Assembly: GCF_037963835.1 (NCBI RefSeq)
Contig: NZ_CP150145.1
Span: 3,472,001 to 3,536,000 of the forward strand
DNA from: Paenibacillus sp. FSL H8-0332
Lineage (GTDB): Bacteria > Bacillota > Bacilli > Paenibacillales > Paenibacillaceae
Direction: 5' to 3'
DNA length: 64,000 bases
In this document: piece by piece, positions 1 through 64,000 of the stretch
How positions within the stretch are numbered: the stretch's first letter is position 1
Layout of the letters: every line of letters starts with the position of its first letter
Notes under the pieces: model-generated
Seen by the model: the letters and a program-made list of their open reading frames with translations, nothing else
Databases searched by the model: none
What the model was told of the DNA's origin: nothing
Translations under genes and position numbers: made by a program

Positions 1-1
1 T

Positions 2-166
2 AACCGCGAGATTCCTATTATCGAGCTGTTCAGGCATAGCTCTGTCGCAGCGATGGTTGAATTTTTCGGAAGTGCTTCAGTGGACAAGTCCCCGGCAGGG
101 ATGGAGCAAAAAGCGGTGGACCGCGCAGACAGACGGTTTCAAGCCCGGCAGACACGCCGCAGATGA
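2..166 (+). CDS. C-terminal end of an upstream PKS/NRPS subunit (partial)
   Basis: The window opens inside a frame that runs to a TGA at 164-166; about 54 residues are visible. The stretch IIELFRHSSVAAMVEFF matches the last helix of a phosphopantetheine carrier domain, and it is followed by an Arg/Gln-rich tail, the usual end of a PKS or NRPS subunit. The next subunit starts at 192, 25 nt downstream and in the same direction, so the two are probably co-transcribed and act in series on one assembly line. The 5' part lies outside the window, so substrate and domain content cannot be stated. Confidence 0.8.
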   Translation, partial: NREIPIIELFRHSSVAAMVEFFGSASVDKSPAGMEQKAVDRADRRFQARQTRRR

Positions 167-191
167 TTATGAACATAAGGGAGGAAACACA

Positions 192-3100
192 TTGAGCAAG
201 CAACAGTCGGAGCAGGACATAAGCAATGATATCGCCATCGTCAGCATGGTGTGCCGGTTCCCCGGGGTAGATTCCGTGGAGCAGTATTGGGAGCTTCTCG
301 CCAGTGGCACGGATGCGCTTCAGCTAAGCCCCGCACCGGCAGGACCCGGCGTAGAACCCTTGAACCGCTTGGGTAGGGAAGGCCTGATCCCGGTGAATAC
401 CGCACTCAAGGATGTCGAGAAATTTGATGCAGCCTTTTTCAAGCTGACCGGCAGGGAAGCCGAAATCACCGATCCGCAGCATCGGCTTTTTATGGAGAGC
501 GCCTGGGAGGTACTGGAGAAGGCAGGTTACAACCCGCTGAATTATCCCGGACTGATCGGTTTGTTCGCAGGAGTCAGCACCAGTACTTACCTGATTAACC
601 ACTTGCTTGCGGACAGGGACCGGAACGAATCCGTCAGTGATTTGCAGCTTATGATCGCCAATGACAAGGACCATATGACCGCCCAGATTGCCTATCGCCT
701 AAATATTTGCGGGCCTGTCGTTGCTGTACAAACGGCTTGTTCGACTTCGCTCGTAGCCACGCATCTGGCCTGTGAAAGTCTGCTCAGCGGACAATGCGAC
801 CTTGCACTGGCAGGGGGCGTGACGTTCAAATTCCCGCAAGTTCCGGGCTATCTGTATCACCAAGGGGGGCTGAGCGCAGCAGATGGGATGATTCACGCTT
901 TTGACGCTGAGGCTACTGGGACTGTATACAGCAATGGCCTGGGAATCGTCGTCTTAAGAAGGCTTGAAGATGCACTGCGGGACGGAGATATGATCCAGGC
1001 TGTAATCAAAGGTTCGGCTATTAACAGCGACGGTGCTAACCGGATCGGCTATGCCGCCCCCGGTGTAGATGGCCAGGCGGCGGTCATTGCGGAAGCCATG
1101 AGCATCGCCCAAGTCCAGCCGGATGCAATCAGCTACGTGGAAGCTCACGGCAGCGGCACGCCGCTCGGAGATGATATTGAGCTTGAAGCGCTAAGCAGAG
1201 CGTTTGCAGCAGCGCGCTCCAACCATTTTTGTGCAATTGGTTCAGCCAAAACCAATATCGGCCATGTCGAGATGGCTTCCGGGGCAGCCGGTCTGATCAA
1301 AACCGCCTTGGCGCTCAAGCACCGGAAAATTCCGGCCAGCCTTCATTTTGAGACACCGAATCCCAAGCTTGAGGAGCATAACAGCCCCTTCTACGTGAAT
1401 GATATGCTTGCGGACTGGGATGCCGGGGAACATGGGCGGTATGCCGGAGTCAGCTCCTTTGGACTAGGTGGAATCAATGCCCATCTGGTGATGACAGAAG
1501 CACCGCTTCAGGCGGAAGGGGAGGAGGAGAACCGCTGCGAGCTTCTGGTCCTGTCGGCCAAGACAGCAAGTGCACTGGAGCGGATGTGCGCCAATATGGC
1601 GGCCCATATAGAAATACATCCGCAGCTTAATCTAAGCGACGTGGCCTATACCCTTAAGACAGGACGGGCGGTATTTGCCGCTTCAAAAGCGATTGTCTTT
1701 CGCGGACGCACCGATCTGCTGGAGCAGCTAAGGGCTGCGGGTGTAACGGGTATTACACATCAGGGAGCTGCACCGGAGGGCAAGCAGGCCGTTTGCGTAA
1801 GCTTCTCCCCAAGCTGTGTGCTCGCTGCAGAAGAGGCCCGCGATTTATACGAATCGAATCCGTCATTCCGCCAGTTGATCAGTGAGCTGTCCGACCAAAT
1901 CCGCCGCTCCTATCCACTCGACCTGAGACATTATATTCGGTCCGCCCTTGCACCTGATCCCTCTTCCGCTACCGGGAGAATGCTGTCGTTTGCACTGCAA
2001 CTCTCGCTTGGCCGCCTATTCCTTGGCTGGGGTATTCAAGCCTCTTCCATCGTTGGCAGCGGAGTAGGTGACTGGGTCAGACAGGTGTTGATGGGCGAAT
2101 GCGCCTTGGAGGATGCTGTACATCACCTATCCAGCGAAGACAAGGATTATACTTCCCCTCATGCATCTGAACAGGTGGAGCAGGTCTATGTCCTGAACCT
2201 GGGCAAGCCCGGCGCCTCCGGCGGCCAGATTGCAGTGGCAGGCCAAGCGCCCGGACTATATTGGCTGCACAGCGAAATCGCCCGGTTATGGCTGGCAGGG
2301 GCAGAACTGGATTGGGCGCTGTATTACGAAGGAGAACGCAGACGTAAGGTGGAGCTCCCAACCTATCCTTTTGAACGAGATGTATTCTGGATTGGCCCTT
2401 CCAGCGGGCGTGACGCAGCAGAGGTTGATCGTGACAGCCGCCAAGAGAACAGAACGGCAGACAACAGCTATTATCAGCAAAAGGTCAAAGAAATCTGGGA
2501 GCAGAGCCTGGGGCTTAAAATCGCGGACGGACAGGAGACCTTCTTCGAGCTGGGCGGCCATTCCCTGCTGGCGACCCAAATTTTGTTCGTAATGAACAAG
2601 ACCTTCCGTACAGAAATTACGCTACAGCAATTTTTCGATCATCCTACTGTGGACGATCTGGCTGCATTGGCAGCGGAGCAAGCCGGGCAAGGCATCAGTG
2701 CGTATACGGATCTTCCCGAGGTGCAGGTTGCCTTGGCGGAGCGGTATGATCCCTTTCCTCTGACCGATGTGCAGAAGGCTTACTGGATCGGACGTTCGGA
2801 GGGTCTAGAGCTTGGAAATGTATCGACCCATATGTATTTTGAAAATGATCTCGCTGACCTTAATCTGAGCACGTTCCAGCTGGCGTTCCAAGCGCTGATT
2901 GACCGGCATGACATGCTTCGCTCAGTCATTCTTCCGGATGGGCAGCAGCAGATCTTGCCTCAAGTTCCCAGCTATATCATCCGCTCCAATGACAGCACCA
3001 CTTCCGGGGAAGAGGAGCGAAGCGCCCATGTGCAGTCTATACGTGAAGAGATGTCGCACCAGGTGCTGGATTGCTGCCAGTGGCCGTTGTTTGATGTCCG

Positions 3101-6100
3101 CGCGACGCGGCTGCCTGAAGGCAAGGTCCGGCTGCATATCAGTGTCGATCTGCTAATCGCCGATGCCTGGAGCCTGGAGCTGCTGCTGCGTGAGCTCTCT
3201 GTACTTTACCTGAATCCAGCCCATGTCTTCGAGCCGCTGACCTTGTCCTTCCGCGACTATGTGCTGGCCACGGCAGAGATTGAAAAAAGCGAATTATTCC
3301 GCCGCTCCGAGACGTACTGGAAGGGACGGCTGGACTCCCTGCCCATGGGACCGCAGTTTGAACTTGTGAAGGAACCGTCTCAAGTGCTGAAGCCGGAATT
3401 CAGACGGCGGCAGCATGTCATCTCCGCCCCAGACTGGAAGCAGCTCAAAAAGAGAGCGGAACGTTATGGCATTACCTCAACGGTGGCTTTGCTGTCTGCT
3501 TTTTCGGAGGTGCTGACGTTATGGAGCCGCAAGGCGCATTTCGCCCTGAACCTGACCTTATTCAACCGCTTGCCGATCCATCCCGAAGTGGGCGAAGTCA
3601 TTGGGGACTTCACCTCCCTGACTCTGCTGGAAATTGACAACCGTGAACCGGGTGCCTTCATCAGCCGGGCCCAGCGCCATCAGCGCAGGCTGCTTGAGGA
3701 TATGGATCACCGGTATTTCAGCGGTGTGCGGGTGACAAGGGAGCTGCTGGCCAAATACAAAGAGCCATCAAAGGCGATTGTACCCGTAATCTTCACAAGC
3801 ATTCTGAATCAGACGGAACAAGCTGCGACCGAAGGCCAGCCCGCCCAGGCCTTGCAGGAGGATCGCTACAGTGTCTCGCAGACCCCTCAGGTGTGGCTGG
3901 ATCACCAAGTGCTGGAACGGGATGGGGAACTGCATTTCAATTGGGATTCTGTGGATGAACTGTTCCCGGACGGCATGCTGGACGAGATGTTCGCTGCGTA
4001 TTGCGGGCTGCTGGACATGCTGGCCCAGGAACCCCAAATATGGGAAGAACCACTGCCGCTAAGTACGGAGCTTTCGCACAGGATGCCCCACCGTGAGCGT
4101 CTTCAGGAGGTTACAGACTTCCATACCCGGGTACTGCCGCCGAATCCGTCACCTGGATCACTGCTGGAGCGTTACCACAACAACGTAAGGCAACGACCAT
4201 CCGCAGTGGCACTTATCGCCTCTGGCAGGCAGCTTAGTTATTCTGAATTGAATGACTACGCCGATTACGTTGCCGGTCAGCTTATCCTGAATGGAGCCCG
4301 GCCGGGCGGCCCGATAGCCGTTGTAATGCACAAGGGCTGGGAGCAGATTGCTGCCGTGCTTGGGATTCTCAAGGCTGGCTGCGCATATCTTCCCGTGGAT
4401 GCTTCGCTTCCCCAAGCCCGGATCGCCGAGCTTCTGCGGCTTGGACAAGTTGCTGCTGCTGTCATTCAGCCCGATTTGGATCATACCGATTGGCCGCAGC
4501 TTATACACGTTGTTCTGAACGGACAGTGTAAGCCAGACGGCACCTACGGAGCTGAGGACCCGGAGGCGGCGGACCGCTTGGCCTATATTATGTTCACCTC
4601 TGGAAGCACAGGCGTTCCCAAAGGTGTCATGGTCAATCACCGCTCTGTCCTCAATACCACAGAAGCTATTCTTCACACTTATAACGTTGGACCGAAGGAT
4701 GTCATGTTTGGCTTGTCTGCGCTGAACTTTGACCTATCCGTGTTTGATATCTTCGGTATGCTCTCTGCTGGGGGCACACTTGTTCTGCCGGACAAGGATC
4801 ATCTCCGGGACCCTGCACATTGGCTGGAGCTGATGAACCGGACAGGCGTGACCCTCTGGAATACAGTTCCTGCACTCCTCAGCATGCTTACCGAACTGGT
4901 CAAAGATACGCCATCGCCTGTCTGCGGCTCACTGCGTCTGGCTCTGCTTAGCGGTGATTGGATACCGCTGGGCTTGCCTCAAGCCACCAGCCGGTTGAAG
5001 CCAGGGCTTGAGGTAGTCTCATTAGGCGGTGCCACTGAAGCAGCCATCTGGTCGATTGCTTACCCGATTCAGGAGGTTATGCCGGGCTGGACGAGTATTC
5101 CTTACGGACGTTCACTCGCCAATCAACGGGTATACGTGCTGAACGAACGGATGGAGGAGTGTCCTGTTGGCGTATGCGGGGAATTGTTCATTGGGGGAAA
5201 CGGCCTCGCTACAGGGTACTGGCAGGATGAGCAGCGAACCATAGAACGATTCATCCGTCATCCTCTGACCGGCCAGCGGCTTTACCGCACCGGCGATCTT
5301 GGGAGATATGCGGAGGACGGAAATATAGAATTCCTGGGCCGGGAGGATTTGCAGATTAAGGTACGCGGGCATCGTATTGAGCTAGGCGAGATTGAAGCTG
5401 CCCTGAAATCCCATCCCTATGTCAAGGAGGCTACCGTAATCAGCCAAGGGGAAGGCGAACGCAAGCGGTTATCCGCTTATGTTACCGTAGACCGTGAACA
5501 GGCTTACGGTGTCGCGGGGATGGCCGGGCAGGAATTGATTACGGGGGCTGTGGACCGGATGTTGTTCAAGCTGAATGAACCCGCACTTCGTAAGAATCTA
5601 TCTGGTAAAAGCTTCAGTCTAGCCGATGCAGTGGACGGCAATGTTCCCTTCCTTCAGCGACGCAGCTACCGCAGCTTTGTGCAGGAGCCGATTTCGCGGC
5701 AGCAATTCGGGGCATTTACGTCCGCTTTGTCACAAAGGACATTCGACGGTCTTCCTTTTCCCAAATTCCAATATGGTTCTGCAGGCGGGCTGTATCCAGT
5801 CCAGGTCTACTTCCATCTGAAGCCTGGAGCGGTAGAGGATCTGCCTGGCGGGCTGTATTATTACAACCGCAAGGAGCATCAGCTTGTACTGCTCGAAGAA
5901 CATCCAAGGATGGAGGCTGCCATTCATGCACCAGGGAACCGTGAAGTTTTTGAAGCCTCGGCCTTCCAGATTTTCCTGATCGGCTGTATGGATGCAATCG
6001 TCCCTATGTATGGACAGAAGGATGGCCTGGGCTATTCGCTGATGGAAGCCGGGATCATCTCGCAGCTCCTGGAGGATAAAGGGCCTGAACACGGCATTGG

Positions 6101-6812
6101 CTTAATACAGATGGGGACTCTGGGCTTCGATCACATTCGCCCGCTGTTCCGTCTGCGCAGTAACGATGTATATATGCATTGCCTGCTTGGTGGAGGAATT
6201 ACGCCTGAGCAGATGACTCTGTCCGGACAGGTGGAAGAGATGAACCTCTATTCGTCCAATAAAAACACTGCCAAGGAGAGCAAACCGGACATTAGCAAGG
6301 CCCTAACCGGTTATCTAAAAGAGAAATTGCCTTCCTACATGGTGCCGTCCGCTATACAGGAGCTGGAGAATTACCCGCTGACCGCCAATGGCAAAGTGGA
6401 CCGCAAAGCGCTTGCTCTTCTGGAACCGCAGCTCCCGCAGAGCGAAGAAGCGTCTGGGATGACGACCGGCGAACTCCCCTCTGGATCAGCTTCGTTGTTG
6501 CAGCAGATTGCAGATGCCTGGCGCAAAGTTCTGAACCGTCAGGAGATTGGCCTGCATGATAACTTCTTCGATCTTGGCGGCGATTCGATCAGTATGGTTG
6601 CGCTCTTCCGCGAATTGCAAGAGGATTATGGAAGCCGACTGACCATGGTCGAGCTGTTCAGATATCCGACGATTACAGATCTCTGTGAATTTCTGCTGGA
6701 AGATGCCGCAGACTCACCGCCGCAGGATGGCTTGCCCCTGGAGCGTGAACGGGCTGATTCACGCCGCAGCTCCCTAGCCCAGTTAGCCGGTAAACAGCGG
6801 CAAGGCCGATAG
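192..6812 (+). CDS. Hybrid PKS-NRPS subunit: KS - decayed AT - ACP - Cy - A(Cys) - Ox - PCP (thiazole-forming)
   Basis: 2,206 aa from TTG 192, chosen because AAGGGAGGA (177-185) precedes it and the KS begins at once; an upstream ATG at 57 has no such site. KS (about 13-437) keeps Cys183, His319 and His358. Residues 440-735 resemble an acyltransferase, but the GHSxG motif reads GSGVG (622-626), so the nucleophile Ser is Gly. ACP follows (Ser791 in LGGHS). The condensation-like domain carries DxxxxDxxS (Asp986, Asp991, Ser994), which marks heterocyclisation. The adenylation pocket reads DLFNLSLIW, one change from the known Cys code DLYNLSLIW. A nitroreductase/McbC-like FMN oxidase (about 1815-2010) sits between A8 and A10, as in thiazole-forming modules. 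PCP Ser is 2132. Inference: it extends a polyketide chain, adds Cys, cyclises it and oxidises thiazoline to thiazole. There is no KR, DH or thioesterase, so malonyl loading in trans and release elsewhere are needed. Confidence 0.93.
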   Translation: MSKQQSEQDISNDIAIVSMVCRFPGVDSVEQYWELLASGTDALQLSPAPAGPGVEPLNRLGREGLIPVNTALKDVEKFDAAFFKLTGREAEITDPQHRLFMESAWEVLEKAGYNPLNYPGLIGLFAGVSTSTYLINHLLADRDRNESVSDLQLMIANDKDHMTAQIAYRLNICGPVVAVQTACSTSLVATHLACESLLSGQCDLALAGGVTFKFPQVPGYLYHQGGLSAADGMIHAFDAEATGTVYSNGLGIVVLRRLEDALRDGDMIQAVIKGSAINSDGANRIGYAAPGVDGQAAVIAEAMSIAQVQPDAISYVEAHGSGTPLGDDIELEALSRAFAAARSNHFCAIGSAKTNIGHVEMASGAAGLIKTALALKHRKIPASLHFETPNPKLEEHNSPFYVNDMLADWDAGEHGRYAGVSSFGLGGINAHLVMTEAPLQAEGEEENRCELLVLSAKTASALERMCANMAAHIEIHPQLNLSDVAYTLKTGRAVFAASKAIVFRGRTDLLEQLRAAGVTGITHQGAAPEGKQAVCVSFSPSCVLAAEEARDLYESNPSFRQLISELSDQIRRSYPLDLRHYIRSALAPDPSSATGRMLSFALQLSLGRLFLGWGIQASSIVGSGVGDWVRQVLMGECALEDAVHHLSSEDKDYTSPHASEQVEQVYVLNLGKPGASGGQIAVAGQAPGLYWLHSEIARLWLAGAELDWALYYEGERRRKVELPTYPFERDVFWIGPSSGRDAAEVDRDSRQENRTADNSYYQQKVKEIWEQSLGLKIADGQETFFELGGHSLLATQILFVMNKTFRTEITLQQFFDHPTVDDLAALAAEQAGQGISAYTDLPEVQVALAERYDPFPLTDVQKAYWIGRSEGLELGNVSTHMYFENDLADLNLSTFQLAFQALIDRHDMLRSVILPDGQQQILPQVPSYIIRSNDSTTSGEEERSAHVQSIREEMSHQVLDCCQWPLFDVRATRLPEGKVRLHISVDLLIADAWSLELLLRELSVLYLNPAHVFEPLTLSFRDYVLATAEIEKSELFRRSETYWKGRLDSLPMGPQFELVKEPSQVLKPEFRRRQHVISAPDWKQLKKRAERYGITSTVALLSAFSEVLTLWSRKAHFALNLTLFNRLPIHPEVGEVIGDFTSLTLLEIDNREPGAFISRAQRHQRRLLEDMDHRYFSGVRVTRELLAKYKEPSKAIVPVIFTSILNQTEQAATEGQPAQALQEDRYSVSQTPQVWLDHQVLERDGELHFNWDSVDELFPDGMLDEMFAAYCGLLDMLAQEPQIWEEPLPLSTELSHRMPHRERLQEVTDFHTRVLPPNPSPGSLLERYHNNVRQRPSAVALIASGRQLSYSELNDYADYVAGQLILNGARPGGPIAVVMHKGWEQIAAVLGILKAGCAYLPVDASLPQARIAELLRLGQVAAAVIQPDLDHTDWPQLIHVVLNGQCKPDGTYGAEDPEAADRLAYIMFTSGSTGVPKGVMVNHRSVLNTTEAILHTYNVGPKDVMFGLSALNFDLSVFDIFGMLSAGGTLVLPDKDHLRDPAHWLELMNRTGVTLWNTVPALLSMLTELVKDTPSPVCGSLRLALLSGDWIPLGLPQATSRLKPGLEVVSLGGATEAAIWSIAYPIQEVMPGWTSIPYGRSLANQRVYVLNERMEECPVGVCGELFIGGNGLATGYWQDEQRTIERFIRHPLTGQRLYRTGDLGRYAEDGNIEFLGREDLQIKVRGHRIELGEIEAALKSHPYVKEATVISQGEGERKRLSAYVTVDREQAYGVAGMAGQELITGAVDRMLFKLNEPALRKNLSGKSFSLADAVDGNVPFLQRRSYRSFVQEPISRQQFGAFTSALSQRTFDGLPFPKFQYGSAGGLYPVQVYFHLKPGAVEDLPGGLYYYNRKEHQLVLLEEHPRMEAAIHAPGNREVFEASAFQIFLIGCMDAIVPMYGQKDGLGYSLMEAGIISQLLEDKGPEHGIGLIQMGTLGFDHIRPLFRLRSNDVYMHCLLGGGITPEQMTLSGQVEEMNLYSSNKNTAKESKPDISKALTGYLKEKLPSYMVPSAIQELENYPLTANGKVDRKALALLEPQLPQSEEASGMTTGELPSGSASLLQQIADAWRKVLNRQEIGLHDNFFDLGGDSISMVALFRELQEDYGSRLTMVELFRYPTITDLCEFLLEDAADSPPQDGLPLERERADSRRSSLAQLAGKQRQGR

Positions 6813-6840
6813 ACAATCTAAATTCAGGAGGGAATAGAAT

Positions 6841-7725
6841 ATGAAGAAATTGATGCTGCTATTATTTATTGCGCTGCTGGCCTGTTCGAGTGGCACTGCC
6901 TTATCGGCGGCCGCTCCGGCGGTCAAGATCACGTGGAATGGAACACCCATTACCTTTACAGGGGCCACACCGGTCCAGGAGGGCAAGACCTGGCTCATAC
7001 CGATCCGGCCCGTCTCCGAAGAACTGGGTGCAGATTTGCAATGGGCTGCCAACGAAAAGAAGCTTACCCTGTCAACTTTTGCCCGAACGGCCATCCTGGT
7101 TGTCGGCAGCAAGCAAATGAAGGTCAACGAGCAGACCCTTACTCTTCATACCGCCCCTAGACAGTACCAGTCCGCCATCCTCGTTCCACTGGAGGCCCTG
7201 GAGGCGCTTGGGCTTGTAACCGCCTGGAATCCGGCGAAAACCGCAGTGGATCTGAAGCCGGAGTTCACCGTTGTCAAAAAGTACGTTTTCCCCATTCAGG
7301 TTGCAAGTATCCGTTACCGCGGCCAATACGAGGAAATCACCAAGGTCTTTACCCTGCTTGACAGCAAGGTGAAGGATGTCATCAATGGTAAAGGCATGAG
7401 TCTGTATTATGAGCAGAATTATGAACTTGGACATGACACAGAGATTTGCATTCCGGTCAGCAAGGCAGTGGAGGGCGAGTCTATAGAGTACAAGGGCCAG
7501 AAGATTCCGATAGTTACGAAGACGCTGGAAGGCGGTTATTTCCTGTCGGTGGTTCATCAGGGAACGCCGGATACGCTGGGTGACGTCTGGGCGCAAATAG
7601 ACTTATATGCTAAAAATACAGGAGTCCAGCTCACATCACCGTCACGGGAAGTATATGTCCATGAGGATCTGAAGGATTACCGTAAGCAGGTTACCGAAAT
7701 TCAGCTCCGGTTCAAAGACCTATGA
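6841..7725 (+). CDS. Secreted stalk-domain protein (copper amine oxidase N-terminal-like)
   Basis: 294 aa with an N-terminal signal peptide (KK, then a hydrophobic stretch to about residue 22). Residues 27-125 match the stalk or copper amine oxidase N-terminal-like domain (PF07833 type: 'V.WNG.PI.F...P....GKTWLIPIRPVSEELG'), a beta-rich module common on exported Paenibacillus proteins; it carries no catalytic function by itself. The remaining 170 residues are not recognised. Start ATG 6841 has the ribosome site CAGGAGGGA. It lies 28 nt after the PKS-NRPS stop and its own stop overlaps the next start (ATGA at 7722), so it is probably in the same operon. A role outside the membrane is likely; its link to the metabolite is unknown. 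Confidence 0.7.
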   Translation: MKKLMLLLFIALLACSSGTALSAAAPAVKITWNGTPITFTGATPVQEGKTWLIPIRPVSEELGADLQWAANEKKLTLSTFARTAILVVGSKQMKVNEQTLTLHTAPRQYQSAILVPLEALEALGLVTAWNPAKTAVDLKPEFTVVKKYVFPIQVASIRYRGQYEEITKVFTLLDSKVKDVINGKGMSLYYEQNYELGHDTEICIPVSKAVEGESIEYKGQKIPIVTKTLEGGYFLSVVHQGTPDTLGDVWAQIDLYAKNTGVQLTSPSREVYVHEDLKDYRKQVTEIQLRFKDL

Positions 7726-8480
7726 AGCCTTATCACGAAGGTACGTTTTGCTGGGCTGAGCTAGGCAGTGGCGATCCGGCAGCATCCGCTGCATTCTATA
7801 CCGCATTATTTCCTTGGAGCACGCAAACGACAACCATGGAAGATGAGCGAAGCTACACAGTATTCCAATCGGACGAACAAGATGTGGCTGCCATATATTC
7901 CTTAGGTGATCCCAAGCTGGCCGCTTTCTGGGGCTGCTACATTGCTGTTCAGGATGTGGAGCTATCAGCTGAACGGGCACAATCACTTGGAGCGCAAATG
8001 CTCATTGCTCCAAGACGTATAGCGGACAAGGGCGTAATGTGTGCCTTCCGTGATCCTGCCGGAGCGATGGTGGCTTTATGGGAAGCAGCAGAGCATCTGG
8101 GATCAGGTGTTCAGCACGAAGCGTACTCTATCGACTGGCATGAGCTATATACAATTGATCTGAACGCCGCCGCTCATTTTTATATGGAACTACTGGGGTG
8201 GTCCATGGAAGAAGTGCCTACTCCGTCAGGCCGTTATCTCCAGTTCAAAGTTGGAGCAGACTACGTAGCCGGCATGAAGGAAATTCCCCAAGACATGGCG
8301 AACATGAGCAGTGGCTGGGGATTATATTTCAAGGTTCCCGGATGCGAGAAGGTCACTCAGCAAGCGATAGCCTTGGGAGCTGTTGTGATTATCCCTCCAA
8401 CGCCAGTGCCGGGTGGCGGGACCTTTGCCACTTTGCAAGATCCGCAGGGAGCTTTCTTTTCGATCCAGCACGGGTTCTAG
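7722..8480 (+). CDS. Double-domain VOC (glyoxalase/dioxygenase superfamily) protein
   Basis: 252 aa built from two tandem vicinal-oxygen-chelate half-repeats. The first covers about 1-125 ('GTFCWAEL.S.DP..SAAFYTALFPW', ending 'DPAGAMVALWE') and the second about 130-252 ('SIDWHELYTID..AA.HFYMELLGW', ending 'DPQGAFFSIQ'). This arrangement is known from single-chain VOC proteins of the hydroxylase-like or bleomycin-resistance type. Putative metal ligands (His and Glu at repeat starts and ends) are present only in part. The ATG overlaps the previous stop as ATGA, so the two are translationally coupled. In this setting it could bind or modify the cluster's product or give self-protection; the substrate cannot be read from the sequence. 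Confidence 0.75.
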   Translation: MKPYHEGTFCWAELGSGDPAASAAFYTALFPWSTQTTTMEDERSYTVFQSDEQDVAAIYSLGDPKLAAFWGCYIAVQDVELSAERAQSLGAQMLIAPRRIADKGVMCAFRDPAGAMVALWEAAEHLGSGVQHEAYSIDWHELYTIDLNAAAHFYMELLGWSMEEVPTPSGRYLQFKVGADYVAGMKEIPQDMANMSSGWGLYFKVPGCEKVTQQAIALGAVVIIPPTPVPGGGTFATLQDPQGAFFSIQHGF

Positions 8481-8490
8481 GTATAATTCT

Positions 8491-8528
8491 TCCGGGATAG
8501 CCCTAAACAACTGTTTGGCTATCCCGGA
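8491..8528 (+). terminator. Perfect 12-bp inverted repeat (terminator-like hairpin)
   Basis: TCCGGGATAGCC (8491-8502) pairs perfectly with GGCTATCCCGGA (8517-8528); the 14-nt loop can pair further (AAAC with GTTT). It begins 11 nt after the VOC stop. No T-tract follows on either strand, so it may be an mRNA-stabilising hairpin or a partial terminator and not a standard intrinsic terminator. Confidence 0.55.
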
Positions 8529-8560
8529 TATCTCAAAAAGAATAGTGAGGTAGTGACACA

Positions 8561-9316
8561 ATGACCTACTTGCAAATTACCAAAGAAAACATCGAACAAG
8601 AACATATCTGTTGCGCCCTGGGCGCGAAGCAATATGAGCAGGGTGTCCGGGACAAAAAGCAATGGCTGAGCGAACGGATGGAGGAAGGGCTGGTTTTTTA
8701 CCGGCTGAATGACCGGGCGAAGGTTTTTATTGAATATTTGCCTGCCGAGAAGGCTTGGATTCCGCTTAATGCCCCTAACTATATGTACATTAACTGCCTG
8801 TGGGTATCCGGAAGACACAAGGACAAGGGTCATTCCAAACAGCTTCTGGATAAGTGTAAGGCAGATGCCCAAGCCTTGGGCATGGATGGCATTGTGCATA
8901 TTGTCAGTAAGAAGAAAATGCCCTATTTGAGCGATAAACGTTTTTTTGAGCATATGGGATTTCAAATCACCGATGAAGCAGCTCCTTATTTCGAGTTAGC
9001 GGTGCTCCAATGGAACGAAGAGGGAAAGACCCCGTCTTTTACACATTCCGTGAAGTCTGCGTCAGCCCCGGGCGACGGGATTTGTATTTATTACACCCTG
9101 CAATGTCCGTTTGCCGTTGGCGTTTTGGAGGATTTGCGCTCAGTGGCGGTGGAGAGGGGTATCCCGTTTAAGGCTCATCTCCTGACTACCCGGGAGGAAG
9201 CCCAGGCCGCCCCTTCGGTCTGGACGACCTTCAGTCTGTTTCTGGATGGTACGTTCATCACTCACGAGATTATGAGTCCGGCCAAGTTCGCGAAGCTGCT
9301 CGACAGCTCCAAATAG
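8561..9316 (+). CDS. GNAT N-acetyltransferase with YoaP-like C-terminal domain
   Basis: 251 aa, the same size as Bacillus subtilis YoaP. The N-terminal half is a GNAT fold: 'YINCLWVSGRHKDKGHSKQLLDKCKADAQ' is the acetyl-CoA loop and helix (R/Q-x-x-G/A region). The C-terminal part (about 165-251, 'GICIYYTLQCPFAVGVLEDLRSVA...') has the thioredoxin-like YoaP domain with the segment LQCPFA, a one-Cys remnant of a CxxC-type site. The ATG follows GTGAGGTAGTG. It lies between the VOC protein and the amidase, on the same strand. Acceptor substrate unknown; acetylation of a metabolite or drug is a guess from the neighbourhood. Confidence 0.8.
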   Translation: MTYLQITKENIEQEHICCALGAKQYEQGVRDKKQWLSERMEEGLVFYRLNDRAKVFIEYLPAEKAWIPLNAPNYMYINCLWVSGRHKDKGHSKQLLDKCKADAQALGMDGIVHIVSKKKMPYLSDKRFFEHMGFQITDEAAPYFELAVLQWNEEGKTPSFTHSVKSASAPGDGICIYYTLQCPFAVGVLEDLRSVAVERGIPFKAHLLTTREEAQAAPSVWTTFSLFLDGTFITHEIMSPAKFAKLLDSSK

Positions 9317-9339
9317 CAAGGGTACAGGGAGGAAGAAAC

Positions 9340-10812
9340 TTGAATTTAACTTATCGTACAGCTTCCGAATTGATCCGGCTCCTTGAACAGGGTGAAGTGA
9401 ATTCCAGGCAATTGCTGGATTACTATTATGGCCGGATGGACCTGGTGAATGAACGGCTCAATGCTGTAGTGCAGCAGCAGCGGGAAATGGCCTATGCCCA
9501 GGCTGATCAGGCCGACCGGGACAGGAAGGAGGGCCGGAGTTACGGGCCTTTGCATGGCCTGCCGCTTACGGTCAAGGAGTCATTTAATGTCAGCGGGATG
9601 TTTACGACCTCTGGTGCCCCGCATTTACAACATAACATTGCTACAGAACATGCGGCCACAGTGCAACGATTGATTCAGGCCGGAGCGATCATTATGGGGA
9701 AAACCAACGTGCCGGTGATGACAGCAGACTGGCAGACCTATAATGATCTATACGGCACGACCAACAACCCTTGGAATACAAGCTTGACACCCGGAGGTTC
9801 ATCTGGCGGCAGTGCGGCCGCTTTGGCGTCTGATTGCACGCCTGTGGAATTCGGCAGCGATCTGATCGGCTGCTTGCGGATTCCAGCGCATTATACCGGT
9901 GTATATGCCCATCGCTGCAGTCTTGGAATGCTGTCGCTTAGAGGACATGTTCCCGGCAACCCTCCCGGTGATCCAAGTGAACCTGATTTGTCGGCGGCTG
10001 GCCCGCTGGCCCGAAGCGCCAAGGATCTGCGGCTGATGATGGATGTACTGTATGATCCTTGGGTGGAGGTGCCTGCCCCTCCTGATTTCCGCACTAATAC
10101 ATTAAAGGAGCAAGCGAGGATTAAAGTCCTGACCTGGTTTGAAGCTCCGGAGCATGAAATAGATGAACCTATTAAACGCAGATATGCTGATTTCACCGCT
10201 GGTTTAGGTAGGATGGAGGGGGTGGAGGTTCACCATGGAATGCCGCCTGAGATCCAGATGAACAAATTGTTCGACCTGGCAATGAAGCTGTCTGGACGGC
10301 TTGTCGGCACCTCGTTCAATTCAAGGCAGCGACTGACTGCAAGTCTGGCCTCCCTTGGCCTGCGGGCTTCCCGGTTGGTGACGAAGGCTTTTCCCGAAGG
10401 GCTGGAGGACTATTACCGGGCAATGAATCAGAGTGAGGCAGAACAAGAGGAGACGGACCGCCTGCGTCAGGAATATAACCGTATAATCACTTCCTTACTT
10501 CAGGAATATGATGTTCTGCTGCTGCCCATCAGTCCGGTACTGGCAATTCCCCACATGCAGCAAGCGGTAACTAGAAGAATTCTGGAAGTGAATGGACGAG
10601 CAACCGGTTATAATGAGCATTTAATCTGGAATATCCTTGCGACTGTCTTTGGGCTGCCAGCCACAATTTTGCCGCTCAACCGCTCTAACGATGAATTACC
10701 TTGTGGAATCCAGATCATCAGTGGGCATTTCAAGGATCATATCACCATTGACTTTGCTGAAATATGCGAGTCATTGACAGAGGGATTTCAAATTCCTCCA
10801 GGCTATTCGTAA
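9340..10812 (+). CDS. Amidase-signature family protein with nucleophile Ser replaced by Cys
   Basis: 490 aa from TTG 9340 (ribosome site AGGGAGGAAG). Amidase-signature enzymes hydrolyse amides with a Lys/cis-Ser/Ser triad. The Lys is visible in 'GLPLTVKESF' and the cis-Ser region in 'TPGGSSGGSAAALA'. The expected nucleophile motif GGSIRxP reads IGCLRIP (codons near 9867-9890: ATC GGC TGC TTG CGG ATT CCA), so the catalytic Ser is Cys. The rest of the fold, including 'GLPATILPL' near the end, is intact and full length. It is the last gene before a terminator at 10851. It may be a thiol-nucleophile variant, an acyl-transfer enzyme or an inactive binding protein; a role in releasing or trimming the PKS/NRPS product is speculation. 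Confidence 0.85.
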   Translation: MNLTYRTASELIRLLEQGEVNSRQLLDYYYGRMDLVNERLNAVVQQQREMAYAQADQADRDRKEGRSYGPLHGLPLTVKESFNVSGMFTTSGAPHLQHNIATEHAATVQRLIQAGAIIMGKTNVPVMTADWQTYNDLYGTTNNPWNTSLTPGGSSGGSAAALASDCTPVEFGSDLIGCLRIPAHYTGVYAHRCSLGMLSLRGHVPGNPPGDPSEPDLSAAGPLARSAKDLRLMMDVLYDPWVEVPAPPDFRTNTLKEQARIKVLTWFEAPEHEIDEPIKRRYADFTAGLGRMEGVEVHHGMPPEIQMNKLFDLAMKLSGRLVGTSFNSRQRLTASLASLGLRASRLVTKAFPEGLEDYYRAMNQSEAEQEETDRLRQEYNRIITSLLQEYDVLLLPISPVLAIPHMQQAVTRRILEVNGRATGYNEHLIWNILATVFGLPATILPLNRSNDELPCGIQIISGHFKDHITIDFAEICESLTEGFQIPPGYS

Positions 10813-10850
10813 CTGAATTACTCACCTTAGTCGTGTGTTGTATGCCTATG

Positions 10851-10900
10851 ACGTTTATTGGTAGCCTTGTCCGGAATGGAGAATGGCTGCCAATAAACGT
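10851..10900 (+). terminator. Terminator-like hairpin after the amidase gene
   Basis: ACGTTTATTGGTAGCC (10851-10866) pairs with GGCTGCCAATAAACGT (10885-10900) over 16 bp with one G-U pair; the loop is 18 nt. A pyrimidine-rich stretch follows (CTCTTTGCCTATTT). It closes the co-directional 0-10.8 kb block and separates it from the exporter operon, which has its own promoter. Confidence 0.7.
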
Positions 10901-10923
10901 CTCTTTGCCTATTTCCAGCCAAT

Positions 10924-10966
10924 AACGAACATCGTTCTTGACGAACGGTGTTCGTTATGTTATAAA
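10924..10966 (+). promoter_or_regulatory. Sigma-A promoter with TetR-type operator over the -35 box
   Basis: TTGACG (10938-10943), 17 nt, TATAAA (10961-10966) is a near-ideal sigma-A promoter. It is embedded in an inverted repeat: AACGAACATCGTTC (10924-10937) and GAACGGTGTTCGTT (10943-10956), 13 of 14 positions complementary, spaced by TTGAC. A dimer bound here would cover the -35 box. The TetR-family gene of the same operon (13673) is the natural candidate repressor. Confidence 0.8.
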
Positions 10967-11019
10967 TGTATCAACTTAACTATTTCATACGCTTATTTAA
11001 GGAAAGGAGGAGAGCGTTA

Positions 11020-12459
11020 ATGTCAGAGACAAATAATAGCCGCAGTATGCAAGCAGACTTTTCCTTAAAACAGATTTTGCCCATACTTCTCGCTGTTGCT
11101 TCAGGGATGTTCCTGGTGATATTAGACAGCACCATCATGAATGTAGCTGTTCCGAAATTAGTAAGTGCCTTCGATACCAATCTTAGTACGATTCAGTGGG
11201 TCATTACGGCGTACACCTTGTCTTTATCGGCAGTCATTCCGCTCGCTGGCTGGTTCTCTGACCGTTTCTCGCCCAAACGGATGTTTATGACCAGCATTGT
11301 ATTATTTGTTCTCGCTTCTGTGCTGTGTGCAATGGCAACCACTCCTACTCAGCTTATCGTTTTCCGCATCATTCAAGGTCTGGGCGGAGGCATGGTTGCT
11401 CCCATCGGAATTGCTACTGTATTCATGGTCGCTCCTCCGGACAAAAGAGGATCTGTCATGGGCATCCTCGGGATCCCGATGCTGCTTGCTCCCATTCTAG
11501 GCCCGTTATTGTCGGGCTGGCTAATCGAGTACATCAACTGGCACTGGATCTTTTTCATCAACGTACCGGTTGGCGTTTTAGCTTTACTGATGGCCTGGAG
11601 GTACTTACCTGCATCGGGTGCAAAATTGAGTAACAAGCTGGATGTGACTGGCGCACTTTTGGCCCCGGTTGCCTTTACCTCAATTGTGTTTGCCGTCCAT
11701 CAAGCAGGTGAGAAGGGGTGGTCCAATCTATGGACTTTAGCTCCACTGGCAGGGGGCCTGGTTATACTGGCCGTCTTTATCTGGAATGAGCTCAGGCAAA
11801 AGCACCCGCTGCTGGAGCTAAGAGTATTCCGTTCGCCTACCTTTGTACATGGCATTTCTGTCGCCTGGCTGAATCAGATTGCTTTATTCGGGAGTATTCT
11901 GTTATTCCCGCTGTATTTACAGCAAGTAAGAGGGCTAACTCCTCTTGAGGCTGGATTATATGTGATCCCGCAAGCCCTGTTATCTACTGTCGGGATTAAC
12001 GTAGGCGGCCGGTTATTTGACCGTTTCGGTGTTCGCCCGGTCGCCATCATAGGCATTCTGTCGCTCTGCGGGTCCTTACTTGCACTGACGCAGATTGATG
12101 CCCAGACGAGTTCTCTATATATCATTTGCAGCTTCGCTTTTGCAGGGCTTGGCCAAGGATTAACAATGATGCAGATTAATACACATGTCCTCAGATCAGC
12201 TCCGAAGGAATTAATAAGCCGTGTTACCCCCATAACCACTTCAGCACAGCAAATCATGTCCTCCTTCGGTGTTACCATCACGATGGCTTTTCTGGCCAAA
12301 CAAATGAGGGGACTTCCCGCACAGCATTCACCCGATCAATTAGGTCATGCCTTCGGCTCAACCTTCTGGATTACATTGGGCTTTGCAATATGTGCATTGG
12401 TATTATCTTTGTTCTATAACTTTCAAACGAAGGAGATGTCTATACATGACAACAAATAA
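11020..12459 (+). CDS. MFS drug exporter, DHA2 (EmrB/QacA) family
   Basis: 479 aa from ATG 11020, which follows GGAAAGGAGGAG; an ATG at 10966 lies within the promoter and is unlikely. About 14 hydrophobic segments are visible. Family motifs include 'LDSTIMNVAVPKLVSAF' in TM1 (motif D1), 'GWFSDRFSPKRMFM' (motif A) and 'RIIQGLGGGMVAPIGIATV' (motif B, with its Arg). DHA2 members use proton antiport to export lipophilic cations and antibiotics. It heads the operon MFS - TetX-like - TetR - SRPBCC. Its stop is overlapped by the next start (14 nt), which implies translational coupling. Likely induced when the TetR protein leaves the operator at 10924. Confidence 0.92.
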   Translation: MSETNNSRSMQADFSLKQILPILLAVASGMFLVILDSTIMNVAVPKLVSAFDTNLSTIQWVITAYTLSLSAVIPLAGWFSDRFSPKRMFMTSIVLFVLASVLCAMATTPTQLIVFRIIQGLGGGMVAPIGIATVFMVAPPDKRGSVMGILGIPMLLAPILGPLLSGWLIEYINWHWIFFINVPVGVLALLMAWRYLPASGAKLSNKLDVTGALLAPVAFTSIVFAVHQAGEKGWSNLWTLAPLAGGLVILAVFIWNELRQKHPLLELRVFRSPTFVHGISVAWLNQIALFGSILLFPLYLQQVRGLTPLEAGLYVIPQALLSTVGINVGGRLFDRFGVRPVAIIGILSLCGSLLALTQIDAQTSSLYIICSFAFAGLGQGLTMMQINTHVLRSAPKELISRVTPITTSAQQIMSSFGVTITMAFLAKQMRGLPAQHSPDQLGHAFGSTFWITLGFAICALVLSLFYNFQTKEMSIHDNK

Positions 12460-13618
12460 TTCTACAGAACAACGCCGGATCGCCATTATTGGAGGTGGAC
12501 CCGGGGGGTTAACGCTGGCACTGATTCTGCAACAGCATGGTATTTCCTCGACGATTTACGAACGTGAACATGAGGACCTTAGCCATGAACGTGGAGGCTC
12601 CTTAGATATCCATGAAGAGTCCGGGCAGCTCGCTTTGAAGGAAGCCGGATTATATGAAGCTTTTCTGCAGGCAGCACGGTTTGAGGGTGAAGACTTCCGG
12701 CTCATGGATAAGACGGGAACCCTATACCTGGATGAAGTGGCCGATGAAGAGAGCTCGGAAGGGCAGAGACGCCCGGAGATTGACCGCGGTGTGCTTTGTA
12801 ACTTGCTTTTAAATAAATTAGATCCGTCTACCATACAGTATGGCTATAAACTGGAGAAGGTTGTGTCTCTGAGTGAGGGGAAGACGGAGCTTCATTTTGA
12901 GAATGGACATCTCACTGTGGCCGATCTTGTAATTGGGGCGGATGGCGCCTTTTCCCGCGTTCGCCCTCTGCTTACGGATACAGATGTGGAATATTCAGGT
13001 CTGACTATGCTGGAGCTTAACGTTATTGCAGACAAACACCCGGATTTAGCAGCATTCAATGCACGTGGCAAGATGTTTGCCCTGGATGATCACAAAGGGA
13101 TTCTGGGCCAGCTTAACGGCAACGGGCGGATCAAAGTATATGCGAGTTTCAAGGCCAGCCGGGACTGGTTAGACGAGATCCGCAACGATAACCCGCAAGA
13201 GATGAAAGCAACGCTGCTTGAGCTATTTCACGATTGGAGTGAACCGCTCAAGAACTATATCCGGTATGCGGAAGATGCTGTTCTACCAAGACGGATTTAC
13301 ATGCTGCCTGTCGGCTTTCGCTGGGAACGGAACTCTGGTGTCACGTTGATCGGAGATGCCGCTCATGTCATGTCTCCTTTTGCCGGAGAAGGGGTGAATC
13401 TCGCGATGCTGGATGCGCTGGAGCTGGCTCTTGCCATAGTAAGGAACAAGAAGACACCTGTGGCCATTGAAGAATATGAGGAGAAAATGTTCCAGTATGC
13501 TTCAGAGAAAGCATATGTATCTAACGAAAATCTCATCCTCAGCTTCTCAGAGAACGCCGCTCCAAAGTTTGCTGAACTCATGAAGTCTTATCAAGACCTG
13601 TATGAGCAGCAAGGTTGA
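12446..13618 (+). CDS. TetX-like FAD-dependent monooxygenase
   Basis: 390 aa from ATG 12446 (ribosome site AAGGAGATG inside the MFS gene). The length equals that of TetX (388 aa). FAD/NAD(P) motifs are 'IAIIGGGPGGLTLALILQQHGI' near the start (GxGxxG), 'VIGADGAFSRVRP' (DG motif) and 'GVTLIGDAAHVMSPFAGEGVNLAMLDA' (GD motif). 'RGGSLDIHEESGQLALKEAGL' parallels the tetracycline-destructase region of TetX. Such enzymes hydroxylate aromatic or polyketide substrates. Together with an exporter and a repressor this looks like an antibiotic-inactivation or self-protection operon. Whether tetracyclines or a local product are the substrate cannot be judged from sequence. Confidence 0.88.
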   Translation: MTTNNSTEQRRIAIIGGGPGGLTLALILQQHGISSTIYEREHEDLSHERGGSLDIHEESGQLALKEAGLYEAFLQAARFEGEDFRLMDKTGTLYLDEVADEESSEGQRRPEIDRGVLCNLLLNKLDPSTIQYGYKLEKVVSLSEGKTELHFENGHLTVADLVIGADGAFSRVRPLLTDTDVEYSGLTMLELNVIADKHPDLAAFNARGKMFALDDHKGILGQLNGNGRIKVYASFKASRDWLDEIRNDNPQEMKATLLELFHDWSEPLKNYIRYAEDAVLPRRIYMLPVGFRWERNSGVTLIGDAAHVMSPFAGEGVNLAMLDALELALAIVRNKKTPVAIEEYEEKMFQYASEKAYVSNENLILSFSENAAPKFAELMKSYQDLYEQQG

Positions 13619-13672
13619 TGTTATCTTCCGCGATGTATTTACTATTGGCTTCCGGCATGTTATAAGGAAAGT

Positions 13673-14359
13673 ATGATGAAACCTAAACGTGAAATTGTGA
13701 GCCGCCGTAACCGGCCAGCCAAAGAACCCCTCAGTCATGAATTAATTGTCAAGACCGCGTATGAGCTGCTGAAGCAGGAAGGAACCTCTGGTATGAGCAT
13801 GAGGAAGGTAGCCAAGCAATTGGACACTGGACCTTCCTCCCTGTATGTTTACGTTAAAAATCTGCAGGAATTAAGTTCTTATGTGCTTGACCTTGGTCTT
13901 GGTGAGTTGAACCTGCCGGAGCTGACAGACGATAACTGGAAGGACCAGTTATTCCAAGCACTGCATGCTTATGCGGAGCTGCTTATCGAGCAGCCCGGAT
14001 TAGCGGAGCTGTCCCTGCAGACGATTCCTATTGGGAATCATGCCTTTCGTCTGAATGAGTATTTACTTACCGTCCTCCAGAAGGGCGGAATCACCTCTAC
14101 CGCCGCTGCTTGGGGAACGGACCTATTGCTGCTGTACGTGTCTTCCATTGCTTTGGAGAAGGCTAAGAGAGCAAACGAACTGATGGCAACTGCCCAAAGT
14201 TACTATAACGAAGCAGATCCGGTACGTTTTCCGTTGATGAACAGTCTGAAGACTGATTTATTCTCGGGGGATACCGCCTCCAAGGAGAGGTTCTTCTGGG
14301 CCATTGAAGTGATACTCCAGGGGATATTGCACAAGCAGTTAGGAGACAATGGTAAGTAA
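13673..14359 (+). CDS. TetR/AcrR-family transcriptional regulator
   Basis: 228 aa. The N-terminal helix-turn-helix spans about 18-63 ('LIVKTAYELLKQEGTSGMSMRKVAKQLDTGPSSLYVYVKNLQEL'), followed by an all-helical ligand domain. The start is ATG 13673 (another ATG is immediately in frame at 13676) with AAGGAAAG upstream. It is third in the exporter operon, so repression of the 10938 promoter would be autoregulatory. The best candidate operator is the 14-bp inverted repeat at 10924-10956. The inducer is unknown, though a substrate of the exporter is the usual case. Confidence 0.9.
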   Translation: MMKPKREIVSRRNRPAKEPLSHELIVKTAYELLKQEGTSGMSMRKVAKQLDTGPSSLYVYVKNLQELSSYVLDLGLGELNLPELTDDNWKDQLFQALHAYAELLIEQPGLAELSLQTIPIGNHAFRLNEYLLTVLQKGGITSTAAAWGTDLLLLYVSSIALEKAKRANELMATAQSYYNEADPVRFPLMNSLKTDLFSGDTASKERFFWAIEVILQGILHKQLGDNGK

Positions 14360-14396
14360 CCAAGCGACGAAGATCATGAGAGAGGTGTCCATCGAA

Positions 14397-14822
14397 ATGG
14401 AAGCAAATCAACCGACGAAAGTAACCGTACAAGCCGTGATTCAAGCCCCTATCGAGAAGGTATGGCGCTACTGGACCGAGCCGGGGCACATAACGAAGTG
14501 GAATCAGGCGTCCGAGGACTGGCATGCGCCGAGAGCCGAGAACAATCTGCGGGCTGGCGGCACCTTTCTGACACGGATGGAAGCGAAGGATGGCAGCATG
14601 GGCTTTGATTTTGGCGGCGTATACGATGTCGTGAATCAGCATGAGGTAATCAGCTACACCATTGAAGACGGAAGAAGAGTGGATATTACGTTCGTTGATC
14701 AAGGGAATGAGACGAAGATCATTCAAACATTCGATGCGGAAAACGCCAACCCCGTCGAACTCCAGCAAGCAGGCTGGCAGGCGATCATGGACAATTTTAA
14801 AGCGTATACCGAACACAACTGA
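14397..14822 (+). CDS. SRPBCC-superfamily (AHSA1/START-like) protein
   Basis: 141 aa from ATG 14397; the frame is open back to 14349, but AGAGAGGTG at 14379-14387 favours the later start. The sequence follows the AHSA1/polyketide-cyclase-like pattern: 'VQAVIQAPIEKVWRYWTEPGHITKWNQASEDW' at the start, 'GGTFLTRMEAKDGSMGFDFGGVYD' in the middle, and 'QQAGWQAIMDNFKAYTE' in the C-terminal helix over the hydrophobic pocket. These proteins bind small hydrophobic ligands; most bacterial ones have no known reaction. It ends the MFS-TetX-TetR operon just before a strong terminator, so a ligand-binding role linked to that operon is possible. Confidence 0.82.
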   Translation: MEANQPTKVTVQAVIQAPIEKVWRYWTEPGHITKWNQASEDWHAPRAENNLRAGGTFLTRMEAKDGSMGFDFGGVYDVVNQHEVISYTIEDGRRVDITFVDQGNETKIIQTFDAENANPVELQQAGWQAIMDNFKAYTEHN

Positions 14823-14830
14823 CTATCAAA

Positions 14831-14865
14831 GAAGACGCCGGGGAGGATGCCCGGCGTCTTCTTTT
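14831..14865 (+). terminator. Intrinsic terminator
   Basis: GAAGACGCCGGG (14831-14842) pairs with CCCGGCGTCTTC (14850-14861) over 12 bp with a 7-nt loop and is followed by TTTT. It ends the exporter operon; the opposite-strand VOC gene begins its 3' end 33 nt further on. Confidence 0.9.
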
Positions 14866-14897
14866 GAAATCTGAGTACGAGCGTACTCTTCGTTAGC

Positions 14898-15317
14898 TCA
14901 ACCTTGTGCCGCATCCGGGCTCATATAGTAGTTAATCGCCCACAGATGGCCGTCCAAGTCCACGAAGCCCCAATGATACATGAACTCATGATCTTCAGGT
15001 TCAGCGTGCAAATTCCCGCCTAAGGAGAGTGCCGTGTTCACGATTTCATCGACCTTTTCCCGGCTCTCCAAGGCCAAAGCAATCGTCATCTGCGCATACT
15101 TGCCCGTATCGACGGATTCTTTCTCCGTAAGTGTATTAAAGAAGGCTTGATGGATCAGCATGACCTGCAGGTTGTCGCCGATTAAGAGGGCTACCGAATT
15201 CTCGTTATCAGGATACTCAGGGTTGAGCTCAAATCCGAGTCCGGTGAAGAATGCTTTCGATTGTACTACGTTTTTCACAGGCAGGTTGAGGCTGGTGAAT
15301 ACGGAGGTTAATGCCAT
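14898..15317 (-). CDS. Small VOC-family (glyoxalase/bleomycin-resistance-like) protein
   Basis: 139 aa. Start ATG at 15317 on the minus strand, preceded by AGAGGTG at proper spacing; the TTG two codons upstream is too close to that site. One VOC unit: 'TSVFTSLNLPVKNVVQSKAFFTGLGFELNPEY' opens the fold and 'MYHWGFVDLDGHLWAINYY' closes it, like the PhnB/DUF-type lactoylglutathione-lyase relatives widespread in Firmicutes. Function not predictable. It points against the exporter operon, so it belongs to a separate transcript. Confidence 0.82.
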   Translation of the reverse strand: MALTSVFTSLNLPVKNVVQSKAFFTGLGFELNPEYPDNENSVALLIGDNLQVMLIHQAFFNTLTEKESVDTGKYAQMTIALALESREKVDEIVNTALSLGGNLHAEPEDHEFMYHWGFVDLDGHLWAINYYMSPDAAQG

Positions 15318-15386
15318 GTTCAAAACACCTCTTTGTTCAATATTTTCAAATGTTTCACATGATTATACCACATCAGAACCTCTGGA

Positions 15387-17156
15387 TTATTTTGTTCCAG
15401 CCCTCGAATGAACATCCCATATCAAACGTATTTGTGTTCCCTCTTTGGGATTAGAACAGACCTCTATTCGCCCTTGCATGGCCTCGATCAGCCCTTTGGT
15501 TACCGCCATGCCAAGGCCTGAGCCGACATCGGGTGCCGCTGTATCTGTGCCACGGTAGTATCGTTCAAACAGCTTCCACACCGTCTCCTGATCCATCCCG
15601 CGCCCATTATCGGTAAATTGAACGATGAAATCGCCTGCCTCTTCACCTGACTGCACACTGACAATCAGCTTCGTGTCCGGCGGATTATGCAGCAGGGCGT
15701 TAGCTGTCAGATTATCAACGATCCGTTCAAAGGATGGAATGTGTACATGCCCTTGTACCTCAATCTGGGCAGGCTGGAAAGTAATACGGCCCTCGCCATA
15801 AGCCGGGTTACGTTCAGCGCGATGTACCAAATCCTGAAGCAGAGCATTGATATCCGTTAGCTCAATAGGGGGCTTGTATCCGCCACTACGCAGACGGTAT
15901 GTCATGGCCAGGTCGTTTACCAGCCTGTCCATGTACATGGACTTGTCCAGCATAATGCCCGCGAATTCGCGGACTTCTTCTGAAGTCCACTGGTATTTCT
16001 CTGCTTCCAGCATGTGTGCATAGCCCTGGATGGAGGACAAAGGTGTCTTTAGATCATGGGTGATTCCAGCAATCCATTCCTCACGCAAAGAGTCGGTCTG
16101 TCTGCGGAGTTCTTTATCCTGTCTCAAAGTATCGGATAACGTCTGGATGGAATGTAACACTTCCGTATATACCCGATAGTTTCGCCGCCATTTCCCGTTC
16201 TTCTTCTGGCTAAGCGGCCTGCCGCGGGGGCCGGCTGGCTCCTCATATTGTCCGCGTTCAAGCCGCTGCAGCCATTGGAGCATATGAAGCATGGGATAAC
16301 CGAACAGGTTGGCATACCAGACAGCAAGCAGGATAAGCAAGCTGATAATACATACCAGAAGTGCAATCAGGGCAGGACCCAAAATAAACCCGAAGGGATT
16401 CTCATTGCTACCCGCCGGATTACTTCCAAGAGGAACACTCAGCATCCAGGTAGAATGATTCTGCTCATCATAGCTGGTCACTGTAGTCACTCCATACCGG
16501 GCAGGATAACGTGTACGGAGAATGAGATCCTGGATGCTGTAGCTGTCCGGGATACCTGTTGCGGGCTTGTTGAAAGAAGTAATCACGCGTCCCTGTTCAT
16601 CCAAAATTTGAAGATAGGCATCCGCCGTGCGAATAATGTCCTGCTGCCCGGGTGCCAGTTCAAGCTTGTTATCGGCATAATGCCCTCCGTTATATGCTTG
16701 CTCCAGCATGCTTACAGCCTGGTTATTCTCTCCATACAGCAGGGTGAAATTGATCCCTTTACGTTCCCGGATAAGCAGATATAACTGGTAGGGAAAGGGC
16801 TTTTGTCCTTGCCAATAGGATATGAGCTCTCCAGGTTTATAGTGATTCGGCACATCGGGAGGGGTATGAAAAGCATCCAGCACACGGCCTTGCTCATCGA
16901 GAATCTGAAGCCAGCCTTTGTTCTCCTCGATTCGCTTCAGCAGCCCGGGATCATACTTAACACTGCCGTCCGGCAATATCTCGGCTGTACTGATTAGCTG
17001 GTCGAGCCCGACAGTGGCAAAATCTTCAACAAGGCTGGCCTCATTCAGCTGCTGAATGACCCAGAAAGCTATACTTCCGCCGATGAGCAGGATCAGAATC
17101 ACCGTACCCGCAAGCAGGCCAATGAACCGCGTCATCAATCTGCGACGTACACTCAT
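15387..17156 (-). CDS. Membrane sensor histidine kinase (EnvZ/PhoR type)
   Basis: 589 aa. TM1 (about 9-33) and TM2 (about 255-283) enclose a roughly 220-residue extracellular sensor that contains two similar segments ('WLQILDEQGRVLDAF' and 'YLQILDEQGRVITSF'), a possible internal duplication. After a HAMP-like linker comes the H-box 'GITHDLKTPLSSIQGYAHML' with His367, then N-box 'NLTANALLHN', G1 'DNGRGMD' and G2 'GSGLGMAVTKGL'. The start overlaps the end of the response regulator gene (17153). It signals to that regulator; the stimulus is unknown. Confidence 0.93.
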   Translation of the reverse strand: MSVRRRLMTRFIGLLAGTVILILLIGGSIAFWVIQQLNEASLVEDFATVGLDQLISTAEILPDGSVKYDPGLLKRIEENKGWLQILDEQGRVLDAFHTPPDVPNHYKPGELISYWQGQKPFPYQLYLLIRERKGINFTLLYGENNQAVSMLEQAYNGGHYADNKLELAPGQQDIIRTADAYLQILDEQGRVITSFNKPATGIPDSYSIQDLILRTRYPARYGVTTVTSYDEQNHSTWMLSVPLGSNPAGSNENPFGFILGPALIALLVCIISLLILLAVWYANLFGYPMLHMLQWLQRLERGQYEEPAGPRGRPLSQKKNGKWRRNYRVYTEVLHSIQTLSDTLRQDKELRRQTDSLREEWIAGITHDLKTPLSSIQGYAHMLEAEKYQWTSEEVREFAGIMLDKSMYMDRLVNDLAMTYRLRSGGYKPPIELTDINALLQDLVHRAERNPAYGEGRITFQPAQIEVQGHVHIPSFERIVDNLTANALLHNPPDTKLIVSVQSGEEAGDFIVQFTDNGRGMDQETVWKLFERYYRGTDTAAPDVGSGLGMAVTKGLIEAMQGRIEVCSNPKEGTQIRLIWDVHSRAGTK

Positions 17157-17878
17157 CGCCCATGCCCCAGGTCGGACTGAATGAGCTTATAGCCCAATCC
17201 GCGAACGTTCACCAATAGTTCAGGGTTGGAGGGATCAGCCTCAATACGCTCACGAATCCGGTGAATATGAACCATGACGGTGTTGTCATCCCGAAGAGCC
17301 TCCGATCCCCAGACCCGCTCATACAATTCAGACTTGGTGAAGATACGATTGGGATGTTTGCAAAAGAATAGCAGCAACTGGTATACCAGCGCAGGGCAGT
17401 TCACGAGTTGACCTTCTACTCTGAGTTCACAGGCTGGCTCCATGACCTGAAAGCGTCCATAATCATAGATACCTTCCTGCGGCAGTTTTTCTGCTTCCGT
17501 CTGTCTGGGCAAATATCGTCTCAGCAGGGATTTGATCCGTGCGACTACTTCCAGCGGGTTAAAGGGTTTAACGACATAATCGTCTCCTCCAACCGCGAAG
17601 CCGGTCAGCTTGTCATAATCGGTTGTTTTCGCAGTCAGAAAGAGAATAGGGGCGTCTGTAATTTGACGCAGAAATGGGCAGATTTCCAGCCCGCTTCGGC
17701 CTGGGAGCATCACGTCCAGCACGATGCAGTGATAGGTTTTCTTTTTACATGCAGCAATCGCGTCTTCACCGGTAGTGACCGTATCAATATCCAGGAATTG
17801 TTCTTTGAGCAATACCGTTCGGAGCATATGCAGAATCGCCTGTTCATCATCAACAAGCAAAATTGAAACTTCATCCAT
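17153..17878 (-). CDS. OmpR/PhoB-family response regulator
   Basis: 241 aa. The receiver domain has the acidic pair Asp10/Asp11, phospho-acceptor Asp55 ('VLDVMLPG') and Lys near 104 ('VVKPFNPLE'). The C-terminal winged helix (about 135-235: 'ELRVEGQLVNCPALVYQLLLFFCKHPNRIFTKSELYERVWG...') is of OmpR type. It is first in the two-gene operon with the kinase and divergent from the M23 lipoprotein at 18088; the 209-bp space between them should hold both promoters. A role in cell-envelope stress is plausible because of that neighbour, but it is an inference. Confidence 0.93.
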   Translation of the reverse strand: MDEVSILLVDDEQAILHMLRTVLLKEQFLDIDTVTTGEDAIAACKKKTYHCIVLDVMLPGRSGLEICPFLRQITDAPILFLTAKTTDYDKLTGFAVGGDDYVVKPFNPLEVVARIKSLLRRYLPRQTEAEKLPQEGIYDYGRFQVMEPACELRVEGQLVNCPALVYQLLLFFCKHPNRIFTKSELYERVWGSEALRDDNTVMVHIHRIRERIEADPSNPELLVNVRGLGYKLIQSDLGHGR

Positions 17879-18087
17879 GACGAAATAGAGCCTCCCAGCT
17901 TTTTATATAAGTATCATACCATTCTGAAACGCTGTGTTGCGTGCCGGCAACCTTAACGGATGCTTAATTTTGGCGATGTAGCACGCCTCAAAGTTATGAT
18001 AGACGTAAGAGTAGGTTAGACGGTAGATAAGATTGATGTCGTACACTGGACTGGAAAGATATCGTTCTAACAAAGGAGTACAGGGAA

Positions 18088-19092
18088 ATGACTAGAGTAT
18101 ATTCGAAAAGCTGGAAGCTGCTTGCCGCAGCACTTGGCATGTGTGTGATGTTATCTGCGTGCGGCACCTCGGAAGCATCTGAACCACAAGAACAATTACC
18201 GGTAGAACAGACAGCCAAGGAGGACGTAATGATTACACCTGACAATTTCATGGATACCTTAATGAAGGGATCGAAGGAAGACATCTACAAGCAGATGAGT
18301 CCGGAACTACAGGGAATCATATCGCTGGACGAATTCAAGACGTCTGTCGATAGCTTTATGGAAGGCGTTACTTCATGGAACAAGGTTACGGAAGTTAAGC
18401 TGAACCATCTGGTTGATCGTTCGTGGAAGGATCAGACGGGGACTAAGGGGCTTCAAGCCTCTTTTGCCGAAGATCACCAGATTGAGGGGCTGCTTATTCA
18501 GCCGCTTGAGACACATGAAGCAACGGACAAGGCATTGACCAAGACAGAATTCAAGTTTCCGTTGAAGGGCGAATGGTATGTGTTCTGGGGAGGAAACGAT
18601 GTCTTGTCCAACTATCATTATGCTCATGAAACACAGCGTTACGCACTCGACATTATTCGCACTCAGGATGATGCAAGCTATCAAGGCAAAGGAACGGACA
18701 ATGAGAACTATTATGCTTTTGGTGAGCCACTCTATGCAGCAGCAGAGGGAAGGGTAGTTGAAGTCAAAAATGACATCCCGGATAACACTCCGGGCGTGAT
18801 GAACGCTGAAGAACCGGCAGGGAATGTTGTGGTCATTGATCATGGAAACGGGGAGCACAGCATTACAGCACATCTCAAGAAAGGCAGTGTAGCCGTCAAA
18901 AAAGGGGATAACGTCCAGCAGGGAGATCTCATCGGACATCTTGGTAATTCAGGGAACTCTAGTGAAGCACACTTGCATTTTCAAGTATCGGACGGGCCCG
19001 ATCTATTCACTTCCCGTTCGATTCAGATCCGCTGGGCCGATCAGAGTCAGATCCTGACACGGGGGAATTCTTTTCAGGGACTGACCAATTGA
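18088..19092 (+). CDS. M23 metallopeptidase-domain lipoprotein with DUF3887-like region
   Basis: 334 aa. The signal peptide ends in the lipobox LSAC, so Cys25 should be lipidated and the protein anchored outside the membrane. Residues 45-130 look like DUF3887 ('FMDTLMKGSKEDIYKQMSPELQGII...'). The C-terminal peptidase M23 domain shows the zinc motif region 'HETQRYALDII', then 'VVIDHGNGEHSITAHLKKGSV...V..GD.IG..GNSGNSSEAHLHFQVS' with the HxH motif. M23 enzymes cleave peptidoglycan cross-bridges. It is transcribed away from the two-component operon, which may control it. ATG 18088 follows AAAGGAGTACAGGG. Confidence 0.9.
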   Translation: MTRVYSKSWKLLAAALGMCVMLSACGTSEASEPQEQLPVEQTAKEDVMITPDNFMDTLMKGSKEDIYKQMSPELQGIISLDEFKTSVDSFMEGVTSWNKVTEVKLNHLVDRSWKDQTGTKGLQASFAEDHQIEGLLIQPLETHEATDKALTKTEFKFPLKGEWYVFWGGNDVLSNYHYAHETQRYALDIIRTQDDASYQGKGTDNENYYAFGEPLYAAAEGRVVEVKNDIPDNTPGVMNAEEPAGNVVVIDHGNGEHSITAHLKKGSVAVKKGDNVQQGDLIGHLGNSGNSSEAHLHFQVSDGPDLFTSRSIQIRWADQSQILTRGNSFQGLTN

Positions 19093-19125
19093 CGAAGCAA
19101 GCAGATTGTGCTAGCATTGCTTTAA

Positions 19126-19410
19126 CTTAAAACGAAAAGGCTATGATGAGAAATAGTAACTATTAAGGATCTCACAGAGAGAAGATGGTTGGTGCGAATC
19201 TTCATTGATCTAATAGTGAAGCAGTCTCGGAGCTGTGGACCGAACAGAGGAATCTTAGTAGGCTTCAACGGAGTTCCACCGTTATTCAGGAAACAGTATC
19301 GGAGAAATCCCGTAATTGATAGAGCGCAGAGCAATCTGAAGTTAGGTGGTAACACGGACATAATCGTTCGCCCTAAGTTGACAAGAAACATGTCAGCTTA
19401 GGGCTTTTTT
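19126..19410 (+). promoter_or_regulatory. T-box riboswitch, alanine specifier GCA, with intrinsic terminator
   Basis: A leader lies between the M23 gene and the alaS paralogue. Stem I shows the AGAGAG and GGTGCGAA (apical loop) elements near 19166-19200. The specifier is GCA at 19221-19223 in the context GTGAA-GCA-GTCTCGGAG, which reads alanine and fits the downstream gene. The T-box sequence AGGTGGTAACACGG is at 19344-19357. The terminator is GCCCTAAGTTGACA (19370-19383) pairing with TGTCAGCTTAGGGC (19391-19404, one G-U) plus TTTTTT. Uncharged tRNA-Ala should stabilise the antiterminator and allow transcription of the synthetase. Confidence 0.93.
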
Positions 19411-19451
19411 GTTTTATTTAGCATAAATAATATTTGATGGAGGGACCCAGC

Positions 19452-21317
19452 ATGGTGAGAATGACACCAGATGATTTAAGGAGATCATATATTAATTTTA
19501 TGAAAGGAATAGGGGCTAGCCAAGTACCTTCTTCTAGCTTGTTACCGGAAAATGATCCCTCGACGTTGTTTACAGGAAGCGGAATGCAGCCAATGGTTCC
19601 CTATTTATTGGGGGAAAAGCATCCGGCAGGCAATGAGATCGCTAATATTCAGAAGTGCTTGAGGACAGTGGATATCGATGAAGTAGGGGATACGTCGCAT
19701 CTGACATTTTTTGAAATGATCGGCCGGTGGGAGTTCAAAGCCAATGAACATAACTATAAGCAAAAGCAAATCGATGCCATTTGGCATTGGCATATCATCG
19801 AATTAGGGATGGATCCGGGCAGGCTGTATATCAGTGCTTTCGCAGGAAGTGACGAATTAAATATACCGAAAGATGCGGAAGCGATTCAACTCTGGTCAGC
19901 AAAATTCAAATCCGTTGGGATAGACCCCATCATTGAAGATGATCCCTGGCAATATGGGGCATCTAGAGGCGGGAAAATATTCTTATACGATGAAAAAGAA
20001 AACTGGTGGAGCCGGGCCGGAAGTCCACTCCATATGCCTGTTGGTGAACCTGGTGGACCTGATAGTGAAATGTTTTATGATCTTGAACCGGGCGGTGATT
20101 CACTGGACCATCCTGCTTCTGAAAGCAACAGATTCCTGGAAATTGGGAACAACGTATTTATGTGTTACACAAAAGGAGAGACAGGATTCGTAAAAATGCA
20201 AAATCCCAATCTTGATTATGGAGGCGGATTAGAAAGGGTTGCAACAGCCCTTAATGGTGATAAGGATATCTTTAATACGGCTTTCTTCCTTAATCCCAAG
20301 AAAAAGTTGATGGAGCTAAGCGGTCAATCCTATACTGACGATTTAAAGTCGTTTAGAATCATACTGGATCATGTAAGAGCGGCTACTTTTCTCATTAATG
20401 ACGGTGCAGCGCCAGCAAATAGTGATGCAGGGTATATAACAAGAAGGCTATTAAGAAGGGCGATTCGTGCAGGTAAAAAAATAGGGATACAAGGAAGCTT
20501 TGTGGGTCTGTTGTCTGAAGTTTATATTGATGAAGCAACCGCTTATGAAGATTTAATCGGCAATAAAGAGAAAGTTATCGAAATCGTAAATAAGGAAGAA
20601 AATCTTTTCTATAGAACGTTACAGCAAGGAGAAGTTGAAATCCAAAAACACCTTAAGAATAAGGGTAAAGTTACAGGTGCAGATGCCTTTTATTTTTACG
20701 AAACCTATGGGTTTCCCTTGGAGTTGACGGAAGAGTTTCTTTTAGAAAGTGGATATAGCATGGAGGACAAGGCGTCTTATATAGAGGCGGCAAAGAAACA
20801 TACTGAAATGAGCAGAACTGCTTCTGCAGGTAAATTTAAAGGTGGATTAGCTGAACATTCAGCAGAAACAACCGCACTGCACACGGTATCTCATTTATTA
20901 CTTGCTGGTTTAAGGGAAGTTCTAGGTGATCATGTTCACCAACAAGGAAGTAATATTACTTCCGAACGATTACGGTTTGACTTCAACCATGATGAAAAAC
21001 TTACGCCCGAGCAAATAGCTAAGGTGGAGAAGTATGTCAATGATGCGATTTCATCAAAAGCAGTTACTTATATTTCAGAGCTGCCTAAACTTGAAGCGAA
21101 AGAAAGTAATGTGGAAGGGAACTTTTGGGATAAATATCCGGATATCGTAAAGGTGTATACCCTCCAAGATCACGAAGGAAAAGTATGGAGCCGGGAAGTA
21201 TGTGGAGGACCTCATGTAGCAGATACCACAACCTTAGGAAGGTTCAGTATTCAAAAAGAACAATCTTCTGCTGCTGGAGTTAGAAGGATTAAGGGAGTCA
21301 TTGTCGCTGGAGAATAA
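19452..21317 (+). CDS. alaS: Short-form alanyl-tRNA synthetase paralogue lacking the C-Ala domain
   Basis: 621 aa from ATG 19452 (ribosome site GGAGGGA); normal bacterial AlaRS is about 870-880 aa. The class II catalytic core is intact ('VPSSSLLPENDPSTLFTGSGM', 'FFEMIGRWEF', 'GGGLERV'). The editing domain keeps the zinc motifs His477-x3-His481 ('HTVSH') and Cys584/His588 ('CGGPH', usually CGGTH), and the protein ends soon after, without the C-Ala tRNA-binding domain. The 'YLLGEKHPAGNEIANIQKCLRT.DIDEVGD' region resembles the short AlaRS lineage seen outside mainstream Firmicutes. The gene is visibly AT-richer than its neighbours, which suggests transfer. It attaches Ala to tRNA-Ala and is controlled by the T-box. 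It is probably a second copy; a role as a drug-resistant replacement enzyme is possible. Confidence 0.9.
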   Translation: MVRMTPDDLRRSYINFMKGIGASQVPSSSLLPENDPSTLFTGSGMQPMVPYLLGEKHPAGNEIANIQKCLRTVDIDEVGDTSHLTFFEMIGRWEFKANEHNYKQKQIDAIWHWHIIELGMDPGRLYISAFAGSDELNIPKDAEAIQLWSAKFKSVGIDPIIEDDPWQYGASRGGKIFLYDEKENWWSRAGSPLHMPVGEPGGPDSEMFYDLEPGGDSLDHPASESNRFLEIGNNVFMCYTKGETGFVKMQNPNLDYGGGLERVATALNGDKDIFNTAFFLNPKKKLMELSGQSYTDDLKSFRIILDHVRAATFLINDGAAPANSDAGYITRRLLRRAIRAGKKIGIQGSFVGLLSEVYIDEATAYEDLIGNKEKVIEIVNKEENLFYRTLQQGEVEIQKHLKNKGKVTGADAFYFYETYGFPLELTEEFLLESGYSMEDKASYIEAAKKHTEMSRTASAGKFKGGLAEHSAETTALHTVSHLLLAGLREVLGDHVHQQGSNITSERLRFDFNHDEKLTPEQIAKVEKYVNDAISSKAVTYISELPKLEAKESNVEGNFWDKYPDIVKVYTLQDHEGKVWSREVCGGPHVADTTTLGRFSIQKEQSSAAGVRRIKGVIVAGE

Positions 21318-21334
21318 CATAGTCCCCATAAATG

Positions 21335-21358
21335 CCCGCGCCCAGCGCGGGTTTTTCA
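21335..21358 (+). terminator. Intrinsic terminator of the alaS paralogue
   Basis: CCCGCGC (21335-21341) pairs with GCGCGGG (21345-21351) around a 3-nt loop and is followed by TTTTT. It starts 18 nt after the synthetase stop. Confidence 0.9.
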
Positions 21359-21407
21359 GTTTTAAGGGACCCTTACTGGAAAATATGGAATTATCTTCAT
21401 CTTTAAC

Positions 21408-21452
21408 TTGATTAGCATTATTCTATCTGTTATATATGTAATATAACAGATA
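21408..21452 (+). promoter_or_regulatory. Sigma-A promoter with perfect GntR/YtrA-type operator over the -10 box
   Basis: TTGATT (21408-21413), 17 nt, TATATA (21431-21436). A perfect inverted repeat TATCTGTTATAT (21424-21435) and ATATAACAGATA (21441-21452), spaced by ATGTA, spans the -10 region and start site. The next gene is a YtrA-subfamily GntR regulator, so repression of its own operon is the simple reading. Confidence 0.82.
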
Positions 21453-21469
21453 AAGAAGGAGGGTTATTC

Positions 21470-21871
21470 GTGTTCATAGAGCTTGATCTGCAATCGGAAA
21501 CCCCCATTTACACTCAACTGGTTGACCAAATCGTTGAGGGGATCGCCTCTGGCAAGCTGAAGCCAGGCGATCCGCTTCCGTCGATCCGAAGCCTGGCGGA
21601 GGACCTCGGGATCAATCTCCATACCGTCAATAAAGCCTACAATTTGCTCAAGCAGGAAGGCTTACTTCAAGTGAACCGGAAGACGGGCGTTATTGTTCAG
21701 CCGGGCGGGATGCCCGGTGTGACAGAGGTGTTCGCGGAGAAGCTCCGGCGGCAGCTGCGGTCTCTTGCTGCTGCAGCTGCCGTACGAGGCATGGCGGAAG
21801 AGATATTCGCACAGGAGAGCAGATCGGTGTACCAGGATATAATCAGAATTCGCGGAGGGGAACAACATTGA
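21470..21871 (+). CDS. GntR-family regulator, YtrA subfamily
   Basis: 133 aa from GTG 21470, preceded by AGAAGGAGGG. The winged helix covers about 10-75 ('TPIYTQLVDQIVEGIASGKLKPGDPLPSIRSLAEDLGINLHTVNKAYNLLKQEGLL'), followed only by a short helical dimerisation tail, as in the small YtrA class that usually controls ABC or membrane-protein operons in response to cell-wall antibiotics. Its stop overlaps the TTG of the next gene (21868). It probably binds the palindrome at 21424-21452. No ligand domain is visible. Confidence 0.93.
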   Translation: MFIELDLQSETPIYTQLVDQIVEGIASGKLKPGDPLPSIRSLAEDLGINLHTVNKAYNLLKQEGLLQVNRKTGVIVQPGGMPGVTEVFAEKLRRQLRSLAAAAAVRGMAEEIFAQESRSVYQDIIRIRGGEQH

Positions 21872-22944
21872 CACAAGAACCGATGATTATTATTTTCGGA
21901 AGTTATTTGATGATTACTCTGATGCTCAGCTTACAGGTCTATCGCGGATTAAGGACATTTCTGTTCGGCATTGTTCTGCCGGAGGATGTTCTGAATGACC
22001 CGTCCATCCGTGCCATTCGCCGGAATTACGCTTTGCTTATCAGTGGTTTTGCGGTCGTCATCGGGTGGGCTTGCTTGTTATGGCTTCGCGATCAACCGGC
22101 CTGGGGTCTCCTGATTTTGACGACATCCATCTTGCTTTTAATGATTGCTTCATCCTTCGCGGTTTGGCTCAGCCGGATGTCCGTGCAACGCTTGAAGGCT
22201 GCCAGAGGCTGGCAGGTTGTCGTGCAGACGAAGCGCGCAGCAAGTCTGATGGTCAGCCGGACGCATAGTCCGGTGCTACGCACTTGGTGGTATTCGGCAA
22301 ATGCTGCCGTTATGGCGCTATGCATCTTCTTTGCTATTGCAAGGTGGGATACGATTCCGCAATTGTTGATTCTCGGAAATTTTCATTTCAACAAATCCGT
22401 GTGGACCGTGTTCATGCTGAACAGTGTGCAAGCGCTGAATATCACCGTGTTTGTCTGCTACAGTCTGCTGATCAGCCGTGCCAGAACTTCGCTTGATCCC
22501 CAGGACCGGGAAGGTTCGCTGCAAAAACAGCTGAAGCTAAAGAAAATCCATTCGCTTCTAGCTTGGGGAGCCTCGTTCCTAATGGTTGTATTCTATGGTG
22601 TGGCGCAAGCCATAGCGTTGTACGGCTGGAGCGGCAATCTGCTCGCCCTATCCGGCATGGCGCTCTGTACAACGCTCTTCGTGGCACTAATCTGCATCAT
22701 ATTTTACATACGGATCAAGGGTATTGATCAGCTAAAAGACGTTCCATCGCTGGAGGAAAGGCACTGGAAGTGGCTCGGCCTCATTTACATGAATCCTGAA
22801 GATCCGGCGTTGATGATACCAAACAATCATGGTTTCGGCTGGACGATCAATATGGCCAATCCGTGCAGTAAGATCATAGCCGCCGGGATCTTAGCCGTTC
22901 CGGTAATCGAAACTATACTTGTTTTTCCTTTATTCAATAAATGA
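21868..22944 (+). CDS. Multi-pass membrane protein with DUF5808-like C-terminal motif
   Basis: 358 aa from TTG 21868, which overlaps the regulator's stop. About seven to eight hydrophobic segments are visible, with basic loops between ('RRNYALLISGFAVVIGWACLLWL', 'LLILTTSILLLMIASSFAVWL' and others). Near the C-terminus 'HWKWLGLIYMNPEDPALMIPNNHGFGWTINMANP' matches the short DUF5808 pattern (W-x-G-x-x-Y-x-N-P-x-D-P ... G-x-G-x-T-x-N) often found in DUF1648-type membrane proteins beside YtrA regulators. No enzymatic motif. Likely part of an envelope-stress operon with the GntR regulator and the serine hydrolase. Confidence 0.8.
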   Translation: MTQEPMIIIFGSYLMITLMLSLQVYRGLRTFLFGIVLPEDVLNDPSIRAIRRNYALLISGFAVVIGWACLLWLRDQPAWGLLILTTSILLLMIASSFAVWLSRMSVQRLKAARGWQVVVQTKRAASLMVSRTHSPVLRTWWYSANAAVMALCIFFAIARWDTIPQLLILGNFHFNKSVWTVFMLNSVQALNITVFVCYSLLISRARTSLDPQDREGSLQKQLKLKKIHSLLAWGASFLMVVFYGVAQAIALYGWSGNLLALSGMALCTTLFVALICIIFYIRIKGIDQLKDVPSLEERHWKWLGLIYMNPEDPALMIPNNHGFGWTINMANPCSKIIAAGILAVPVIETILVFPLFNK

Positions 22945-22977
22945 AGAATTGAAGAATTATAGTGAAGGGGAGTTCAA

Positions 22978-25032
22978 ATGATAAGAAATCGTTGGATAAC
23001 TGTAGTTATGCTATTGTTGTGTCTGCTTCTGCTGTTAACCGCCTGTAACGACAACCCACCTGTGGAACTCACCCTGAAAGCTGCACAGGAGAAAGCAGCT
23101 CTCCTCACAAGTACTTACGACACGAACAGCGTGCAATACGCCCTTATCGATCATGGTCACATCACCGTATCCGGCCAATCCGGCAAGAATGATGAGCAGG
23201 GACAGAGGCCGCTCACGAAAGACACGATGTACGGGATCGGCTCAACCAGTAAAATGTTTACCACGGTTGCCGTTATGCAGCTGGTCGAGCAAGGTAAAAT
23301 CGGTCTTGATACGCCGGTCGTCCAGTATATTCCCGAGTTTACGATGAAGGATGAACGTTACAAGCAGATTACGCCGCGTATGCTGCTGAATCATTCCTCC
23401 GGTTTAATGGGATCCTCGTTTACTAACGTCTTTTTATTCAATGATAAGGATACTTACGCCTACGACACACTGCTGAAACAACTGGCTGATGAGACCTTAA
23501 AGGCGGATCCGGGTGCTTATTCAGTGTACTGCAATGACGGATTTACACTAGCCCAGAATGTGGTCGAGCGCGTCAGCGGCATGGACTTCACCTCTTATAT
23601 CCATCGATTTATCACGGAACCTCTAGGTATGGTTAATACGAAGACGCCGCTCGATTCTCTGGAGGAAGTGAAGATGGCGGGGCTCTATTATCCTACCTAT
23701 ACAGGACAACTTCCTAACGAGACGGTCAACGTGATCGGAACCGGAGGTATTTATTCCACAGCGGAGGATTTGGTTCGTTTCTCACAAGTTTTCACGGGGA
23801 AAAAGGAAGAGGTCTTGTCTGATAAATTGGCTACGGCCGCGGCACAAGACGAGTACAAGACGGCACTCTGGCCTGATGATGCGGACAACTCCATCGGATA
23901 CGGTCTCGGCTGGGACAGCATCGATCTGTATCCCTTCGGGGAATACGGAATGAAGGCACTGACCAAAGGCGGGGACACGGTTCTCTATCACGCGTCGCTC
24001 GTTGTGCTTCCCGAACAGGAGATGGCGGCAGCTGTCGTCTCTTCCGGCGGAAGCAGTACGTACGACCAGCTTCTGGCCAGCGAAATCCTGCTTCAGGCGC
24101 TGAAGGAGAAAGGGACAATTGCCGAATTCAAGCCTGAGAAATCTTACGGCGTGCCGGTAAAGGCTGATATGCCGGAGTCCATGTTGCAGTATGCGGGAAT
24201 CTACGGCGCGACTGGTACAACAATGAACATCAAAATATCCGCAGGCGGTGTCATGTCCGTCACATCGGAGCAGCCATCGGCTAATTCGAACCGGATCTTC
24301 AAATATTCGGCGGACGGCATGTTCCATAGTTCGGATGGAAAAGAGATGATCAGCTTTGTGACGGAGGAGAATGGACGCACTTACGGATGGATTCGCCAAT
24401 ACGCTTTGGTGCCGGGTCTTGGGCAGGTGGCTATATCCATGTACAACGCTGAGAAGCTCAAAACCCAATATCTTCCAGTGGAGACCCGGGAAGCATGGAT
24501 GCTGCGCGACGGCAAGAAATATTATTTACTGAATGAGAAGTATACATCGCTCGTTTATTTGATGTTGCCGCCCACCCAATTGAACGTGTCAAAACAATTG
24601 CCGGGGTACGTGTTGGATAAACGAATAACCGGCCCGAATACGGCTGTCTCCGAATTGCAAATTCCGGGATCGAACGGACGGGATCTCACAGATCTTACGT
24701 TTTTTACACAAGACGGTGTTGAGTACTTGAATCATGGTGGATTCGTCTTAGTGAACGAGGACAACTTGAAGCCATTAAACTATGCTAAGAAGTCAACCGT
24801 TACGATTCCGCCCAGCGGATACGCCAGGTGGTATACGATAAGCGACAAAGATGAGGGTAAAATGGTTAAGGTGAGCATATCCTCGAACGGCTCCTTCGCC
24901 GTTTATGATGACAAGGGGACATGCCTCTACTTCAGTGTCACCGGAGGCAAGGATCAGACCACGCTGCCCGCGGGAGGATCGATTGTTTTCGCCGGGGATG
25001 CCGGCACAAAGTTTGAGATTTCCGTGCAATAA
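22978..25032 (+). CDS. Beta-lactamase-fold serine hydrolase lipoprotein
   Basis: 684 aa. The signal peptide ends at the lipobox LTAC (Cys23). Residues about 35-375 form a class C/AmpC-like serine hydrolase: SxxK is Ser89-Thr-Ser-Lys92 ('GIGSTSKMFTTVAVMQ'), and YxN is in 'YSVYCNDGFTLA'. 'PRMLLNHSSGLMG' and 'YSTAEDLVRFSQVF' are typical of the family (esterase EstB, PBP4*-like proteins). The last 300 residues are a beta-rich region, unassigned. Such proteins act on cell-wall peptides or small esters; true beta-lactamase activity is uncommon. It is third in the GntR operon, with its own ribosome site (GAAGGGGAG). Confidence 0.88.
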   Translation: MIRNRWITVVMLLLCLLLLLTACNDNPPVELTLKAAQEKAALLTSTYDTNSVQYALIDHGHITVSGQSGKNDEQGQRPLTKDTMYGIGSTSKMFTTVAVMQLVEQGKIGLDTPVVQYIPEFTMKDERYKQITPRMLLNHSSGLMGSSFTNVFLFNDKDTYAYDTLLKQLADETLKADPGAYSVYCNDGFTLAQNVVERVSGMDFTSYIHRFITEPLGMVNTKTPLDSLEEVKMAGLYYPTYTGQLPNETVNVIGTGGIYSTAEDLVRFSQVFTGKKEEVLSDKLATAAAQDEYKTALWPDDADNSIGYGLGWDSIDLYPFGEYGMKALTKGGDTVLYHASLVVLPEQEMAAAVVSSGGSSTYDQLLASEILLQALKEKGTIAEFKPEKSYGVPVKADMPESMLQYAGIYGATGTTMNIKISAGGVMSVTSEQPSANSNRIFKYSADGMFHSSDGKEMISFVTEENGRTYGWIRQYALVPGLGQVAISMYNAEKLKTQYLPVETREAWMLRDGKKYYLLNEKYTSLVYLMLPPTQLNVSKQLPGYVLDKRITGPNTAVSELQIPGSNGRDLTDLTFFTQDGVEYLNHGGFVLVNEDNLKPLNYAKKSTVTIPPSGYARWYTISDKDEGKMVKVSISSNGSFAVYDDKGTCLYFSVTGGKDQTTLPAGGSIVFAGDAGTKFEISVQ

Positions 25033-25059
25033 CGTCGCTAATTGTACTAAACGTTCGTT

Positions 25060-25237
25060 TTATTTAGACGAGCTGCGTTTGGACAGTCCAGATAGAGGCG
25101 AGATGCAGCCGGGTTTGTGGTGGCAATTCGAACGTTATCTGAAACCGGAAGATCTCCTGTTCGGGGTTAGAATCCTGCCGCGTAAGATTAACGCCTTAAG
25201 TCGGAACACGGAAGCCTGTAAATATGTTTGCGGTTGA
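25060..25237 (+). pseudogene. Possible gene fragment without a start codon
   Basis: In one frame this stretch reads as coherent protein-like sequence ('FYLDELRLDSPDRGEMQPG', then 'WWQFERYLKPEDLLFG' and 'ILPRKINALSR') before a TGA at 25235-25237. There is no ribosome site or start codon at its beginning; the only in-frame opening lies inside the preceding hydrolase gene. I do not recognise the family. It could be the remnant of a deleted gene, or chance. It makes up part of the 680-bp space before the biosynthetic cluster. Confidence 0.3.
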
Positions 25238-25293
25238 GGGCAGCTTTTTTTGAGTGCATTGTGATAGGATGAAATGGAATAAAGTGGTTATTC

Positions 25294-25488
25294 ATGGCCA
25301 TGTCAATCTTGCTTGGTCTTCGCTTACTTATGGCCATTTCTTTAATCTGGCTGGCACCTTATTCCTTCTATATCTCCATTGCTTCCATTCCGAGCATTTG
25401 GAACGTATTTTTCCTGCTCCTAGTGGTTCAAACCGTAGCTAACCTTTCATTTTTCAGACGCAAAAAAAACGAGGGCCTTCCCAGTTAG
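25294..25488 (+). CDS. Small hydrophobic protein, hypothetical
   Basis: 64 aa if translated from ATG 25294: two hydrophobic segments ('ILLGLRLLMAISLIWLA' and 'SIWNVFFLLLVVQTVANL') followed by a basic, polar tail 'FFRRKKNEG', as in small membrane proteins with an inside-positive end. Its stop lies in the loop of a strong terminator, which supports a transcript ending there. There is no convincing ribosome site at the ATG, so the call is tentative. Confidence 0.35.
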   Translation: MAMSILLGLRLLMAISLIWLAPYSFYISIASIPSIWNVFFLLLVVQTVANLSFFRRKKNEGLPS

Positions 25489-25506
25489 AGGAAGGTCCTC
25501 GTTTTT
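25465..25506 (+). terminator. Intrinsic terminator, probably bidirectional
   Basis: CGAGGGCCTTCC (25470-25481) pairs with GGAAGGTCCTCG (25490-25501, one G-U). TTTTT follows, and an A-run precedes the stem, so it could work in both directions. It isolates the biosynthetic cluster downstream from readthrough. Confidence 0.88.
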
Positions 25507-25729
25507 AGTTGGCTGCCTCAAACCCGTTAAACCCGGCAGTTATTTACAAGCATCTTGGCAACCAGTTTATCCATAGTTAAATAAGTTAAATAAAATCCAC
25601 TGGAAACTATTATATGAAAGTTGTATATTAAATCCACATTCTTGAATTACTATATGATGTAATAAATAGTATTTATCTGCAAATCAATTAAATGGAGAGT
25701 ACAAATTATGAATGAAAAGAGGGTATAAG
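25507..25729 (+). promoter_or_regulatory. AT-rich leader before the biosynthetic cluster
   Basis: About 220 bp of strikingly AT-rich, non-coding sequence lies between the terminator and the first cluster gene. It must carry the cluster promoter. TTGAAT near 25652 with AT-rich -10-like hexamers 15-19 nt on is the best candidate, but none has ideal spacing. Just before the gene lies a possible 6-codon leader ORF (ATG 25708 to TAA). No clear operator repeat was seen. Confidence 0.4.
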
Positions 25730-26740
25730 ATGAGCAACTTAAAAATTTTACTGATGCAACACCCGATCATTACTTCATGGCAATGGCAGGCGAATTCGTT
25801 CGCCGTATTAGGCAATTATCCGGAAACAGAACCTTGGATGATGAATCACTTTATTCAGCTTCAGCTCACCTCTAATCCAGACTGGAGCAGCTATGTGGAT
25901 TTTTACCGGACGCCTACATTCGAATTCTGCCCCTGGCTGTTTCATCAGCATTTGAAGAGGGAAACGGTTCGTTATTTCAATGAGGATATTTGCTCCTTCT
26001 TCATAGACTGCATCAATCTGGACAATTACATTTACGCCGTATTCGATCATGCTTATTTTTTGCAGGGGCATGATCGGCTGCCGCATGATTTGTTTATCTA
26101 TGGGTATGATCAGGAGCGTCAAGTGTTCCATGCGGCTGATTTTACGTTTACGGGGAAATATTCGTTCGCGGAGGTTTCGTTCGAGCAGCTCAAGAAGGCG
26201 TACTATGCGATTGAAGGGAACGAGGATTGGCTGTTCTCCGGTAAAGGCGGCGTATCGTTAATCAGCTTCAATGACTCACTGGGCTATGATTTTAATATAT
26301 CGAATGTGGCGGCGCAGCTGGAGGGTTTTTTAACAGGGCATAACCACTTTGAGAAGAGCAGGGAAATGACTTACCGGACGAATCCTTGCGTATATGGACT
26401 GGAAATCTATTCGAAGCTAATCGAGAATCTTTTAAAGATTCAAGATAAGGAGGCGGAAGCGGATTACCGGCCGTTTCACGTGCTTTGCGATCATAAAGCG
26501 CTGATGCTCCGCCGAATTCCCTTCCTGGAGCAGAACGGATATTTGAAGCCGGGCACCCATGTTCTGGAAGGTTACGAGAGTATAGAAAATGATGCTCTGC
26601 TGTGCAGAAACTTGCTTATCAAATACATGAAGACAAACGAATCGTCAATTATCGACAAAATTATTACAATTATAAGAAAATATAGAAAGAAAGAAGCAGA
26701 GCAAATTGAAATCTTATTATCGAATCTGGTGATAAGCTAG
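25730..26740 (+). CDS. BtrH N-terminal-like / C39-like fold protein
   Basis: 336 aa from ATG 25730 (AAGAGGG at correct spacing; an ATG six codons upstream lacks one). The segment 'DNYIYAVFDHAYFLQGHDRLPHDLFIYGYDQERQVFHAADFTFTGKYSF' follows the pattern of the butirosin BtrH N-terminal domain and its C39-peptidase-like relatives (ordered His and 'YGYD', then 'D/F...'). BtrH transfers an acyl chain from carrier protein BtrI to an amino-sugar. The Cys expected near the N-terminus is not visible: the region reads 'ITSWQWQANSFAVLGNYPE'. It opens the cluster with an acyl carrier protein directly downstream. It may transfer or bind acyl-ACP; activity without the Cys is uncertain. The family call is from recall of sequence pattern. 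Confidence 0.65.
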   Translation: MSNLKILLMQHPIITSWQWQANSFAVLGNYPETEPWMMNHFIQLQLTSNPDWSSYVDFYRTPTFEFCPWLFHQHLKRETVRYFNEDICSFFIDCINLDNYIYAVFDHAYFLQGHDRLPHDLFIYGYDQERQVFHAADFTFTGKYSFAEVSFEQLKKAYYAIEGNEDWLFSGKGGVSLISFNDSLGYDFNISNVAAQLEGFLTGHNHFEKSREMTYRTNPCVYGLEIYSKLIENLLKIQDKEAEADYRPFHVLCDHKALMLRRIPFLEQNGYLKPGTHVLEGYESIENDALLCRNLLIKYMKTNESSIIDKIITIIRKYRKKEAEQIEILLSNLVIS

Positions 26741-26773
26741 TTATTAATTTATGAAAGGAGGGAGTGGTGAAGC

Positions 26774-27049
26774 ATGATTAAACAAGGTGTAACCCAGCAG
26801 ATTATTCAAATCATCGAGCAAAAAATATCGTCTTCCTCTGGATCTTCCTTTACGGATGTTACCATTACGGCAGACACACTGCTTCGCGATGTGTGGCTCA
26901 GGCTGGAATCCATTCAAGTCGTTGAATTTGTTGTGGAGCTGGAGACTTCCTACGAGCTTGCGCTGCCGGATGAACTCCTGGGCCAGATTGACAGAAGCTC
27001 AATGAAAGTATCTGATCTGGCCGCCATCATCGAAGGTGCAGTGGGGTAG
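26774..27049 (+). CDS. Acyl carrier protein 1
   Basis: 91 aa. The sequence 'LLRDVWLRLESIQVVEFVVELETSYEL' matches the helix II region of an acyl carrier protein. Ser46 in LES replaces the usual position in G-x-DS(L/I) and would carry 4'-phosphopantetheine; the Gly-Leu-Asp context is changed to Arg-Leu-Glu, so modification should be tested. The ribosome site GAAAGGAGGGAG is 10-12 nt before ATG 26774. It follows the BtrH-like gene on the same strand and abuts the opposite-strand deacetylase gene (stops 5 nt apart). Confidence 0.85.
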   Translation: MIKQGVTQQIIQIIEQKISSSSGSSFTDVTITADTLLRDVWLRLESIQVVEFVVELETSYELALPDELLGQIDRSSMKVSDLAAIIEGAVG

Positions 27050-27053
27050 CGGC

Positions 27054-27893
27054 TTATGTCCGGATCACGCTCAGCGGTAGCGGCTCATTGACATCCGCCG
27101 TGTAAACCTTAAAGAAATAATCGCTGCCCTCAGGAGCGTGGAGCTTTGATTGCGGAGCAACTCCTCTTGCATGCTTTACCATTTGCTTCAACATGCTGGT
27201 TTTGGATGACCAAAGCAGGCTTAATTGCGAGCTGTACTTCAAGGATGCGTTTATTTTAGCTTTCAAGTCCCAGTACTGCAGCTTGATCCTTTGTTCATGC
27301 AGTCCTGCGGCAAGCTCTGTTCTCCAGGTTTTATCTTGATTAAAGCATAGGTATGGCAGGTCTTCGTAGTACATCAGACGGATCTGCCCATCTGTACCGG
27401 CTCTAAGCCTGTACTGCTCGGTGGACTCCCGGACGAGACAGTGATCAATATGTCTTCCGATTCCAAGCGGTACAAAAACGCCCGCAAAATTTTCAAATAT
27501 GATTTGCTCTGAGAGTACGGAGACGATCTCTTCTATCACCTCATGTTCAGACCCCAACTCCGCCACGAACAGATTTTGCAGCTTGCTGTAGACAGGGCTG
27601 CCGTCTTTATTTTTCCGGTAAATGCATTCCAGCAGGTTCAGGTGAATCACAGCTGCACCGAGTGCTTCAGCAGCACGAATATCCTCTTGCCTGCGCACGT
27701 CCATCGTATCCATTCCCAGCCCGAATTTTTTGTGCAGAATTCTGGCAAGCATGGACAAATCCGTTCCCATCCCTGTAAAGACTGTAGCAATCGTAACCTG
27801 GTAATTATTTTGTATGAGCGCATGGATATAATCGCCGCAGGATAGGATAGCATCATCCAAATGGGCGGAAATAAATAAATAATGTTGTGTCAT
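27054..27893 (-). CDS. PIG-L/LmbE-family N-deacetylase
   Basis: 279 aa on the minus strand; ATG at 27893 follows GGGAGGTACCC. Zinc motif AHxDD is seen as 'SAHLDDAILSCG' (His11, Asp13, Asp14), with 'RRQEDIRAAEALGA' and a second His region 'GIGRHIDHCLVRES' as in GlcNAc-type deacetylases (LmbE, MshB, BtrD). It removes an N-acetyl group from an amino-sugar conjugate, giving a free amine. It is embedded in the cluster but convergent with ACP 1 and divergent from ACP 2, so it needs its own promoter in the 57-bp gap at 27894-27950. Confidence 0.92.
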   Translation of the reverse strand: MTQHYLFISAHLDDAILSCGDYIHALIQNNYQVTIATVFTGMGTDLSMLARILHKKFGLGMDTMDVRRQEDIRAAEALGAAVIHLNLLECIYRKNKDGSPVYSKLQNLFVAELGSEHEVIEEIVSVLSEQIIFENFAGVFVPLGIGRHIDHCLVRESTEQYRLRAGTDGQIRLMYYEDLPYLCFNQDKTWRTELAAGLHEQRIKLQYWDLKAKINASLKYSSQLSLLWSSKTSMLKQMVKHARGVAPQSKLHAPEGSDYFFKVYTADVNEPLPLSVIRT

Positions 27894-27950
27894 GGGTACC
27901 TCCCGAGTTTTTGATTACAATTATATTCCAGATAGAAAGGAAGAGTAGAT

Positions 27951-28199
27951 ATGTTTGAAACTATTACAGAAATTGTTATAAAAGTCAAAGAGGATGAAAG
28001 CTTCCGGAGCTCTCTTACACCAAAGAGCGATTTGATTAATGAGGTCGGCCTGGATTCACTGCAGATGATCAATTTCATTCTGGAGGTTGAGGACCATTTC
28101 GGCGTAGAGATTGTGTACGAGGATTTGGATTACAGCTACCTGCTGTCCGTTGAACGCTTCATCAATTTTCTGAACGGCATGGAGAAAAAAATTGGCTAG
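27951..28199 (+). CDS. Acyl carrier protein 2
   Basis: 82 aa, canonical: 'NEVGLDSLQMINFILEVEDHFGVEI' with phosphopantetheine Ser36 in GLDSL. The ribosome site GGAAGAG precedes ATG 27951. Its stop overlaps the TTG of the ATP-grasp gene by 8 nt, so carrier and ligase are made together, as with BtrI and BtrJ in butirosin synthesis. It is the likely carrier onto which the ATP-grasp enzyme loads an amino acid. Confidence 0.93.
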   Translation: MFETITEIVIKVKEDESFRSSLTPKSDLINEVGLDSLQMINFILEVEDHFGVEIVYEDLDYSYLLSVERFINFLNGMEKKIG

Positions 28200-29517
28200 A
28201 GCACTGGTTGCCGGAATCTTTGACGCGGAGTCCCACTGGAGAGATGAGAATCTGGCGCTGTTGCCCGCTGTTCGCGATAAAGAAAGAGAACGCATCGTCA
28301 TGGCGATGGATGAGCTTATGTTTCCGTTCTGCGGCAGCGGAGACGGGCTGTTAACCCGTTTTGCGATGGAGGATGCTCATAAGGCATATCTAACAAGCCT
28401 TGGTTTCTCCTTTGAGCATTTGGTCTGGAAAGAGCCGGAAGCTGTGCCTAATCTTTTTGAGGCTATGGCATCCGATCCTCAGCGTGATGAGCAGTACGGG
28501 GCATTTGACGTTTTGTCCCCTTTCTCCGTCGTACCTTATACCCACGAGGTCATCGCCAAATATGAGTATGAGACCGAACTGCCGGCGATAGACAAGGTAA
28601 AGCGGGTCAACTCGAAAATATACTCTACCCTGTTAACCTGTAAACTGCTTGGCAAAAGCTTTGGACAGCCGGTCTACTCGGCAGAGAAGTTATTGATTCT
28701 TGGGCATAGCCTGCTGGCGGAGCATGGATCAGTCCTTATTAAAGACCCGTTCGGAGTTTCCGGAAAAGGCAACATGCTGCTTAAGTCGCAGCCCAGCCTG
28801 GAACGAGTGGCGTCATATATCCGCAAGCAGGAAGGCGAAGGAAAAGCAACCGCTTTTGTAATCGAGCCTTTTATGGAGGTTGAGTACGATTTCTCCTGCC
28901 AGTTCAACATCATGAGGAACGGTTCGTTTCACCTTCTCGGCTTACAGAAAATGAAGAACAAGCAGTTTGCCTACTTGGGTTCCGAATCTATGGAGGAAGA
29001 GGAGTGCAGGGTGCTCGAAAGAGCAGGCTACTTCGATGTGATGATACAAGCTGCCAACGCTCTCTTTAAGGACGGATATTTTGGACCGGTATGCATCGAT
29101 TCCATGGTATTGAAAGACGGAACGCTGGTACCGATTGTTGAGATTAATGCACGAAAATCTATGGGATTCATTAATCAGCGTTTGGATGAGACGCTCCAGA
29201 CTAACGGGAAAAAGGGCTTTTTCACCTACGGATCGGTCGGCTTCGGAGAGCGGTTCGATTATGAATGGTGGCTTGACGAGCTAAAGAAGCATAACATTTT
29301 ATACCCGAACCGGAAAGGAAACGGAATTTTCCCGCTGTCTTCCGCAACGTTATTTGCAGGAGTACCCGGACCCGGGAAGTCCTTTTCCGCAAGCGGGAAT
29401 TTGTTCAAAGGCAGACTCTATATGACCATTATCGCTGATCACTTGCAAGAAAGGGAACGTTATTTGGAGCAGATGAGGTTCAGCTTTGAGTCGAAAGGAG
29501 GGAAATGGTATAGCTAA
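28192..29517 (+). CDS. ATP-grasp ligase (BtrJ-like), probable aminoacyl-carrier-protein synthetase
   Basis: 441 aa from TTG 28192 (GGAG 7 nt upstream). The ATP-grasp core covers about 145-330: 'GSVLIKDPFGVSGKGNMLL' (Lys and Gly-rich ATP loop), 'AFVIEPFMEVEYDFSCQFNI', and 'GYFGPVCIDSMVL...LVPIVEINARKSMGFIN' (metal-binding Glu and Asn). The overall layout resembles BtrJ, which attaches glutamate to the carrier BtrI via acyl phosphate. Coupled to ACP 2. Substrate not predictable: it could be Glu or another amino acid. The start of the glycosyltransferase gene overlaps its last codons. Confidence 0.85.
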   Translation: MARALVAGIFDAESHWRDENLALLPAVRDKERERIVMAMDELMFPFCGSGDGLLTRFAMEDAHKAYLTSLGFSFEHLVWKEPEAVPNLFEAMASDPQRDEQYGAFDVLSPFSVVPYTHEVIAKYEYETELPAIDKVKRVNSKIYSTLLTCKLLGKSFGQPVYSAEKLLILGHSLLAEHGSVLIKDPFGVSGKGNMLLKSQPSLERVASYIRKQEGEGKATAFVIEPFMEVEYDFSCQFNIMRNGSFHLLGLQKMKNKQFAYLGSESMEEEECRVLERAGYFDVMIQAANALFKDGYFGPVCIDSMVLKDGTLVPIVEINARKSMGFINQRLDETLQTNGKKGFFTYGSVGFGERFDYEWWLDELKKHNILYPNRKGNGIFPLSSATLFAGVPGPGKSFSASGNLFKGRLYMTIIADHLQERERYLEQMRFSFESKGGKWYS

Positions 29518-30625
29518 CGCAGCTATTAGACAGGTCACTCTGCTCGGCTCCGGCAACTCGTTAGGCGTTTATGTACCGGTCATGCAGCTGAGCCGCCAAC
29601 TGAACAGTCGAGGCATACCCACGGAAGTGTGCGTGCTGGAGGATCTGTACCTGGATCACATTAAACAAAGAGTGCCAGCCTACAAAAAAGCTTTTCATCA
29701 AAGCTTCACCGTAGCGAAAAAAGGGGCCGAGCTGGCCCGTGATATTTCCGATTGTCTGGATTCTATCAAGCTTCGGCAGCTCTTTGAAGGCTGGGAGCGG
29801 GAAGGCAAAACCCGATTTGTTACCGCCACCGGCTTCTGGCTTCCGATTATACAGCAGTATCAGCTTTTCACCGGCGGTCTCCGCCTTGAGGTGGATTGTC
29901 TCCATTTCGACGCCATTCACTCTCCTTCTTATTTGGTATACGAGGACATAAGTGATCCGTACAACCATATATGGTTCTATGACCCGGCGGGCAAGGGCAT
30001 GTCCTATCGGATTGCCATCACCGACGAGACTCCGGTACCGCTGCACATGAGGGAAGAACGGTATATTGCGCACGGAGGGGGATGGGGAATCGGGACCTAT
30101 CCGTCAGCCGTACAGGAGCTGCTTCAGGCGGGTAAACGGCTCAGTGTACTTGCCTATTACCGCGAGGATATCAAGCCCCACGAGCAAATTCATTATTTTA
30201 TGAATGATCCCGAATGGAGCCCCTGGGTAAAAAACGAAGACGGCTCCTTCCAATTCCCCCCGCTCGCTAGGATTGAGTACGGGCAAGCGCCAGAATACCG
30301 GAATCAGCAGACTTATCCGCCGCTATTCAATGTCATTCGGCATTCCGCTGCGATTATCAGCAAGCCGGGAGGTTATTCCTTGATGGAATCCTTGGCGGCC
30401 GCCACTCCTTTCGTCTTTCTTGAGCCGTTTGGAAGGCATGAGGCGAGCAACGCGGCCTACTGGATTAAGCAGGGCTTCGGGATATGGTATGAGGATTGGA
30501 AGGCCGAAGGCTATTCCATGGATTCGCTAATTCGCATGCATGAGAACCTCATGCTGGCAAGAAATCATTCGATTGATTATGGAGGTGTCCTTGATGCAGC
30601 CCAAAACAACCCAGAAATTCGATGA
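29486..30625 (+). CDS. GT-B glycosyltransferase-like protein (start uncertain)
   Basis: 379 aa from TTG 29486. The N-terminal 'VTLLGSGNSLGVYVPVMQLSRQLNSRGIPTEVCVLE' resembles the first Rossmann half of a GT-B enzyme, and 'SAAIISKPGGYSLMESLAAATPFVFLEPFGRHEASNAAYWIKQGFGIWY' is the donor-nucleotide site of the UDP-glycosyltransferase/MurG class. TTG 29486 has GAGG 7 nt upstream. The much stronger site AAAGGAGGGA (29494-29503) is followed in frame only by ATA at 29510, and the ATG there (29505) is out of frame. It overlaps the ATP-grasp stop and the radical SAM start. It would transfer a sugar, perhaps GlcNAc later deacetylated by the PIG-L enzyme. Confidence 0.8.
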   Translation: MSRKEGNGIANAAIRQVTLLGSGNSLGVYVPVMQLSRQLNSRGIPTEVCVLEDLYLDHIKQRVPAYKKAFHQSFTVAKKGAELARDISDCLDSIKLRQLFEGWEREGKTRFVTATGFWLPIIQQYQLFTGGLRLEVDCLHFDAIHSPSYLVYEDISDPYNHIWFYDPAGKGMSYRIAITDETPVPLHMREERYIAHGGGWGIGTYPSAVQELLQAGKRLSVLAYYREDIKPHEQIHYFMNDPEWSPWVKNEDGSFQFPPLARIEYGQAPEYRNQQTYPPLFNVIRHSAAIISKPGGYSLMESLAAATPFVFLEPFGRHEASNAAYWIKQGFGIWYEDWKAEGYSMDSLIRMHENLMLARNHSIDYGGVLDAAQNNPEIR

Positions 30626-31763
30626 GCAGGTGTTTAACGATCTTAAACGCACGATTATGAACATGTCGCGCGCAAGCCGCATGCGGGAGGCGGACAGCCG
30701 ATATGCGATGGACGTTCCGGAGGATATCGGGATTAAGCTGAACAACGGCTGTAATTTGCGCTGCAAGCATTGCTACGAATGGAACGAAGACGGCTTCCAC
30801 CGGGATATGGCCAGGGAGGACCAGAAGAAGGAAATTGATATTGCTCTTGTAGAGAAGCTGCTGGCGTTTACCCGGGAGAAGAAATCCAAGCTCTACCTAT
30901 GGGGCGGCGAGCCGCTCTATTACAGTCAATTTTCACTGCTGGCCGACCTGCTCGAACAGGATCAGCGCACGGTTACGATTTGCACGAACGCTATTTTGCT
31001 GGAGCAGCAGCTGGAGTCACTGCTCAAGATGGGTGAAGGGCTGGTTGTCCTTGCCAGCCTGGAAGGATTCGAAGCGGAGAATGATGCAATAAGGGGCAAA
31101 GGCACTTATAGGAAGGTCTTACAGGCGGTCCAGCTGTTGCTGGAGCTTCAGAGAAAGGGCATCTTTAAGGGCAAGGTCTCGATCAGCCTGACGATGAACG
31201 ATGCCATGATTCCAAAGCTGTTTTCCTTCATGAAGTATTTCGAGGATATGGGCGTCGATTCTGTCTATTTCGTCTATCCCTGGTATATTTCCTCCACATC
31301 CGCAGCGGAGATGGATGATGTGTACATGAAGGAGTTCAGCTGGCTGAATCCGGTAGAACCCGGAAGCTGTAGCTGGCACTCCTTTACCTACCGCATTTCA
31401 CCAGAGAACGTGGAGCCGCTGAAGGAAGAGGTCCGCCGGATAACGGAGCATACGTGGAGGAATCGGATACGGTTTATGCCGGCCTTGGAGCTTGATGAAA
31501 TCGGCGATTTCGTGAACGGGGCTCAGATGACAGGGATGAAGCGGAAGAAATGCCTCGCCATCTCCACCCGGATGGATGTGCTGCCCGGCGGGAATGTGAC
31601 GCCGTGCAAATTCTTTCCGGAGTTTGCTGTCGGTAACATAAGCGAAGCTCCCGTTAAAGAGATTTGGCACGGGGAGAATTACGGCAAGCACCGCGAGCGG
31701 TTATCCTGCGGATTGATGCCGGTCTGTTCCCGCTGCGGACTGCTATATCACTACGGACGGTAA
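30594..31763 (+). CDS. Radical SAM enzyme with SPASM domain
   Basis: 389 aa from ATG 30594 (GGAGGTG upstream), overlapping the glycosyltransferase by 32 nt. Cys53-x3-Cys57-x2-Cys60 ('GCNLRCKHC') binds the 4Fe-4S cluster that cleaves SAM, and 'KLYLWGGEPLYYS' is the GGE motif. The C-terminal SPASM region has 'RKKCLAIS', 'GGNVTPCKFF', 'VGNISEAPVKEIW' and 'LSCGLMPVCSRC', enough for auxiliary clusters. SPASM enzymes modify peptides or, as BtrN does with a shorter relative of this domain, oxidise sugar-like alcohols. No precursor-peptide gene is seen nearby, which favours a small-molecule or carrier-bound substrate. Confidence 0.92.
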   Translation: MQPKTTQKFDEQVFNDLKRTIMNMSRASRMREADSRYAMDVPEDIGIKLNNGCNLRCKHCYEWNEDGFHRDMAREDQKKEIDIALVEKLLAFTREKKSKLYLWGGEPLYYSQFSLLADLLEQDQRTVTICTNAILLEQQLESLLKMGEGLVVLASLEGFEAENDAIRGKGTYRKVLQAVQLLLELQRKGIFKGKVSISLTMNDAMIPKLFSFMKYFEDMGVDSVYFVYPWYISSTSAAEMDDVYMKEFSWLNPVEPGSCSWHSFTYRISPENVEPLKEEVRRITEHTWRNRIRFMPALELDEIGDFVNGAQMTGMKRKKCLAISTRMDVLPGGNVTPCKFFPEFAVGNISEAPVKEIWHGENYGKHRERLSCGLMPVCSRCGLLYHYGR

Positions 31764-31821
31764 ATCCAACTTATTAAAAATTATAGCAGCGCAAGCTGCT
31801 AAACCGTAGGGAGATGTAACT

Positions 31822-32793
31822 ATGAATACGACTTGGCCTCTGTCAGGAATTACCCTGGTATGCACCGAATGCAAGAGTGGTCTTTATGAGACGGACGACG
31901 GTTTGATCTGCAAGACCTGCGGCCTCGGATACGCCCGGGAAGAGGGGCTCGCGAGCATGTTAATCAACCGCCCTGTAGCGGAGAAGCTTGCCGAAGGCTC
32001 GGCGCAAAAGGAAGCGGTCATCGGCATGTTTGATTCTATTAACCGGTCGCTTGAGGAGAAAAGACTGTCCAGATTTTCCACCTTTATTAACTGGGGGTAT
32101 GCCCCAAAGAACGAACAACCTGGCAGTCTTCAAGGTATTAACCAAAGCAGTATCCGGCTGCTTCGCGAAATCATTGGCGGCCTGGATGTTTCAGGCAAGG
32201 ATATTCTGGAAATCGGCTGTGGACGGGGAGGCAACGTGAGCGAGCTGTGTAAAAGCTATGGGACCCGCAGCGTGGTCGGCATTGATCTGACACCGTCCAA
32301 TATTCAATTTTGCCAAAGAAACAACCGGTATGAGCAAGCTTACTATTGTATTGGCGATGCAGAGCAGCTGCCTGTTCAAACGGAAAGCTGCGACATGGTG
32401 CTGAACATCGAGTCCTCGCATTTGTACCCGCATATCGAGCTGTTTTTTGCGGAGACCTACCGTGTATTAAAGCCAGGCGGGTTATTTTTGTATGCGGATA
32501 TTATGAGTGCTTCCGACATGCCGCGCTATGAGGATCAGTGGAAAAGACTGGGGTTTCGCACCGCATTGATCCGGGACATTACCGGCAATGTGTTGCAATC
32601 GGGAGACGATGCGCTGGGCAGCCGCCTGCATGCGCTTGAGGGCTCCTTTGAAGGGGAAGACCGGGTATGGGAATGGCTGGAGGCGCCCGGCACGCAGAAT
32701 CATGCGGATATGGTCACAGGCAGAAGAGTATTCACAATTGTTCATCTGGTGAAAGATGCCTCCGGCACCAAAGGGGAGCCTAGCCATGATTGA
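31822..32793 (+). CDS. Class I SAM methyltransferase with N-terminal zinc ribbon (copy 1)
   Basis: 323 aa. The N-terminal four-Cys ribbon 'LVCTECKSGLYETDDGLICKTCGL' is Trm112-like. The Rossmann SAM site is 'GKDILEIGCGRGGNVSELCKSYG', then 'VGIDLT', 'GDAEQLPVQTESCDMVLNIESSHLYP' and 'VLKPGGLFLYADI', as in small-molecule O- or C-methyltransferases acting on lipids and polyketides. ATG 31822 follows GTAGGGAGATG. It is a tandem paralogue of the next gene. It should methylate the cluster's intermediate or product; position unknown. Confidence 0.92.
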   Translation: MNTTWPLSGITLVCTECKSGLYETDDGLICKTCGLGYAREEGLASMLINRPVAEKLAEGSAQKEAVIGMFDSINRSLEEKRLSRFSTFINWGYAPKNEQPGSLQGINQSSIRLLREIIGGLDVSGKDILEIGCGRGGNVSELCKSYGTRSVVGIDLTPSNIQFCQRNNRYEQAYYCIGDAEQLPVQTESCDMVLNIESSHLYPHIELFFAETYRVLKPGGLFLYADIMSASDMPRYEDQWKRLGFRTALIRDITGNVLQSGDDALGSRLHALEGSFEGEDRVWEWLEAPGTQNHADMVTGRRVFTIVHLVKDASGTKGEPSHD

Positions 32794-32806
32794 AGGAGAG
32801 GAAGCC

Positions 32807-33760
32807 GTGAGTAAGGCATGGCCATTAACAGACCTTAACTGGGTATGTCCGCGGTGCAAGCAAACGCTTGCGAAGATGGAGTTCTCATTAGACTGTACGT
32901 CATGCGCCGAAAGCTACCCTATGGCCGCTGGCTCGATTCCATGCCTGCTTGTAGAAAGTGATGCGCTGGAAACGATGGAGCATAAGGCGCAGAAGGAGGC
33001 GGTTAAAGAGATGTTTACGTCGTTTAACCGGGCTTTGGAGCAAACTGGCGTCTCACGCTTCTCCACGTTTATCAATTGGGGATATGCAGAGGCGGAAGAT
33101 GAGAAGGAGGCTGCAGGCAGCCTGCCGAGAGGGGTCAACCACCAATCGCTTCGGCTTCTGCAGGAAATCATGCACGGAGTCGATGTGCAGGGAAAAGACG
33201 TACTGGAAATCGCCTGCGGCAGAGGCGGCAACGTACGGGCACTCTGCAAAAGCTACGGACCGCGCACCGTCGCTGGCCTCGATTTGACGGAAGCGAATAT
33301 CGCCTTCTGTCTGGCAGGCAACCGGTATGAACAGGCTACGTTCTGCGTCGGGGATGCGGAGGAGCTTCCGCTTCCGGATGAATGCTGCGATATCGTGCTG
33401 AATATCGAATCCTCGGATCTCTATCCCCGGATCACCCGTTTTTATGATGAGGTATTCCGGGTGCTGAAGGCTGGAGGCTTGTTCGTATATGCGGATGATC
33501 TGGATGCGCTCAAGTTCGAGACAGGTGAGCGGTATTTACTTGAGCTGGGCTTTGAGATGTCGCTGGTACGCGATATTTCCGAGCATGCTTTGCTGGCAAG
33601 CGATTTGGCCAGAGGCAGCCGTCTGGCAGCGCTGGGCGATGCTCTCGGGAAGGAGGACGCCGTATGGGAGACCATGGGCGTTCCCGGAACCCCGATTTAC
33701 GATGATATGCACTCGGGAAAGCGAAGATACAAAATTCTTCACCTGAAAAAGAAGGTGTGA
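32807..33760 (+). CDS. Class I SAM methyltransferase with N-terminal zinc ribbon (copy 2)
   Basis: 317 aa from GTG 32807 (ribosome site GAAGGAGAGG). This start gives an N-terminus ('SKAWPLTDLNWVCPRCKQ') that lines up with copy 1 ('NTTWPLSGITLVCTECKS'). SAM motif 'GKDVLEIACGRGGNVRALCKSYG', then 'GDAEELPLPDECCDIVLNIESSDLYP'. The two are clearly a recent-looking duplication (long identical runs such as 'CGRGGNV' and 'VLNIESS') but differ at the C-terminal part that shapes the acceptor site, so two methylations or two acceptors are likely. Confidence 0.92.
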   Translation: MSKAWPLTDLNWVCPRCKQTLAKMEFSLDCTSCAESYPMAAGSIPCLLVESDALETMEHKAQKEAVKEMFTSFNRALEQTGVSRFSTFINWGYAEAEDEKEAAGSLPRGVNHQSLRLLQEIMHGVDVQGKDVLEIACGRGGNVRALCKSYGPRTVAGLDLTEANIAFCLAGNRYEQATFCVGDAEELPLPDECCDIVLNIESSDLYPRITRFYDEVFRVLKAGGLFVYADDLDALKFETGERYLLELGFEMSLVRDISEHALLASDLARGSRLAALGDALGKEDAVWETMGVPGTPIYDDMHSGKRRYKILHLKKKV

Positions 33761-33764
33761 AGCA

Positions 33765-34712
33765 ATGACGGCTCCCTTTTTGACTATTACTGATTCTAGT
33801 GTATATATTCCTTCATTCCGGGCTCCAGTCGATCAGGTCATCCAGGAAATAAACGACGATGGCGTTTCTTTCCGCTTAAGCGCAGCGGAGTACAGAGACA
33901 GCGGCTTTGGGTATGTCCCCATCGAGCAGAGTCAAAGTCTGGAGCAAATGATATATAAGGTATGCGCCCCCATTCTAAGGCGGATAAGACGAGATGGCAT
34001 ACCGCTCTCGGCTATTCTCTTCGCATCTGTCACGAGCGCCGGAGTGCAAGCACAGGGCTTGTTCTCCAGGCTGCTCCGCGAGTTTGACTATGGTACAACG
34101 CCGGTTATTCAGCTGGAGGAATACGGCTGCTCCACCATTCACTTGTCGCTTTATTTAACGAAGGCTTATTTCGCCGGTGAAGGCCAAAGCGACGATGCTG
34201 TATTGTTTGTTGCGGCAGATCAAGCGAACATTTCGCATCACCGCAGCGATTCCTATATGCTTTACGGGGATGCGGCAAGCGCTGCTCTATATCGTAAATC
34301 TGCAGCCCGAGGGCAGCAGACTCTATCTGCTAGGCTTAAAGTGGATGGGTTCGTTTACGATCATAGTCCTGAACGAGTCAAAATGTACTTTTCAACCTTT
34401 TATTTAGCTGTCCGGCAGGTTGTAAATCAGGTTTTACGCGAATCGGGAATGGATATGAACAAGATAAGCCATATTTTTTGCTCAAATCTGGGACTGCGCA
34501 CCTGGAGTACTCTTGCCCGGGCGCTGGGCTGCCCATTAGACAAATTTTATGCCTCCACGCTTGAAGATGCGGGGCATCTTCATAATACGGATATTCTGCT
34601 TAACGTAAATGAGGCGGTCAGGACCGGCTCTTTGAATAGGGGAGACTTCTATTTGGCGGTATCCATAGGCTTTGGAGGCTACTACGGCTGTTCCTTGCAC
34701 AAATACGAGTAA
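33765..34712 (+). CDS. KAS III (FabH)-like thiolase-fold enzyme, divergent
   Basis: 315 aa. The fold of beta-ketoacyl-ACP synthase III is recognisable: Cys122 in 'LEEYGCSTIHLSLYL', 'VLFVAADQANISHHRSDSYMLYGDAASAALY' (FabH LFGDGAGA region) and C-terminal 'VSIGFGGYYGCSLH'. The usual His of HQAN appears lost ('IFCSNLGLRTWST') and the Asn loop reads 'DAGHLHNTDI', whose His and Asp recall the Cys-His-Asp acyltransferases of the CerJ/DpsC type. It may condense the carrier-bound aminoacyl unit with a malonyl unit, or transfer an acyl group. It sits 5 nt after copy 2 of the methyltransferase. Confidence 0.82.
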   Translation: MTAPFLTITDSSVYIPSFRAPVDQVIQEINDDGVSFRLSAAEYRDSGFGYVPIEQSQSLEQMIYKVCAPILRRIRRDGIPLSAILFASVTSAGVQAQGLFSRLLREFDYGTTPVIQLEEYGCSTIHLSLYLTKAYFAGEGQSDDAVLFVAADQANISHHRSDSYMLYGDAASAALYRKSAARGQQTLSARLKVDGFVYDHSPERVKMYFSTFYLAVRQVVNQVLRESGMDMNKISHIFCSNLGLRTWSTLARALGCPLDKFYASTLEDAGHLHNTDILLNVNEAVRTGSLNRGDFYLAVSIGFGGYYGCSLHKYE

Positions 34713-34725
34713 CACGGGTAAGGCG

Positions 34726-35139
34726 GTGAGCACGATAAAGACAGAACTAAAGGTTAAAATTCTTTATTCGGGCAGTAGGACGGAGGATCAAAATCAATCA
34801 TTGGCAGACATAGCCATAGCTCAAATGGAAGCGAACAGGCATTGGCTCATGGACATGGATGTGCTGGTCCTTTGCCATCATGTGAATACCTCCCATGCTG
34901 AGCATGTTTGTGCAAAAATAAGAAGAGAGCTTAATCTAATGGACGTGCTGCCTCTGGCACTCGGTCATTCCGGAAGCCTTGCGTTTCCTCATGCGCTTTC
35001 ACTGCTGGAATGGCTGATGGCAGGCGGCACCTATCGCAAGGCGGTATGCGTTCTGGCGGATGATCACTTTGACCAGAGCAGTGTGATGTTGCCGGCTCAA
35101 ACGGCCCCATTGTCCATCATTGAGATAATGCCGCAATGA
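34726..35139 (+). CDS. Half-size, Cys-less thiolase-fold protein (possible KAS III partner)
   Basis: 137 aa from GTG 34726, 13 nt after the KAS III-like gene. The stretch 'MDVLVLCHHVNTSHAEHVCAKIRRELNLMDVLPLALGHSGSLAFPHALSLLEWLMAGGTYRKAVCVLADD' follows the N-terminal half of a KAS III, but the active-site Cys position falls in GHSGS, with no Cys, and the C-terminal half is missing. The protein ends cleanly without a frameshift. It may be a structural partner of the preceding enzyme, comparable in idea to a chain-length factor. Family call is by pattern; moderate certainty. Confidence 0.55.
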   Translation: MSTIKTELKVKILYSGSRTEDQNQSLADIAIAQMEANRHWLMDMDVLVLCHHVNTSHAEHVCAKIRRELNLMDVLPLALGHSGSLAFPHALSLLEWLMAGGTYRKAVCVLADDHFDQSSVMLPAQTAPLSIIEIMPQ

Positions 35140-35207
35140 ACTACTATTTGACGGGCATTGGACACGCTCCATATAATGAAGAGACGAGAGTGACAGGGGG
35201 GCATCGA

Positions 35208-35639
35208 ATGGGAGCATGGGGAGTCAAAGCATTGGAAAGTGATGAAGGGCTGGATCTGGTGGCAGCGATCGAGGACTTGCTTCCTCGTGACACATTGGAT
35301 TTGGGTGAGTTGATGGCGAAGTTTGGTGAGGATGACTTCCTTTATGACGGAACAGTACTCGCCCTCGCGGAGCTGTATATCGAGTTTCAAGAGAATGGCA
35401 GTTTGGATTACGATCATGAGGAGGAAGAACGCGCCTTAACGCAAGTACGGGCGTTCACGGCCGATCATTCCGCGCTGAAGGCTTTGCTCGAGCATTTGAA
35501 CGTGATTTGGACTGACATTGAGGGGGAGTGCGAGGGCGATTTGGCGGAACTGTGGCGGGAATCGTCAAGCTGGGACGAATGGCGGACACATGTACAGCAG
35601 CTCATTTCCAAGTTGGAAGCGCGGCTTGCCAAAGATTAG
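35208..35639 (+). CDS. DUF4259-domain protein
   Basis: 143 aa from ATG 35208 ('MGAWGVKALESDEGLDLV'), the standard start of DUF4259 proteins, preceded by ACAGGGGGG; the frame is open 24 codons further upstream. Acidic and helical, with no signal peptide. DUF4259 proteins have no assigned function, though they are often found near toxin-immunity or defence genes. A terminator follows. Connection to the biosynthetic cluster upstream is doubtful: it is 68 nt from the last cluster gene. Confidence 0.85.
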   Translation: MGAWGVKALESDEGLDLVAAIEDLLPRDTLDLGELMAKFGEDDFLYDGTVLALAELYIEFQENGSLDYDHEEEERALTQVRAFTADHSALKALLEHLNVIWTDIEGECEGDLAELWRESSSWDEWRTHVQQLISKLEARLAKD

Positions 35640-35662
35640 TAGTAGGGTGATTGAATGAGAAC

Positions 35663-35706
35663 AAAAGCGCTGCAATCCGAATGATAGGGTTGCGGCGCTT
35701 TTGTTT
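35663..35706 (+). terminator. Intrinsic terminator
   Basis: AAAAGCGCTGCAATCC (35663-35678) pairs with GGGTTGCGGCGCTTTT (35687-35702), with two G-U pairs, and is followed by a short T-rich tail. It closes the 25.7-35.6 kb transcript. Confidence 0.85.
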
Positions 35707-35777
35707 AGTTGATTTTCCGAATAAATAAAGGTGTTTTTGCATTGTTAAAAATAGAGATGGATATTAGATTAGTAGTA

Positions 35778-35808
35778 TTGACTTAGAGTGCGCTTAAACT
35801 CGTATACT
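35778..35808 (+). promoter_or_regulatory. MerR-type promoter with 19-bp spacer
   Basis: TTGACT (35778-35783), 19 nt, TATACT (35803-35808). The stretched spacer with an imperfect dyad (CTTAGAGTG / CGCTTAAAC) is the hallmark of promoters that MerR activators twist into working geometry. A MerR gene is second in the transcript that starts here. Confidence 0.78.
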
Positions 35809-35866
35809 GGTCACGTACGTTGCAAGTAAGCGGAAGTTAATTCAGCAGTTAAAGGGAGGAAATAGT

Positions 35867-36823
35867 GTGAAGCATTTTCCGTTGGGGAATACCGGATTGC
35901 TAGTAAGTGCTTATTCTTTAGGCTGTCTGAATTTTGGATCGCGAACCGACAAAAAAACCTCATTCCAGTTGCTTGATCATTTTTTTGAAGCAGGGGGAAA
36001 CTTTCTGGATACAGCCAATAATTATGCGATATGGAACGAAGGCTGTGTTGGCGGAGAAAGCGAGGCTTTGCTTGGCGAATGGATGAAAGAAAGAAAAAAC
36101 AGACATCAGATCATTTTGGCCACCAAAGTGGGCGCGAAACCGGTAGTGCCGAAAAGTGAAAAAATGGAAGGCTTAGGACGCCAAGCGATTGAGAAGGGAA
36201 TTGACGAAAGTCTGCTAAGGCTTGGAACAGATTATGTGGATTTATATTATGCTCATGTAGACGACAACGAAACTGAACTCGAGGAAACCCTGGAGACTTT
36301 TGATTCCTTGGTCAAAGCCGGTAAAGTCAGGGCTATTGGCTGCAGTAATTATCGGCTTTCCAGGCTCCTTGAGGCCAAGGCGGTCAGTCAGTCAAAAGGA
36401 TGGGAGTCCTATTGCTGCATCCAGCAGCGATATACGTATTTGCAGCCTAGAATGGATGCGAATTTCGGAGTGCAGGTCAGTGCGGATGAGGATTTACTTG
36501 ATTACTGCAGTCAACACGATGATTTTACGCTCATGGCTTATTCCCCCCTCCTTGGAGGCATATACAACAGAACGGAAGCTGTCCTGCCCGATGCATACCG
36601 GAGAGAGGATCAGATGACCCGATTGCATACTCTAAGGAAGATTGCTGGCGAGCTTGGAGCGACACCGAATCAGCTTATCCTTGCTTGGATGCTGCACAAT
36701 CATCCGAGAGCTCTTCCAATTGTAGCTGCAAGCGGTCTGACGCAATTGGAAGAAAATTTGGGGGCGCTTAAGCTCCAGATTAGCTCAGAACAGCTTGATC
36801 AATTGAAACAGATTATAAACTGA
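35867..36823 (+). CDS. Aldo/keto reductase
   Basis: 318 aa from GTG 35867 (AAAGGGAGGAAA upstream). TIM-barrel NADPH-dependent reductase of the YajO/Tas branch: 'SLGCLNFGSRTD', 'FLDTANNYAIWN' (Asp and Tyr of the tetrad), 'HQIILATKVG' (Lys), 'LYYAHVDDN' (His). NADPH-site sequence 'LPIVAASGLTQLEENLGALKLQIS' is near the end. Reduces carbonyl groups, typically of toxic aldehydes. Controlled with the downstream MerR gene from the promoter at 35778. Confidence 0.93.
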   Translation: MKHFPLGNTGLLVSAYSLGCLNFGSRTDKKTSFQLLDHFFEAGGNFLDTANNYAIWNEGCVGGESEALLGEWMKERKNRHQIILATKVGAKPVVPKSEKMEGLGRQAIEKGIDESLLRLGTDYVDLYYAHVDDNETELEETLETFDSLVKAGKVRAIGCSNYRLSRLLEAKAVSQSKGWESYCCIQQRYTYLQPRMDANFGVQVSADEDLLDYCSQHDDFTLMAYSPLLGGIYNRTEAVLPDAYRREDQMTRLHTLRKIAGELGATPNQLILAWMLHNHPRALPIVAASGLTQLEENLGALKLQISSEQLDQLKQIIN

Positions 36824-36844
36824 TGTAAAAGGAGCGTACTCGTT

Positions 36845-37252
36845 ATGATCGGTAAAGAACTGACCATTCAGCAGGCTGCTGAGATGACGGGGTTAAGCGT
36901 TCATACCCTTCGTTATTACGAAAGGATCGGTCTGATGGACCCCATACCTCGTGCCGAGAATGGTCATCGGGTATACCGGGAGCATGATTTTGAATGGATC
37001 ATATTACTCGCAAAACTTAAGACTACAGGAATGCCGATCGCACTTATGCAACAGTTCGCTGATATGATGCGACTTGGCAATGAGGGCATTCCGCAGCGCA
37101 GAAAACTTCTGGAAGAGCATGAGCGGAAATTAATCGAGCAGGTTCAAACGATTCATCAAACTTTGGACATTCTGCGGAATAAAATTGATTACTACCGTTC
37201 TTGGGAAGATGATATCAGTCGCGAAGAAGACAGTTTGGAGTCAATTCGATGA
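36845..37252 (+). CDS. MerR-family regulator
   Basis: 135 aa. N-terminal HTH-wing 'LTIQQAAEMTGLSVHTLRYYERIGLMDPIPRAENGHRVYREHDFEWI', then a coiled-coil dimerisation helix (about 80-125). There is no Cys cluster as in metal sensors, so it belongs to the group that senses aldehydes or redox state (AdhR-like). It probably activates its own operon with the aldo/keto reductase through the 19-bp-spacer promoter. ATG 36845 follows AAAGGAGCG. Confidence 0.93.
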   Translation: MIGKELTIQQAAEMTGLSVHTLRYYERIGLMDPIPRAENGHRVYREHDFEWIILLAKLKTTGMPIALMQQFADMMRLGNEGIPQRRKLLEEHERKLIEQVQTIHQTLDILRNKIDYYRSWEDDISREEDSLESIR

Positions 37253-37316
37253 CCAGTACAGTCATGACCGTGAAGATTCCTGAAAAGGGGCTTTGCCGTA
37301 TATGACCACTATAACC

Positions 37317-37366
37317 AAAAAGAGAAACATTGCTGGCAATAGGCTGGCACGTTTTTCTTTTTATTT
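37317..37366 (+). terminator. Probable terminator after merR
   Basis: AAAAAGAGAAAC (37317-37328) can pair with GTTTTTCTTTTT (37351-37362) with one G-U pair; the inner part holds a short ATTGC/GCAAT stem. The 3' arm is itself T-rich. Weaker than the other terminators in this window. Confidence 0.5.
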
Positions 37367-37414
37367 GCCCCAAAGAACATTTCATGTGAACATATATTAG
37401 CAAGAATGTAACCG

Positions 37415-37462
37415 TTGACAACAAAAAATAATATGATAATATATTTTTGTAAAACGTTTTAC
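37415..37462 (+). promoter_or_regulatory. Promoter with perfect LacI-type operator
   Basis: TTGACA (37415-37420), 16 nt, TAATAT (37437-37442), then the perfect 14-bp palindrome GTAAAACGTTTTAC (37449-37462) with central CG, the LacI/GalR operator type, placed at the expected start site. The LacI-family gene begins about 155 nt downstream, so autoregulation is likely. Confidence 0.8.
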
Positions 37463-37618
37463 CAATGGAGAAGGGCCCAGTACCGCAGAGAGAATCCCAC
37501 TGTGCTGAGACAGGATTACACTTTAATTGATGGAATTAGAGGGAGAGGCAAATTTATCGGCAGATATATCTCCTGGACTTCGTATAGTTGTGCAAGTAAA
37601 TCCGCAGAGGTGCAGCAA

Positions 37619-38611
37619 ATGGCAAAACAAAGAGTTACACTAGTACAGGTCGCCAAGGATGCAGGTGTGTCGCCGGCAACGGTCTCCCATTTCATGAACG
37701 GTAACTTTCACCGGATGGGCTCCGAGACCCGGGAGAAAATAAGCGACTCGATCACCAGACTAGGGTACCAGGTGAACCCTGTAGCCAAAAGCCTGATTAC
37801 CGGCAAAATGCATACCATCGGACTCGTTCTGTCAAACAGCACTTATGACGGTTATTTCGAAGATTTGTATTTCCTGCACTTCGCTAAGGTGCTGAAGCAG
37901 CATCTGAAGACCATGGGGTACAAGCTGATTCTCCTGGACTTCGATGAAATCTTCATGAATATCCAGATGGTAGATGGGATTATTGTAAAGGCGACCCTGG
38001 AGACAGAGAAGTTCATGCCAAGGCTCATGGATCTCAATGTTCCGGTCATCACCATCGGGCGGCATAATTTACCGTATGGTGCTCATATCGTACGGGTGAA
38101 CGACTATCAATGTGGCCAGACAGGTGTAGACCATCTAATGTCGCGGGGGCATCACAAAATCATTATTCTGACCTATCCGCACGGACAGGTCCCCGGATTT
38201 GACGACCGGTTGAATGGTGCCTCCCAGTCTTTGCAGGAGAAGGGGAATCTTACAACGGTCATTACGGGAGATATGACGGAGAGCTTCGGGTACGAGACCG
38301 TCGCGCAGCTGGCCGGGAATGGACAGCTGCCGCAGGCGTTATTCTGTCTGAACGACATTTCAGCCATTGGGGTGCTGAAGGCTTGCAAGGATCTGAAATT
38401 ATCCGTGCCGGAGGATCTCGCGGTACTCGGTGTGGATGACATGCCGACCGTATCGGAACTGCTAAGTCTCTCCACCATCCGGCATCCGATTAACGAGCTG
38501 GCCATGAATGCCTCAGAGCTTATGATTCAATCCGTTGAATCCAAAGGGGAGCCTGCCGAGCCTGTCGACAGAATGTTCCCCATTGAACTGATGGCAAGGC
38601 ATACCAGCTGA
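37619..38611 (+). CDS. LacI-family transcriptional regulator
   Basis: 330 aa from ATG 37619, where the HTH begins directly ('VTLVQVAKDAGVSPATVSHFMNGNFHRMG') and AGAGGTG lies upstream; the frame is open back to 37415 but that stretch includes the promoter and operator. The periplasmic-binding-like sugar domain covers about 60-330 ('IGLVLSNSTYDGYFEDLYFLHFAKVLKQHL', 'LFCLNDISAIGVLKACKDLKLSVPEDLAVLGVDDMPTVSELL'). It likely represses the glycan-use genes downstream and its own gene. The hinge 'NPVAKSLITGKMHTIGLV' is normal. Confidence 0.93.
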   Translation: MAKQRVTLVQVAKDAGVSPATVSHFMNGNFHRMGSETREKISDSITRLGYQVNPVAKSLITGKMHTIGLVLSNSTYDGYFEDLYFLHFAKVLKQHLKTMGYKLILLDFDEIFMNIQMVDGIIVKATLETEKFMPRLMDLNVPVITIGRHNLPYGAHIVRVNDYQCGQTGVDHLMSRGHHKIIILTYPHGQVPGFDDRLNGASQSLQEKGNLTTVITGDMTESFGYETVAQLAGNGQLPQALFCLNDISAIGVLKACKDLKLSVPEDLAVLGVDDMPTVSELLSLSTIRHPINELAMNASELMIQSVESKGEPAEPVDRMFPIELMARHTS

Positions 38612-38651
38612 GCAAGACATGGAAGAATGCGTGAAGGATAGAGAAGGTACG

Positions 38652-38681
38652 GGCTGTCGAGAACTTTTCGGCAGCCTTTTT
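38652..38681 (+). terminator. Intrinsic terminator of the lacI-type gene
   Basis: GGCTGTCGA (38652-38660) pairs with TCGGCAGCC (38668-38676), with one G-U pair, followed by TTTTT. It separates the regulator from the YesN/YesM genes. Confidence 0.82.
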
Positions 38682-38715
38682 CTAAATAGGCTATTCTGCG
38701 AGAGGAGAGAGGGCA

Positions 38716-40323
38716 ATGTATAACGTGCTTGTCGCCGATGATGAACCGCGTCACCGCCGCGGCGTATCCGACATGGTTAAGCAGCTCCGTCCGGAATACC
38801 GGATTTTCATGGTGAAGGATGGACTGGAGGCTCTGCGGATTATTGAGGAGAACCGGATCGATATTATCCTCACAGATATCCGGATGCCCAATATGGATGG
38901 ACTGACTCTGATTGAACATATGGAGAGCCGTAGAGAACGGGTCAAAATTGTAATTCTCAGTGTGTACGGAAATTTCGAGTATGCAAGACAGGCGGTGAAG
39001 CTTGGCGCCTTCGATTACCTGCTGAAGCCGCTGGCACTGGGAGATCTCTCCGAGATCCTTGACAAGCTCGACACGGCACTGGAGAAGGAACGGGTGAGTC
39101 TTCAGACGGGGGCAGTTCTTCAGCAGAGGCTCCACTCGGCAGCCCCGGTCTATGAGCAGCACCTGCTCAGCCGGTGGATGCGCTCGGCTGCAAGTGAGAA
39201 GGAGCTTCAGGAAATCCGCACTCTCTTCCCCGCTTCAAACGGGGGGTTCGTGATGCTGGCAAGGTTTCAAAAGCAAGAGATTACCGGGTCCTATACGCCG
39301 GAGGATTTCGAGGAACTGAAGGCGACAGTAAAGAATTGGATGCGGGAAATCTATCAGACGGTCGGTCCTTCGCTATCGTTCAGCCTGGAAGGAGAGCACC
39401 CAATCATTGCTTCCGTGGTGACCCCGGCCCATTCCCTGGAGTGGCTGATGAAGCGGGATCTGGAGCAGTTCCGGCAATTCATCCGCCAGATCCGGGAGGA
39501 ATATGGCCTGACTTTGACTTTGGGGGCCGGGAACTGGGTGGCTGATCCCTATAGCGGGGCTCCGGCATCCTTTGAGCAGGCGCAGAAAGCGCTCGAATAT
39601 ACCTTTTATACGGGCGAGGGGCAGCTTGTCCTTTATGATGAAATCGCTTACAACCCTGACAAGCCCAGCTTGAAGATGATTCCTGCGGATACGGGCATGA
39701 CGGATGCCTTGGCACGGATGGACAGGGCTGCGGCTGCTGAGGCCTTGAAGACGCTTATTCAGCGGCTGCTTGAAGGGGATTATCCGTCCCCGGCTCATCT
39801 GAAGGACTCTGTTCTGTACGCTCTGGTTCATGAAGTCAAAGGAAACGAAGCCCTGCTGCGCCAGGATGAGGCGAGTAATTTCATTTCAGAGATGGAGTTT
39901 CAAATTCCGGCCTGTGAGAGTCTGGAGGAAGTGGAGGCGCGCGGGGTCTCTGTTCTGAACCGGATCATCGGGAGCATCGGGGAACGCAAAAATAACAAAA
40001 GCGGGCGGACCATCGGCCTGTGTAAGGCCTTTCTGGAGGAGCACTATATGGAGGATCTGTCGCTGGAGTCTGTCGCCCGGCATTTCTTTTTCAGCTCCGC
40101 CTATTTCAGCAGTTTTTTTAAACAGCACACCTCCATGACCTTCACCGAATATTTGCTGCGCCTGCGGCTGGACAAAGCCAAAGAGCTGCTCCAGGACGGG
40201 GACCGGAAAATCTCTACCATCGCCTTAAGCGTGGGATTTCGTGATGCGGGTTACTTCACCAGAGTGTTCAAAAGGGAGACTGGACTGGCACCGGAGGAGT
40301 TCCGGAAGAAAGATGTATTGTAG
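38716..40323 (+). CDS. YesN-type response regulator with AraC DNA-binding domain
   Basis: 535 aa. Receiver with Asp8/Asp9 and phospho-acceptor Asp54 ('ILTDIRMPNMDG'), followed by a long middle region and a C-terminal AraC double HTH (about 430-533: 'CKAFLEEHYMEDLSLESVARHFFFSSAYFSSFFKQHTSMTFTEYLLRLRLDKAKELL', 'ISTIALSVGFRDAGYFTRVFKRETG'). This architecture is typical of Paenibacillus regulators of sugar ABC importers. ATG 38716 follows GAGAGGAGAGAGG. It works with the adjacent sensor kinase. Confidence 0.95.
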   Translation: MYNVLVADDEPRHRRGVSDMVKQLRPEYRIFMVKDGLEALRIIEENRIDIILTDIRMPNMDGLTLIEHMESRRERVKIVILSVYGNFEYARQAVKLGAFDYLLKPLALGDLSEILDKLDTALEKERVSLQTGAVLQQRLHSAAPVYEQHLLSRWMRSAASEKELQEIRTLFPASNGGFVMLARFQKQEITGSYTPEDFEELKATVKNWMREIYQTVGPSLSFSLEGEHPIIASVVTPAHSLEWLMKRDLEQFRQFIRQIREEYGLTLTLGAGNWVADPYSGAPASFEQAQKALEYTFYTGEGQLVLYDEIAYNPDKPSLKMIPADTGMTDALARMDRAAAAEALKTLIQRLLEGDYPSPAHLKDSVLYALVHEVKGNEALLRQDEASNFISEMEFQIPACESLEEVEARGVSVLNRIIGSIGERKNNKSGRTIGLCKAFLEEHYMEDLSLESVARHFFFSSAYFSSFFKQHTSMTFTEYLLRLRLDKAKELLQDGDRKISTIALSVGFRDAGYFTRVFKRETGLAPEEFRKKDVL

Positions 40324-40330
40324 GTGGACT

Positions 40331-42121
40331 ATGAGACTGAAGAATAAGCTGGTCTTATCTTATATCGTGCTGATTACGCTACCGCTCACCATCCTGGGCT
40401 TTGGTTACTATTATGCAAGCAAGGACATTATGCTGAAGCTGGCCCGCGACAACGTCAGTGAGATTGTACTTAAGAACAATCAGATCATCAACGAACGGCT
40501 GAAGATTATTCAGGAAGACAGCTTATCGCTGATGGTGGAGTGTGAGCTGTACCAGATTTTTGATGAGCCAAGTCCGGCCGTGGGGGTGCAGCTACTGGAG
40601 AACAATAAGAAGGTGACGGGGATTCTTGGCAGATACTTCTCGCAGTCAGCCGATCTGTATTCCACTGAACTGGTCACGCAAGGGTTCGTGTATGGCAGCA
40701 AAAGCAAGAATACCTATCCCCCGGACTACTTCTACACCTCCGAGCTGTACCGGCGCGCCGCTGAGGGGAAAGGGCGTATCGCCTGGGTGCCGACTTATGA
40801 TTATACCCGGATGCATAATCTGCCTGAGCTAACGGGAACGGATATTGATTACCGCTATATGTTCTCGGCGGTCCGGCAGATCAACCCCTCTTGTGTACGG
40901 AATGACGTCATTGTCCGGGCGGGCGGGGCGTCCGAGAAACCGGTGCTGGTGATGAATTTCAAGGAAGATGTGTATGCAGGTATCTTTAGGGACAGTATCC
41001 CTATTAAAGGTTCCGTATTCATGGTGGCCAGTGAGGACGGTACAATCATCTCCCATCAGGACAAGTCGCGCCTGGGGACCGTGGAATCCGCCTCCTGGCT
41101 GAAGGAGGTGCGCCGCGAGGGCAGCGGGACGGCATATGTAACTACCGGCGGGCAGCGGATGATCGCTTGCTTCGCTGTGTCCCCGGTGACTAACTGGCTG
41201 TCGGTTGTGCTGATTCCGCCCGGCGCATTGACCCATGATATTGCGGATACCATTCTGTTTTTTATTTTTACACTGGGGGCTCCGCTGCTGGCTCTCTCGC
41301 TTCTGTTCGCTTATCTGATCTCCGCGCGTATCTCTTCTCCGGTAAGCAAGCTGCTGCTGGCCATCAAGCGGGTAGGCGGCGGTGATTTCAATGCGCAGAT
41401 CAAGGTGGAGGGCAGAGATGAGCTGGGCCATGTATTGATGAAGTTCAACAGCATGAATGAGCGGGTCAGATCATTGATTGATGAGAATTATGTGGTCAAG
41501 CTGAGGGAGCGGGAGACGGAGATCCTCGCGCTGAATATTCAGCTCAATCCCCATTTTCTGTATAACACGCTGAATATTATAAATTGGATGGCTGTACACG
41601 GAGAGAAGGAGCAGGTTAGCCATATGCTGATCAGCCTGTCCCGTATGCTGCACTATACTACGGACAACCGGAGGGACCAAATGCTGCTTAGAGAGGATCT
41701 CGCCTGGCTGCAGGACTATATAGTGATTATGGCTAACCGTTTCGAGCACCGGTTTCGTGTGGATTTCGATATTCAGCCTGAACTGCTGGAGGTGAATGTA
41801 CCGAAGCTGTTCCTTCAGCCCCTGCTGGAGAATGCCATCATTCACGGCTTCCGGAATATGGAGAGCGGCGGGCTGATCACCATTTACGGACAGCAACAGG
41901 GGAATACCATCCGGTTCTGTGTAGAAGATAACGGCAGCGGGATTGAGCCGGAGCGGATGGAACAGCTGCTGAAGGAGGAGAATGCCAATATAGGTCTGAA
42001 AAATGTGGATAAGCGGATCAAGCTGCTGTATGGCAGTGAATATGGCATAGAGATTGAATCGGTTCCTGAATTCGGAACCCGCGTGAAGCTGGTCATACCG
42101 TATCCCGGCCCGAGTGAATAA
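40331..42121 (+). CDS. YesM-type sensor histidine kinase
   Basis: 596 aa from ATG 40331, 8 nt after the regulator (AGGTGG upstream). TM1 about 9-29, an extracellular Cache-like sensor of roughly 270 residues, TM2 about 300-325, HAMP ('SARISSPVSKLLLAIKRVGGGDFNAQIKVEG'), then His_kinase domain 'LNIQLNPHFLYNTLNIINWMA' with His408 and HATPase 'LQPLLENAIIHGF', 'VEDNGSGIEPE'. Senses an extracellular sugar or its binding protein and phosphorylates the YesN partner. Confidence 0.94.
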   Translation: MRLKNKLVLSYIVLITLPLTILGFGYYYASKDIMLKLARDNVSEIVLKNNQIINERLKIIQEDSLSLMVECELYQIFDEPSPAVGVQLLENNKKVTGILGRYFSQSADLYSTELVTQGFVYGSKSKNTYPPDYFYTSELYRRAAEGKGRIAWVPTYDYTRMHNLPELTGTDIDYRYMFSAVRQINPSCVRNDVIVRAGGASEKPVLVMNFKEDVYAGIFRDSIPIKGSVFMVASEDGTIISHQDKSRLGTVESASWLKEVRREGSGTAYVTTGGQRMIACFAVSPVTNWLSVVLIPPGALTHDIADTILFFIFTLGAPLLALSLLFAYLISARISSPVSKLLLAIKRVGGGDFNAQIKVEGRDELGHVLMKFNSMNERVRSLIDENYVVKLRERETEILALNIQLNPHFLYNTLNIINWMAVHGEKEQVSHMLISLSRMLHYTTDNRRDQMLLREDLAWLQDYIVIMANRFEHRFRVDFDIQPELLEVNVPKLFLQPLLENAIIHGFRNMESGGLITIYGQQQGNTIRFCVEDNGSGIEPERMEQLLKEENANIGLKNVDKRIKLLYGSEYGIEIESVPEFGTRVKLVIPYPGPSE

Positions 42122-42297
42122 TGGCTGACATTCCAACCTATCCCGCCGGCCAATGGCCTGTGGGGTTCTTTGGTATCATTGACCGTAAAATCGTACAAGA
42201 AACGAAAGATCGTACCATAGGCAACAGCGGCAGGTCCATTTACACTGTAATCAGCGGCTGCAGCGCTTACATCTGAATCATAAGGGGGATAAACAAA

Positions 42298-43716
42298 ATG
42301 AACAGGCACACTGGCAGAACCAAGCTGATGGTACTCTTCTTAATGATTATTGCATTACTTGTAACCGCTTGCGGTAATGGCGGGAACCAGTCGGGTACGG
42401 CTAATTCAGATTCAGGCAATAATCCCGCTACCGGAGAAGCAGGCACGGCCACCGGAGAGAAGGTCAAGCTGAAGTTCACGTTCTGGGGCAGTCCCCAGGA
42501 GAAGAAGGCGGTAGAAGACGCTATTAAGGCTTTTGAAGCCAAGAACCCCAACGTCACCATAGATTCCATCCATATCCCGGGCACAGACTTCTTACAGAAG
42601 CTGAATGCCATGATCGCCGGGAATGAAGCACCGGATCTAAGCTACTCGGCCGCCTGGAAGCTGAAGATGGGGGAAGAAGGCCTGATCTATAATTTCTTCG
42701 ATCTCATGAAGGATGACCCCAGCATCAAGAAGGAGGATTACCTTCAGTACGCCTGGTGGAACTGGGATACCGATAAAAGTGCGGGACCTTATCAAGCTTC
42801 AGTAGTTCCATCTCTGATGTACAATGCAGATCTGTTCAAAGAGGCGGGGGTTGAGCTGCCGCCAACCAAAGCGGAAGAAGCCTGGCAATGGGATGAATTC
42901 GTGGAAACAGCCAAGAAGCTCACCCTTGACCGGAACGGCAAGCATCCGGATGATCCGGGATTTGATCCCAAGAACATCAAGCAATACGGTGTGAAATACA
43001 GCCTTAGCTGGTTATCCTACATGCCGCTGGTTCTGTCTAACGGCGGGGATTATTTGATAGGGGACGGCAAGGAATTCGGGCTCTCCAAGCCTGAAGCGAC
43101 CGAAGCGATTCAGAAGATTGCTGACCTGATCAATGTCCATCATGTTGCTCCTTCCCCGGTTCAAGCCAGCAGCATTCCGGCACCCGCAACGGCGCTCCAA
43201 TCCAGAAAGGTTGCAATGGTCATAGACGGAAGCTGGAACCATCTGGACCTGAGCAAGGCCAAGATCAACTGGGGCGTAGGTGTACTGCCGGTGCTGAAGG
43301 ACTATAAGACTTTCTTCCTCGGAGGCTCCCTGATTATCTTCAAGAGCACCAAGCATCCGAAGGAAGCCTGGGAGTTCTCCAAATTCCTGACGGATCCGCA
43401 GAATGCGCTGGAGCTTCATCAGGGACTCTGGATGCCGCAGATGAAGCAGTGGTATGAAGATCCGAAGCTGGTGGACAGCTGGGCAAATGAAAAGCTTCCG
43501 GGCCGTCCGGCCGGTTTCCAGGATGCCGTTATGCGTTCCACCTACGAACATGCAGAGCCTTCACCTGAGAATAATATCCGTAACTTCGTAGAGATTGACG
43601 CTGCGGTAACTGCGGGGCTGGATCAGGTATGGCTCGGCACCAAAACGGCCGCCGAAGCGATGAAAGAAGTGGAAGCCAAAGTTAAGCCGCTTATACAAGG
43701 AACCTATTTGAAATAA
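42298..43716 (+). CDS. Sugar ABC transporter solute-binding lipoprotein (family 1)
   Basis: 472 aa. The signal peptide ends in lipobox VTAC (lipid Cys near 24), followed by a Gly/Asn/Ser-rich linker. Family 1 binding fold: 'VKLKFTFWGSPQEKKAVEDAIKAFEAKNPNVTIDSIHIPG.DFLQKLNAMIAGNEAPDLSY', aromatic residues for sugar stacking (Trp-rich central part), and 'AWEFSKFLTDPQNALELHQGLWMPQM'. Works with the two permeases after it; the shared ATPase (MsmX type) must be encoded elsewhere, since no ATPase gene is in this operon. The substrate is probably an oligosaccharide released by or for the GH172 enzyme. Confidence 0.94.
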   Translation: MNRHTGRTKLMVLFLMIIALLVTACGNGGNQSGTANSDSGNNPATGEAGTATGEKVKLKFTFWGSPQEKKAVEDAIKAFEAKNPNVTIDSIHIPGTDFLQKLNAMIAGNEAPDLSYSAAWKLKMGEEGLIYNFFDLMKDDPSIKKEDYLQYAWWNWDTDKSAGPYQASVVPSLMYNADLFKEAGVELPPTKAEEAWQWDEFVETAKKLTLDRNGKHPDDPGFDPKNIKQYGVKYSLSWLSYMPLVLSNGGDYLIGDGKEFGLSKPEATEAIQKIADLINVHHVAPSPVQASSIPAPATALQSRKVAMVIDGSWNHLDLSKAKINWGVGVLPVLKDYKTFFLGGSLIIFKSTKHPKEAWEFSKFLTDPQNALELHQGLWMPQMKQWYEDPKLVDSWANEKLPGRPAGFQDAVMRSTYEHAEPSPENNIRNFVEIDAAVTAGLDQVWLGTKTAAEAMKEVEAKVKPLIQGTYLK

Positions 43717-43722
43717 CGGACC

Positions 43723-43773
43723 TTGCCGGAAGGCGGATCTGCCGGATTCTTGGGGCACATCCGCTGCCGGCAA
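43723..43773 (+). promoter_or_regulatory. Long intercistronic hairpin between binding protein and permease
   Basis: TTGCCGG (43723-43729) pairs with CCGGCAA (43767-43773), enclosing GCGGATCTGCC (43733-43743) and GGCACATCCGC (43754-43764) with one mismatch. No T-tract. Such hairpins after binding-protein genes commonly stabilise the upstream mRNA, so that more binding protein than permease is made. Confidence 0.72.
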
Positions 43774-43797
43774 TGCCCGAAGAGAGGATACATGTGT

Positions 43798-44733
43798 ATG
43801 GAGCCCGTCTCTTCACTGGGTGTACAACGCGCAAAGACCAAGCGCAACTCCTATAGGAATGAACTGTATGGCACCTTGTTTGCCTTACCGGCCATTCTTG
43901 GGCTGGTGATATTTACGCTGGGTCCCATGATCTACAGCCTGTATATGAGCTTCACCGACTATTCCGGGTCCAATTCACCCTCCTTTATCGGACTGGATAA
44001 TTACACCAGAATGTTTAGCGGGGAAGACCAGTATTTCTACAAGGCGCTCGGGGTTACCCTCTATTTTGTCGTACTTAGCGTGCCCACCGGTATTATTTAT
44101 TCCTTTCTCCTGGCCATTCTGCTGAACAGGAATATCAAAGGCAAAGCCATTTTCCGGACCATCTTCTATCTGCCGTCCATCGTGCCGATCATCGCGATTT
44201 CGTTCATTTGGCTATGGCTCCTGAATCCCGATTTGGGGCTGGCCAACGAGCTGCTCCGCGCCATCGGTCTTCCCGGCAGCCAGTGGATTTTTGGAGAGAA
44301 ATCTGTGGTTCCTTCATTGGCGCTAATGAACCTGTGGACAACGGGAGGGACAATGATTATTTTCCTGGCCGGATTGCAGGATATTCCCCGCTCGCTGTAT
44401 GAAGCCATTGAGATTGACGGGGGCTCCAAGCTGAACAAGCTGCGGAATATTACCATTCCGATGATGACGCCGACGATCTTTTTCAACCTGATCATGGGGA
44501 TCATTAATGGATTCCAGGTGTTCTCGCAAGCCTATGTCATGACTAACGGCGGACCCAACAATGCCAGCTTGTTCTATGTCTTCTATCTGTACCGGGAAGC
44601 CTTTCAGTTCTCGCGGATGGGAAGCGCAAGCGCCATTGCCTGGGTGCTGTTCATCATCATTATGCTGTTGACCTATACGGTCTTCAAGACATCGAAAAAA
44701 TGGGTGTATTACGAGGGAGATGAAGCCAGATGA
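43798..44733 (+). CDS. Sugar ABC transporter permease 1 (MalF/UgpA type)
   Basis: 311 aa from ATG 43798 (AGAGAGG 10 nt upstream; ATG 43792 is also possible). Six predicted TM segments; the EAA loop is 'YEAIEIDGGSKLNKLRNITIPMMTPTIFFNLIMGIINGFQVF'. Start 'NELYGTLFALPAILGLVIFTLGPMIYSLYMSFTDY' is typical of the UgpA/LacF class. Its stop overlaps the next start by 4 nt. Forms the channel with the second permease. Confidence 0.94.
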   Translation: MEPVSSLGVQRAKTKRNSYRNELYGTLFALPAILGLVIFTLGPMIYSLYMSFTDYSGSNSPSFIGLDNYTRMFSGEDQYFYKALGVTLYFVVLSVPTGIIYSFLLAILLNRNIKGKAIFRTIFYLPSIVPIIAISFIWLWLLNPDLGLANELLRAIGLPGSQWIFGEKSVVPSLALMNLWTTGGTMIIFLAGLQDIPRSLYEAIEIDGGSKLNKLRNITIPMMTPTIFFNLIMGIINGFQVFSQAYVMTNGGPNNASLFYVFYLYREAFQFSRMGSASAIAWVLFIIIMLLTYTVFKTSKKWVYYEGDEAR

Positions 44734-45563
44734 GGACCAAGGCATGGGTTGAAAAGGGATTGGTGTATTTGGTGCTTATGGCCGGAGGCCTCTTCAGTCT
44801 GCTGCCGCTGATTTGGCTCATCCGCAGCTCCCTGATGGATATGGGGCAAATTTTTGAGCTGCCGCCCATATGGATACCCAACCCCTTCCGGTTTAGCAAT
44901 TTCAGTGAGGCACTGACCATTCTGCCCTTTGGACGTTATTTTATCAATACCACAGTTATTGTGATTTTTTCGATGATTGGTGTGCTTGTTACCTGCTCTA
45001 TAAGCGCGTACAGCTTTGCCCGCATGTCCTGGAGAGGACGCGACCTTATCTTTGGCCTGCTGTTATCCAGTATGATGCTGCCCTATGCGGTTACGCTGAT
45101 TCCGACCTTCATCGGCTGGAGCAAGCTTGGATTAACCAATTCGTTCATTCCGCTGATTGCACCGGCCTGGTTCGGTGGAGGGGCGTTCAATATCTTCCTG
45201 CTGCGCCAGTTCTATCTGAGTATTCCCCGCGATCTGGACGAGGCGGCTTATGTGGACGGTGCCAGCCACGGGCGGATTTTCATCTCCATCATCATTCCTC
45301 TGACACGGCCCGCCCTGGTCGTTGTAGGACTGTTTACCTTTCTGGCTTCATGGAATGACTTTCTGGGGCCGCTGGTCTATCTGAACGATGAGTCCAAATA
45401 TACACTGGCGCTTGGCCTGCAGCAATTCAAGGGCATGTACGCTGCGGAATGGCATCTGATGATGGCGGCAGCTACTGTAGTGCTGGCTCCGGCGATTATC
45501 GTCTTTTTCATCGGACAGAGGTACTTTATTGAAGGTATTACACTTACAGGCATCAAAGCCTAA
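44730..45563 (+). CDS. Sugar ABC transporter permease 2 (MalG/UgpE type)
   Basis: 277 aa from ATG 44730, overlapping the first permease gene as ATGA. Six TM segments and EAA motif 'DEAAYVDGASHGRIFISIIIPLTRPALVVVGLFTFLASWNDF'. C-terminal 'FFIGQRYFIEGITLTGIKA' is the standard MalG-type end. Heterodimer partner of permease 1. Confidence 0.94.
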   Translation: MRTKAWVEKGLVYLVLMAGGLFSLLPLIWLIRSSLMDMGQIFELPPIWIPNPFRFSNFSEALTILPFGRYFINTTVIVIFSMIGVLVTCSISAYSFARMSWRGRDLIFGLLLSSMMLPYAVTLIPTFIGWSKLGLTNSFIPLIAPAWFGGGAFNIFLLRQFYLSIPRDLDEAAYVDGASHGRIFISIIIPLTRPALVVVGLFTFLASWNDFLGPLVYLNDESKYTLALGLQQFKGMYAAEWHLMMAAATVVLAPAIIVFFIGQRYFIEGITLTGIKA

Positions 45564-45589
45564 ACCTGCAGAAGGAGTGAGACAATAGG

Positions 45590-46747
45590 ATGAATTCATT
45601 ATATCAGCGCAAGGAAGGACAGTCCCGCAGACTATCGAGCTGGGATCAGACCGGGGGCAACCGGGATTTCATCGTGATTGGAGCCGGCCAGACGGCAGCG
45701 ATCGCAGAGATTGAAGGATCGGGCATCATTCAGCATATCTGGATGACAATCGCAGCCAAGAATAAATATGCATTCCGCAAAGTGCTGGTGCGTATGTTTT
45801 GGGATGGAGAAGAAGAGCCTAGTGTAGATTCGCCGGTAGGCGATTTCTTCGGCGTCGGTCATGGGGTTGCCAGCCACTATGTCTCCATGCCGCTCAATAT
45901 GATAACAACACAGGATGTCATTGAGGATAAGGCGGCGATGAACTGTTTTTTTGAGATGCCGTTCCGCAGCAGCGCACGCATTGAGATTATCAATGAATGC
46001 GAGGATGAGATAGTATTGTACTTCTATGTCGACTATGTGGAGAAAGAGATTCCAGAGGACAGCTTCTACTTCCATGCTTCCTGGCGGAGGGAGAATCCTA
46101 CCCAGGGGACAGTCGATCTTGCAGCGTTGAAGCTGGAGCATGACGCGCAGGATAAGGCCAATTATGCCGACCAGAAAGTATATGAGCTTAAGAATCTGAC
46201 GGGTGATGACAACTATGTGCTTATGGATGCGGTGGGAGAGGGGCATTATGTCGGCTGCAATCTCAGCATTGATCACCTGAATCCGATGCCGGGCTTCAGC
46301 TGGCCTGGAGAAGGGGATGACATGTTCTTCATCGACGGCGAGCCGTGGCCGCCCCGTCTGCATGGCACCGGTACGGAGGATTATTTCTGTGCAGCCTGGG
46401 GTTACCCGTCCGGTAAATACGACAGCCCGTATCACGGGATATCCCTCTACGCGCCCATCCGCGGCAACGGGGACGCATGGAGGGAGAGTAATACGATCCT
46501 GTTCAATGACTACTCCGGCAAAATTACACAATACCGTTTCCATATTGTCGATCCGATCATCTTCCGGGAGTCCCTTCGCTTCAGTATCGAACATGGACAC
46601 GGAAACTCCCAGTCCAATGACTATTCTTCGGTGGCCTACTGGTATCAGCGTGAGCCTCACAAAGCTTATCCGGAGATGCTGCCCGTAGCCCTTCGGCTGC
46701 CGCTGCCTGAGAAGGACAGCGCGAAGCAGTTCTTCCAGACATACTGA
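45590..46747 (+). CDS. Glycoside hydrolase family 172 (DUF2961) enzyme
   Basis: 385 aa from ATG 45590 (AGAAGGAGTGAG upstream). Matches DUF2961, now GH172: 'GSGIIQHIWMTI', 'WDGEEEPSVDSPVGDFFGVGHGV' (acidic active-site region), 'HGTGTEDYFCAAWGYPSGKYDSPYHGI'. Known members act on fructofuranosyl anhydrides and D-arabinofuranosides. No signal peptide, so it acts in the cytosol on what the ABC importer brings in. It is the last gene of the locus, before a terminator. Which furanoside is used cannot be judged from sequence. Confidence 0.9.
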   Translation: MNSLYQRKEGQSRRLSSWDQTGGNRDFIVIGAGQTAAIAEIEGSGIIQHIWMTIAAKNKYAFRKVLVRMFWDGEEEPSVDSPVGDFFGVGHGVASHYVSMPLNMITTQDVIEDKAAMNCFFEMPFRSSARIEIINECEDEIVLYFYVDYVEKEIPEDSFYFHASWRRENPTQGTVDLAALKLEHDAQDKANYADQKVYELKNLTGDDNYVLMDAVGEGHYVGCNLSIDHLNPMPGFSWPGEGDDMFFIDGEPWPPRLHGTGTEDYFCAAWGYPSGKYDSPYHGISLYAPIRGNGDAWRESNTILFNDYSGKITQYRFHIVDPIIFRESLRFSIEHGHGNSQSNDYSSVAYWYQREPHKAYPEMLPVALRLPLPEKDSAKQFFQTY

Positions 46748-46783
46748 ACCCAGTGGTCGAAGGACACGAACAGGGTTCCATTG

Positions 46784-46816
46784 GAAGTCGCCAATTTGGC
46801 GGCTTCTTTTGTTTTT
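46784..46816 (+). terminator. Intrinsic terminator of the glycan-use operon
   Basis: GAAGTCGCC (46784-46792) pairs with GGCGGCTTC (46798-46806), one G-U pair, 5-nt loop, then TTTTGTTTTTT. Confidence 0.88.
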
Positions 46817-46847
46817 TCTTATGGAGAACAAGGTGAATAAAAATGTA

Positions 46848-46906
46848 TTGACCATATTAGGGTCCATGGGTATAATTTACAATGATAATCGTAATCATTA
46901 CATTTA
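46848..46906 (+). promoter_or_regulatory. cnt promoter with Zur-like box
   Basis: TTGACC (46848-46853), 17 nt, TATAAT (46871-46876). Just downstream, at the start site, lies TAATCGTAATC (46886-46896) continued by ATTACATTTA (46897-46906). Against the Bacillus Zur consensus AAATCGTAATnATTACGATTT I count 16 of 20 matches, including the core TCGTAATnATTAC. The 5' part also resembles half a Fur box, but the Zur match is better and fits a zincophore operon. Confidence 0.82.
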
Positions 46907-46957
46907 ACGACGTTGTGTTAGTGAATCAATGAATCTGCGGTTTTAAGGATGTGAGAT

Positions 46958-47788
46958 ATGCGCCGGGAAATCTCTTTTGTTAAAGTAAGCCCTACACAGA
47001 ATATGACCATCCTGGTCAGAAGCAGCCATGAGGAAGACGAATACGCACCGATTGCCCTGAAAATGATGTCTTACGACAACGTATATGCTGAACAAGTCGG
47101 ATTCATTAAGGAAACCAGGCTGCCTGATGCAGATGCAGCACTCCGCATGGCCGGCGGTGAGTTTTGCGGAAATGCCTGCATGGCCTTGGCCGTACTGATG
47201 GCCCATCAGCAGACAAGCACCAGTGATTGCAGATCGGTTAAACTGGAGGCTTCAGGAACAGATCAATTAATTCAATGTATGGTGACAAATACTGATGAAG
47301 GTTATTGCTGCAAGGTCATGATGCCGGCGCCCCGGAGCATTGAAGCCAAGATATTCAAGTATGACGGCAATCAATTCATGGTCGGTCTAATCCAGTACTC
47401 CGATTTCCTTCATGTGGTATTAGAAGTGGAGCGGTTTACTAAGCCGGTCAAGAAAATGGCCCAAAGCTTAGCGAAGTTGCTCGAAATCACTTCGACCCAT
47501 CAGCTGATCGGCATTCTGCTGTATAAGCCAAGCTCCGGCGAACTTTTACCCCTTATTCATATTCCTGTGCTGGACAGTATGGTCTGGGAAAGAGGGTGCG
47601 GATCAGGAACAGCTTCCATTGGTGCATATATGGCCTGGAAGAACAAGACTCCCTTTGAAGGGGCTATACTGCAGCCCGGTGGACTCATCAAGGTATCTGC
47701 GGATCTGGACAAAAGTGAGCTCACCGGCATAAGCATCTCAGGCAATGTCAGCATTGTAGCAGAAGGTACAGCATATATCGATCTTTAA
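46958..47788 (+). CDS. cntK: Histidine racemase of staphylopine-type metallophore synthesis
   Basis: 276 aa. Diaminopimelate-epimerase fold with the two catalytic cysteines Cys70 ('GGEFCGNACMA') and Cys214 ('ERGCGSGTASIG'), as in Staphylococcus aureus CntK, which turns L-His into D-His. It is the first gene of the operon cntK-L-M-A-B-C-D-F-E, immediately behind the Zur-like box. Its presence matters because the Paenibacillus mucilaginosus bacillopaline operon is reported to lack cntK; here a D-His-based product is expected. A true DapF role is unlikely in this context. ATG 46958 follows AAGGATGTG. Confidence 0.92.
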   Translation: MRREISFVKVSPTQNMTILVRSSHEEDEYAPIALKMMSYDNVYAEQVGFIKETRLPDADAALRMAGGEFCGNACMALAVLMAHQQTSTSDCRSVKLEASGTDQLIQCMVTNTDEGYCCKVMMPAPRSIEAKIFKYDGNQFMVGLIQYSDFLHVVLEVERFTKPVKKMAQSLAKLLEITSTHQLIGILLYKPSSGELLPLIHIPVLDSMVWERGCGSGTASIGAYMAWKNKTPFEGAILQPGGLIKVSADLDKSELTGISISGNVSIVAEGTAYIDL

Positions 47789-47817
47789 TCACCGGAAGAG
47801 AGAGGAGAAGGTTGGAG

Positions 47818-48615
47818 ATGCTATTATCTACACTCTATGAATTTGCAGCCAAGTTCCGGAAGATGGCAGATGAGTTTGATGGTACAACCGGGCGAAGTTT
47901 GGAACTCACGGATATTATTGACGATTACACCGGTTTTATCATGAATCCTCGCAATCAGGAAATTTGGGAAGAAAAGATAGGACCGCTAGACTCCAAGGAG
48001 GTGATGCGGCTTACAGCAGAATTAAGGGAGGTATCGGCAAAGTGTGTATCCATTATGGAAAAGTACCGCGCTCTACATTTCTTGAACGGGAGTGAAGAAC
48101 GAACCGAATATTTTGCTAATATTGAATCCGGCATTGAGCGTGAATTCGGAAGCTTTGAGGTCGGCTCAGAATCCAGGGTAGTCATGGTTGGCGCAGGTGC
48201 GTTTCCGATGACGCCGATGCTAATAAGCAGGCGTACGAATGCAGAAGTCCTTGGAATCGATATTGACGAAGAAGCGGTAATCCTGAGCAATAAAGTGCTA
48301 AGCAAGCTAGGGCATCATTTGCCAATACGTCTTCTAACAGGGTCTGTTATACAGTATGAAACAGAATTGAAGCAGGCAACACATATCATATTCAGTTCAA
48401 CTGTGGCGGAAAAGTATAATCTGCTGGATCTCATGTATCCGTTAACCGGCCAGCAGGTCGTTGTAGCGATGAGATACGGGGACCGGTTAAAATCCCTCTT
48501 CAATTACCCTATGAAAGCTGTTGATGAGACGAAATGGAAACTTGCCGAGCAAATTCAGTGTTCTGATCAGGTTTTCGATGTAGCGCTGTATCGCAAGGCT
48601 CAGCCGGCAATTTAA
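47818..48615 (+). CDS. cntL: Nicotianamine synthase-like aminobutyrate transferase
   Basis: 265 aa from ATG 47818; TTG 47812 is an alternative, with AGGAG at 47803-47807 suiting either. Nicotianamine-synthase-like SAM fold: 'SRVVMVGAGAFPMTPMLISRRTNAEVLGIDIDEEAVILSNKVLSKLG' is the SAM site and 'ATHIIFSSTVAEKYNLLDLMYPL' the second core. CntL moves the aminobutyrate part of SAM onto the D-His amine. It lies between cntK and cntM; 16 nt to the next start. Confidence 0.93.
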   Translation: MLLSTLYEFAAKFRKMADEFDGTTGRSLELTDIIDDYTGFIMNPRNQEIWEEKIGPLDSKEVMRLTAELREVSAKCVSIMEKYRALHFLNGSEERTEYFANIESGIEREFGSFEVGSESRVVMVGAGAFPMTPMLISRRTNAEVLGIDIDEEAVILSNKVLSKLGHHLPIRLLTGSVIQYETELKQATHIIFSSTVAEKYNLLDLMYPLTGQQVVVAMRYGDRLKSLFNYPMKAVDETKWKLAEQIQCSDQVFDVALYRKAQPAI

Positions 48616-48630
48616 CAAAGGAGGCTGCAT

Positions 48631-49923
48631 ATGGACGACTTCAAGCGTGTATTATTACTCGGAACCGGGCCAGTCACCATTCAGCTGGCTGTTCTGTTCA
48701 AGAATCATTTCCAGTCCCAGGTCGGAATTGCCGGAAGAAACTCACACAGATCAGAACAGGTTATGGCCGCACTTCGTGAGAGCGGGAACCGGTTATTCAC
48801 TACAGTACAGAATGAATCACACCGCCTGATGGAAGGCGAATGCTGTGCGGACCAGGTATTTCAAGGCTATGAGTCGATAACGGGAGCTTGGGATACTGTG
48901 ATTTTATCCGTAACAGCCGATGCCTATCTGCATGTATTGGGCAGTCTGAACAGAAATCTGCTACTGCATGTGAAATGCCTCATTCTAATTTCTCCTACTT
49001 TGGGCTCTAACAGCTTGGTCCACAATTACATAAAAGAGCTGGGGTCTAACGCAGAAGTTATCAGTTGCTCCACTTATCTGGGAGATACTCGCTGGATTCA
49101 CGGTGTACCGTCGAACGGCGCCATTACTACCGGAGTTAAAAGAAAGGTGTTCATCGGCTCTACCCGGGGCACTTCATACAATCTTGATTCGCTGAACCAG
49201 CTTTACAATGTCTTAGGGATTGCGCTTAGTATCATGAGGTCCCCGCTGGAGGCGGAGAGCAGGAATATCTCCTTATTTGTTCATCCGCCGCTGTTCATGA
49301 ATCACTTCTCGCTCAGTGCAGTATTCGGTCAGAGTCCCGGCAGGAAGTATGTATACAAATTATTTCCGGAGGGGCCGATTACCCACCGGTTAATTCATGA
49401 AATGCTGGAGTGCTGGAAGGAATTATCGGGGATCTTCGAAGCGCTTAACCTGCCAAGCTTAAATCTCCTGAAGTTCATGACAGACGATAATTATCCGGTC
49501 CGGCCGGAAAGCTTACCGCAGCATGATATTGACAACTTCTTGTCACTGGAACCTATTCATCAGGAATACCTCTTATATATCCGTTACGCTTCCCTGCTGA
49601 TCGATCCGTTCTCTAAGCCGGACCCGGAGGGGAAATACTATGATTTCTCCGCAGTTCCGATCCAGCCTGTATTTATAAACAGGGAGGGAGAATGGGACAT
49701 TCCACGGATGCCCAAGGAAGATTATTACCGCATCAAAATCATTCAGGGGATCGCCGGTCAGCTGAAGCTGAGTTGTCCAACGATTGATAAGTTCATTGAG
49801 CGTTATGAGCAACAATTAGTGAGTTCCGCTGAGGCGCTTCAAGGGCAGGCTGTATCCGGGGCATTTCATGTCCAATCATTTTCTGAAGATATCAGAATAG
49901 TAAATATGGGGGAGTTCAAATGA
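48631..49923 (+). CDS. cntM: Opine metallophore dehydrogenase
   Basis: 430 aa; length typical for CntM. The N-terminal Rossmann site 'VLLLGTGPVTIQLAVLF' is followed by 'VGIAGRNSHRSE'; Arg36 sits where an Arg is known to select NADPH. Residue Asp152 in 'STYLGDTRW' lies near the position (Asp150 in S. aureus, Ala in Pseudomonas) reported to choose pyruvate over 2-oxoglutarate; my alignment there is by eye. It condenses the cntL product with a 2-oxoacid and reduces it, completing the metallophore. The start overlaps nothing, but its stop overlaps the start of cntA by 4 nt. Confidence 0.92.
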   Translation: MDDFKRVLLLGTGPVTIQLAVLFKNHFQSQVGIAGRNSHRSEQVMAALRESGNRLFTTVQNESHRLMEGECCADQVFQGYESITGAWDTVILSVTADAYLHVLGSLNRNLLLHVKCLILISPTLGSNSLVHNYIKELGSNAEVISCSTYLGDTRWIHGVPSNGAITTGVKRKVFIGSTRGTSYNLDSLNQLYNVLGIALSIMRSPLEAESRNISLFVHPPLFMNHFSLSAVFGQSPGRKYVYKLFPEGPITHRLIHEMLECWKELSGIFEALNLPSLNLLKFMTDDNYPVRPESLPQHDIDNFLSLEPIHQEYLLYIRYASLLIDPFSKPDPEGKYYDFSAVPIQPVFINREGEWDIPRMPKEDYYRIKIIQGIAGQLKLSCPTIDKFIERYEQQLVSSAEALQGQAVSGAFHVQSFSEDIRIVNMGEFK

Positions 49924-51521
49924 AAAAAAGATATACCATTATCATGGCAGCACTGACCTCAATGGCTGTATTAGCCGGATGCGGAAAAGCAGAGAACGGA
50001 CAGACGAATGCATCCAAGCCAAACCAAGAACTGGTTTACGCCACTGTAAAGGATATCAATGATATGAATCCGCATTTGTATCCCGGCTCTATGCCTGCGC
50101 AAGGGAAGGTATACGAATCATTGGTTGAGAATACACCTGAAGGAATTAAGCCCCTGCTTGCAGAGTCATGGGATATCTCGGCGGACGGGACGATCTACAC
50201 GTTCCACCTGAGAGAGGGCGTTACCTTCCATGACGGAGAGCCGTTTAATGCGGAAGCTGTTAAACAGAATATTGACGCAGTCCAGCATAATGCCGCCAAG
50301 CATACCTGGATCAAATTGTCGGCCAAAATCGTGAATACCAGAGTCATCGACGAATCCACCTTTGAACTGACCTTGTCAGAGCCTTATTATCCGGCACTGC
50401 TTGAGCTTTCCATGACGAGACCATATGTCTTCCTTTCCCCGAAGGACTTTATGAACGGGGAAACCAAGGATGGGGTTAGCGGTTATAACGGTACAGGCCC
50501 TTACCGGCTGACAGAGCATAAAACGGACCAGTATGCGGTGTTTGAAGCCAACGACAATTATTGGAACGGCGCACCGCCCATCCACAAAATCACAGCAAAG
50601 GTACTTCCGACAGGGGAAACAACATTCCTGGCCCTGCAAAAGGGAGAAGTGAACTTTGTCTTTACCGATGACCGGGGGACGGACAGTATTGATGCGGAGG
50701 CCATGGACAGGCTGGCTGAATCCGGAGACTATCAGGTAGTGAGAAGTGAGCCGATGAACACGAAAATGATCGTGGCCAACAGCGGCAAGGCAGACAGTCC
50801 CGTACATGATAAAGCCGTCCGCGAAGCCATCTGGCATGCCATTGACCGGGAAACCATCGCCCGGCAAATCTTCAGCGGCAAGGAGACTCCCGCCGACACC
50901 TTATTTTCTTCCAATGTGAACTATGCTGATATTGGACTACAACCGCGTGCCTATGATTTGCAGGCAGCAGAAGGTCTGCTGGAAAAAGGCGGCTGGACAC
51001 ATGCAAGCGGAGAGATCCGCATGAAAGATGGCAGAGCCTTAACCATGAAACTATATTATGACGCGGCTTCCTTATCCCAGAAGACACAAGCGGAACTGAT
51101 TCAGAATACCGTTCAAGGCATAGGGATGCAGCTGGAGCTGATTGGTGAGGACTCTTCCTCTATTGCGAACCGCAGAGCAACAGGCGATTATGATCTCTTG
51201 TTTAACCAGACATGGGGACTTGCCTATGACCCGCAAAGCACAGTCTCTGCATTTACTTCGGAAACAGCTTATTATCATGCCACAAAAGGTATTGCCCGCG
51301 CGGAGCAGCTTATCAGCCAAATAGAAGAGGTCATGGTGACCACCGATGAGGAGAGACGAAAATCTCTGTATAAGGATATTTTGACAAAGGTCCATGAAGA
51401 GGCCGTGTTCATTCCGCTTACAAATGGTAATCTTACCGTGGTTGCTCCGAGCACTCTGCAGGGAATTACCTTCAAGCAAACTCAATTCGAGCTGCCCTTC
51501 GTGAGCATGCACTTTAAATAA
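49920..51521 (+). CDS. cntA: Metallophore-metal ABC transporter solute-binding lipoprotein
   Basis: 533 aa. Lipobox LAGC (Cys20). Family 5 (NikA/OppA/CntA) binding protein: 'QELVYATVKDINDMNPHLYPGSMPAQGKVYESLVE', 'LAESWDISADGTIYTFHLREGVTFHDGEPFNAEAVKQNIDAV'. It follows cntM with an ATGA overlap and is the receptor for the metal-loaded opine outside the membrane. Two 'ESWDISADG/TDG' proteins occur in the window (see 56522), so specificity is likely divided. Confidence 0.92.
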   Translation: MKKRYTIIMAALTSMAVLAGCGKAENGQTNASKPNQELVYATVKDINDMNPHLYPGSMPAQGKVYESLVENTPEGIKPLLAESWDISADGTIYTFHLREGVTFHDGEPFNAEAVKQNIDAVQHNAAKHTWIKLSAKIVNTRVIDESTFELTLSEPYYPALLELSMTRPYVFLSPKDFMNGETKDGVSGYNGTGPYRLTEHKTDQYAVFEANDNYWNGAPPIHKITAKVLPTGETTFLALQKGEVNFVFTDDRGTDSIDAEAMDRLAESGDYQVVRSEPMNTKMIVANSGKADSPVHDKAVREAIWHAIDRETIARQIFSGKETPADTLFSSNVNYADIGLQPRAYDLQAAEGLLEKGGWTHASGEIRMKDGRALTMKLYYDAASLSQKTQAELIQNTVQGIGMQLELIGEDSSSIANRRATGDYDLLFNQTWGLAYDPQSTVSAFTSETAYYHATKGIARAEQLISQIEEVMVTTDEERRKSLYKDILTKVHEEAVFIPLTNGNLTVVAPSTLQGITFKQTQFELPFVSMHFK

Positions 51522-51547
51522 CCGGAGATGGAAGGGGAAGATCTTGT

Positions 51548-52480
51548 ATGAGCGGATTTATCCTCAAAAGGACACTGCCGGCAGTTCCGCTGCTTATCAT
51601 CATTTCGTTTCTGACCTTTGCTCTGAATCATCTGTCGCCTCTGGAACCGGCTGAGGTTGTTCTGCGGTCACAGGGAGTACCTCAAATTACCGAAGCGTTA
51701 ATCGCAGAGACCAAAATAGCACTGGGCATGGACCGGCCGTTTCTGATCCGGTATTTCGATTGGCTGGGCTCCTGCTTCCGGCTGGATTTCGGCGAATCCT
51801 ATATAACAGGAACTCCGGTGTGGTCCCTGCTCGGGCCGGCCTTTCTGAATACGCTGAAATTGACGATGGTATCAGTCGTTGCGATTCTGGCGTTGTCTGT
51901 TGGACTCGGAATCCTCTGTGCTTTGAAAGAAGGCCGGCTGCTGGATCGTTCAGTACGCGGAATTTCCTTCTTCCTGACTTCCATGCCGTCCGCATGGCTT
52001 GCAGCAATGATGATCTGGTATTTCTCTGTCAAGCTGGACTGGCTGCCGACCAGCGGCATGGATTCCTTAGCAGGGTACATCCTGCCGGTGATCATACTGA
52101 CCGTCAGTTATGCCGGAATCTACTTCCGTATAGTCCGAAGCTCCATGTTGAGCCAGTTATATGAGGATTACACGCTATATGCCAGGGCTTGCGGGCTGCC
52201 TGAACGGAAAATTACGATGCGTATGTTAAAGAACTCCATGCAGGTCGCCGTATCCGTGTTCTGCATGGCCGTGCCCATTATTCTGGGAAGCACAGTGGTC
52301 GTGGAAAGTATCTTCGCCTGGCCGGGACTTGGAACATTGACCGTGAATTCAATCCTGGGCCGGGATTTTCCGGTCATTCAGGCTTATGTTCTAGTTCTGG
52401 CTGCCTCCTTCGTGCTGTTCAACACCTTGTCAGATCTCATTAATGCAGCATTGAATCCCAGATTGAGGAAGGAGTTCTAA
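51548..52480 (+). CDS. cntB: Metallophore ABC transporter permease 1
   Basis: 310 aa, NikB/DppB type: six TM segments, 'TLPAVPLLIIISFLTFALNHLSPLEPAEVVLRSQGVP' at the start, EAA loop 'DYTLYARACGLPERKITMRMLKNSMQVAVSVFCMAVPIILGSTVVVESIFAWPGLGTL'. Start ATG 51548 after GATGGAAGGGGAAG; stop abuts the next gene with no gap. Confidence 0.93.
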   Translation: MSGFILKRTLPAVPLLIIISFLTFALNHLSPLEPAEVVLRSQGVPQITEALIAETKIALGMDRPFLIRYFDWLGSCFRLDFGESYITGTPVWSLLGPAFLNTLKLTMVSVVAILALSVGLGILCALKEGRLLDRSVRGISFFLTSMPSAWLAAMMIWYFSVKLDWLPTSGMDSLAGYILPVIILTVSYAGIYFRIVRSSMLSQLYEDYTLYARACGLPERKITMRMLKNSMQVAVSVFCMAVPIILGSTVVVESIFAWPGLGTLTVNSILGRDFPVIQAYVLVLAASFVLFNTLSDLINAALNPRLRKEF

Positions 52481-53374
52481 ATGACTGTATTTCATAAAAT
52501 GTGGAGCGACAAGCTGGCCGCCTTGTCTCTAACGGTCACCGCACTGGTCGCAATCATTGGAATGTGTGCGCCCTGGTTCGCACCCCATAGCCCGGAACAA
52601 GTCCATATGGAGCTGCGTTATGCTTCACCGTCCTGGCAGTACCTGCTGGGCAACGATCATCTGGGACGCTGTGTATTGTCCAGATTAATTTACGGAATCC
52701 GTCCCAGTGTCCTCTGGGTGTTTGTGGCGCTGGCGGTATCTGCGGCCTTTGGGGGCCTTCTCGGATTCCTGGCCGGCTATTTCAGGGGCAAGACGGATAA
52801 CATCATCATGAGAGTCTGCGATATCATGCTCTCCTTTCCCGGTTATGTGATGTCGCTGGCTGTAGTCGGTATACTGGGACCGGGAATCCAGAACATTCTG
52901 ATTGCCTTCGTCATTATGAAATGGGCCTGGTTTGCACGCGTCATCCGCACCTCGGTCATGCAGTATGCCGATGCTGATTATGTAAGATTCGCTAAGGCGC
53001 TTGGAATGGGCAATCTTGCCATCATCATGAAGCAAGTTCTGCCGGTAGCGCTGCCGGATATTGCGGTGATCTCCAGTAGCGCATTCGGCACCATGATCCT
53101 GCAAATCTCCGGCTTGTCCTTTCTCGGATTAGGCATTCAAGCCCCTCATGCAGAGTGGGGAATGATGCTGAATGAGGCCAGAGGGGTAATGTTCTCCCGG
53201 CCGGAGCTTATGCTGGCCCCTGGACTGGCTATCGTTATCGTAGTTTCGGCGGTTAATTTCTGCTCGGATGCGCTGCAAGCGGCACTCGATCCTAAATTAC
53301 AAAGGAAAACCCGCAAATTCCCGCGCAGGCTGGCAATGTTCTCCGCCAAAACCAAAGGGGAAGAGGTGGCATAA
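52481..53374 (+). CDS. cntC: Metallophore ABC transporter permease 2
   Basis: 297 aa, NikC/DppC type: N-terminal TM 'KLAALSLTVTALVAIIGMCAPWFAPHSPEQV', 'YLLGNDHLGRCVLSRLIYGIRPSVLW' (the GTDxxGRD-like signature), EAA loop 'DYVRFAKALGMGNLAIIMKQVLPVALPDIAVI'. The last 25 residues are basic. Begins directly after the cntB stop. Pairs with CntB in the membrane. Confidence 0.93.
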   Translation: MTVFHKMWSDKLAALSLTVTALVAIIGMCAPWFAPHSPEQVHMELRYASPSWQYLLGNDHLGRCVLSRLIYGIRPSVLWVFVALAVSAAFGGLLGFLAGYFRGKTDNIIMRVCDIMLSFPGYVMSLAVVGILGPGIQNILIAFVIMKWAWFARVIRTSVMQYADADYVRFAKALGMGNLAIIMKQVLPVALPDIAVISSSAFGTMILQISGLSFLGLGIQAPHAEWGMMLNEARGVMFSRPELMLAPGLAIVIVVSAVNFCSDALQAALDPKLQRKTRKFPRRLAMFSAKTKGEEVA

Positions 53375-53379
53375 ATTCT

Positions 53380-54201
53380 ATGAATACGCTGGAGGTTTCG
53401 AATTTACGGATATGGGACAACCTGACCGGCACAATAATCGTTTCGGATAGCTCCTTCCAGGTTAGACAAGAGAGCTGTCTCGCTATTGTAGGGGAGAGCG
53501 GCAGCGGAAAGTCTGTCACCTGCCGGGCAATCATGAGGTTGAACAAATCCAATATTCATCAATCAGGGAGTATGCGCCTGAACGGGGTTAATCTCGCTGA
53601 GCTTTCCGAAGCGGAAATGCGCAAGCAAAGAGGCAGGCAGCTGTGTCTGATTATGCAGAACGGCATGCGAGCCTTCGACCCTTCAAGCGTAGTCGGCCGT
53701 CATTTCAAAGAGACACTGCAACAGCACTACGGCTGGAACCCGAGTGAGATCACGTCCAGGATGGCCCAAGCAATGGAGAGCGTCATGCTTAAAGATCCGG
53801 TTGCCCTCATGAATAAATACCCGCACCAGCTTTCCGGGGGGATGCTGCAGCGGATGATGATTGCGCTTGCGATTGTTCTTGAGCCCACGCTGATTATCGC
53901 CGATGAGCCTACGTCCGCCCTGGACACCCTTTCACAATTTGAAGTGATGGAACAGCTGATTTCCTTACGGGCAAACACAGGCTGCTCCATGATCTTTGTG
54001 TCACATGATTTAGGCATAGTGAAGCAGATTGCTGACGACATTGTGGTCATGAAGGACGGCGAGATTCTGGAGAGCGGAAGTGCAGCTGATATCTTTTCGA
54101 ATACCCGACATGAATATACCAGGCATCTAATAGAAGCAAAGCAGGTGCTGAACCGGCATTTTAGCAGCAGGATGGGGGGCTTAGACCTTGTTGACCGTTG
54201 A
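53380..54201 (+). CDS. cntD: Metallophore ABC transporter ATPase 1
   Basis: 273 aa. Walker A 'GESGSGKSVT', signature 'LSGGMLQRMMIALAI', Walker B 'LIIADEPTSALD', H-loop 'SHDLG'. NikD/DppD family. It overlaps the next gene by 14 nt. Energises uptake of the metal-opine complex with CntF. Confidence 0.93.
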   Translation: MNTLEVSNLRIWDNLTGTIIVSDSSFQVRQESCLAIVGESGSGKSVTCRAIMRLNKSNIHQSGSMRLNGVNLAELSEAEMRKQRGRQLCLIMQNGMRAFDPSSVVGRHFKETLQQHYGWNPSEITSRMAQAMESVMLKDPVALMNKYPHQLSGGMLQRMMIALAIVLEPTLIIADEPTSALDTLSQFEVMEQLISLRANTGCSMIFVSHDLGIVKQIADDIVVMKDGEILESGSAADIFSNTRHEYTRHLIEAKQVLNRHFSSRMGGLDLVDR

Positions 54202-54991
54202 TCAGGTGGAGAAATCCTATACAGGCGGGGGATTGTTCTCCCGCACAAGCAAGAAGGTATTACACAATATCAGCTTTGCATTAGAAGCAGGCGAGGTATT
54301 AGGAATTATTGGCGAAAGCGGGAGCGGTAAGTCTACCCTGGGGCGTTTGCTGCTTGGCATTGAGAAGCCTGAGCGCGGGACCATACAATTCGAAGGAATA
54401 AGCATAGGTGAACGGGCAGGCAGAAGGGGAAAGATCAGCGCGGTATTCCAGGATTATACTTCTTCGATTCATCCCTATTATACTGTTGAGAAAGCCTTGG
54501 CTGAACCCCTTAAGCTGTCAGGGCAGAAAGGCAGGGAAGTCGAAGAGAGAATTGACCTCCTGCTGCGTCAGGTGGGGCTGGACTCTTCTTACCGCAAGAA
54601 ATATCCCCATGAACTGTCTGGAGGTGAAGCACAGCGGGTGTGTATTGCCAGAGCCGTTTCGACGGAGCCACAATGCATTCTGCTGGATGAAGCAGTCAGC
54701 TCACTTGATGCTTCCGTTCAATTTCAGGTGCTTGAACTGCTTAAAAAGCTGAAGGAATCGTACGGGATGAGCTATATCTTCATCACCCACGATATCCAGG
54801 CAGCAGTCTATCTGTGTGACCGGCTGATGTTTGTCCGTAACGGACAAATTGAGGAGATCGTATCTGCCCACCAATTAACCGATGTCCGTTCAGAATATTC
54901 CAAAGACATGCTTCGGATGGCTTTACGCTTAGCCGGCCCAGGTGAAGACCGCAGCGTTGACCTTGAGAACCGGAAGGAGAGAATACTGTGA
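54188..54991 (+). CDS. cntF: Metallophore ABC transporter ATPase 2
   Basis: 267 aa from TTG 54188 (another TTG is next in frame). Walker A 'GESGSGKST', signature 'LSGGEAQRVCIARA', Walker B 'CILLDEAVSSLD' with Ala instead of Pro after the Glu, H-loop 'THDIQ'. NikE/DppF family. Overlaps cntD and cntE. Confidence 0.93.
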   Translation: MLTVDQVEKSYTGGGLFSRTSKKVLHNISFALEAGEVLGIIGESGSGKSTLGRLLLGIEKPERGTIQFEGISIGERAGRRGKISAVFQDYTSSIHPYYTVEKALAEPLKLSGQKGREVEERIDLLLRQVGLDSSYRKKYPHELSGGEAQRVCIARAVSTEPQCILLDEAVSSLDASVQFQVLELLKKLKESYGMSYIFITHDIQAAVYLCDRLMFVRNGQIEEIVSAHQLTDVRSEYSKDMLRMALRLAGPGEDRSVDLENRKERIL

Positions 54992-56169
54992 AGGGAGCCC
55001 TGTCCTGGCCCTTTCTGCGCCTGTATCTATTGACCCTTTTATACTTCAGTGCCAACTCTATTCTTAATGTAATCATCCCTCTTAAGGGAGAGTCCCTGGG
55101 CGCCAGTAACTCAACCATTGGCCTTGTTATGGGAGCCTATTTGTTTACGACGATGTTTCTGCGGCCCTGGGCCGGCCAGTGGATCCAACAGCTGGGTCCG
55201 GTTAAAGTGCTGCGTGTTATTTTGGTGATCAACGCATTAGCCTTGTCCCTATATACATTCACCGGATTAGGCGGATATTTCATCGCCCGGATGCTGCAAG
55301 GGGCCTGTACGGCTTTCTTCTCCATGTCGCTGCAGCTGGGCATAATTGATGCCTTACCGCAGAAAGACCGCTCACAAGGCATCTCCATGTATTCGCTTTG
55401 TGCATCGATGCCCGGCGTAATAGGTCCTTTACTGGCTATAAATATCTGGGAAACCGGGCAAATGAGTGTTTTTACAATAACACTTATCGGAATGGCTGTC
55501 CTTACTGGAGCTGTAGGCTTCAGTGCCACGATGAAGACGGAGGCGGATAACCGGCCGGCCGCTCAGAGAACCGGCATGCGGGGTTCGTTTACCCAACTGT
55601 TCACGAATCCACATTTATTCCGCTGCAGTATACTAATGCTGGTATCCTCCATTGTGTTTGGTGCAGTCACAACCTTTATACCTTTGTATGCAGCTCAGGT
55701 TAATCATGGCAGTGCAGCCGTATATTTGATGCTGCAGGCGGCGATGATTGTCGCGGCACGGTTTTTTTTGCGGACAAAGATTCCCTCGGACGGACGATGG
55801 CATCCAGTGTTTGTAACTTGGATTATACTCGCACTCACGGCGGCGTCCTTATGCACGGGGCTATCTATTATCGGAGGATTTGCAGTCTTTTATAGCGGCG
55901 CTTTATTAATGGGATTAGCCCAGGCCATGCTTTACCCGACCTTAACAACTTATTTGACGTTCGTGCTTCCGGAGAATAACCGGAATGTGCTGATCGGTTT
56001 ATTTATTGCTATGGCTGATCTCGGCGTATCGCTGAGCGGAGTGATTATGGGTCCGGTTGCCGATTTATTATCCTATACCTGGGTGTACCTTATTTGTTCA
56101 TTCTTGGGAGGCACGTTATTATTCTTTATCTATAAACAGCAAGGTGAAAGATTCAGAAGCTCTGGTTAA
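54988..56169 (+). CDS. cntE: MFS exporter of the opine metallophore
   Basis: 393 aa, 12 predicted TM segments, MFS_1 family. Motif A-like region 'LRPWAGQWIQQLGPVKVLRVILVINAL' and 'FIARMLQGACTAFFSMSLQLGIIDALPQKDRSQGISMY' resemble CntE, which exports staphylopine. Start ATG (GTG also possible) 54988 overlaps the end of cntF. It ends the operon; a terminator follows 45 nt later. Confidence 0.88.
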   Translation: MKGALSWPFLRLYLLTLLYFSANSILNVIIPLKGESLGASNSTIGLVMGAYLFTTMFLRPWAGQWIQQLGPVKVLRVILVINALALSLYTFTGLGGYFIARMLQGACTAFFSMSLQLGIIDALPQKDRSQGISMYSLCASMPGVIGPLLAINIWETGQMSVFTITLIGMAVLTGAVGFSATMKTEADNRPAAQRTGMRGSFTQLFTNPHLFRCSILMLVSSIVFGAVTTFIPLYAAQVNHGSAAVYLMLQAAMIVAARFFLRTKIPSDGRWHPVFVTWIILALTAASLCTGLSIIGGFAVFYSGALLMGLAQAMLYPTLTTYLTFVLPENNRNVLIGLFIAMADLGVSLSGVIMGPVADLLSYTWVYLICSFLGGTLLFFIYKQQGERFRSSG

Positions 56170-56213
56170 CGGAGTAATCACTGTGACTGCTAGCCATAGG
56201 TGGCATCTAAAAG

Positions 56214-56243
56214 AGGCTGTCCCAAAAGGCAGCCTTGGTTTTT
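56214..56243 (+). terminator. Terminator of the cnt operon
   Basis: AGGCTG (56214-56219) pairs with CAGCCT (56230-56235) around a 10-nt loop and is followed by TGG and a run of seven T. The sequence GAGGCTGTCCCAAAAGGC resembles ends of some insertion sequences, but no transposase is present. Confidence 0.65.
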
Positions 56244-56521
56244 TTGAGTATGATCAACGTGTGTGCTTGGGTGGACGCTCCGAGAACGGACCGTTGTTTG
56301 GGTCGCTGCGCTCTCCAGATTTTACCATTCCCCTTAGCGGTGAAAATCCGGAGACCAAGGCGACAGCTATCGCTTTTACACAATCGTTCCGTTCTCTCCA
56401 CTGTTTAAGCGGGATACGGATACACAATCTTTAACAAAAATATAAAAAAAGAAATCGCCTTTTTGGTAAAATGGAAGTACCACCAACTTTTGGGGCAAGC
56501 CCCTTTGTCAGGTAGATGGCA
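56244..56521. other. Non-coding interval between convergent operons
   Basis: About 280 bp with no supportable gene. It includes a G+C-rich stretch (56270-56330, 'CCGTTGTTTGGGTCGCTGCG' and neighbours) that looks like a conserved intergenic repeat of Paenibacillus genomes, then an A/T-rich part (56430-56460). No clear promoter. A strong terminator for the leftward operon was not found, only short A/T-rich stems. Confidence 0.5.
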
Positions 56522-58159
56522 TTACTTCATCAGCTCAACCTTAGTAATGTCCACGCTGGTAGGTTGTCCATTGAAGCTGTAAGAATTAATCTTTTTACTA
56601 TTGTAAACCGCAAGCTCTTTCACGAAGGAGATCGGAAGGAAGATCGCTTGATTATGAATTTCCTTCAGAATGAAATCGTAGGTTTCCTGGATTTTTGTAT
56701 CATCAGACATACTATATAACGATTGGATAATTTGGTCACCATCAGGAACGAGAGAGAGTGCCTGAGCTGCAAAATTATCTACTTTTAGAGAAGCATTCAT
56801 ATTACTGATGAAAGTATAAGGATCATAGGTAAGACCGTACGTCTGGTTCAGAATAATAGTGAAATCATTCTTCATCGTTTCTGCATAATAAGCCATTCTG
56901 TCCATACCTGTAACCTTAACCTCCATACCCAGCTCCTTGAACTGCGAGGTAAGCGCCAAGGCCAAATCGTCCATAAGAGAAGAGCCGGTTGTATACAGAA
57001 TCGAACCCATTAGCGGGACACCCTTCTTCTCGCGGATTCCGTCACCGTCCTGATCGACCCAGCCGGATTGTTCCAAAAGAGAAATGGCTTTCTCTTTATC
57101 ATAATCATAAGGAGATAATTCAACATTCGTATATGGCATAGACTGGTCGAATACTCTGTCTGCCTTCACCTCAATTCCGGAGAAAAGACTCTCGCTCAGT
57201 CTTTGCTTGTCGATCCCGTAACTAGCCGCTTGACGGACATTCAGATCATCAAAAGGAGCTTGAGAAGTATTGAACCCGAGCAAGCGAGTGTAGGACACGG
57301 CATCAGAGGTTATGGCTCCATAGCCGTCTGCTGCTTTCATCTCATTGTATGCGTCATAGGAAATCTTGTCCGCCCCTACGATTAGATCTACCTGGCCGCT
57401 GCGCAATGCGAGCAGCTTCGCATCATTATCAGCAATGACCTTCACATGGAATTGATCAACTTCCGGCTCCGTCCCCCAATACTCAGGATTCTTCACGAAG
57501 GTATACGTTGTGCCATCCGTATCGTCGGAGTACATGTAAGGGCCTGTCCCCAAAGTGGCCGTCTGCAATCTATCGTCAAGTGTACCATCTTCCTTGAAAG
57601 CGTTAGGAGAGACCATAGCCATCGGATTGATCATCGTTAAGTCTTTGAGCACCCCGTAATAAGCATTCTTCAAATGTATCTCTACCGTAAGCGGATCTAC
57701 TGCAACTATCTTGTCAAGTAGCGTACTGGTTGTTCCATAAGATCCATTATAGCTTCCCAGCAGGACAGGGATGGCCTCCAGATTTTTCTTCACGGCTTCA
57801 GCGTTAAACGCTGCTCCATCGGAGAATTTAACATTGTCTTTCAGGTGAAAGGTGTATACCCGCCCATCTGTTGAGATGTCCCAGGATTCTGCGAGACCAG
57901 GCGTGAATGTACCATCTTCGTAATTCACCAGGGTCTCATAAAAATTGACTGCATAATACATAATTCCGTAGTTGGTACTGCGTTCCGGAGTCATGACCGG
58001 GTAGAACCCGTTGGAGAAGTCCCAACTCTCTGTAAGTGTGATTTCACTGGTTGCCGGAGTATTCGCTTCAGTATCGGCAGAAGAGCTGCAAGCTCCGAGA
58101 ATAGCAGTAAGTATGACCATTGACAATATAACCGGTATTCTTTTTTTAAACATGTTCAT
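56522..58159 (-). CDS. Solute-binding lipoprotein, family 5 (NikA/OppA type)
   Basis: 545 aa, minus strand. Lipobox LGAC (Cys24). 'LTESWDFSNGFYPVMTPERSTNYGIMYYAVNFYETLVNYEDGTFTPGLAESWDISTDGRVYTFHLKDNVKF' is the family 5 N-terminal lobe. It is the last gene of a five-gene importer whose Zur-like box (61566) implies zinc control. It is distinct from CntA in the N-terminal ligand region. Substrate could be a nickel, zinc or other metal-chelate, or an opine of another type. Confidence 0.9.
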   Translation of the reverse strand: MNMFKKRIPVILSMVILTAILGACSSSADTEANTPATSEITLTESWDFSNGFYPVMTPERSTNYGIMYYAVNFYETLVNYEDGTFTPGLAESWDISTDGRVYTFHLKDNVKFSDGAAFNAEAVKKNLEAIPVLLGSYNGSYGTTSTLLDKIVAVDPLTVEIHLKNAYYGVLKDLTMINPMAMVSPNAFKEDGTLDDRLQTATLGTGPYMYSDDTDGTTYTFVKNPEYWGTEPEVDQFHVKVIADNDAKLLALRSGQVDLIVGADKISYDAYNEMKAADGYGAITSDAVSYTRLLGFNTSQAPFDDLNVRQAASYGIDKQRLSESLFSGIEVKADRVFDQSMPYTNVELSPYDYDKEKAISLLEQSGWVDQDGDGIREKKGVPLMGSILYTTGSSLMDDLALALTSQFKELGMEVKVTGMDRMAYYAETMKNDFTIILNQTYGLTYDPYTFISNMNASLKVDNFAAQALSLVPDGDQIIQSLYSMSDDTKIQETYDFILKEIHNQAIFLPISFVKELAVYNSKKINSYSFNGQPTSVDITKVELMK

Positions 58160-58175
58160 TCCCCTTTAGTTATGT

Positions 58176-58961
58176 TCATTGGATGTGATGTGATTGAAGC
58201 GGAAGTGCGGCTATAAGCATTTTAGAATATTCATGCTGAAAATCATCATACGAAGCCGCATTGTTAAGCTGCTCCACAATCGAACCCTCTTTCATGACCA
58301 GGATATTACTGGAGAGATATAACGCTACATCAATATCATGGGTGATGAAGAGAAAGGTGCTTTTTTCTTCTTCTTTTAGCCGCACGATCAAATCAAGAAT
58401 TTGCTTTCTGACTGTGACATCAAGCCCGCTGACAGATTCATCAAAAATGATGAACTTCGGAGATATGCTTATCGCCCGCGCGATACAGGCACGCTTCTGT
58501 TGACCCCCGCTTAGCTCATGTGGGAGGCGAGTCAGAAGAGCTTCAGGCAAGCCAACCTTGTAGGCCAGTTTTTGTATTCGTTCAAGCTCCCTTGGAGTAT
58601 CCTGCGGACTCAGGCAGCGAAGAGGTTCAGCGATCGAATGATATATCGTCCGTCTTGGGTCGAGAGCGCTTTGAGAATTCTGCAGCACCAGCTGGAATTC
58701 CGAGCGTTTCCTCCGAAGCGCCTCACCCTTCAATGTAGCTAAATTAATCTCATCCAGCCAGATTTCTCCACTCGTCGCCGTTTCTATTCCCGCAAGCATT
58801 TTTGCCAAAGTGCTTTTGCCGCTGCCGCTCTCGCCAATCAGTGCATATCCGGTGTCATCCTGAAGAGTGAGTGAGATATGATTGACGGCATCGACAACGA
58901 TTCGCTTCCTTGATTTATCTTTGACAGTGTACTGCTTATGCAGGTTACGGATAGTAATCAC
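58176..58961 (-). CDS. Importer ATPase (NikE/OppF type)
   Basis: 261 aa, minus strand. Walker A 'GESGSGKST', signature 'LSGGQQKRACIARA', Walker B 'FIIFDESVSGLD' (Ser in place of Pro), H-loop 'THDID'. Overlaps the preceding ATPase gene by 4 nt (58958-58961). Powers the importer with its partner. Confidence 0.92.
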   Translation of the reverse strand: MITIRNLHKQYTVKDKSRKRIVVDAVNHISLTLQDDTGYALIGESGSGKSTLAKMLAGIETATSGEIWLDEINLATLKGEALRRKRSEFQLVLQNSQSALDPRRTIYHSIAEPLRCLSPQDTPRELERIQKLAYKVGLPEALLTRLPHELSGGQQKRACIARAISISPKFIIFDESVSGLDVTVRKQILDLIVRLKEEEKSTFLFITHDIDVALYLSSNILVMKEGSIVEQLNNAASYDDFQHEYSKMLIAALPLQSHHIQ

Positions 58962-59749
58962 AGTTTCACCTCCCTTTTCAGCAGACTAGCCTGTAGCAGT
59001 TCCTGAGTATACGGATTCCTGGGGGAGGTGAAGACCTTATGGATTGTGCCGGTTTCGATAATCAATCCTTCCTTCATTACGATGACCTCATCTGCCAGTC
59101 TGGCGGCTACTCCGAAATCATGGGTAACCAGAATCAGGCCGATCCCACTTTGCTTGATGCTGTCAAGCTCATCCAGAACGATCCCCTGGTTGCGGACATC
59201 CAGTGCCGTGGTTGCCTCGTCAGCAATAATAATTTCCGGTTCAAGGATTAGTGACAAGGCAATGATGATACGCTGCAGCATGCCGCCGCTTAAAGTATGC
59301 GGATAACTGTTCATCAGTTGTTCACAGCGTGAGAGGTTAAGCTTCTCCAGAGCAGCAAGCCCGAGCGCATAAGCCTCCGCTTTGGTCATCTTCTGGTGGA
59401 CCTGAAGAGTTTCGATGATTTGTGCACCGATTTTGGAAGCCGGATCAAATGCAGTCATAGGGTTCTGGACAATCATCGCCATTTTGCTGCCACACAGGGA
59501 ACGAAGCAGACGTTCCTCCAGACCGATAAGTTCAGTTCCACGGTAACGGATGCTACCCGATATATTGAACATTTTATGATTGAGCAGACCCATGATCGCT
59601 TTACAGGTCATACTTTTGCCGCTTCCGCTCTCCCCGACAATTGCAAGAGTAGAGCCTTGCTTCAAGCTGAAGCTGGAATGCTTAACAATTGGCTGTTGAG
59701 TGCCTCTGAGTTCAACAGCAAGGTCCCGAACTTCTAGCAGAGTAGTCAT
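58958..59749 (-). CDS. Importer ATPase (NikD/OppD type)
   Basis: 263 aa, minus strand. Walker A 'GESGSGKSMT', signature 'LSGGMLQRIIIALSL', Walker B 'IIIADEATTALD', H-loop 'THDFG'. Overlaps the permease gene by 4 nt (59746-59749). Same layout as cntD, so the whole operon parallels cntABCDF without the biosynthesis genes. Confidence 0.92.
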   Translation of the reverse strand: MTTLLEVRDLAVELRGTQQPIVKHSSFSLKQGSTLAIVGESGSGKSMTCKAIMGLLNHKMFNISGSIRYRGTELIGLEERLLRSLCGSKMAMIVQNPMTAFDPASKIGAQIIETLQVHQKMTKAEAYALGLAALEKLNLSRCEQLMNSYPHTLSGGMLQRIIIALSLILEPEIIIADEATTALDVRNQGIVLDELDSIKQSGIGLILVTHDFGVAARLADEVIVMKEGLIIETGTIHKVFTSPRNPYTQELLQASLLKREVKL

Positions 59750-60570
59750 TCGCCTGCCCCCTCTGGTGTGGTAATGTCTCTAAGTGCCTCCCCGAAGAGA
59801 TTGAAGCCTGCCGCTGCCAGCAGTACGCACAAGCCCGGATACAGGAGAAGCAAGGGGTGAGAATAGACGCTTGATCTTGCTTCGCTGAGCATGGCCCCCC
59901 ATTCCGGTGTGCCGGCTGGAAAGCCTAGTCCAAGGAAAGAAAAGCTGGATACCATCAGAATCAGCGAAGCGATTCCAGTGCTTAAGTAGACGATGAACTG
60001 CGGGAATATATTCGGAATCACATGATGAAAAATGATCCGTGCATCGCTGCACCCGGCAATTCTGGAAGCTGTGATATAATCCTTACTCATCTCCATACCC
60101 GCATAAGTCCGCACAATTTTGGCGAACCACACCCACATGGAGAATAATATTGCCAAGAGGATATTGCTGATTCCTTCACCCAATGCACCCACCAGCGACA
60201 TTACAACGACCAGAGGCGGGAAGGCCATGAAGATGTCGCAGATGATCAAAAAGCACTGTTCCACCTTCCCGCCTATATATGCGGCTGCCGTTCCGAGAAC
60301 AATGCCAATACCACCCAGCAGAAGCATCATTGGTACGGCTATACCAAGGGAATAACGTGCTCCATACAAGAGCCTTGAGAATACGCACCTTCCAAGCTGG
60401 TCAGTTCCAAGAGGATACGCTGAGCTGGCCGGTAAATATTTATGAAGCACATCAATTCGATTGGGATCATGCGGAGAGAGCAACGGCGCTGCTGCTGCAG
60501 CCAGAGTCAGTGCGATTATAATGGTTATGCCCAGCAGCGCCTGCTTATTTGTGAACGTACGCTTTATCAT
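59746..60570 (-). CDS. Importer permease (NikC type)
   Basis: 274 aa from ATG at 60570, where the next permease stop overlaps it (ATGA); a longer frame upstream has no ribosome site. TM at 'LLGITIIIALTLAAAAAPLLSP', signature 'YPLGTDQLGRCVFSRLLYGARYSLG', EAA loop 'DYITASRIAGCSDARIIFHHVIPNIFPQFIVYLST'. Pairs with the NikB-type permease. Confidence 0.92.
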   Translation of the reverse strand: MIKRTFTNKQALLGITIIIALTLAAAAAPLLSPHDPNRIDVLHKYLPASSAYPLGTDQLGRCVFSRLLYGARYSLGIAVPMMLLLGGIGIVLGTAAAYIGGKVEQCFLIICDIFMAFPPLVVVMSLVGALGEGISNILLAILFSMWVWFAKIVRTYAGMEMSKDYITASRIAGCSDARIIFHHVIPNIFPQFIVYLSTGIASLILMVSSFSFLGLGFPAGTPEWGAMLSEARSSVYSHPLLLLYPGLCVLLAAAGFNLFGEALRDITTPEGAGE

Positions 60571-61514
60571 GCAGGGGTATTCCCTCCAAACTTTAATCGT
60601 GGATTCAGTGCCAGATTGAACATATCTGCAAATATATTGCTGATGACAAAAATAACTGCAATGACCAGCACACATCCGTTAACAGTCGGTAAATCCCGGG
60701 CAATAATGGCATTTACCAAATGCGTACCTATTCCCTGCCAGGAAAAAATGCTCTCGACCACCGCGCTGCCCACAACCATATAACCAAGGTATTGGCTGAA
60801 TAATGTAATCAGCGGAGGCAGAGAATTCTTCAGCACATGTTTCCACATAATGGTCCGCATGTTAAGTCCTCTGGCCTTGGCATACAGGACGTAATCCTTA
60901 TTGAGATTAGACAGAAGAGTGGCCCTGAACAATCGGATGGTGGAAGCAGCAATCGGCAAAGCAAGCGACAAAGAGGGGAGAATGAAGCTTCTGATACTCC
61001 CGGATTCTACCACGCTGAAAATAGGAAATGTAACAGCAAATATAAGCAATAGTAAGAAGCCCAGCCAAAAGCTCGGCAGTGAAATACCTAGAATGGTAAA
61101 ACCGCTAATCAGATGATCCCAAAAGCTGTTTTTTCTCAGAGCACCCAAAATACTGACCGGGATCGTCAAAAGAATGACCCAGAACATGGATGCAGCAACT
61201 AGGCTCAATGTCATAGGCAATTTATCAGCGATATCGCTGCTGACTGCATTTCTGGTTAAGAGCGATTCTCCAAGGTCTCCTGTAAGGGAGTGGACCAGCC
61301 AATTCAGGTATTGCTGATATACAGGCTGATCGAGACCCATACCCTGACGAATGTCAGCGATTTGTACAGACGTTGGATTCAATAAGGTGCGCCGGGCGAA
61401 GGCTTCAGCAGGATCAACTGTCGAGAGTGCTGACATAAAGAAAGTGAGGACCGTTACACCGAACAACACAATAAGCAGTGAGGGAATACGTTTAAGCAAT
61501 GTGATAGCCATCAT
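60567..61514 (-). CDS. Importer permease (NikB type), first gene of the operon
   Basis: 315 aa from ATG 61514 (a second ATG follows). 'LLKRIPSLLIVLFGVTVLTFFMSALSTVDPAEAFARRTLLNPT' is the NikB/DppB start; EAA loop 'DYVLYAKARGLNMRTIMWKHVLKNSLPPLITLFSQYLGYMVVGSAVVESIFSWQGIG'. Ribosome site AGAAAGGTG. Behind the Zur-like promoter at 61566-61614. Confidence 0.92.
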   Translation of the reverse strand: MMAITLLKRIPSLLIVLFGVTVLTFFMSALSTVDPAEAFARRTLLNPTSVQIADIRQGMGLDQPVYQQYLNWLVHSLTGDLGESLLTRNAVSSDIADKLPMTLSLVAASMFWVILLTIPVSILGALRKNSFWDHLISGFTILGISLPSFWLGFLLLLIFAVTFPIFSVVESGSIRSFILPSLSLALPIAASTIRLFRATLLSNLNKDYVLYAKARGLNMRTIMWKHVLKNSLPPLITLFSQYLGYMVVGSAVVESIFSWQGIGTHLVNAIIARDLPTVNGCVLVIAVIFVISNIFADMFNLALNPRLKFGGNTPA

Positions 61515-61565
61515 TTACACCTTTCTTGAGAAGGATATTGGACAAAGAGTATACAACCCGCGATT

Positions 61566-61614
61566 AAATCGTAATCGTTACGTATTATTATATGGCAGCT
61601 ATCCTAGATAACAA
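61566..61614 (-). promoter_or_regulatory. Leftward promoter with Zur box
   Basis: On the minus strand TTGTTA (61614-61609), 16 nt, TATAAT (61592-61587). Directly after the -10 lies a Zur-type box at 61566-61586: on the plus strand AAATCGTAATC then GTTACGTATT, 17 of 20 matches to AAATCGTAATnATTACGATTT with one half (AAATCGTAAT) perfect. It should repress the importer when zinc is sufficient. Confidence 0.85.
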
Positions 61615-61698
61615 CCCTATTTACTGCCATGTTATCGTTTAATCCGTTTTTGGGTAAAAGCGATCCGGTTAGAGGCAGGAAGGACTATACCAAAAAGA

Positions 61699-61727
61699 TT
61701 GACAATGATAATAATTCTCATTACGAT
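61699..61727 (+). promoter_or_regulatory. Rightward promoter with Fur box
   Basis: TTGACA (61699-61704), 17 nt, TACGAT (61722-61727). The 15-mer TGATAATAATTCTCA at 61706-61720 fills the space between the hexamers and matches the Fur 7-1-7 consensus TGATAATnATTATCA at 13 of 14 positions. It should repress the AraC regulator when iron is sufficient. Confidence 0.85.
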
Positions 61728-61759
61728 TATATGATTAAGAAGCGATTGGGGAGAATTCA

Positions 61760-62749
61760 ATGAATAACTTGTCTGAGTGGTATGAAATTACAAATCTATA
61801 TTCTCCAATCTGTCCCCTCACTGAAGGATTAAATAGGTTATATAGCTATAGTCCCCTTATGCAGCAGAGGTTCAACGTTCCTGAGAATATCGGACAGGGC
61901 TTCTGGGAACGGATTAAGGTCAATTCTTCTATTGAAATAGTCTCCTGCGATATGTATGTGCATGAGCGCACCGAGATGAGCAGCAGAGATCAGGATAACA
62001 GCATGAAGTGGAGCTTCTGCCTTGGTGATCCCATTGATTGGACAGAAGAGGATTCGCGCACAACGTATACGTTAAACGGGGGACAAATGTCAATATTCGG
62101 GCATGAGCCCTCGACAAGCATGGGACGATATCATGCAGGGAGCCACATTCAAGGGATCACTGTGAAAATGTCTTCAAGCTTCGCTAAACGCCATGAGCTA
62201 CAGTCTATCATGCAAACAGTATACGGTGGTTCAGTCCAGCCATTTCAAATGTATCCGATGACCACAGCAGTGAACCGGATTCTAATAGACATTTCCAGCT
62301 GCGACTATGAGGAGGATATTAAACGAATCTATCTTGAAGGGAAGGTTCTGGAGTTAACTGCGGTTTGCTTACATGAAGCCGGCCGCTCTCAAACTGCCTC
62401 AGCTCAAATGTCCAGATCCGATATAGATGCTTTAATGCAGGCTAAGCAGATCCTGGACCAGAATTACCTGTCTGCACCAAGTCTTCAACAGCTCTCCAGA
62501 CAGATCTATCTGAATGAATTCAAACTAAAGAAGGGCTTCAAGCTGCTATTCGGCAGCTCCGTTCACGCTTATATCATTGAACGCAGACTTGATGCGGCTT
62601 ATCAACTTCTGGAGACGGCCGATTGTAATATAACAACAGCCGCTATGATGTGCGGATTTAAGAAGCCCAGCCACTTCACAGAGAAGTTCAAGCGGAAATA
62701 TGGTGTCACTCCCTCTCAATACTTCAAAAAAGGTAATTATCAGCAATGA
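61760..62749 (+). CDS. AraC-family regulator, siderophore-type (YbtA-like)
   Basis: 329 aa. The C-terminal AraC HTH pair covers about 225-325: 'IDALMQAKQILDQNYLSAPSLQQLSRQIYLNEFKLKKGFKLLFGSSVHAYIIERRLDAAYQLL' and 'ITTAAMMCGFKKPSHFTEKFKRKYGVTPSQYF'. The 220-residue N-terminal part is of the class that senses siderophores (YbtA, PchR). It has its own Fur-box promoter, is divergent from the Zur-controlled importer, and precedes a siderophore-type ABC transporter that it probably activates. ATG 61760 follows GGGGAGAATTC. Confidence 0.9.
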   Translation: MNNLSEWYEITNLYSPICPLTEGLNRLYSYSPLMQQRFNVPENIGQGFWERIKVNSSIEIVSCDMYVHERTEMSSRDQDNSMKWSFCLGDPIDWTEEDSRTTYTLNGGQMSIFGHEPSTSMGRYHAGSHIQGITVKMSSSFAKRHELQSIMQTVYGGSVQPFQMYPMTTAVNRILIDISSCDYEEDIKRIYLEGKVLELTAVCLHEAGRSQTASAQMSRSDIDALMQAKQILDQNYLSAPSLQQLSRQIYLNEFKLKKGFKLLFGSSVHAYIIERRLDAAYQLLETADCNITTAAMMCGFKKPSHFTEKFKRKYGVTPSQYFKKGNYQQ

Positions 62750-62873
62750 TCCTTTTAATACTATAAGTAATCCCGATTTGGGGTTTATGGCGCCCGGCTA
62801 TCATGAGAATATTCATAGGGGAGTGGAAAGAAGAGACTGACTATAAACTGTATAGAAGGCAAGGAGGTATTAC

Positions 62874-64000
62874 ATGAAACAAAAGTCGGAAATATCAGGA
62901 TTAATCAGCATTGCCGGCGAGAAAAAAGGTCTGCTTGTTACAGCAAGCTTCTTTTCTGTATTGTCGAGCTTTTTGCAGCTGGCACCTTTTGTTGCTGTCT
63001 ACAAGATTATCGAGGAACTGCTGATACATGCAGGACAGCCATCTGAAATAGATAAGGACTTGCTGCTTTTCTGGGGGGCGTTCGTATTTGTAGCGATGAT
63101 AGCTGCATTGCTCACTTTTTACATCAGCGGGATGAGCTCCCATATTGCAGCCTTTAATATTCTGTATACGCTGCGCGTCCGTCTCACTGACCACGCGGCG
63201 AAAGTTCCAATGGGCTATCATACCCAAACAGCGACAGGTGAACTCAAGAAAATTATCGAAGTCAGTGTAGAAAAGATCGAGAAATTTATTGCTCATCAGC
63301 TACCTGATTTAATCAGTGCCATTATTATACCGCTGCTGCTAACAGGTTACCTGTTCTGGCTGGATTGGCGTATGGCATTGGTGCTTCTGATTCCCATGAG
63401 CTTCGCCTTCTGGATGCAGGCACGCATGTTTGCCAGCGATGAGGGACGTACAGCCTATCGTGATTTTCAGTTTGCAGTGGAAGAGATGAATGCTACGGCA
63501 GTGGAATATGTCAGAGGCATGCCGGCTGTCAAAGTATTTGGTATCACTGCGGATTCCTTCTTGACCTTCAGGACAGCCGTGCATAGATATCGTGATATTT
63601 CACTAAGAATCACTGACCTGTGTAAGACCTCCTACAGTTTATTTTTTGTCACTGTCAGTTCGCTGTTTTCGTTTGTTGTACCCATAGGTTTACTGTTGGT
63701 CAGTCGCCACTCTGGTGAACAGGCATTTGCAATAACCTTTATCCTATTTCTGATTATTACGCCAAGTCTGTCAGCCCCGATGCTGAAGCTGCTGCATTTG
63801 GGCAGCGGACTCCGGGAGATCATTGAGGGCAATAAGCGGATCGAGGCTGTGTTCGCAGAAAAGATAGTGGCGGAACCGTTGGTACCTCTAATTCCTGATT
63901 CCTATGACATCTCCTTCGATCATGTCTCGTTTGCTTATGAACAGCAGGACAGCGAGAATTACAAGCCTGTCTTGAAGGACATCCAGTTCACAGCCAAATC
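62874..64000 (+). CDS. ABC transporter, fused TM-ATPase, siderophore type (partial, cut by window end)
   Basis: 375 codons visible from ATG 62874, preceded by AAGGAGG; no stop before the window edge. Six-TM exporter-fold domain ('LLVTASFFSVLSSFLQLAPFVAVYKII' to 'ITPSLSAPMLKLL') leads into the start of an ATPase domain ('DISFDHVSFAYEQQD...YKPVLKDIQF'). Size and setting, after a YbtA-like regulator with a Fur box, fit the YbtP/IrtA class, which import ferric siderophores despite the exporter fold; a second such gene often follows. A drug or lipid exporter cannot be excluded. An imperfect palindrome ATGAGAATATTCAT at 62803-62816 may be a regulator site. Confidence 0.9.
   Translation, partial: MKQKSEISGLISIAGEKKGLLVTASFFSVLSSFLQLAPFVAVYKIIEELLIHAGQPSEIDKDLLLFWGAFVFVAMIAALLTFYISGMSSHIAAFNILYTLRVRLTDHAAKVPMGYHTQTATGELKKIIEVSVEKIEKFIAHQLPDLISAIIIPLLLTGYLFWLDWRMALVLLIPMSFAFWMQARMFASDEGRTAYRDFQFAVEEMNATAVEYVRGMPAVKVFGITADSFLTFRTAVHRYRDISLRITDLCKTSYSLFFVTVSSLFSFVVPIGLLLVSRHSGEQAFAITFILFLIITPSLSAPMLKLLHLGSGLREIIEGNKRIEAVFAEKIVAEPLVPLIPDSYDISFDHVSFAYEQQDSENYKPVLKDIQFTAK

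Follow-up and report, generated by a model that had tools for sequence, protein, structure and literature searches.

The genome of Paenibacillus sp. FSL H8-0332 contains a compact block of genes whose products resemble enzymes of butirosin biosynthesis, which raises the question whether this locus encodes an aminoglycoside pathway or carrier-protein chemistry of another kind. The window analysed here is a stretch of 64,000 nucleotides (contig NZ_CP150145.1, positions 3,472,001 to 3,536,000), and all coordinates below refer to it. The original prediction, made from the sequence alone, described butirosin-like carrier-protein parts with no aminoglycoside core.

Extent and integrity of the cluster

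The whole gene set that had been predicted within about 9.5 kb was found, intact and close to the predicted coordinates (Table 1). The block homologous to Paenibacillus tritici extends from 25598 to 35137 (97.7% identity), and the termination of the homology at both these positions indicates that the cluster boundaries are real. The DUF4259 gene (35136-35639) was ruled out as a cluster member, as 3.7 kb of other DNA lies in between in P. tritici and the gene is also absent from the sister clusters. The start of gene K was set according to its P. tritici homologue; the open reading frame has an earlier start at 34672. Purifying selection acts on the nine genes tested (dN/dS of 0.07-0.33 in comparison with P. 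caui). Rfam gave no match to RNA elements, the results of promoter and terminator scans were at about chance level, and the plasmid collection contained no match to the cluster.

Table 1. Predicted features of the cluster, with their positions in the window
Feature	Predicted product or nature	Position	Strand	Basis
A	BtrH/CcbD-fold protein, member of carrier-protein-dependent acyl/amide transferase family	25712..26740	+	predicted fold, hhalign
B	acyl carrier protein 1	26774..27049	+	NCBIfam ACP models 5e-9; PF00550 below cut-off
C	PIG-L family N-deacetylase, BtrD-like	27054..27893	-	PF02585 2e-14
D	acyl carrier protein 2, core	27951..28199	+	PF00550 7e-7, above cut-off
E	ATP-grasp ligase, BtrJ sister branch, core	28192..29517	+	hhalign, profile, tree
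F	GT-B glycosyltransferase, MurG/UgtP-like, core	29486..30625	+	AF2 fold, sequence profile
G	radical SAM enzyme, BtrN-type twitch auxiliary cluster, core	30540..31763	+	PF04055 1e-18, PF13186 1e-12
scar	deletion, site of three ABC exporter genes in sister clusters	31764..31821	.	P. caui comparison
H	SAM methyltransferase 1	31822..32793	+	PF08241 5.7e-20
I	SAM methyltransferase 2, H paralogue	32756..33760	+	PF08241 5.4e-17, NCBIfam profile shared with H
J	KAS III-like acyltransferase, Cys122-His271-Asp276	33765..34712	+	PF08541 4.6e-12
K	half-length, Cys-less KAS III-like partner	34726..35139	+	hhalign to J family

The comparison with P. caui, where 2.6 kb with the genes abcABC separates the radical SAM gene from that of methyltransferase 1, shows that this copy has lost an exporter kept by the sister clusters. 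The window aligns up to 31774 with the 3' flank of the P. caui radical SAM gene and from 31773 with the 5' flank of the methyltransferase gene. The exporter genes of the sister clusters are of the ABC-2 type (PF06182).

Predicted functions of the cluster products

Both predicted carrier proteins were recovered, and they differ in the strength of their assignment. While D, which has a GLDSLQ motif and weakly matches DltC models, exceeds the PF00550 cut-off, B remains below it (15.7 bits vs. 20.8) but retains an invariant Ser46 aligned with the phosphopantetheine site. The ATP-grasp ligase E is a full-length BtrJ homologue of a sister branch, and not BtrJ itself: it can be aligned with a BtrJ-like protein over 339 columns (hhalign 98.6%; profile E 4.7e-25), and its clade in the ATP-grasp tree is separate from the BtrJ clade with a split support of 1.0.

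The predicted structure of protein A (AF2, pLDDT 86) comprises a papain-like fold and a C-terminal helical domain, and is most similar among PDB folds to CcbD (Z 17.5; 296 aligned, 4.0 A) and CtaG (Z 16). No direct match to BtrH was found in Pfam or NCBIfam, and the comparison with BtrH alone was not significant; only that with the wider profile of Cys-bearing BtrH-like proteins was (hhalign 98.5%). The proposal of a BtrH-type transferase holds for the fold, but the catalytic cysteine is gone: A has Q24 in the column of the nucleophilic Cys, which is present in only 2 of 45 relatives, and His125 is kept in all 45. CcbD couples an amino sugar with an amino acid attached to a carrier protein (PMC12945683). 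As A lacks the cysteine that the ping-pong mechanism of CcbD needs, it is uncertain what A contributes to making the amide.

The glycosyltransferase F had been compared to BtrM, but no relationship between them is detectable, and this assignment was dropped. The best fold match of its model (AF2, pLDDT 86) is MurG:UDP-GlcNAc (Z 19.8), tied with several UGTs, and the GT-B fold as such indicates neither the donor nor the acceptor; at the sequence level, a profile match links F to processive diacylglycerol glucosyltransferase (1.9e-7). The PIG-L domain of C scores 54.7 bits against a curated cut-off of 28.2, and C matches the BtrD-like gene of a butirosin-type locus with E 5.5e-17.

Protein G contains an invariant CX3CX2C motif (C71/C75/C78) and matches BtrN (3e-12). 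Its invariant auxiliary cysteines, C338-X17-C356 and C396-X2-C399, align with the CX17C and CX2C of BtrN. The predicted radical SAM-SPASM assignment is amended in that the auxiliary domain follows the four-cysteine BtrN/twitch pattern and not the full SPASM set. Methyltransferase H is similar, below the cut-off, to Mtf2 and phthiotriol O-methyltransferases.

The predicted KAS III-like pair is also present, though apparently not as a condensing enzyme. Residues C122, H271, and D276 of J are invariant in its subfamily; in the alignment with FabH, His271 occupies the position of the FabH Asn and Ser240 that of the FabH His. A Cys-His-Asp triad of identical spacing, with His five residues ahead of Asp, is characteristic of ChlB3 and CerJ, of which the former transfers acyl groups between carriers and the latter acylates a sugar hydroxyl (PMC9573744). 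By sequence, J matches FabH best and ChlB3 weakly (4.5e-5). The replacement of both FabH residues and the presence of the CerJ/ChlB3 triad disfavour a chain-elongating synthase. The half-length K, which corresponds to the N-terminal half of the J family (hhalign 94.9%), lacks the cysteine and is conserved in the subfamily (dN/dS 0.27).

Distribution and co-inheritance of the core genes

The predicted conservation of gene order was borne out, as the ordered core of ACP, ATP-grasp, glycosyltransferase, and radical SAM genes recurs in dozens of loci, mostly of Paenibacillus. The glycosyltransferase family is represented in 148 of 396 family genomes, with four copies in the genome studied here. 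An ATP-grasp gene lies within 3 kb in 101 of the 108 strongest glycosyltransferase matches in the family genomes, which places the linkage of the core well beyond chance, and in 48 of 69 core loci the carrier protein gene D is immediately upstream of the ATP-grasp gene. The three core genes E, F, and G are co-inherited (Mantel r 0.84-0.95), most tightly the glycosyltransferase and the ATP-grasp genes (r 0.947). The cluster is an intact member of a family that occurs in more than one third of the sampled related species. In the open-licence literature searched, we found no description of this four-gene core or gene combination, nor of a known pathway with the same gene order.

The sister clusters vary around this core. 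Nine of them carry a PLP decarboxylase and a second, BtrJ-type ATP-grasp gene; even where both ATP-grasp types occur in one cluster, F accompanies the branch of E and not the BtrJ-like one. Some, represented by locus L031, have no ATP-grasp gene at all, yet D, F, and G remain together there. Genes of glucose-1-phosphate cytidylyltransferase and beta-N-acetylhexosaminidase (both above cut-off), nucleotide-sugar dehydrogenase, and 4,6-dehydratase are also found in sister clusters.

Relation to known systems

The cluster shares with the butirosin system an ATP-grasp ligase with a free ACP, a PIG-L deacetylase, a papain-like protein of the BtrH superfamily, and a twitch radical SAM enzyme with the auxiliary cysteine spacing of BtrN. 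It differs in its ATP-grasp of a sister clade, glycosyltransferase of another family, Cys-less BtrH-like protein, and additional KAS III-like acyltransferase and two methyltransferases. As predicted, the scan of open reading frames in the cluster and flanking genes revealed neither a 2-deoxy-scyllo-inosose synthase nor an aminotransferase, and the cluster contains no BtrK-type PLP decarboxylase. Its filing as a butirosin cluster was rejected after construction of the ATP-grasp tree and inspection of a btr-type locus.

The lincosamide system is as close a functional parallel as butirosin. In the lincosamide pathway, a mycothiol-type (MshB/Mca) amidase and a glycosyltransferase (LmbE/CcbE, LmbT) are employed, and lincosamide synthetase (CcbD/LmbD) joins an aminosugar to a carrier-bound acid (PMC4351081, PMC12945683). 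Our cluster shares the CcbD fold (in A), a PIG-L-type amidase, a carrier protein, and a glycosyltransferase, but has ATP-grasp activation instead of an adenylation domain, a radical SAM step, and no catalytic Cys of the Cys-His-Glu triad in A; no thiol or octose genes were recognised in it. The fold of A is also shared with closthioamide CtaG, a cysteine-protease-like carrier-dependent condensing enzyme, which does have a Cys (C11 in PDB entry titles); no other cta-like genes were recognised here. J shares with CerJ and ChlB3 the triad in a KAS III fold, but differs in having the Cys-less K encoded beside it.

Proposed pathway and alternatives

We propose, with a probability of about one half, a carrier-protein-templated pathway whose product would be a modified amino sugar bearing an acyl, probably an aminoacyl, group. 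E would use ATP to charge D with a carboxylic acid, which is probably an amino acid, by a BtrJ/BtrI-like logic, and F would transfer a sugar from a nucleotide sugar, the probable donor in this subfamily being UDP-GlcNAc, as deacetylase C accompanies F. C would strip the N-acetyl group to free the amine, G with its electron-accepting BtrN-type auxiliary cluster may oxidise a hydroxyl of the sugar or of the acceptor, and H and I could methylate hydroxyls. B would deliver a second acyl group, which J may move to a sugar hydroxyl or between carriers, with K as a putative non-catalytic partner, and A would unite the carrier-bound acyl with the amine. The best reading is that a carrier-bound acyl group, probably an amino acid, is linked to an aminosugar that has been deacetylated, methylated, and radical-oxidised. 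In favour of this pathway are the conserved order and co-inheritance of the core genes, the homology of E, C, and G to BtrJ, BtrD, and BtrN, the CcbD fold of A, the CerJ/ChlB3 triad of J, the nucleotide-sugar genes of the sister clusters, and the purifying selection; the missing cysteine of A and the sister clusters devoid of an ATP-grasp gene count against it. As the cluster contains no gene for making an unusual sugar or amino acid, its sequence does not reveal the donor or the acceptor. The carrier-protein plus glycosyltransferase/deacetylase logic of the original prediction is supported; the substrates and the sequence of steps in its scheme are inferred.

Possibly, the core enzymes act on the carrier itself, so that acyl-D is the acceptor of F, G oxidises the carrier-bound glycoside, and the Cys-less A releases or hands over the unit. 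The tight co-inheritance of the glycosyltransferase and ATP-grasp genes, the fidelity of F to the ATP-grasp branch of E, and the persistence of D, F, and G at L031 are consistent with this tentative alternative, but a shared free intermediate would also result in tight co-inheritance. It is likewise only tentatively suggested that the family makes a widespread class of specialised metabolites in which an acyl group is glycosylated and radically oxidised on a free carrier, and a Cys-free CcbD/BtrH-fold protein carries out the last transfer through a direct attack assisted by histidine and not by ping-pong.

Modification of the cell envelope or exopolysaccharide is an unlikely function, in which F would glycosylate either a wall component or a lipid carrier, decoration would fall to the ATP-grasp and the carrier proteins, and the sister-cluster exporters would export the polymer. 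Such a decoration would be comparable to D-alanylation by DltC-type carriers, whose models D weakly matches, and the nearest relatives of F (diacylglycerol glucosyltransferases by sequence, MurG by fold) and the ABC-2 type of the exporters agree with it. However, the relatives BtrJ, BtrD, BtrN, CcbD, and CerJ are enzymes of secondary metabolism, the cluster encodes no polymerase or lipid-linked sugar transferase, and the sporadic occurrence of the family, with as many as four divergent copies in one genome, fits specialised metabolites better. That the cluster is a true butirosin-type side-chain module, with its aminocyclitol genes elsewhere in the genome, is highly improbable despite its homologues of BtrI, BtrJ, BtrD, BtrN, and the BtrH superfamily, given the position of E outside the BtrJ clade, the missing decarboxylase, the lack of a significant direct match of A to BtrH, and the presence in a butirosin-type genome (G388) of its own member of the core family 2.7 Mb from the btr locus.

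Significance of the family

The core of ACP, ATP-grasp, glycosyltransferase, and radical SAM genes marks a family of pathways with varied tailoring and nucleotide-sugar genes. No NRPS or PKS condensation, adenylation, or modular ketosynthase domains were found in the cluster, and generic cluster rules may overlook the family, as activation would proceed by an ATP-grasp enzyme and not by an NRPS or PKS module. For studies of carrier-protein sugar chemistry, the family supplies a set of clusters ready for comparison, and it allows one to test whether the CcbD/BtrH fold works without its cysteine.

Gene content and boundaries of the cluster

ORF calling and Pfam/NCBIfam scans recovered all gene classes named in the original prediction: a BtrH/CcbD-fold protein (A), two ACPs (B, D), a PIG-L deacetylase (C), an ATP-grasp ligase (E), a GT-B glycosyltransferase (F), a radical SAM enzyme (G), two methyltransferases (H, I) and a KAS III-like pair (J, K). 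The window is part of a 7.54 Mb Paenibacillus chromosome. Whole-block comparison with P. tritici, a close relative (ATP-grasp 97% identical), shows the cluster as a single homologous stretch of 97.7% identity, and this homology stops where the last cluster gene stops. Downstream of the cluster, P. tritici carries ~3.7 kb missing from the window. The nine genes tested have dN/dS values of 0.07-0.33 relative to P. caui and are thus intact genes held by selection, as are A and K, both devoid of catalytic cysteines.

In P. caui and other subfamily members, three ABC genes lie between the radical SAM gene and a methyltransferase gene; the window has a clean deletion of this ABC-2 exporter, common to P. 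tritici. Because outgroup members have the exporter, its loss in these two genomes is the simpler reading.

Some 4 kb before the start of the cluster lies the gene of a second, short alanyl-tRNA synthetase, a candidate resistance copy, although nothing ties it to the cluster.

Coordinates of the cluster, its surroundings and related loci of the same chromosome (G000:C1)
Feature	Position	Remark
Window	G000:C1:3472001-3536000	
Short alanyl-tRNA synthetase	window 19434-21317	627 aa, above NF002436 cut-off
Segment from this synthetase to cluster	window 21386-25598	~4.2 kb; GntR, DUF5808, beta-lactamase-like genes; missing there in P. tritici (L044)
Cluster, homologous stretch	window 25598-35137	
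Exporter deletion	window 31764-31821	flanks join cleanly at 31773/31774, also in P. tritici
Ordinary alanyl-tRNA synthetase	G000:C1:1520465	
Sister cluster L031	G000:C1:431000-450000	
Carrier-protein cluster L043	G000:C1:3554000-3573000	downstream of window

Conservation of the core

A single GTDB-based search using the profile of the ATP-grasp yielded 150 confirmed relatives. The best 80 of these 150 loci, which were fetched, belong mostly to Paenibacillus, with others from Cohnella, Clostridium and metagenome bins (Methylococcaceae, Methylumidiphilus, Nostoc). Core genes with differing neighbours occur in the Methylococcaceae, Nostoc and Methylumidiphilus bins (L103, L105, L112), which suggests transfer of the core across phyla (the bins may be contaminated).

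Clustering of all ORFs from 96 loci, the window among them and some regions represented twice from different collections, placed the ATP-grasp in 94, the glycosyltransferase in 91, the radical SAM enzyme in 81, the core carrier protein in 65, the A-type BtrH-like gene in 53 and the three ABC-2 exporter genes in 60-70. Gene maps revealed the recurrent order ACP, ATP-grasp, glycosyltransferase, radical SAM, exporter; the ATP-grasp, glycosyltransferase and radical SAM genes stand together in 69 loci, with the ACP directly upstream in 48 of them. As ATP-grasp-based selection biases these counts, the test was redone from the glycosyltransferase side. Of 396 genomes from the bacterial family, 148 contain this glycosyltransferase family, and among the 108 strongest hits that were checked, 101 have the ATP-grasp no more than 3 kb away, one exception being a contig end and another L031 of the source genome. 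Pairwise protein distances of E, F and G correlate over 60 loci (r 0.84-0.95; no permutation above 0.12). The objection that these genes might lack conserved co-occurrence across genomes is thus answered, and the cluster is one member of a large family. No description of the core was found in the open-licence literature searched, and this silence is weak evidence of novelty.

Four such clusters reside in the source genome (glycosyltransferase hits at 0.44, 2.11, 3.50 and 4.80 Mb), each hit with a radical SAM relative beside it. L031 comprises an ACP, a glycosyltransferase, two radical SAM genes and an exporter without an ATP-grasp; an AMP-ligase and a second ACP lie upstream. L043 is a different carrier-protein cluster, encoding a DUF6005/BtrH-like protein, an AMP-ligase, an ACP, a BtrJ-type ATP-grasp and a BtrK-type decarboxylase.

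Relation to butirosin and lincosamide enzymes

The reference locus comes from a genome encoding a protein 73% identical to a segment of BtrN; this identity and the gene order known from the literature make it a putative butirosin-type locus. The E profile matches its BtrJ-like ligase at 4.7e-25, and the two align over 339 columns that extend beyond the ATP-grasp core into the N-terminal region. C matches the BtrD-like protein (5.5e-17) and G matches BtrN (1e-10; profile 5.5e-17), with auxiliary-cluster cysteines aligned at identical spacing. However, a 13-member BtrJ clade stands apart from 79 glycosyltransferase-associated ATP-grasps (split support 1.0), and nine sister clusters contain an enzyme of each kind, where the BtrJ-type enzyme is accompanied by a BtrI-like ACP or BtrK-like decarboxylase of its own. 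The core ATP-grasp therefore appears to have a role different from butirosin-type side-chain loading. In L081, L094, L102, L104, L108, L109, L110, L118 and L122 the core occurs together with side-chain genes like those of butirosin: a BtrJ-type ATP-grasp with a BtrI-like ACP, a BtrK-like decarboxylase and/or a BtrH_N protein. The butirosin-type genome has its own member of the core family, 2.7 Mb from the btr locus.

In its predicted structure (pLDDT 86), A most resembles CcbD (Z 17.5), followed by CtaG (Z 16). CcbD joins a carrier-bound amino acid and an amino sugar by a Cys-His-Glu ping-pong mechanism (PMC12945683). Gln24 of A occupies the catalytic Cys position, set by fold-match ranges and two relatives with Cys in that column, and all 45 relatives keep His125. 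A therefore represents a conserved protein of the CcbD fold that lacks the cysteine; it may catalyse amide formation even so.

J retains the active-site C122, and alignment to FabH places Ser240 at the catalytic His, His271 at the catalytic Asn and Asp276 five residues further. This Cys-His-Asp arrangement is that described for ChlB3 and CerJ (PMC9573744), which move acyl groups between carriers or onto a sugar hydroxyl. K is a half-length relative of J without the Cys. For the pair, acyl transfer is a likelier role than chain elongation.

Glycosyltransferase and the probable nature of the product

The top fold match of F, a GT-B enzyme, is MurG:UDP-GlcNAc (Z 19.8), with several UGTs scoring practically the same; the top sequence match of F is a processive diacylglycerol glucosyltransferase. 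Because a deacetylase is present in members of the F subfamily, UDP-GlcNAc is the presumed donor there. We infer the substrates and direction of the pathway, in which the loaded acid would be an amino acid and the product would be secreted. Sister clusters variously encode a glucose-1-phosphate cytidylyltransferase, a nucleotide-sugar dehydrogenase, a 4,6-dehydratase, Gfo/Idh/MocA dehydrogenases or a beta-N-acetylhexosaminidase, which supports a product that contains a sugar, the kind of sugar varying.
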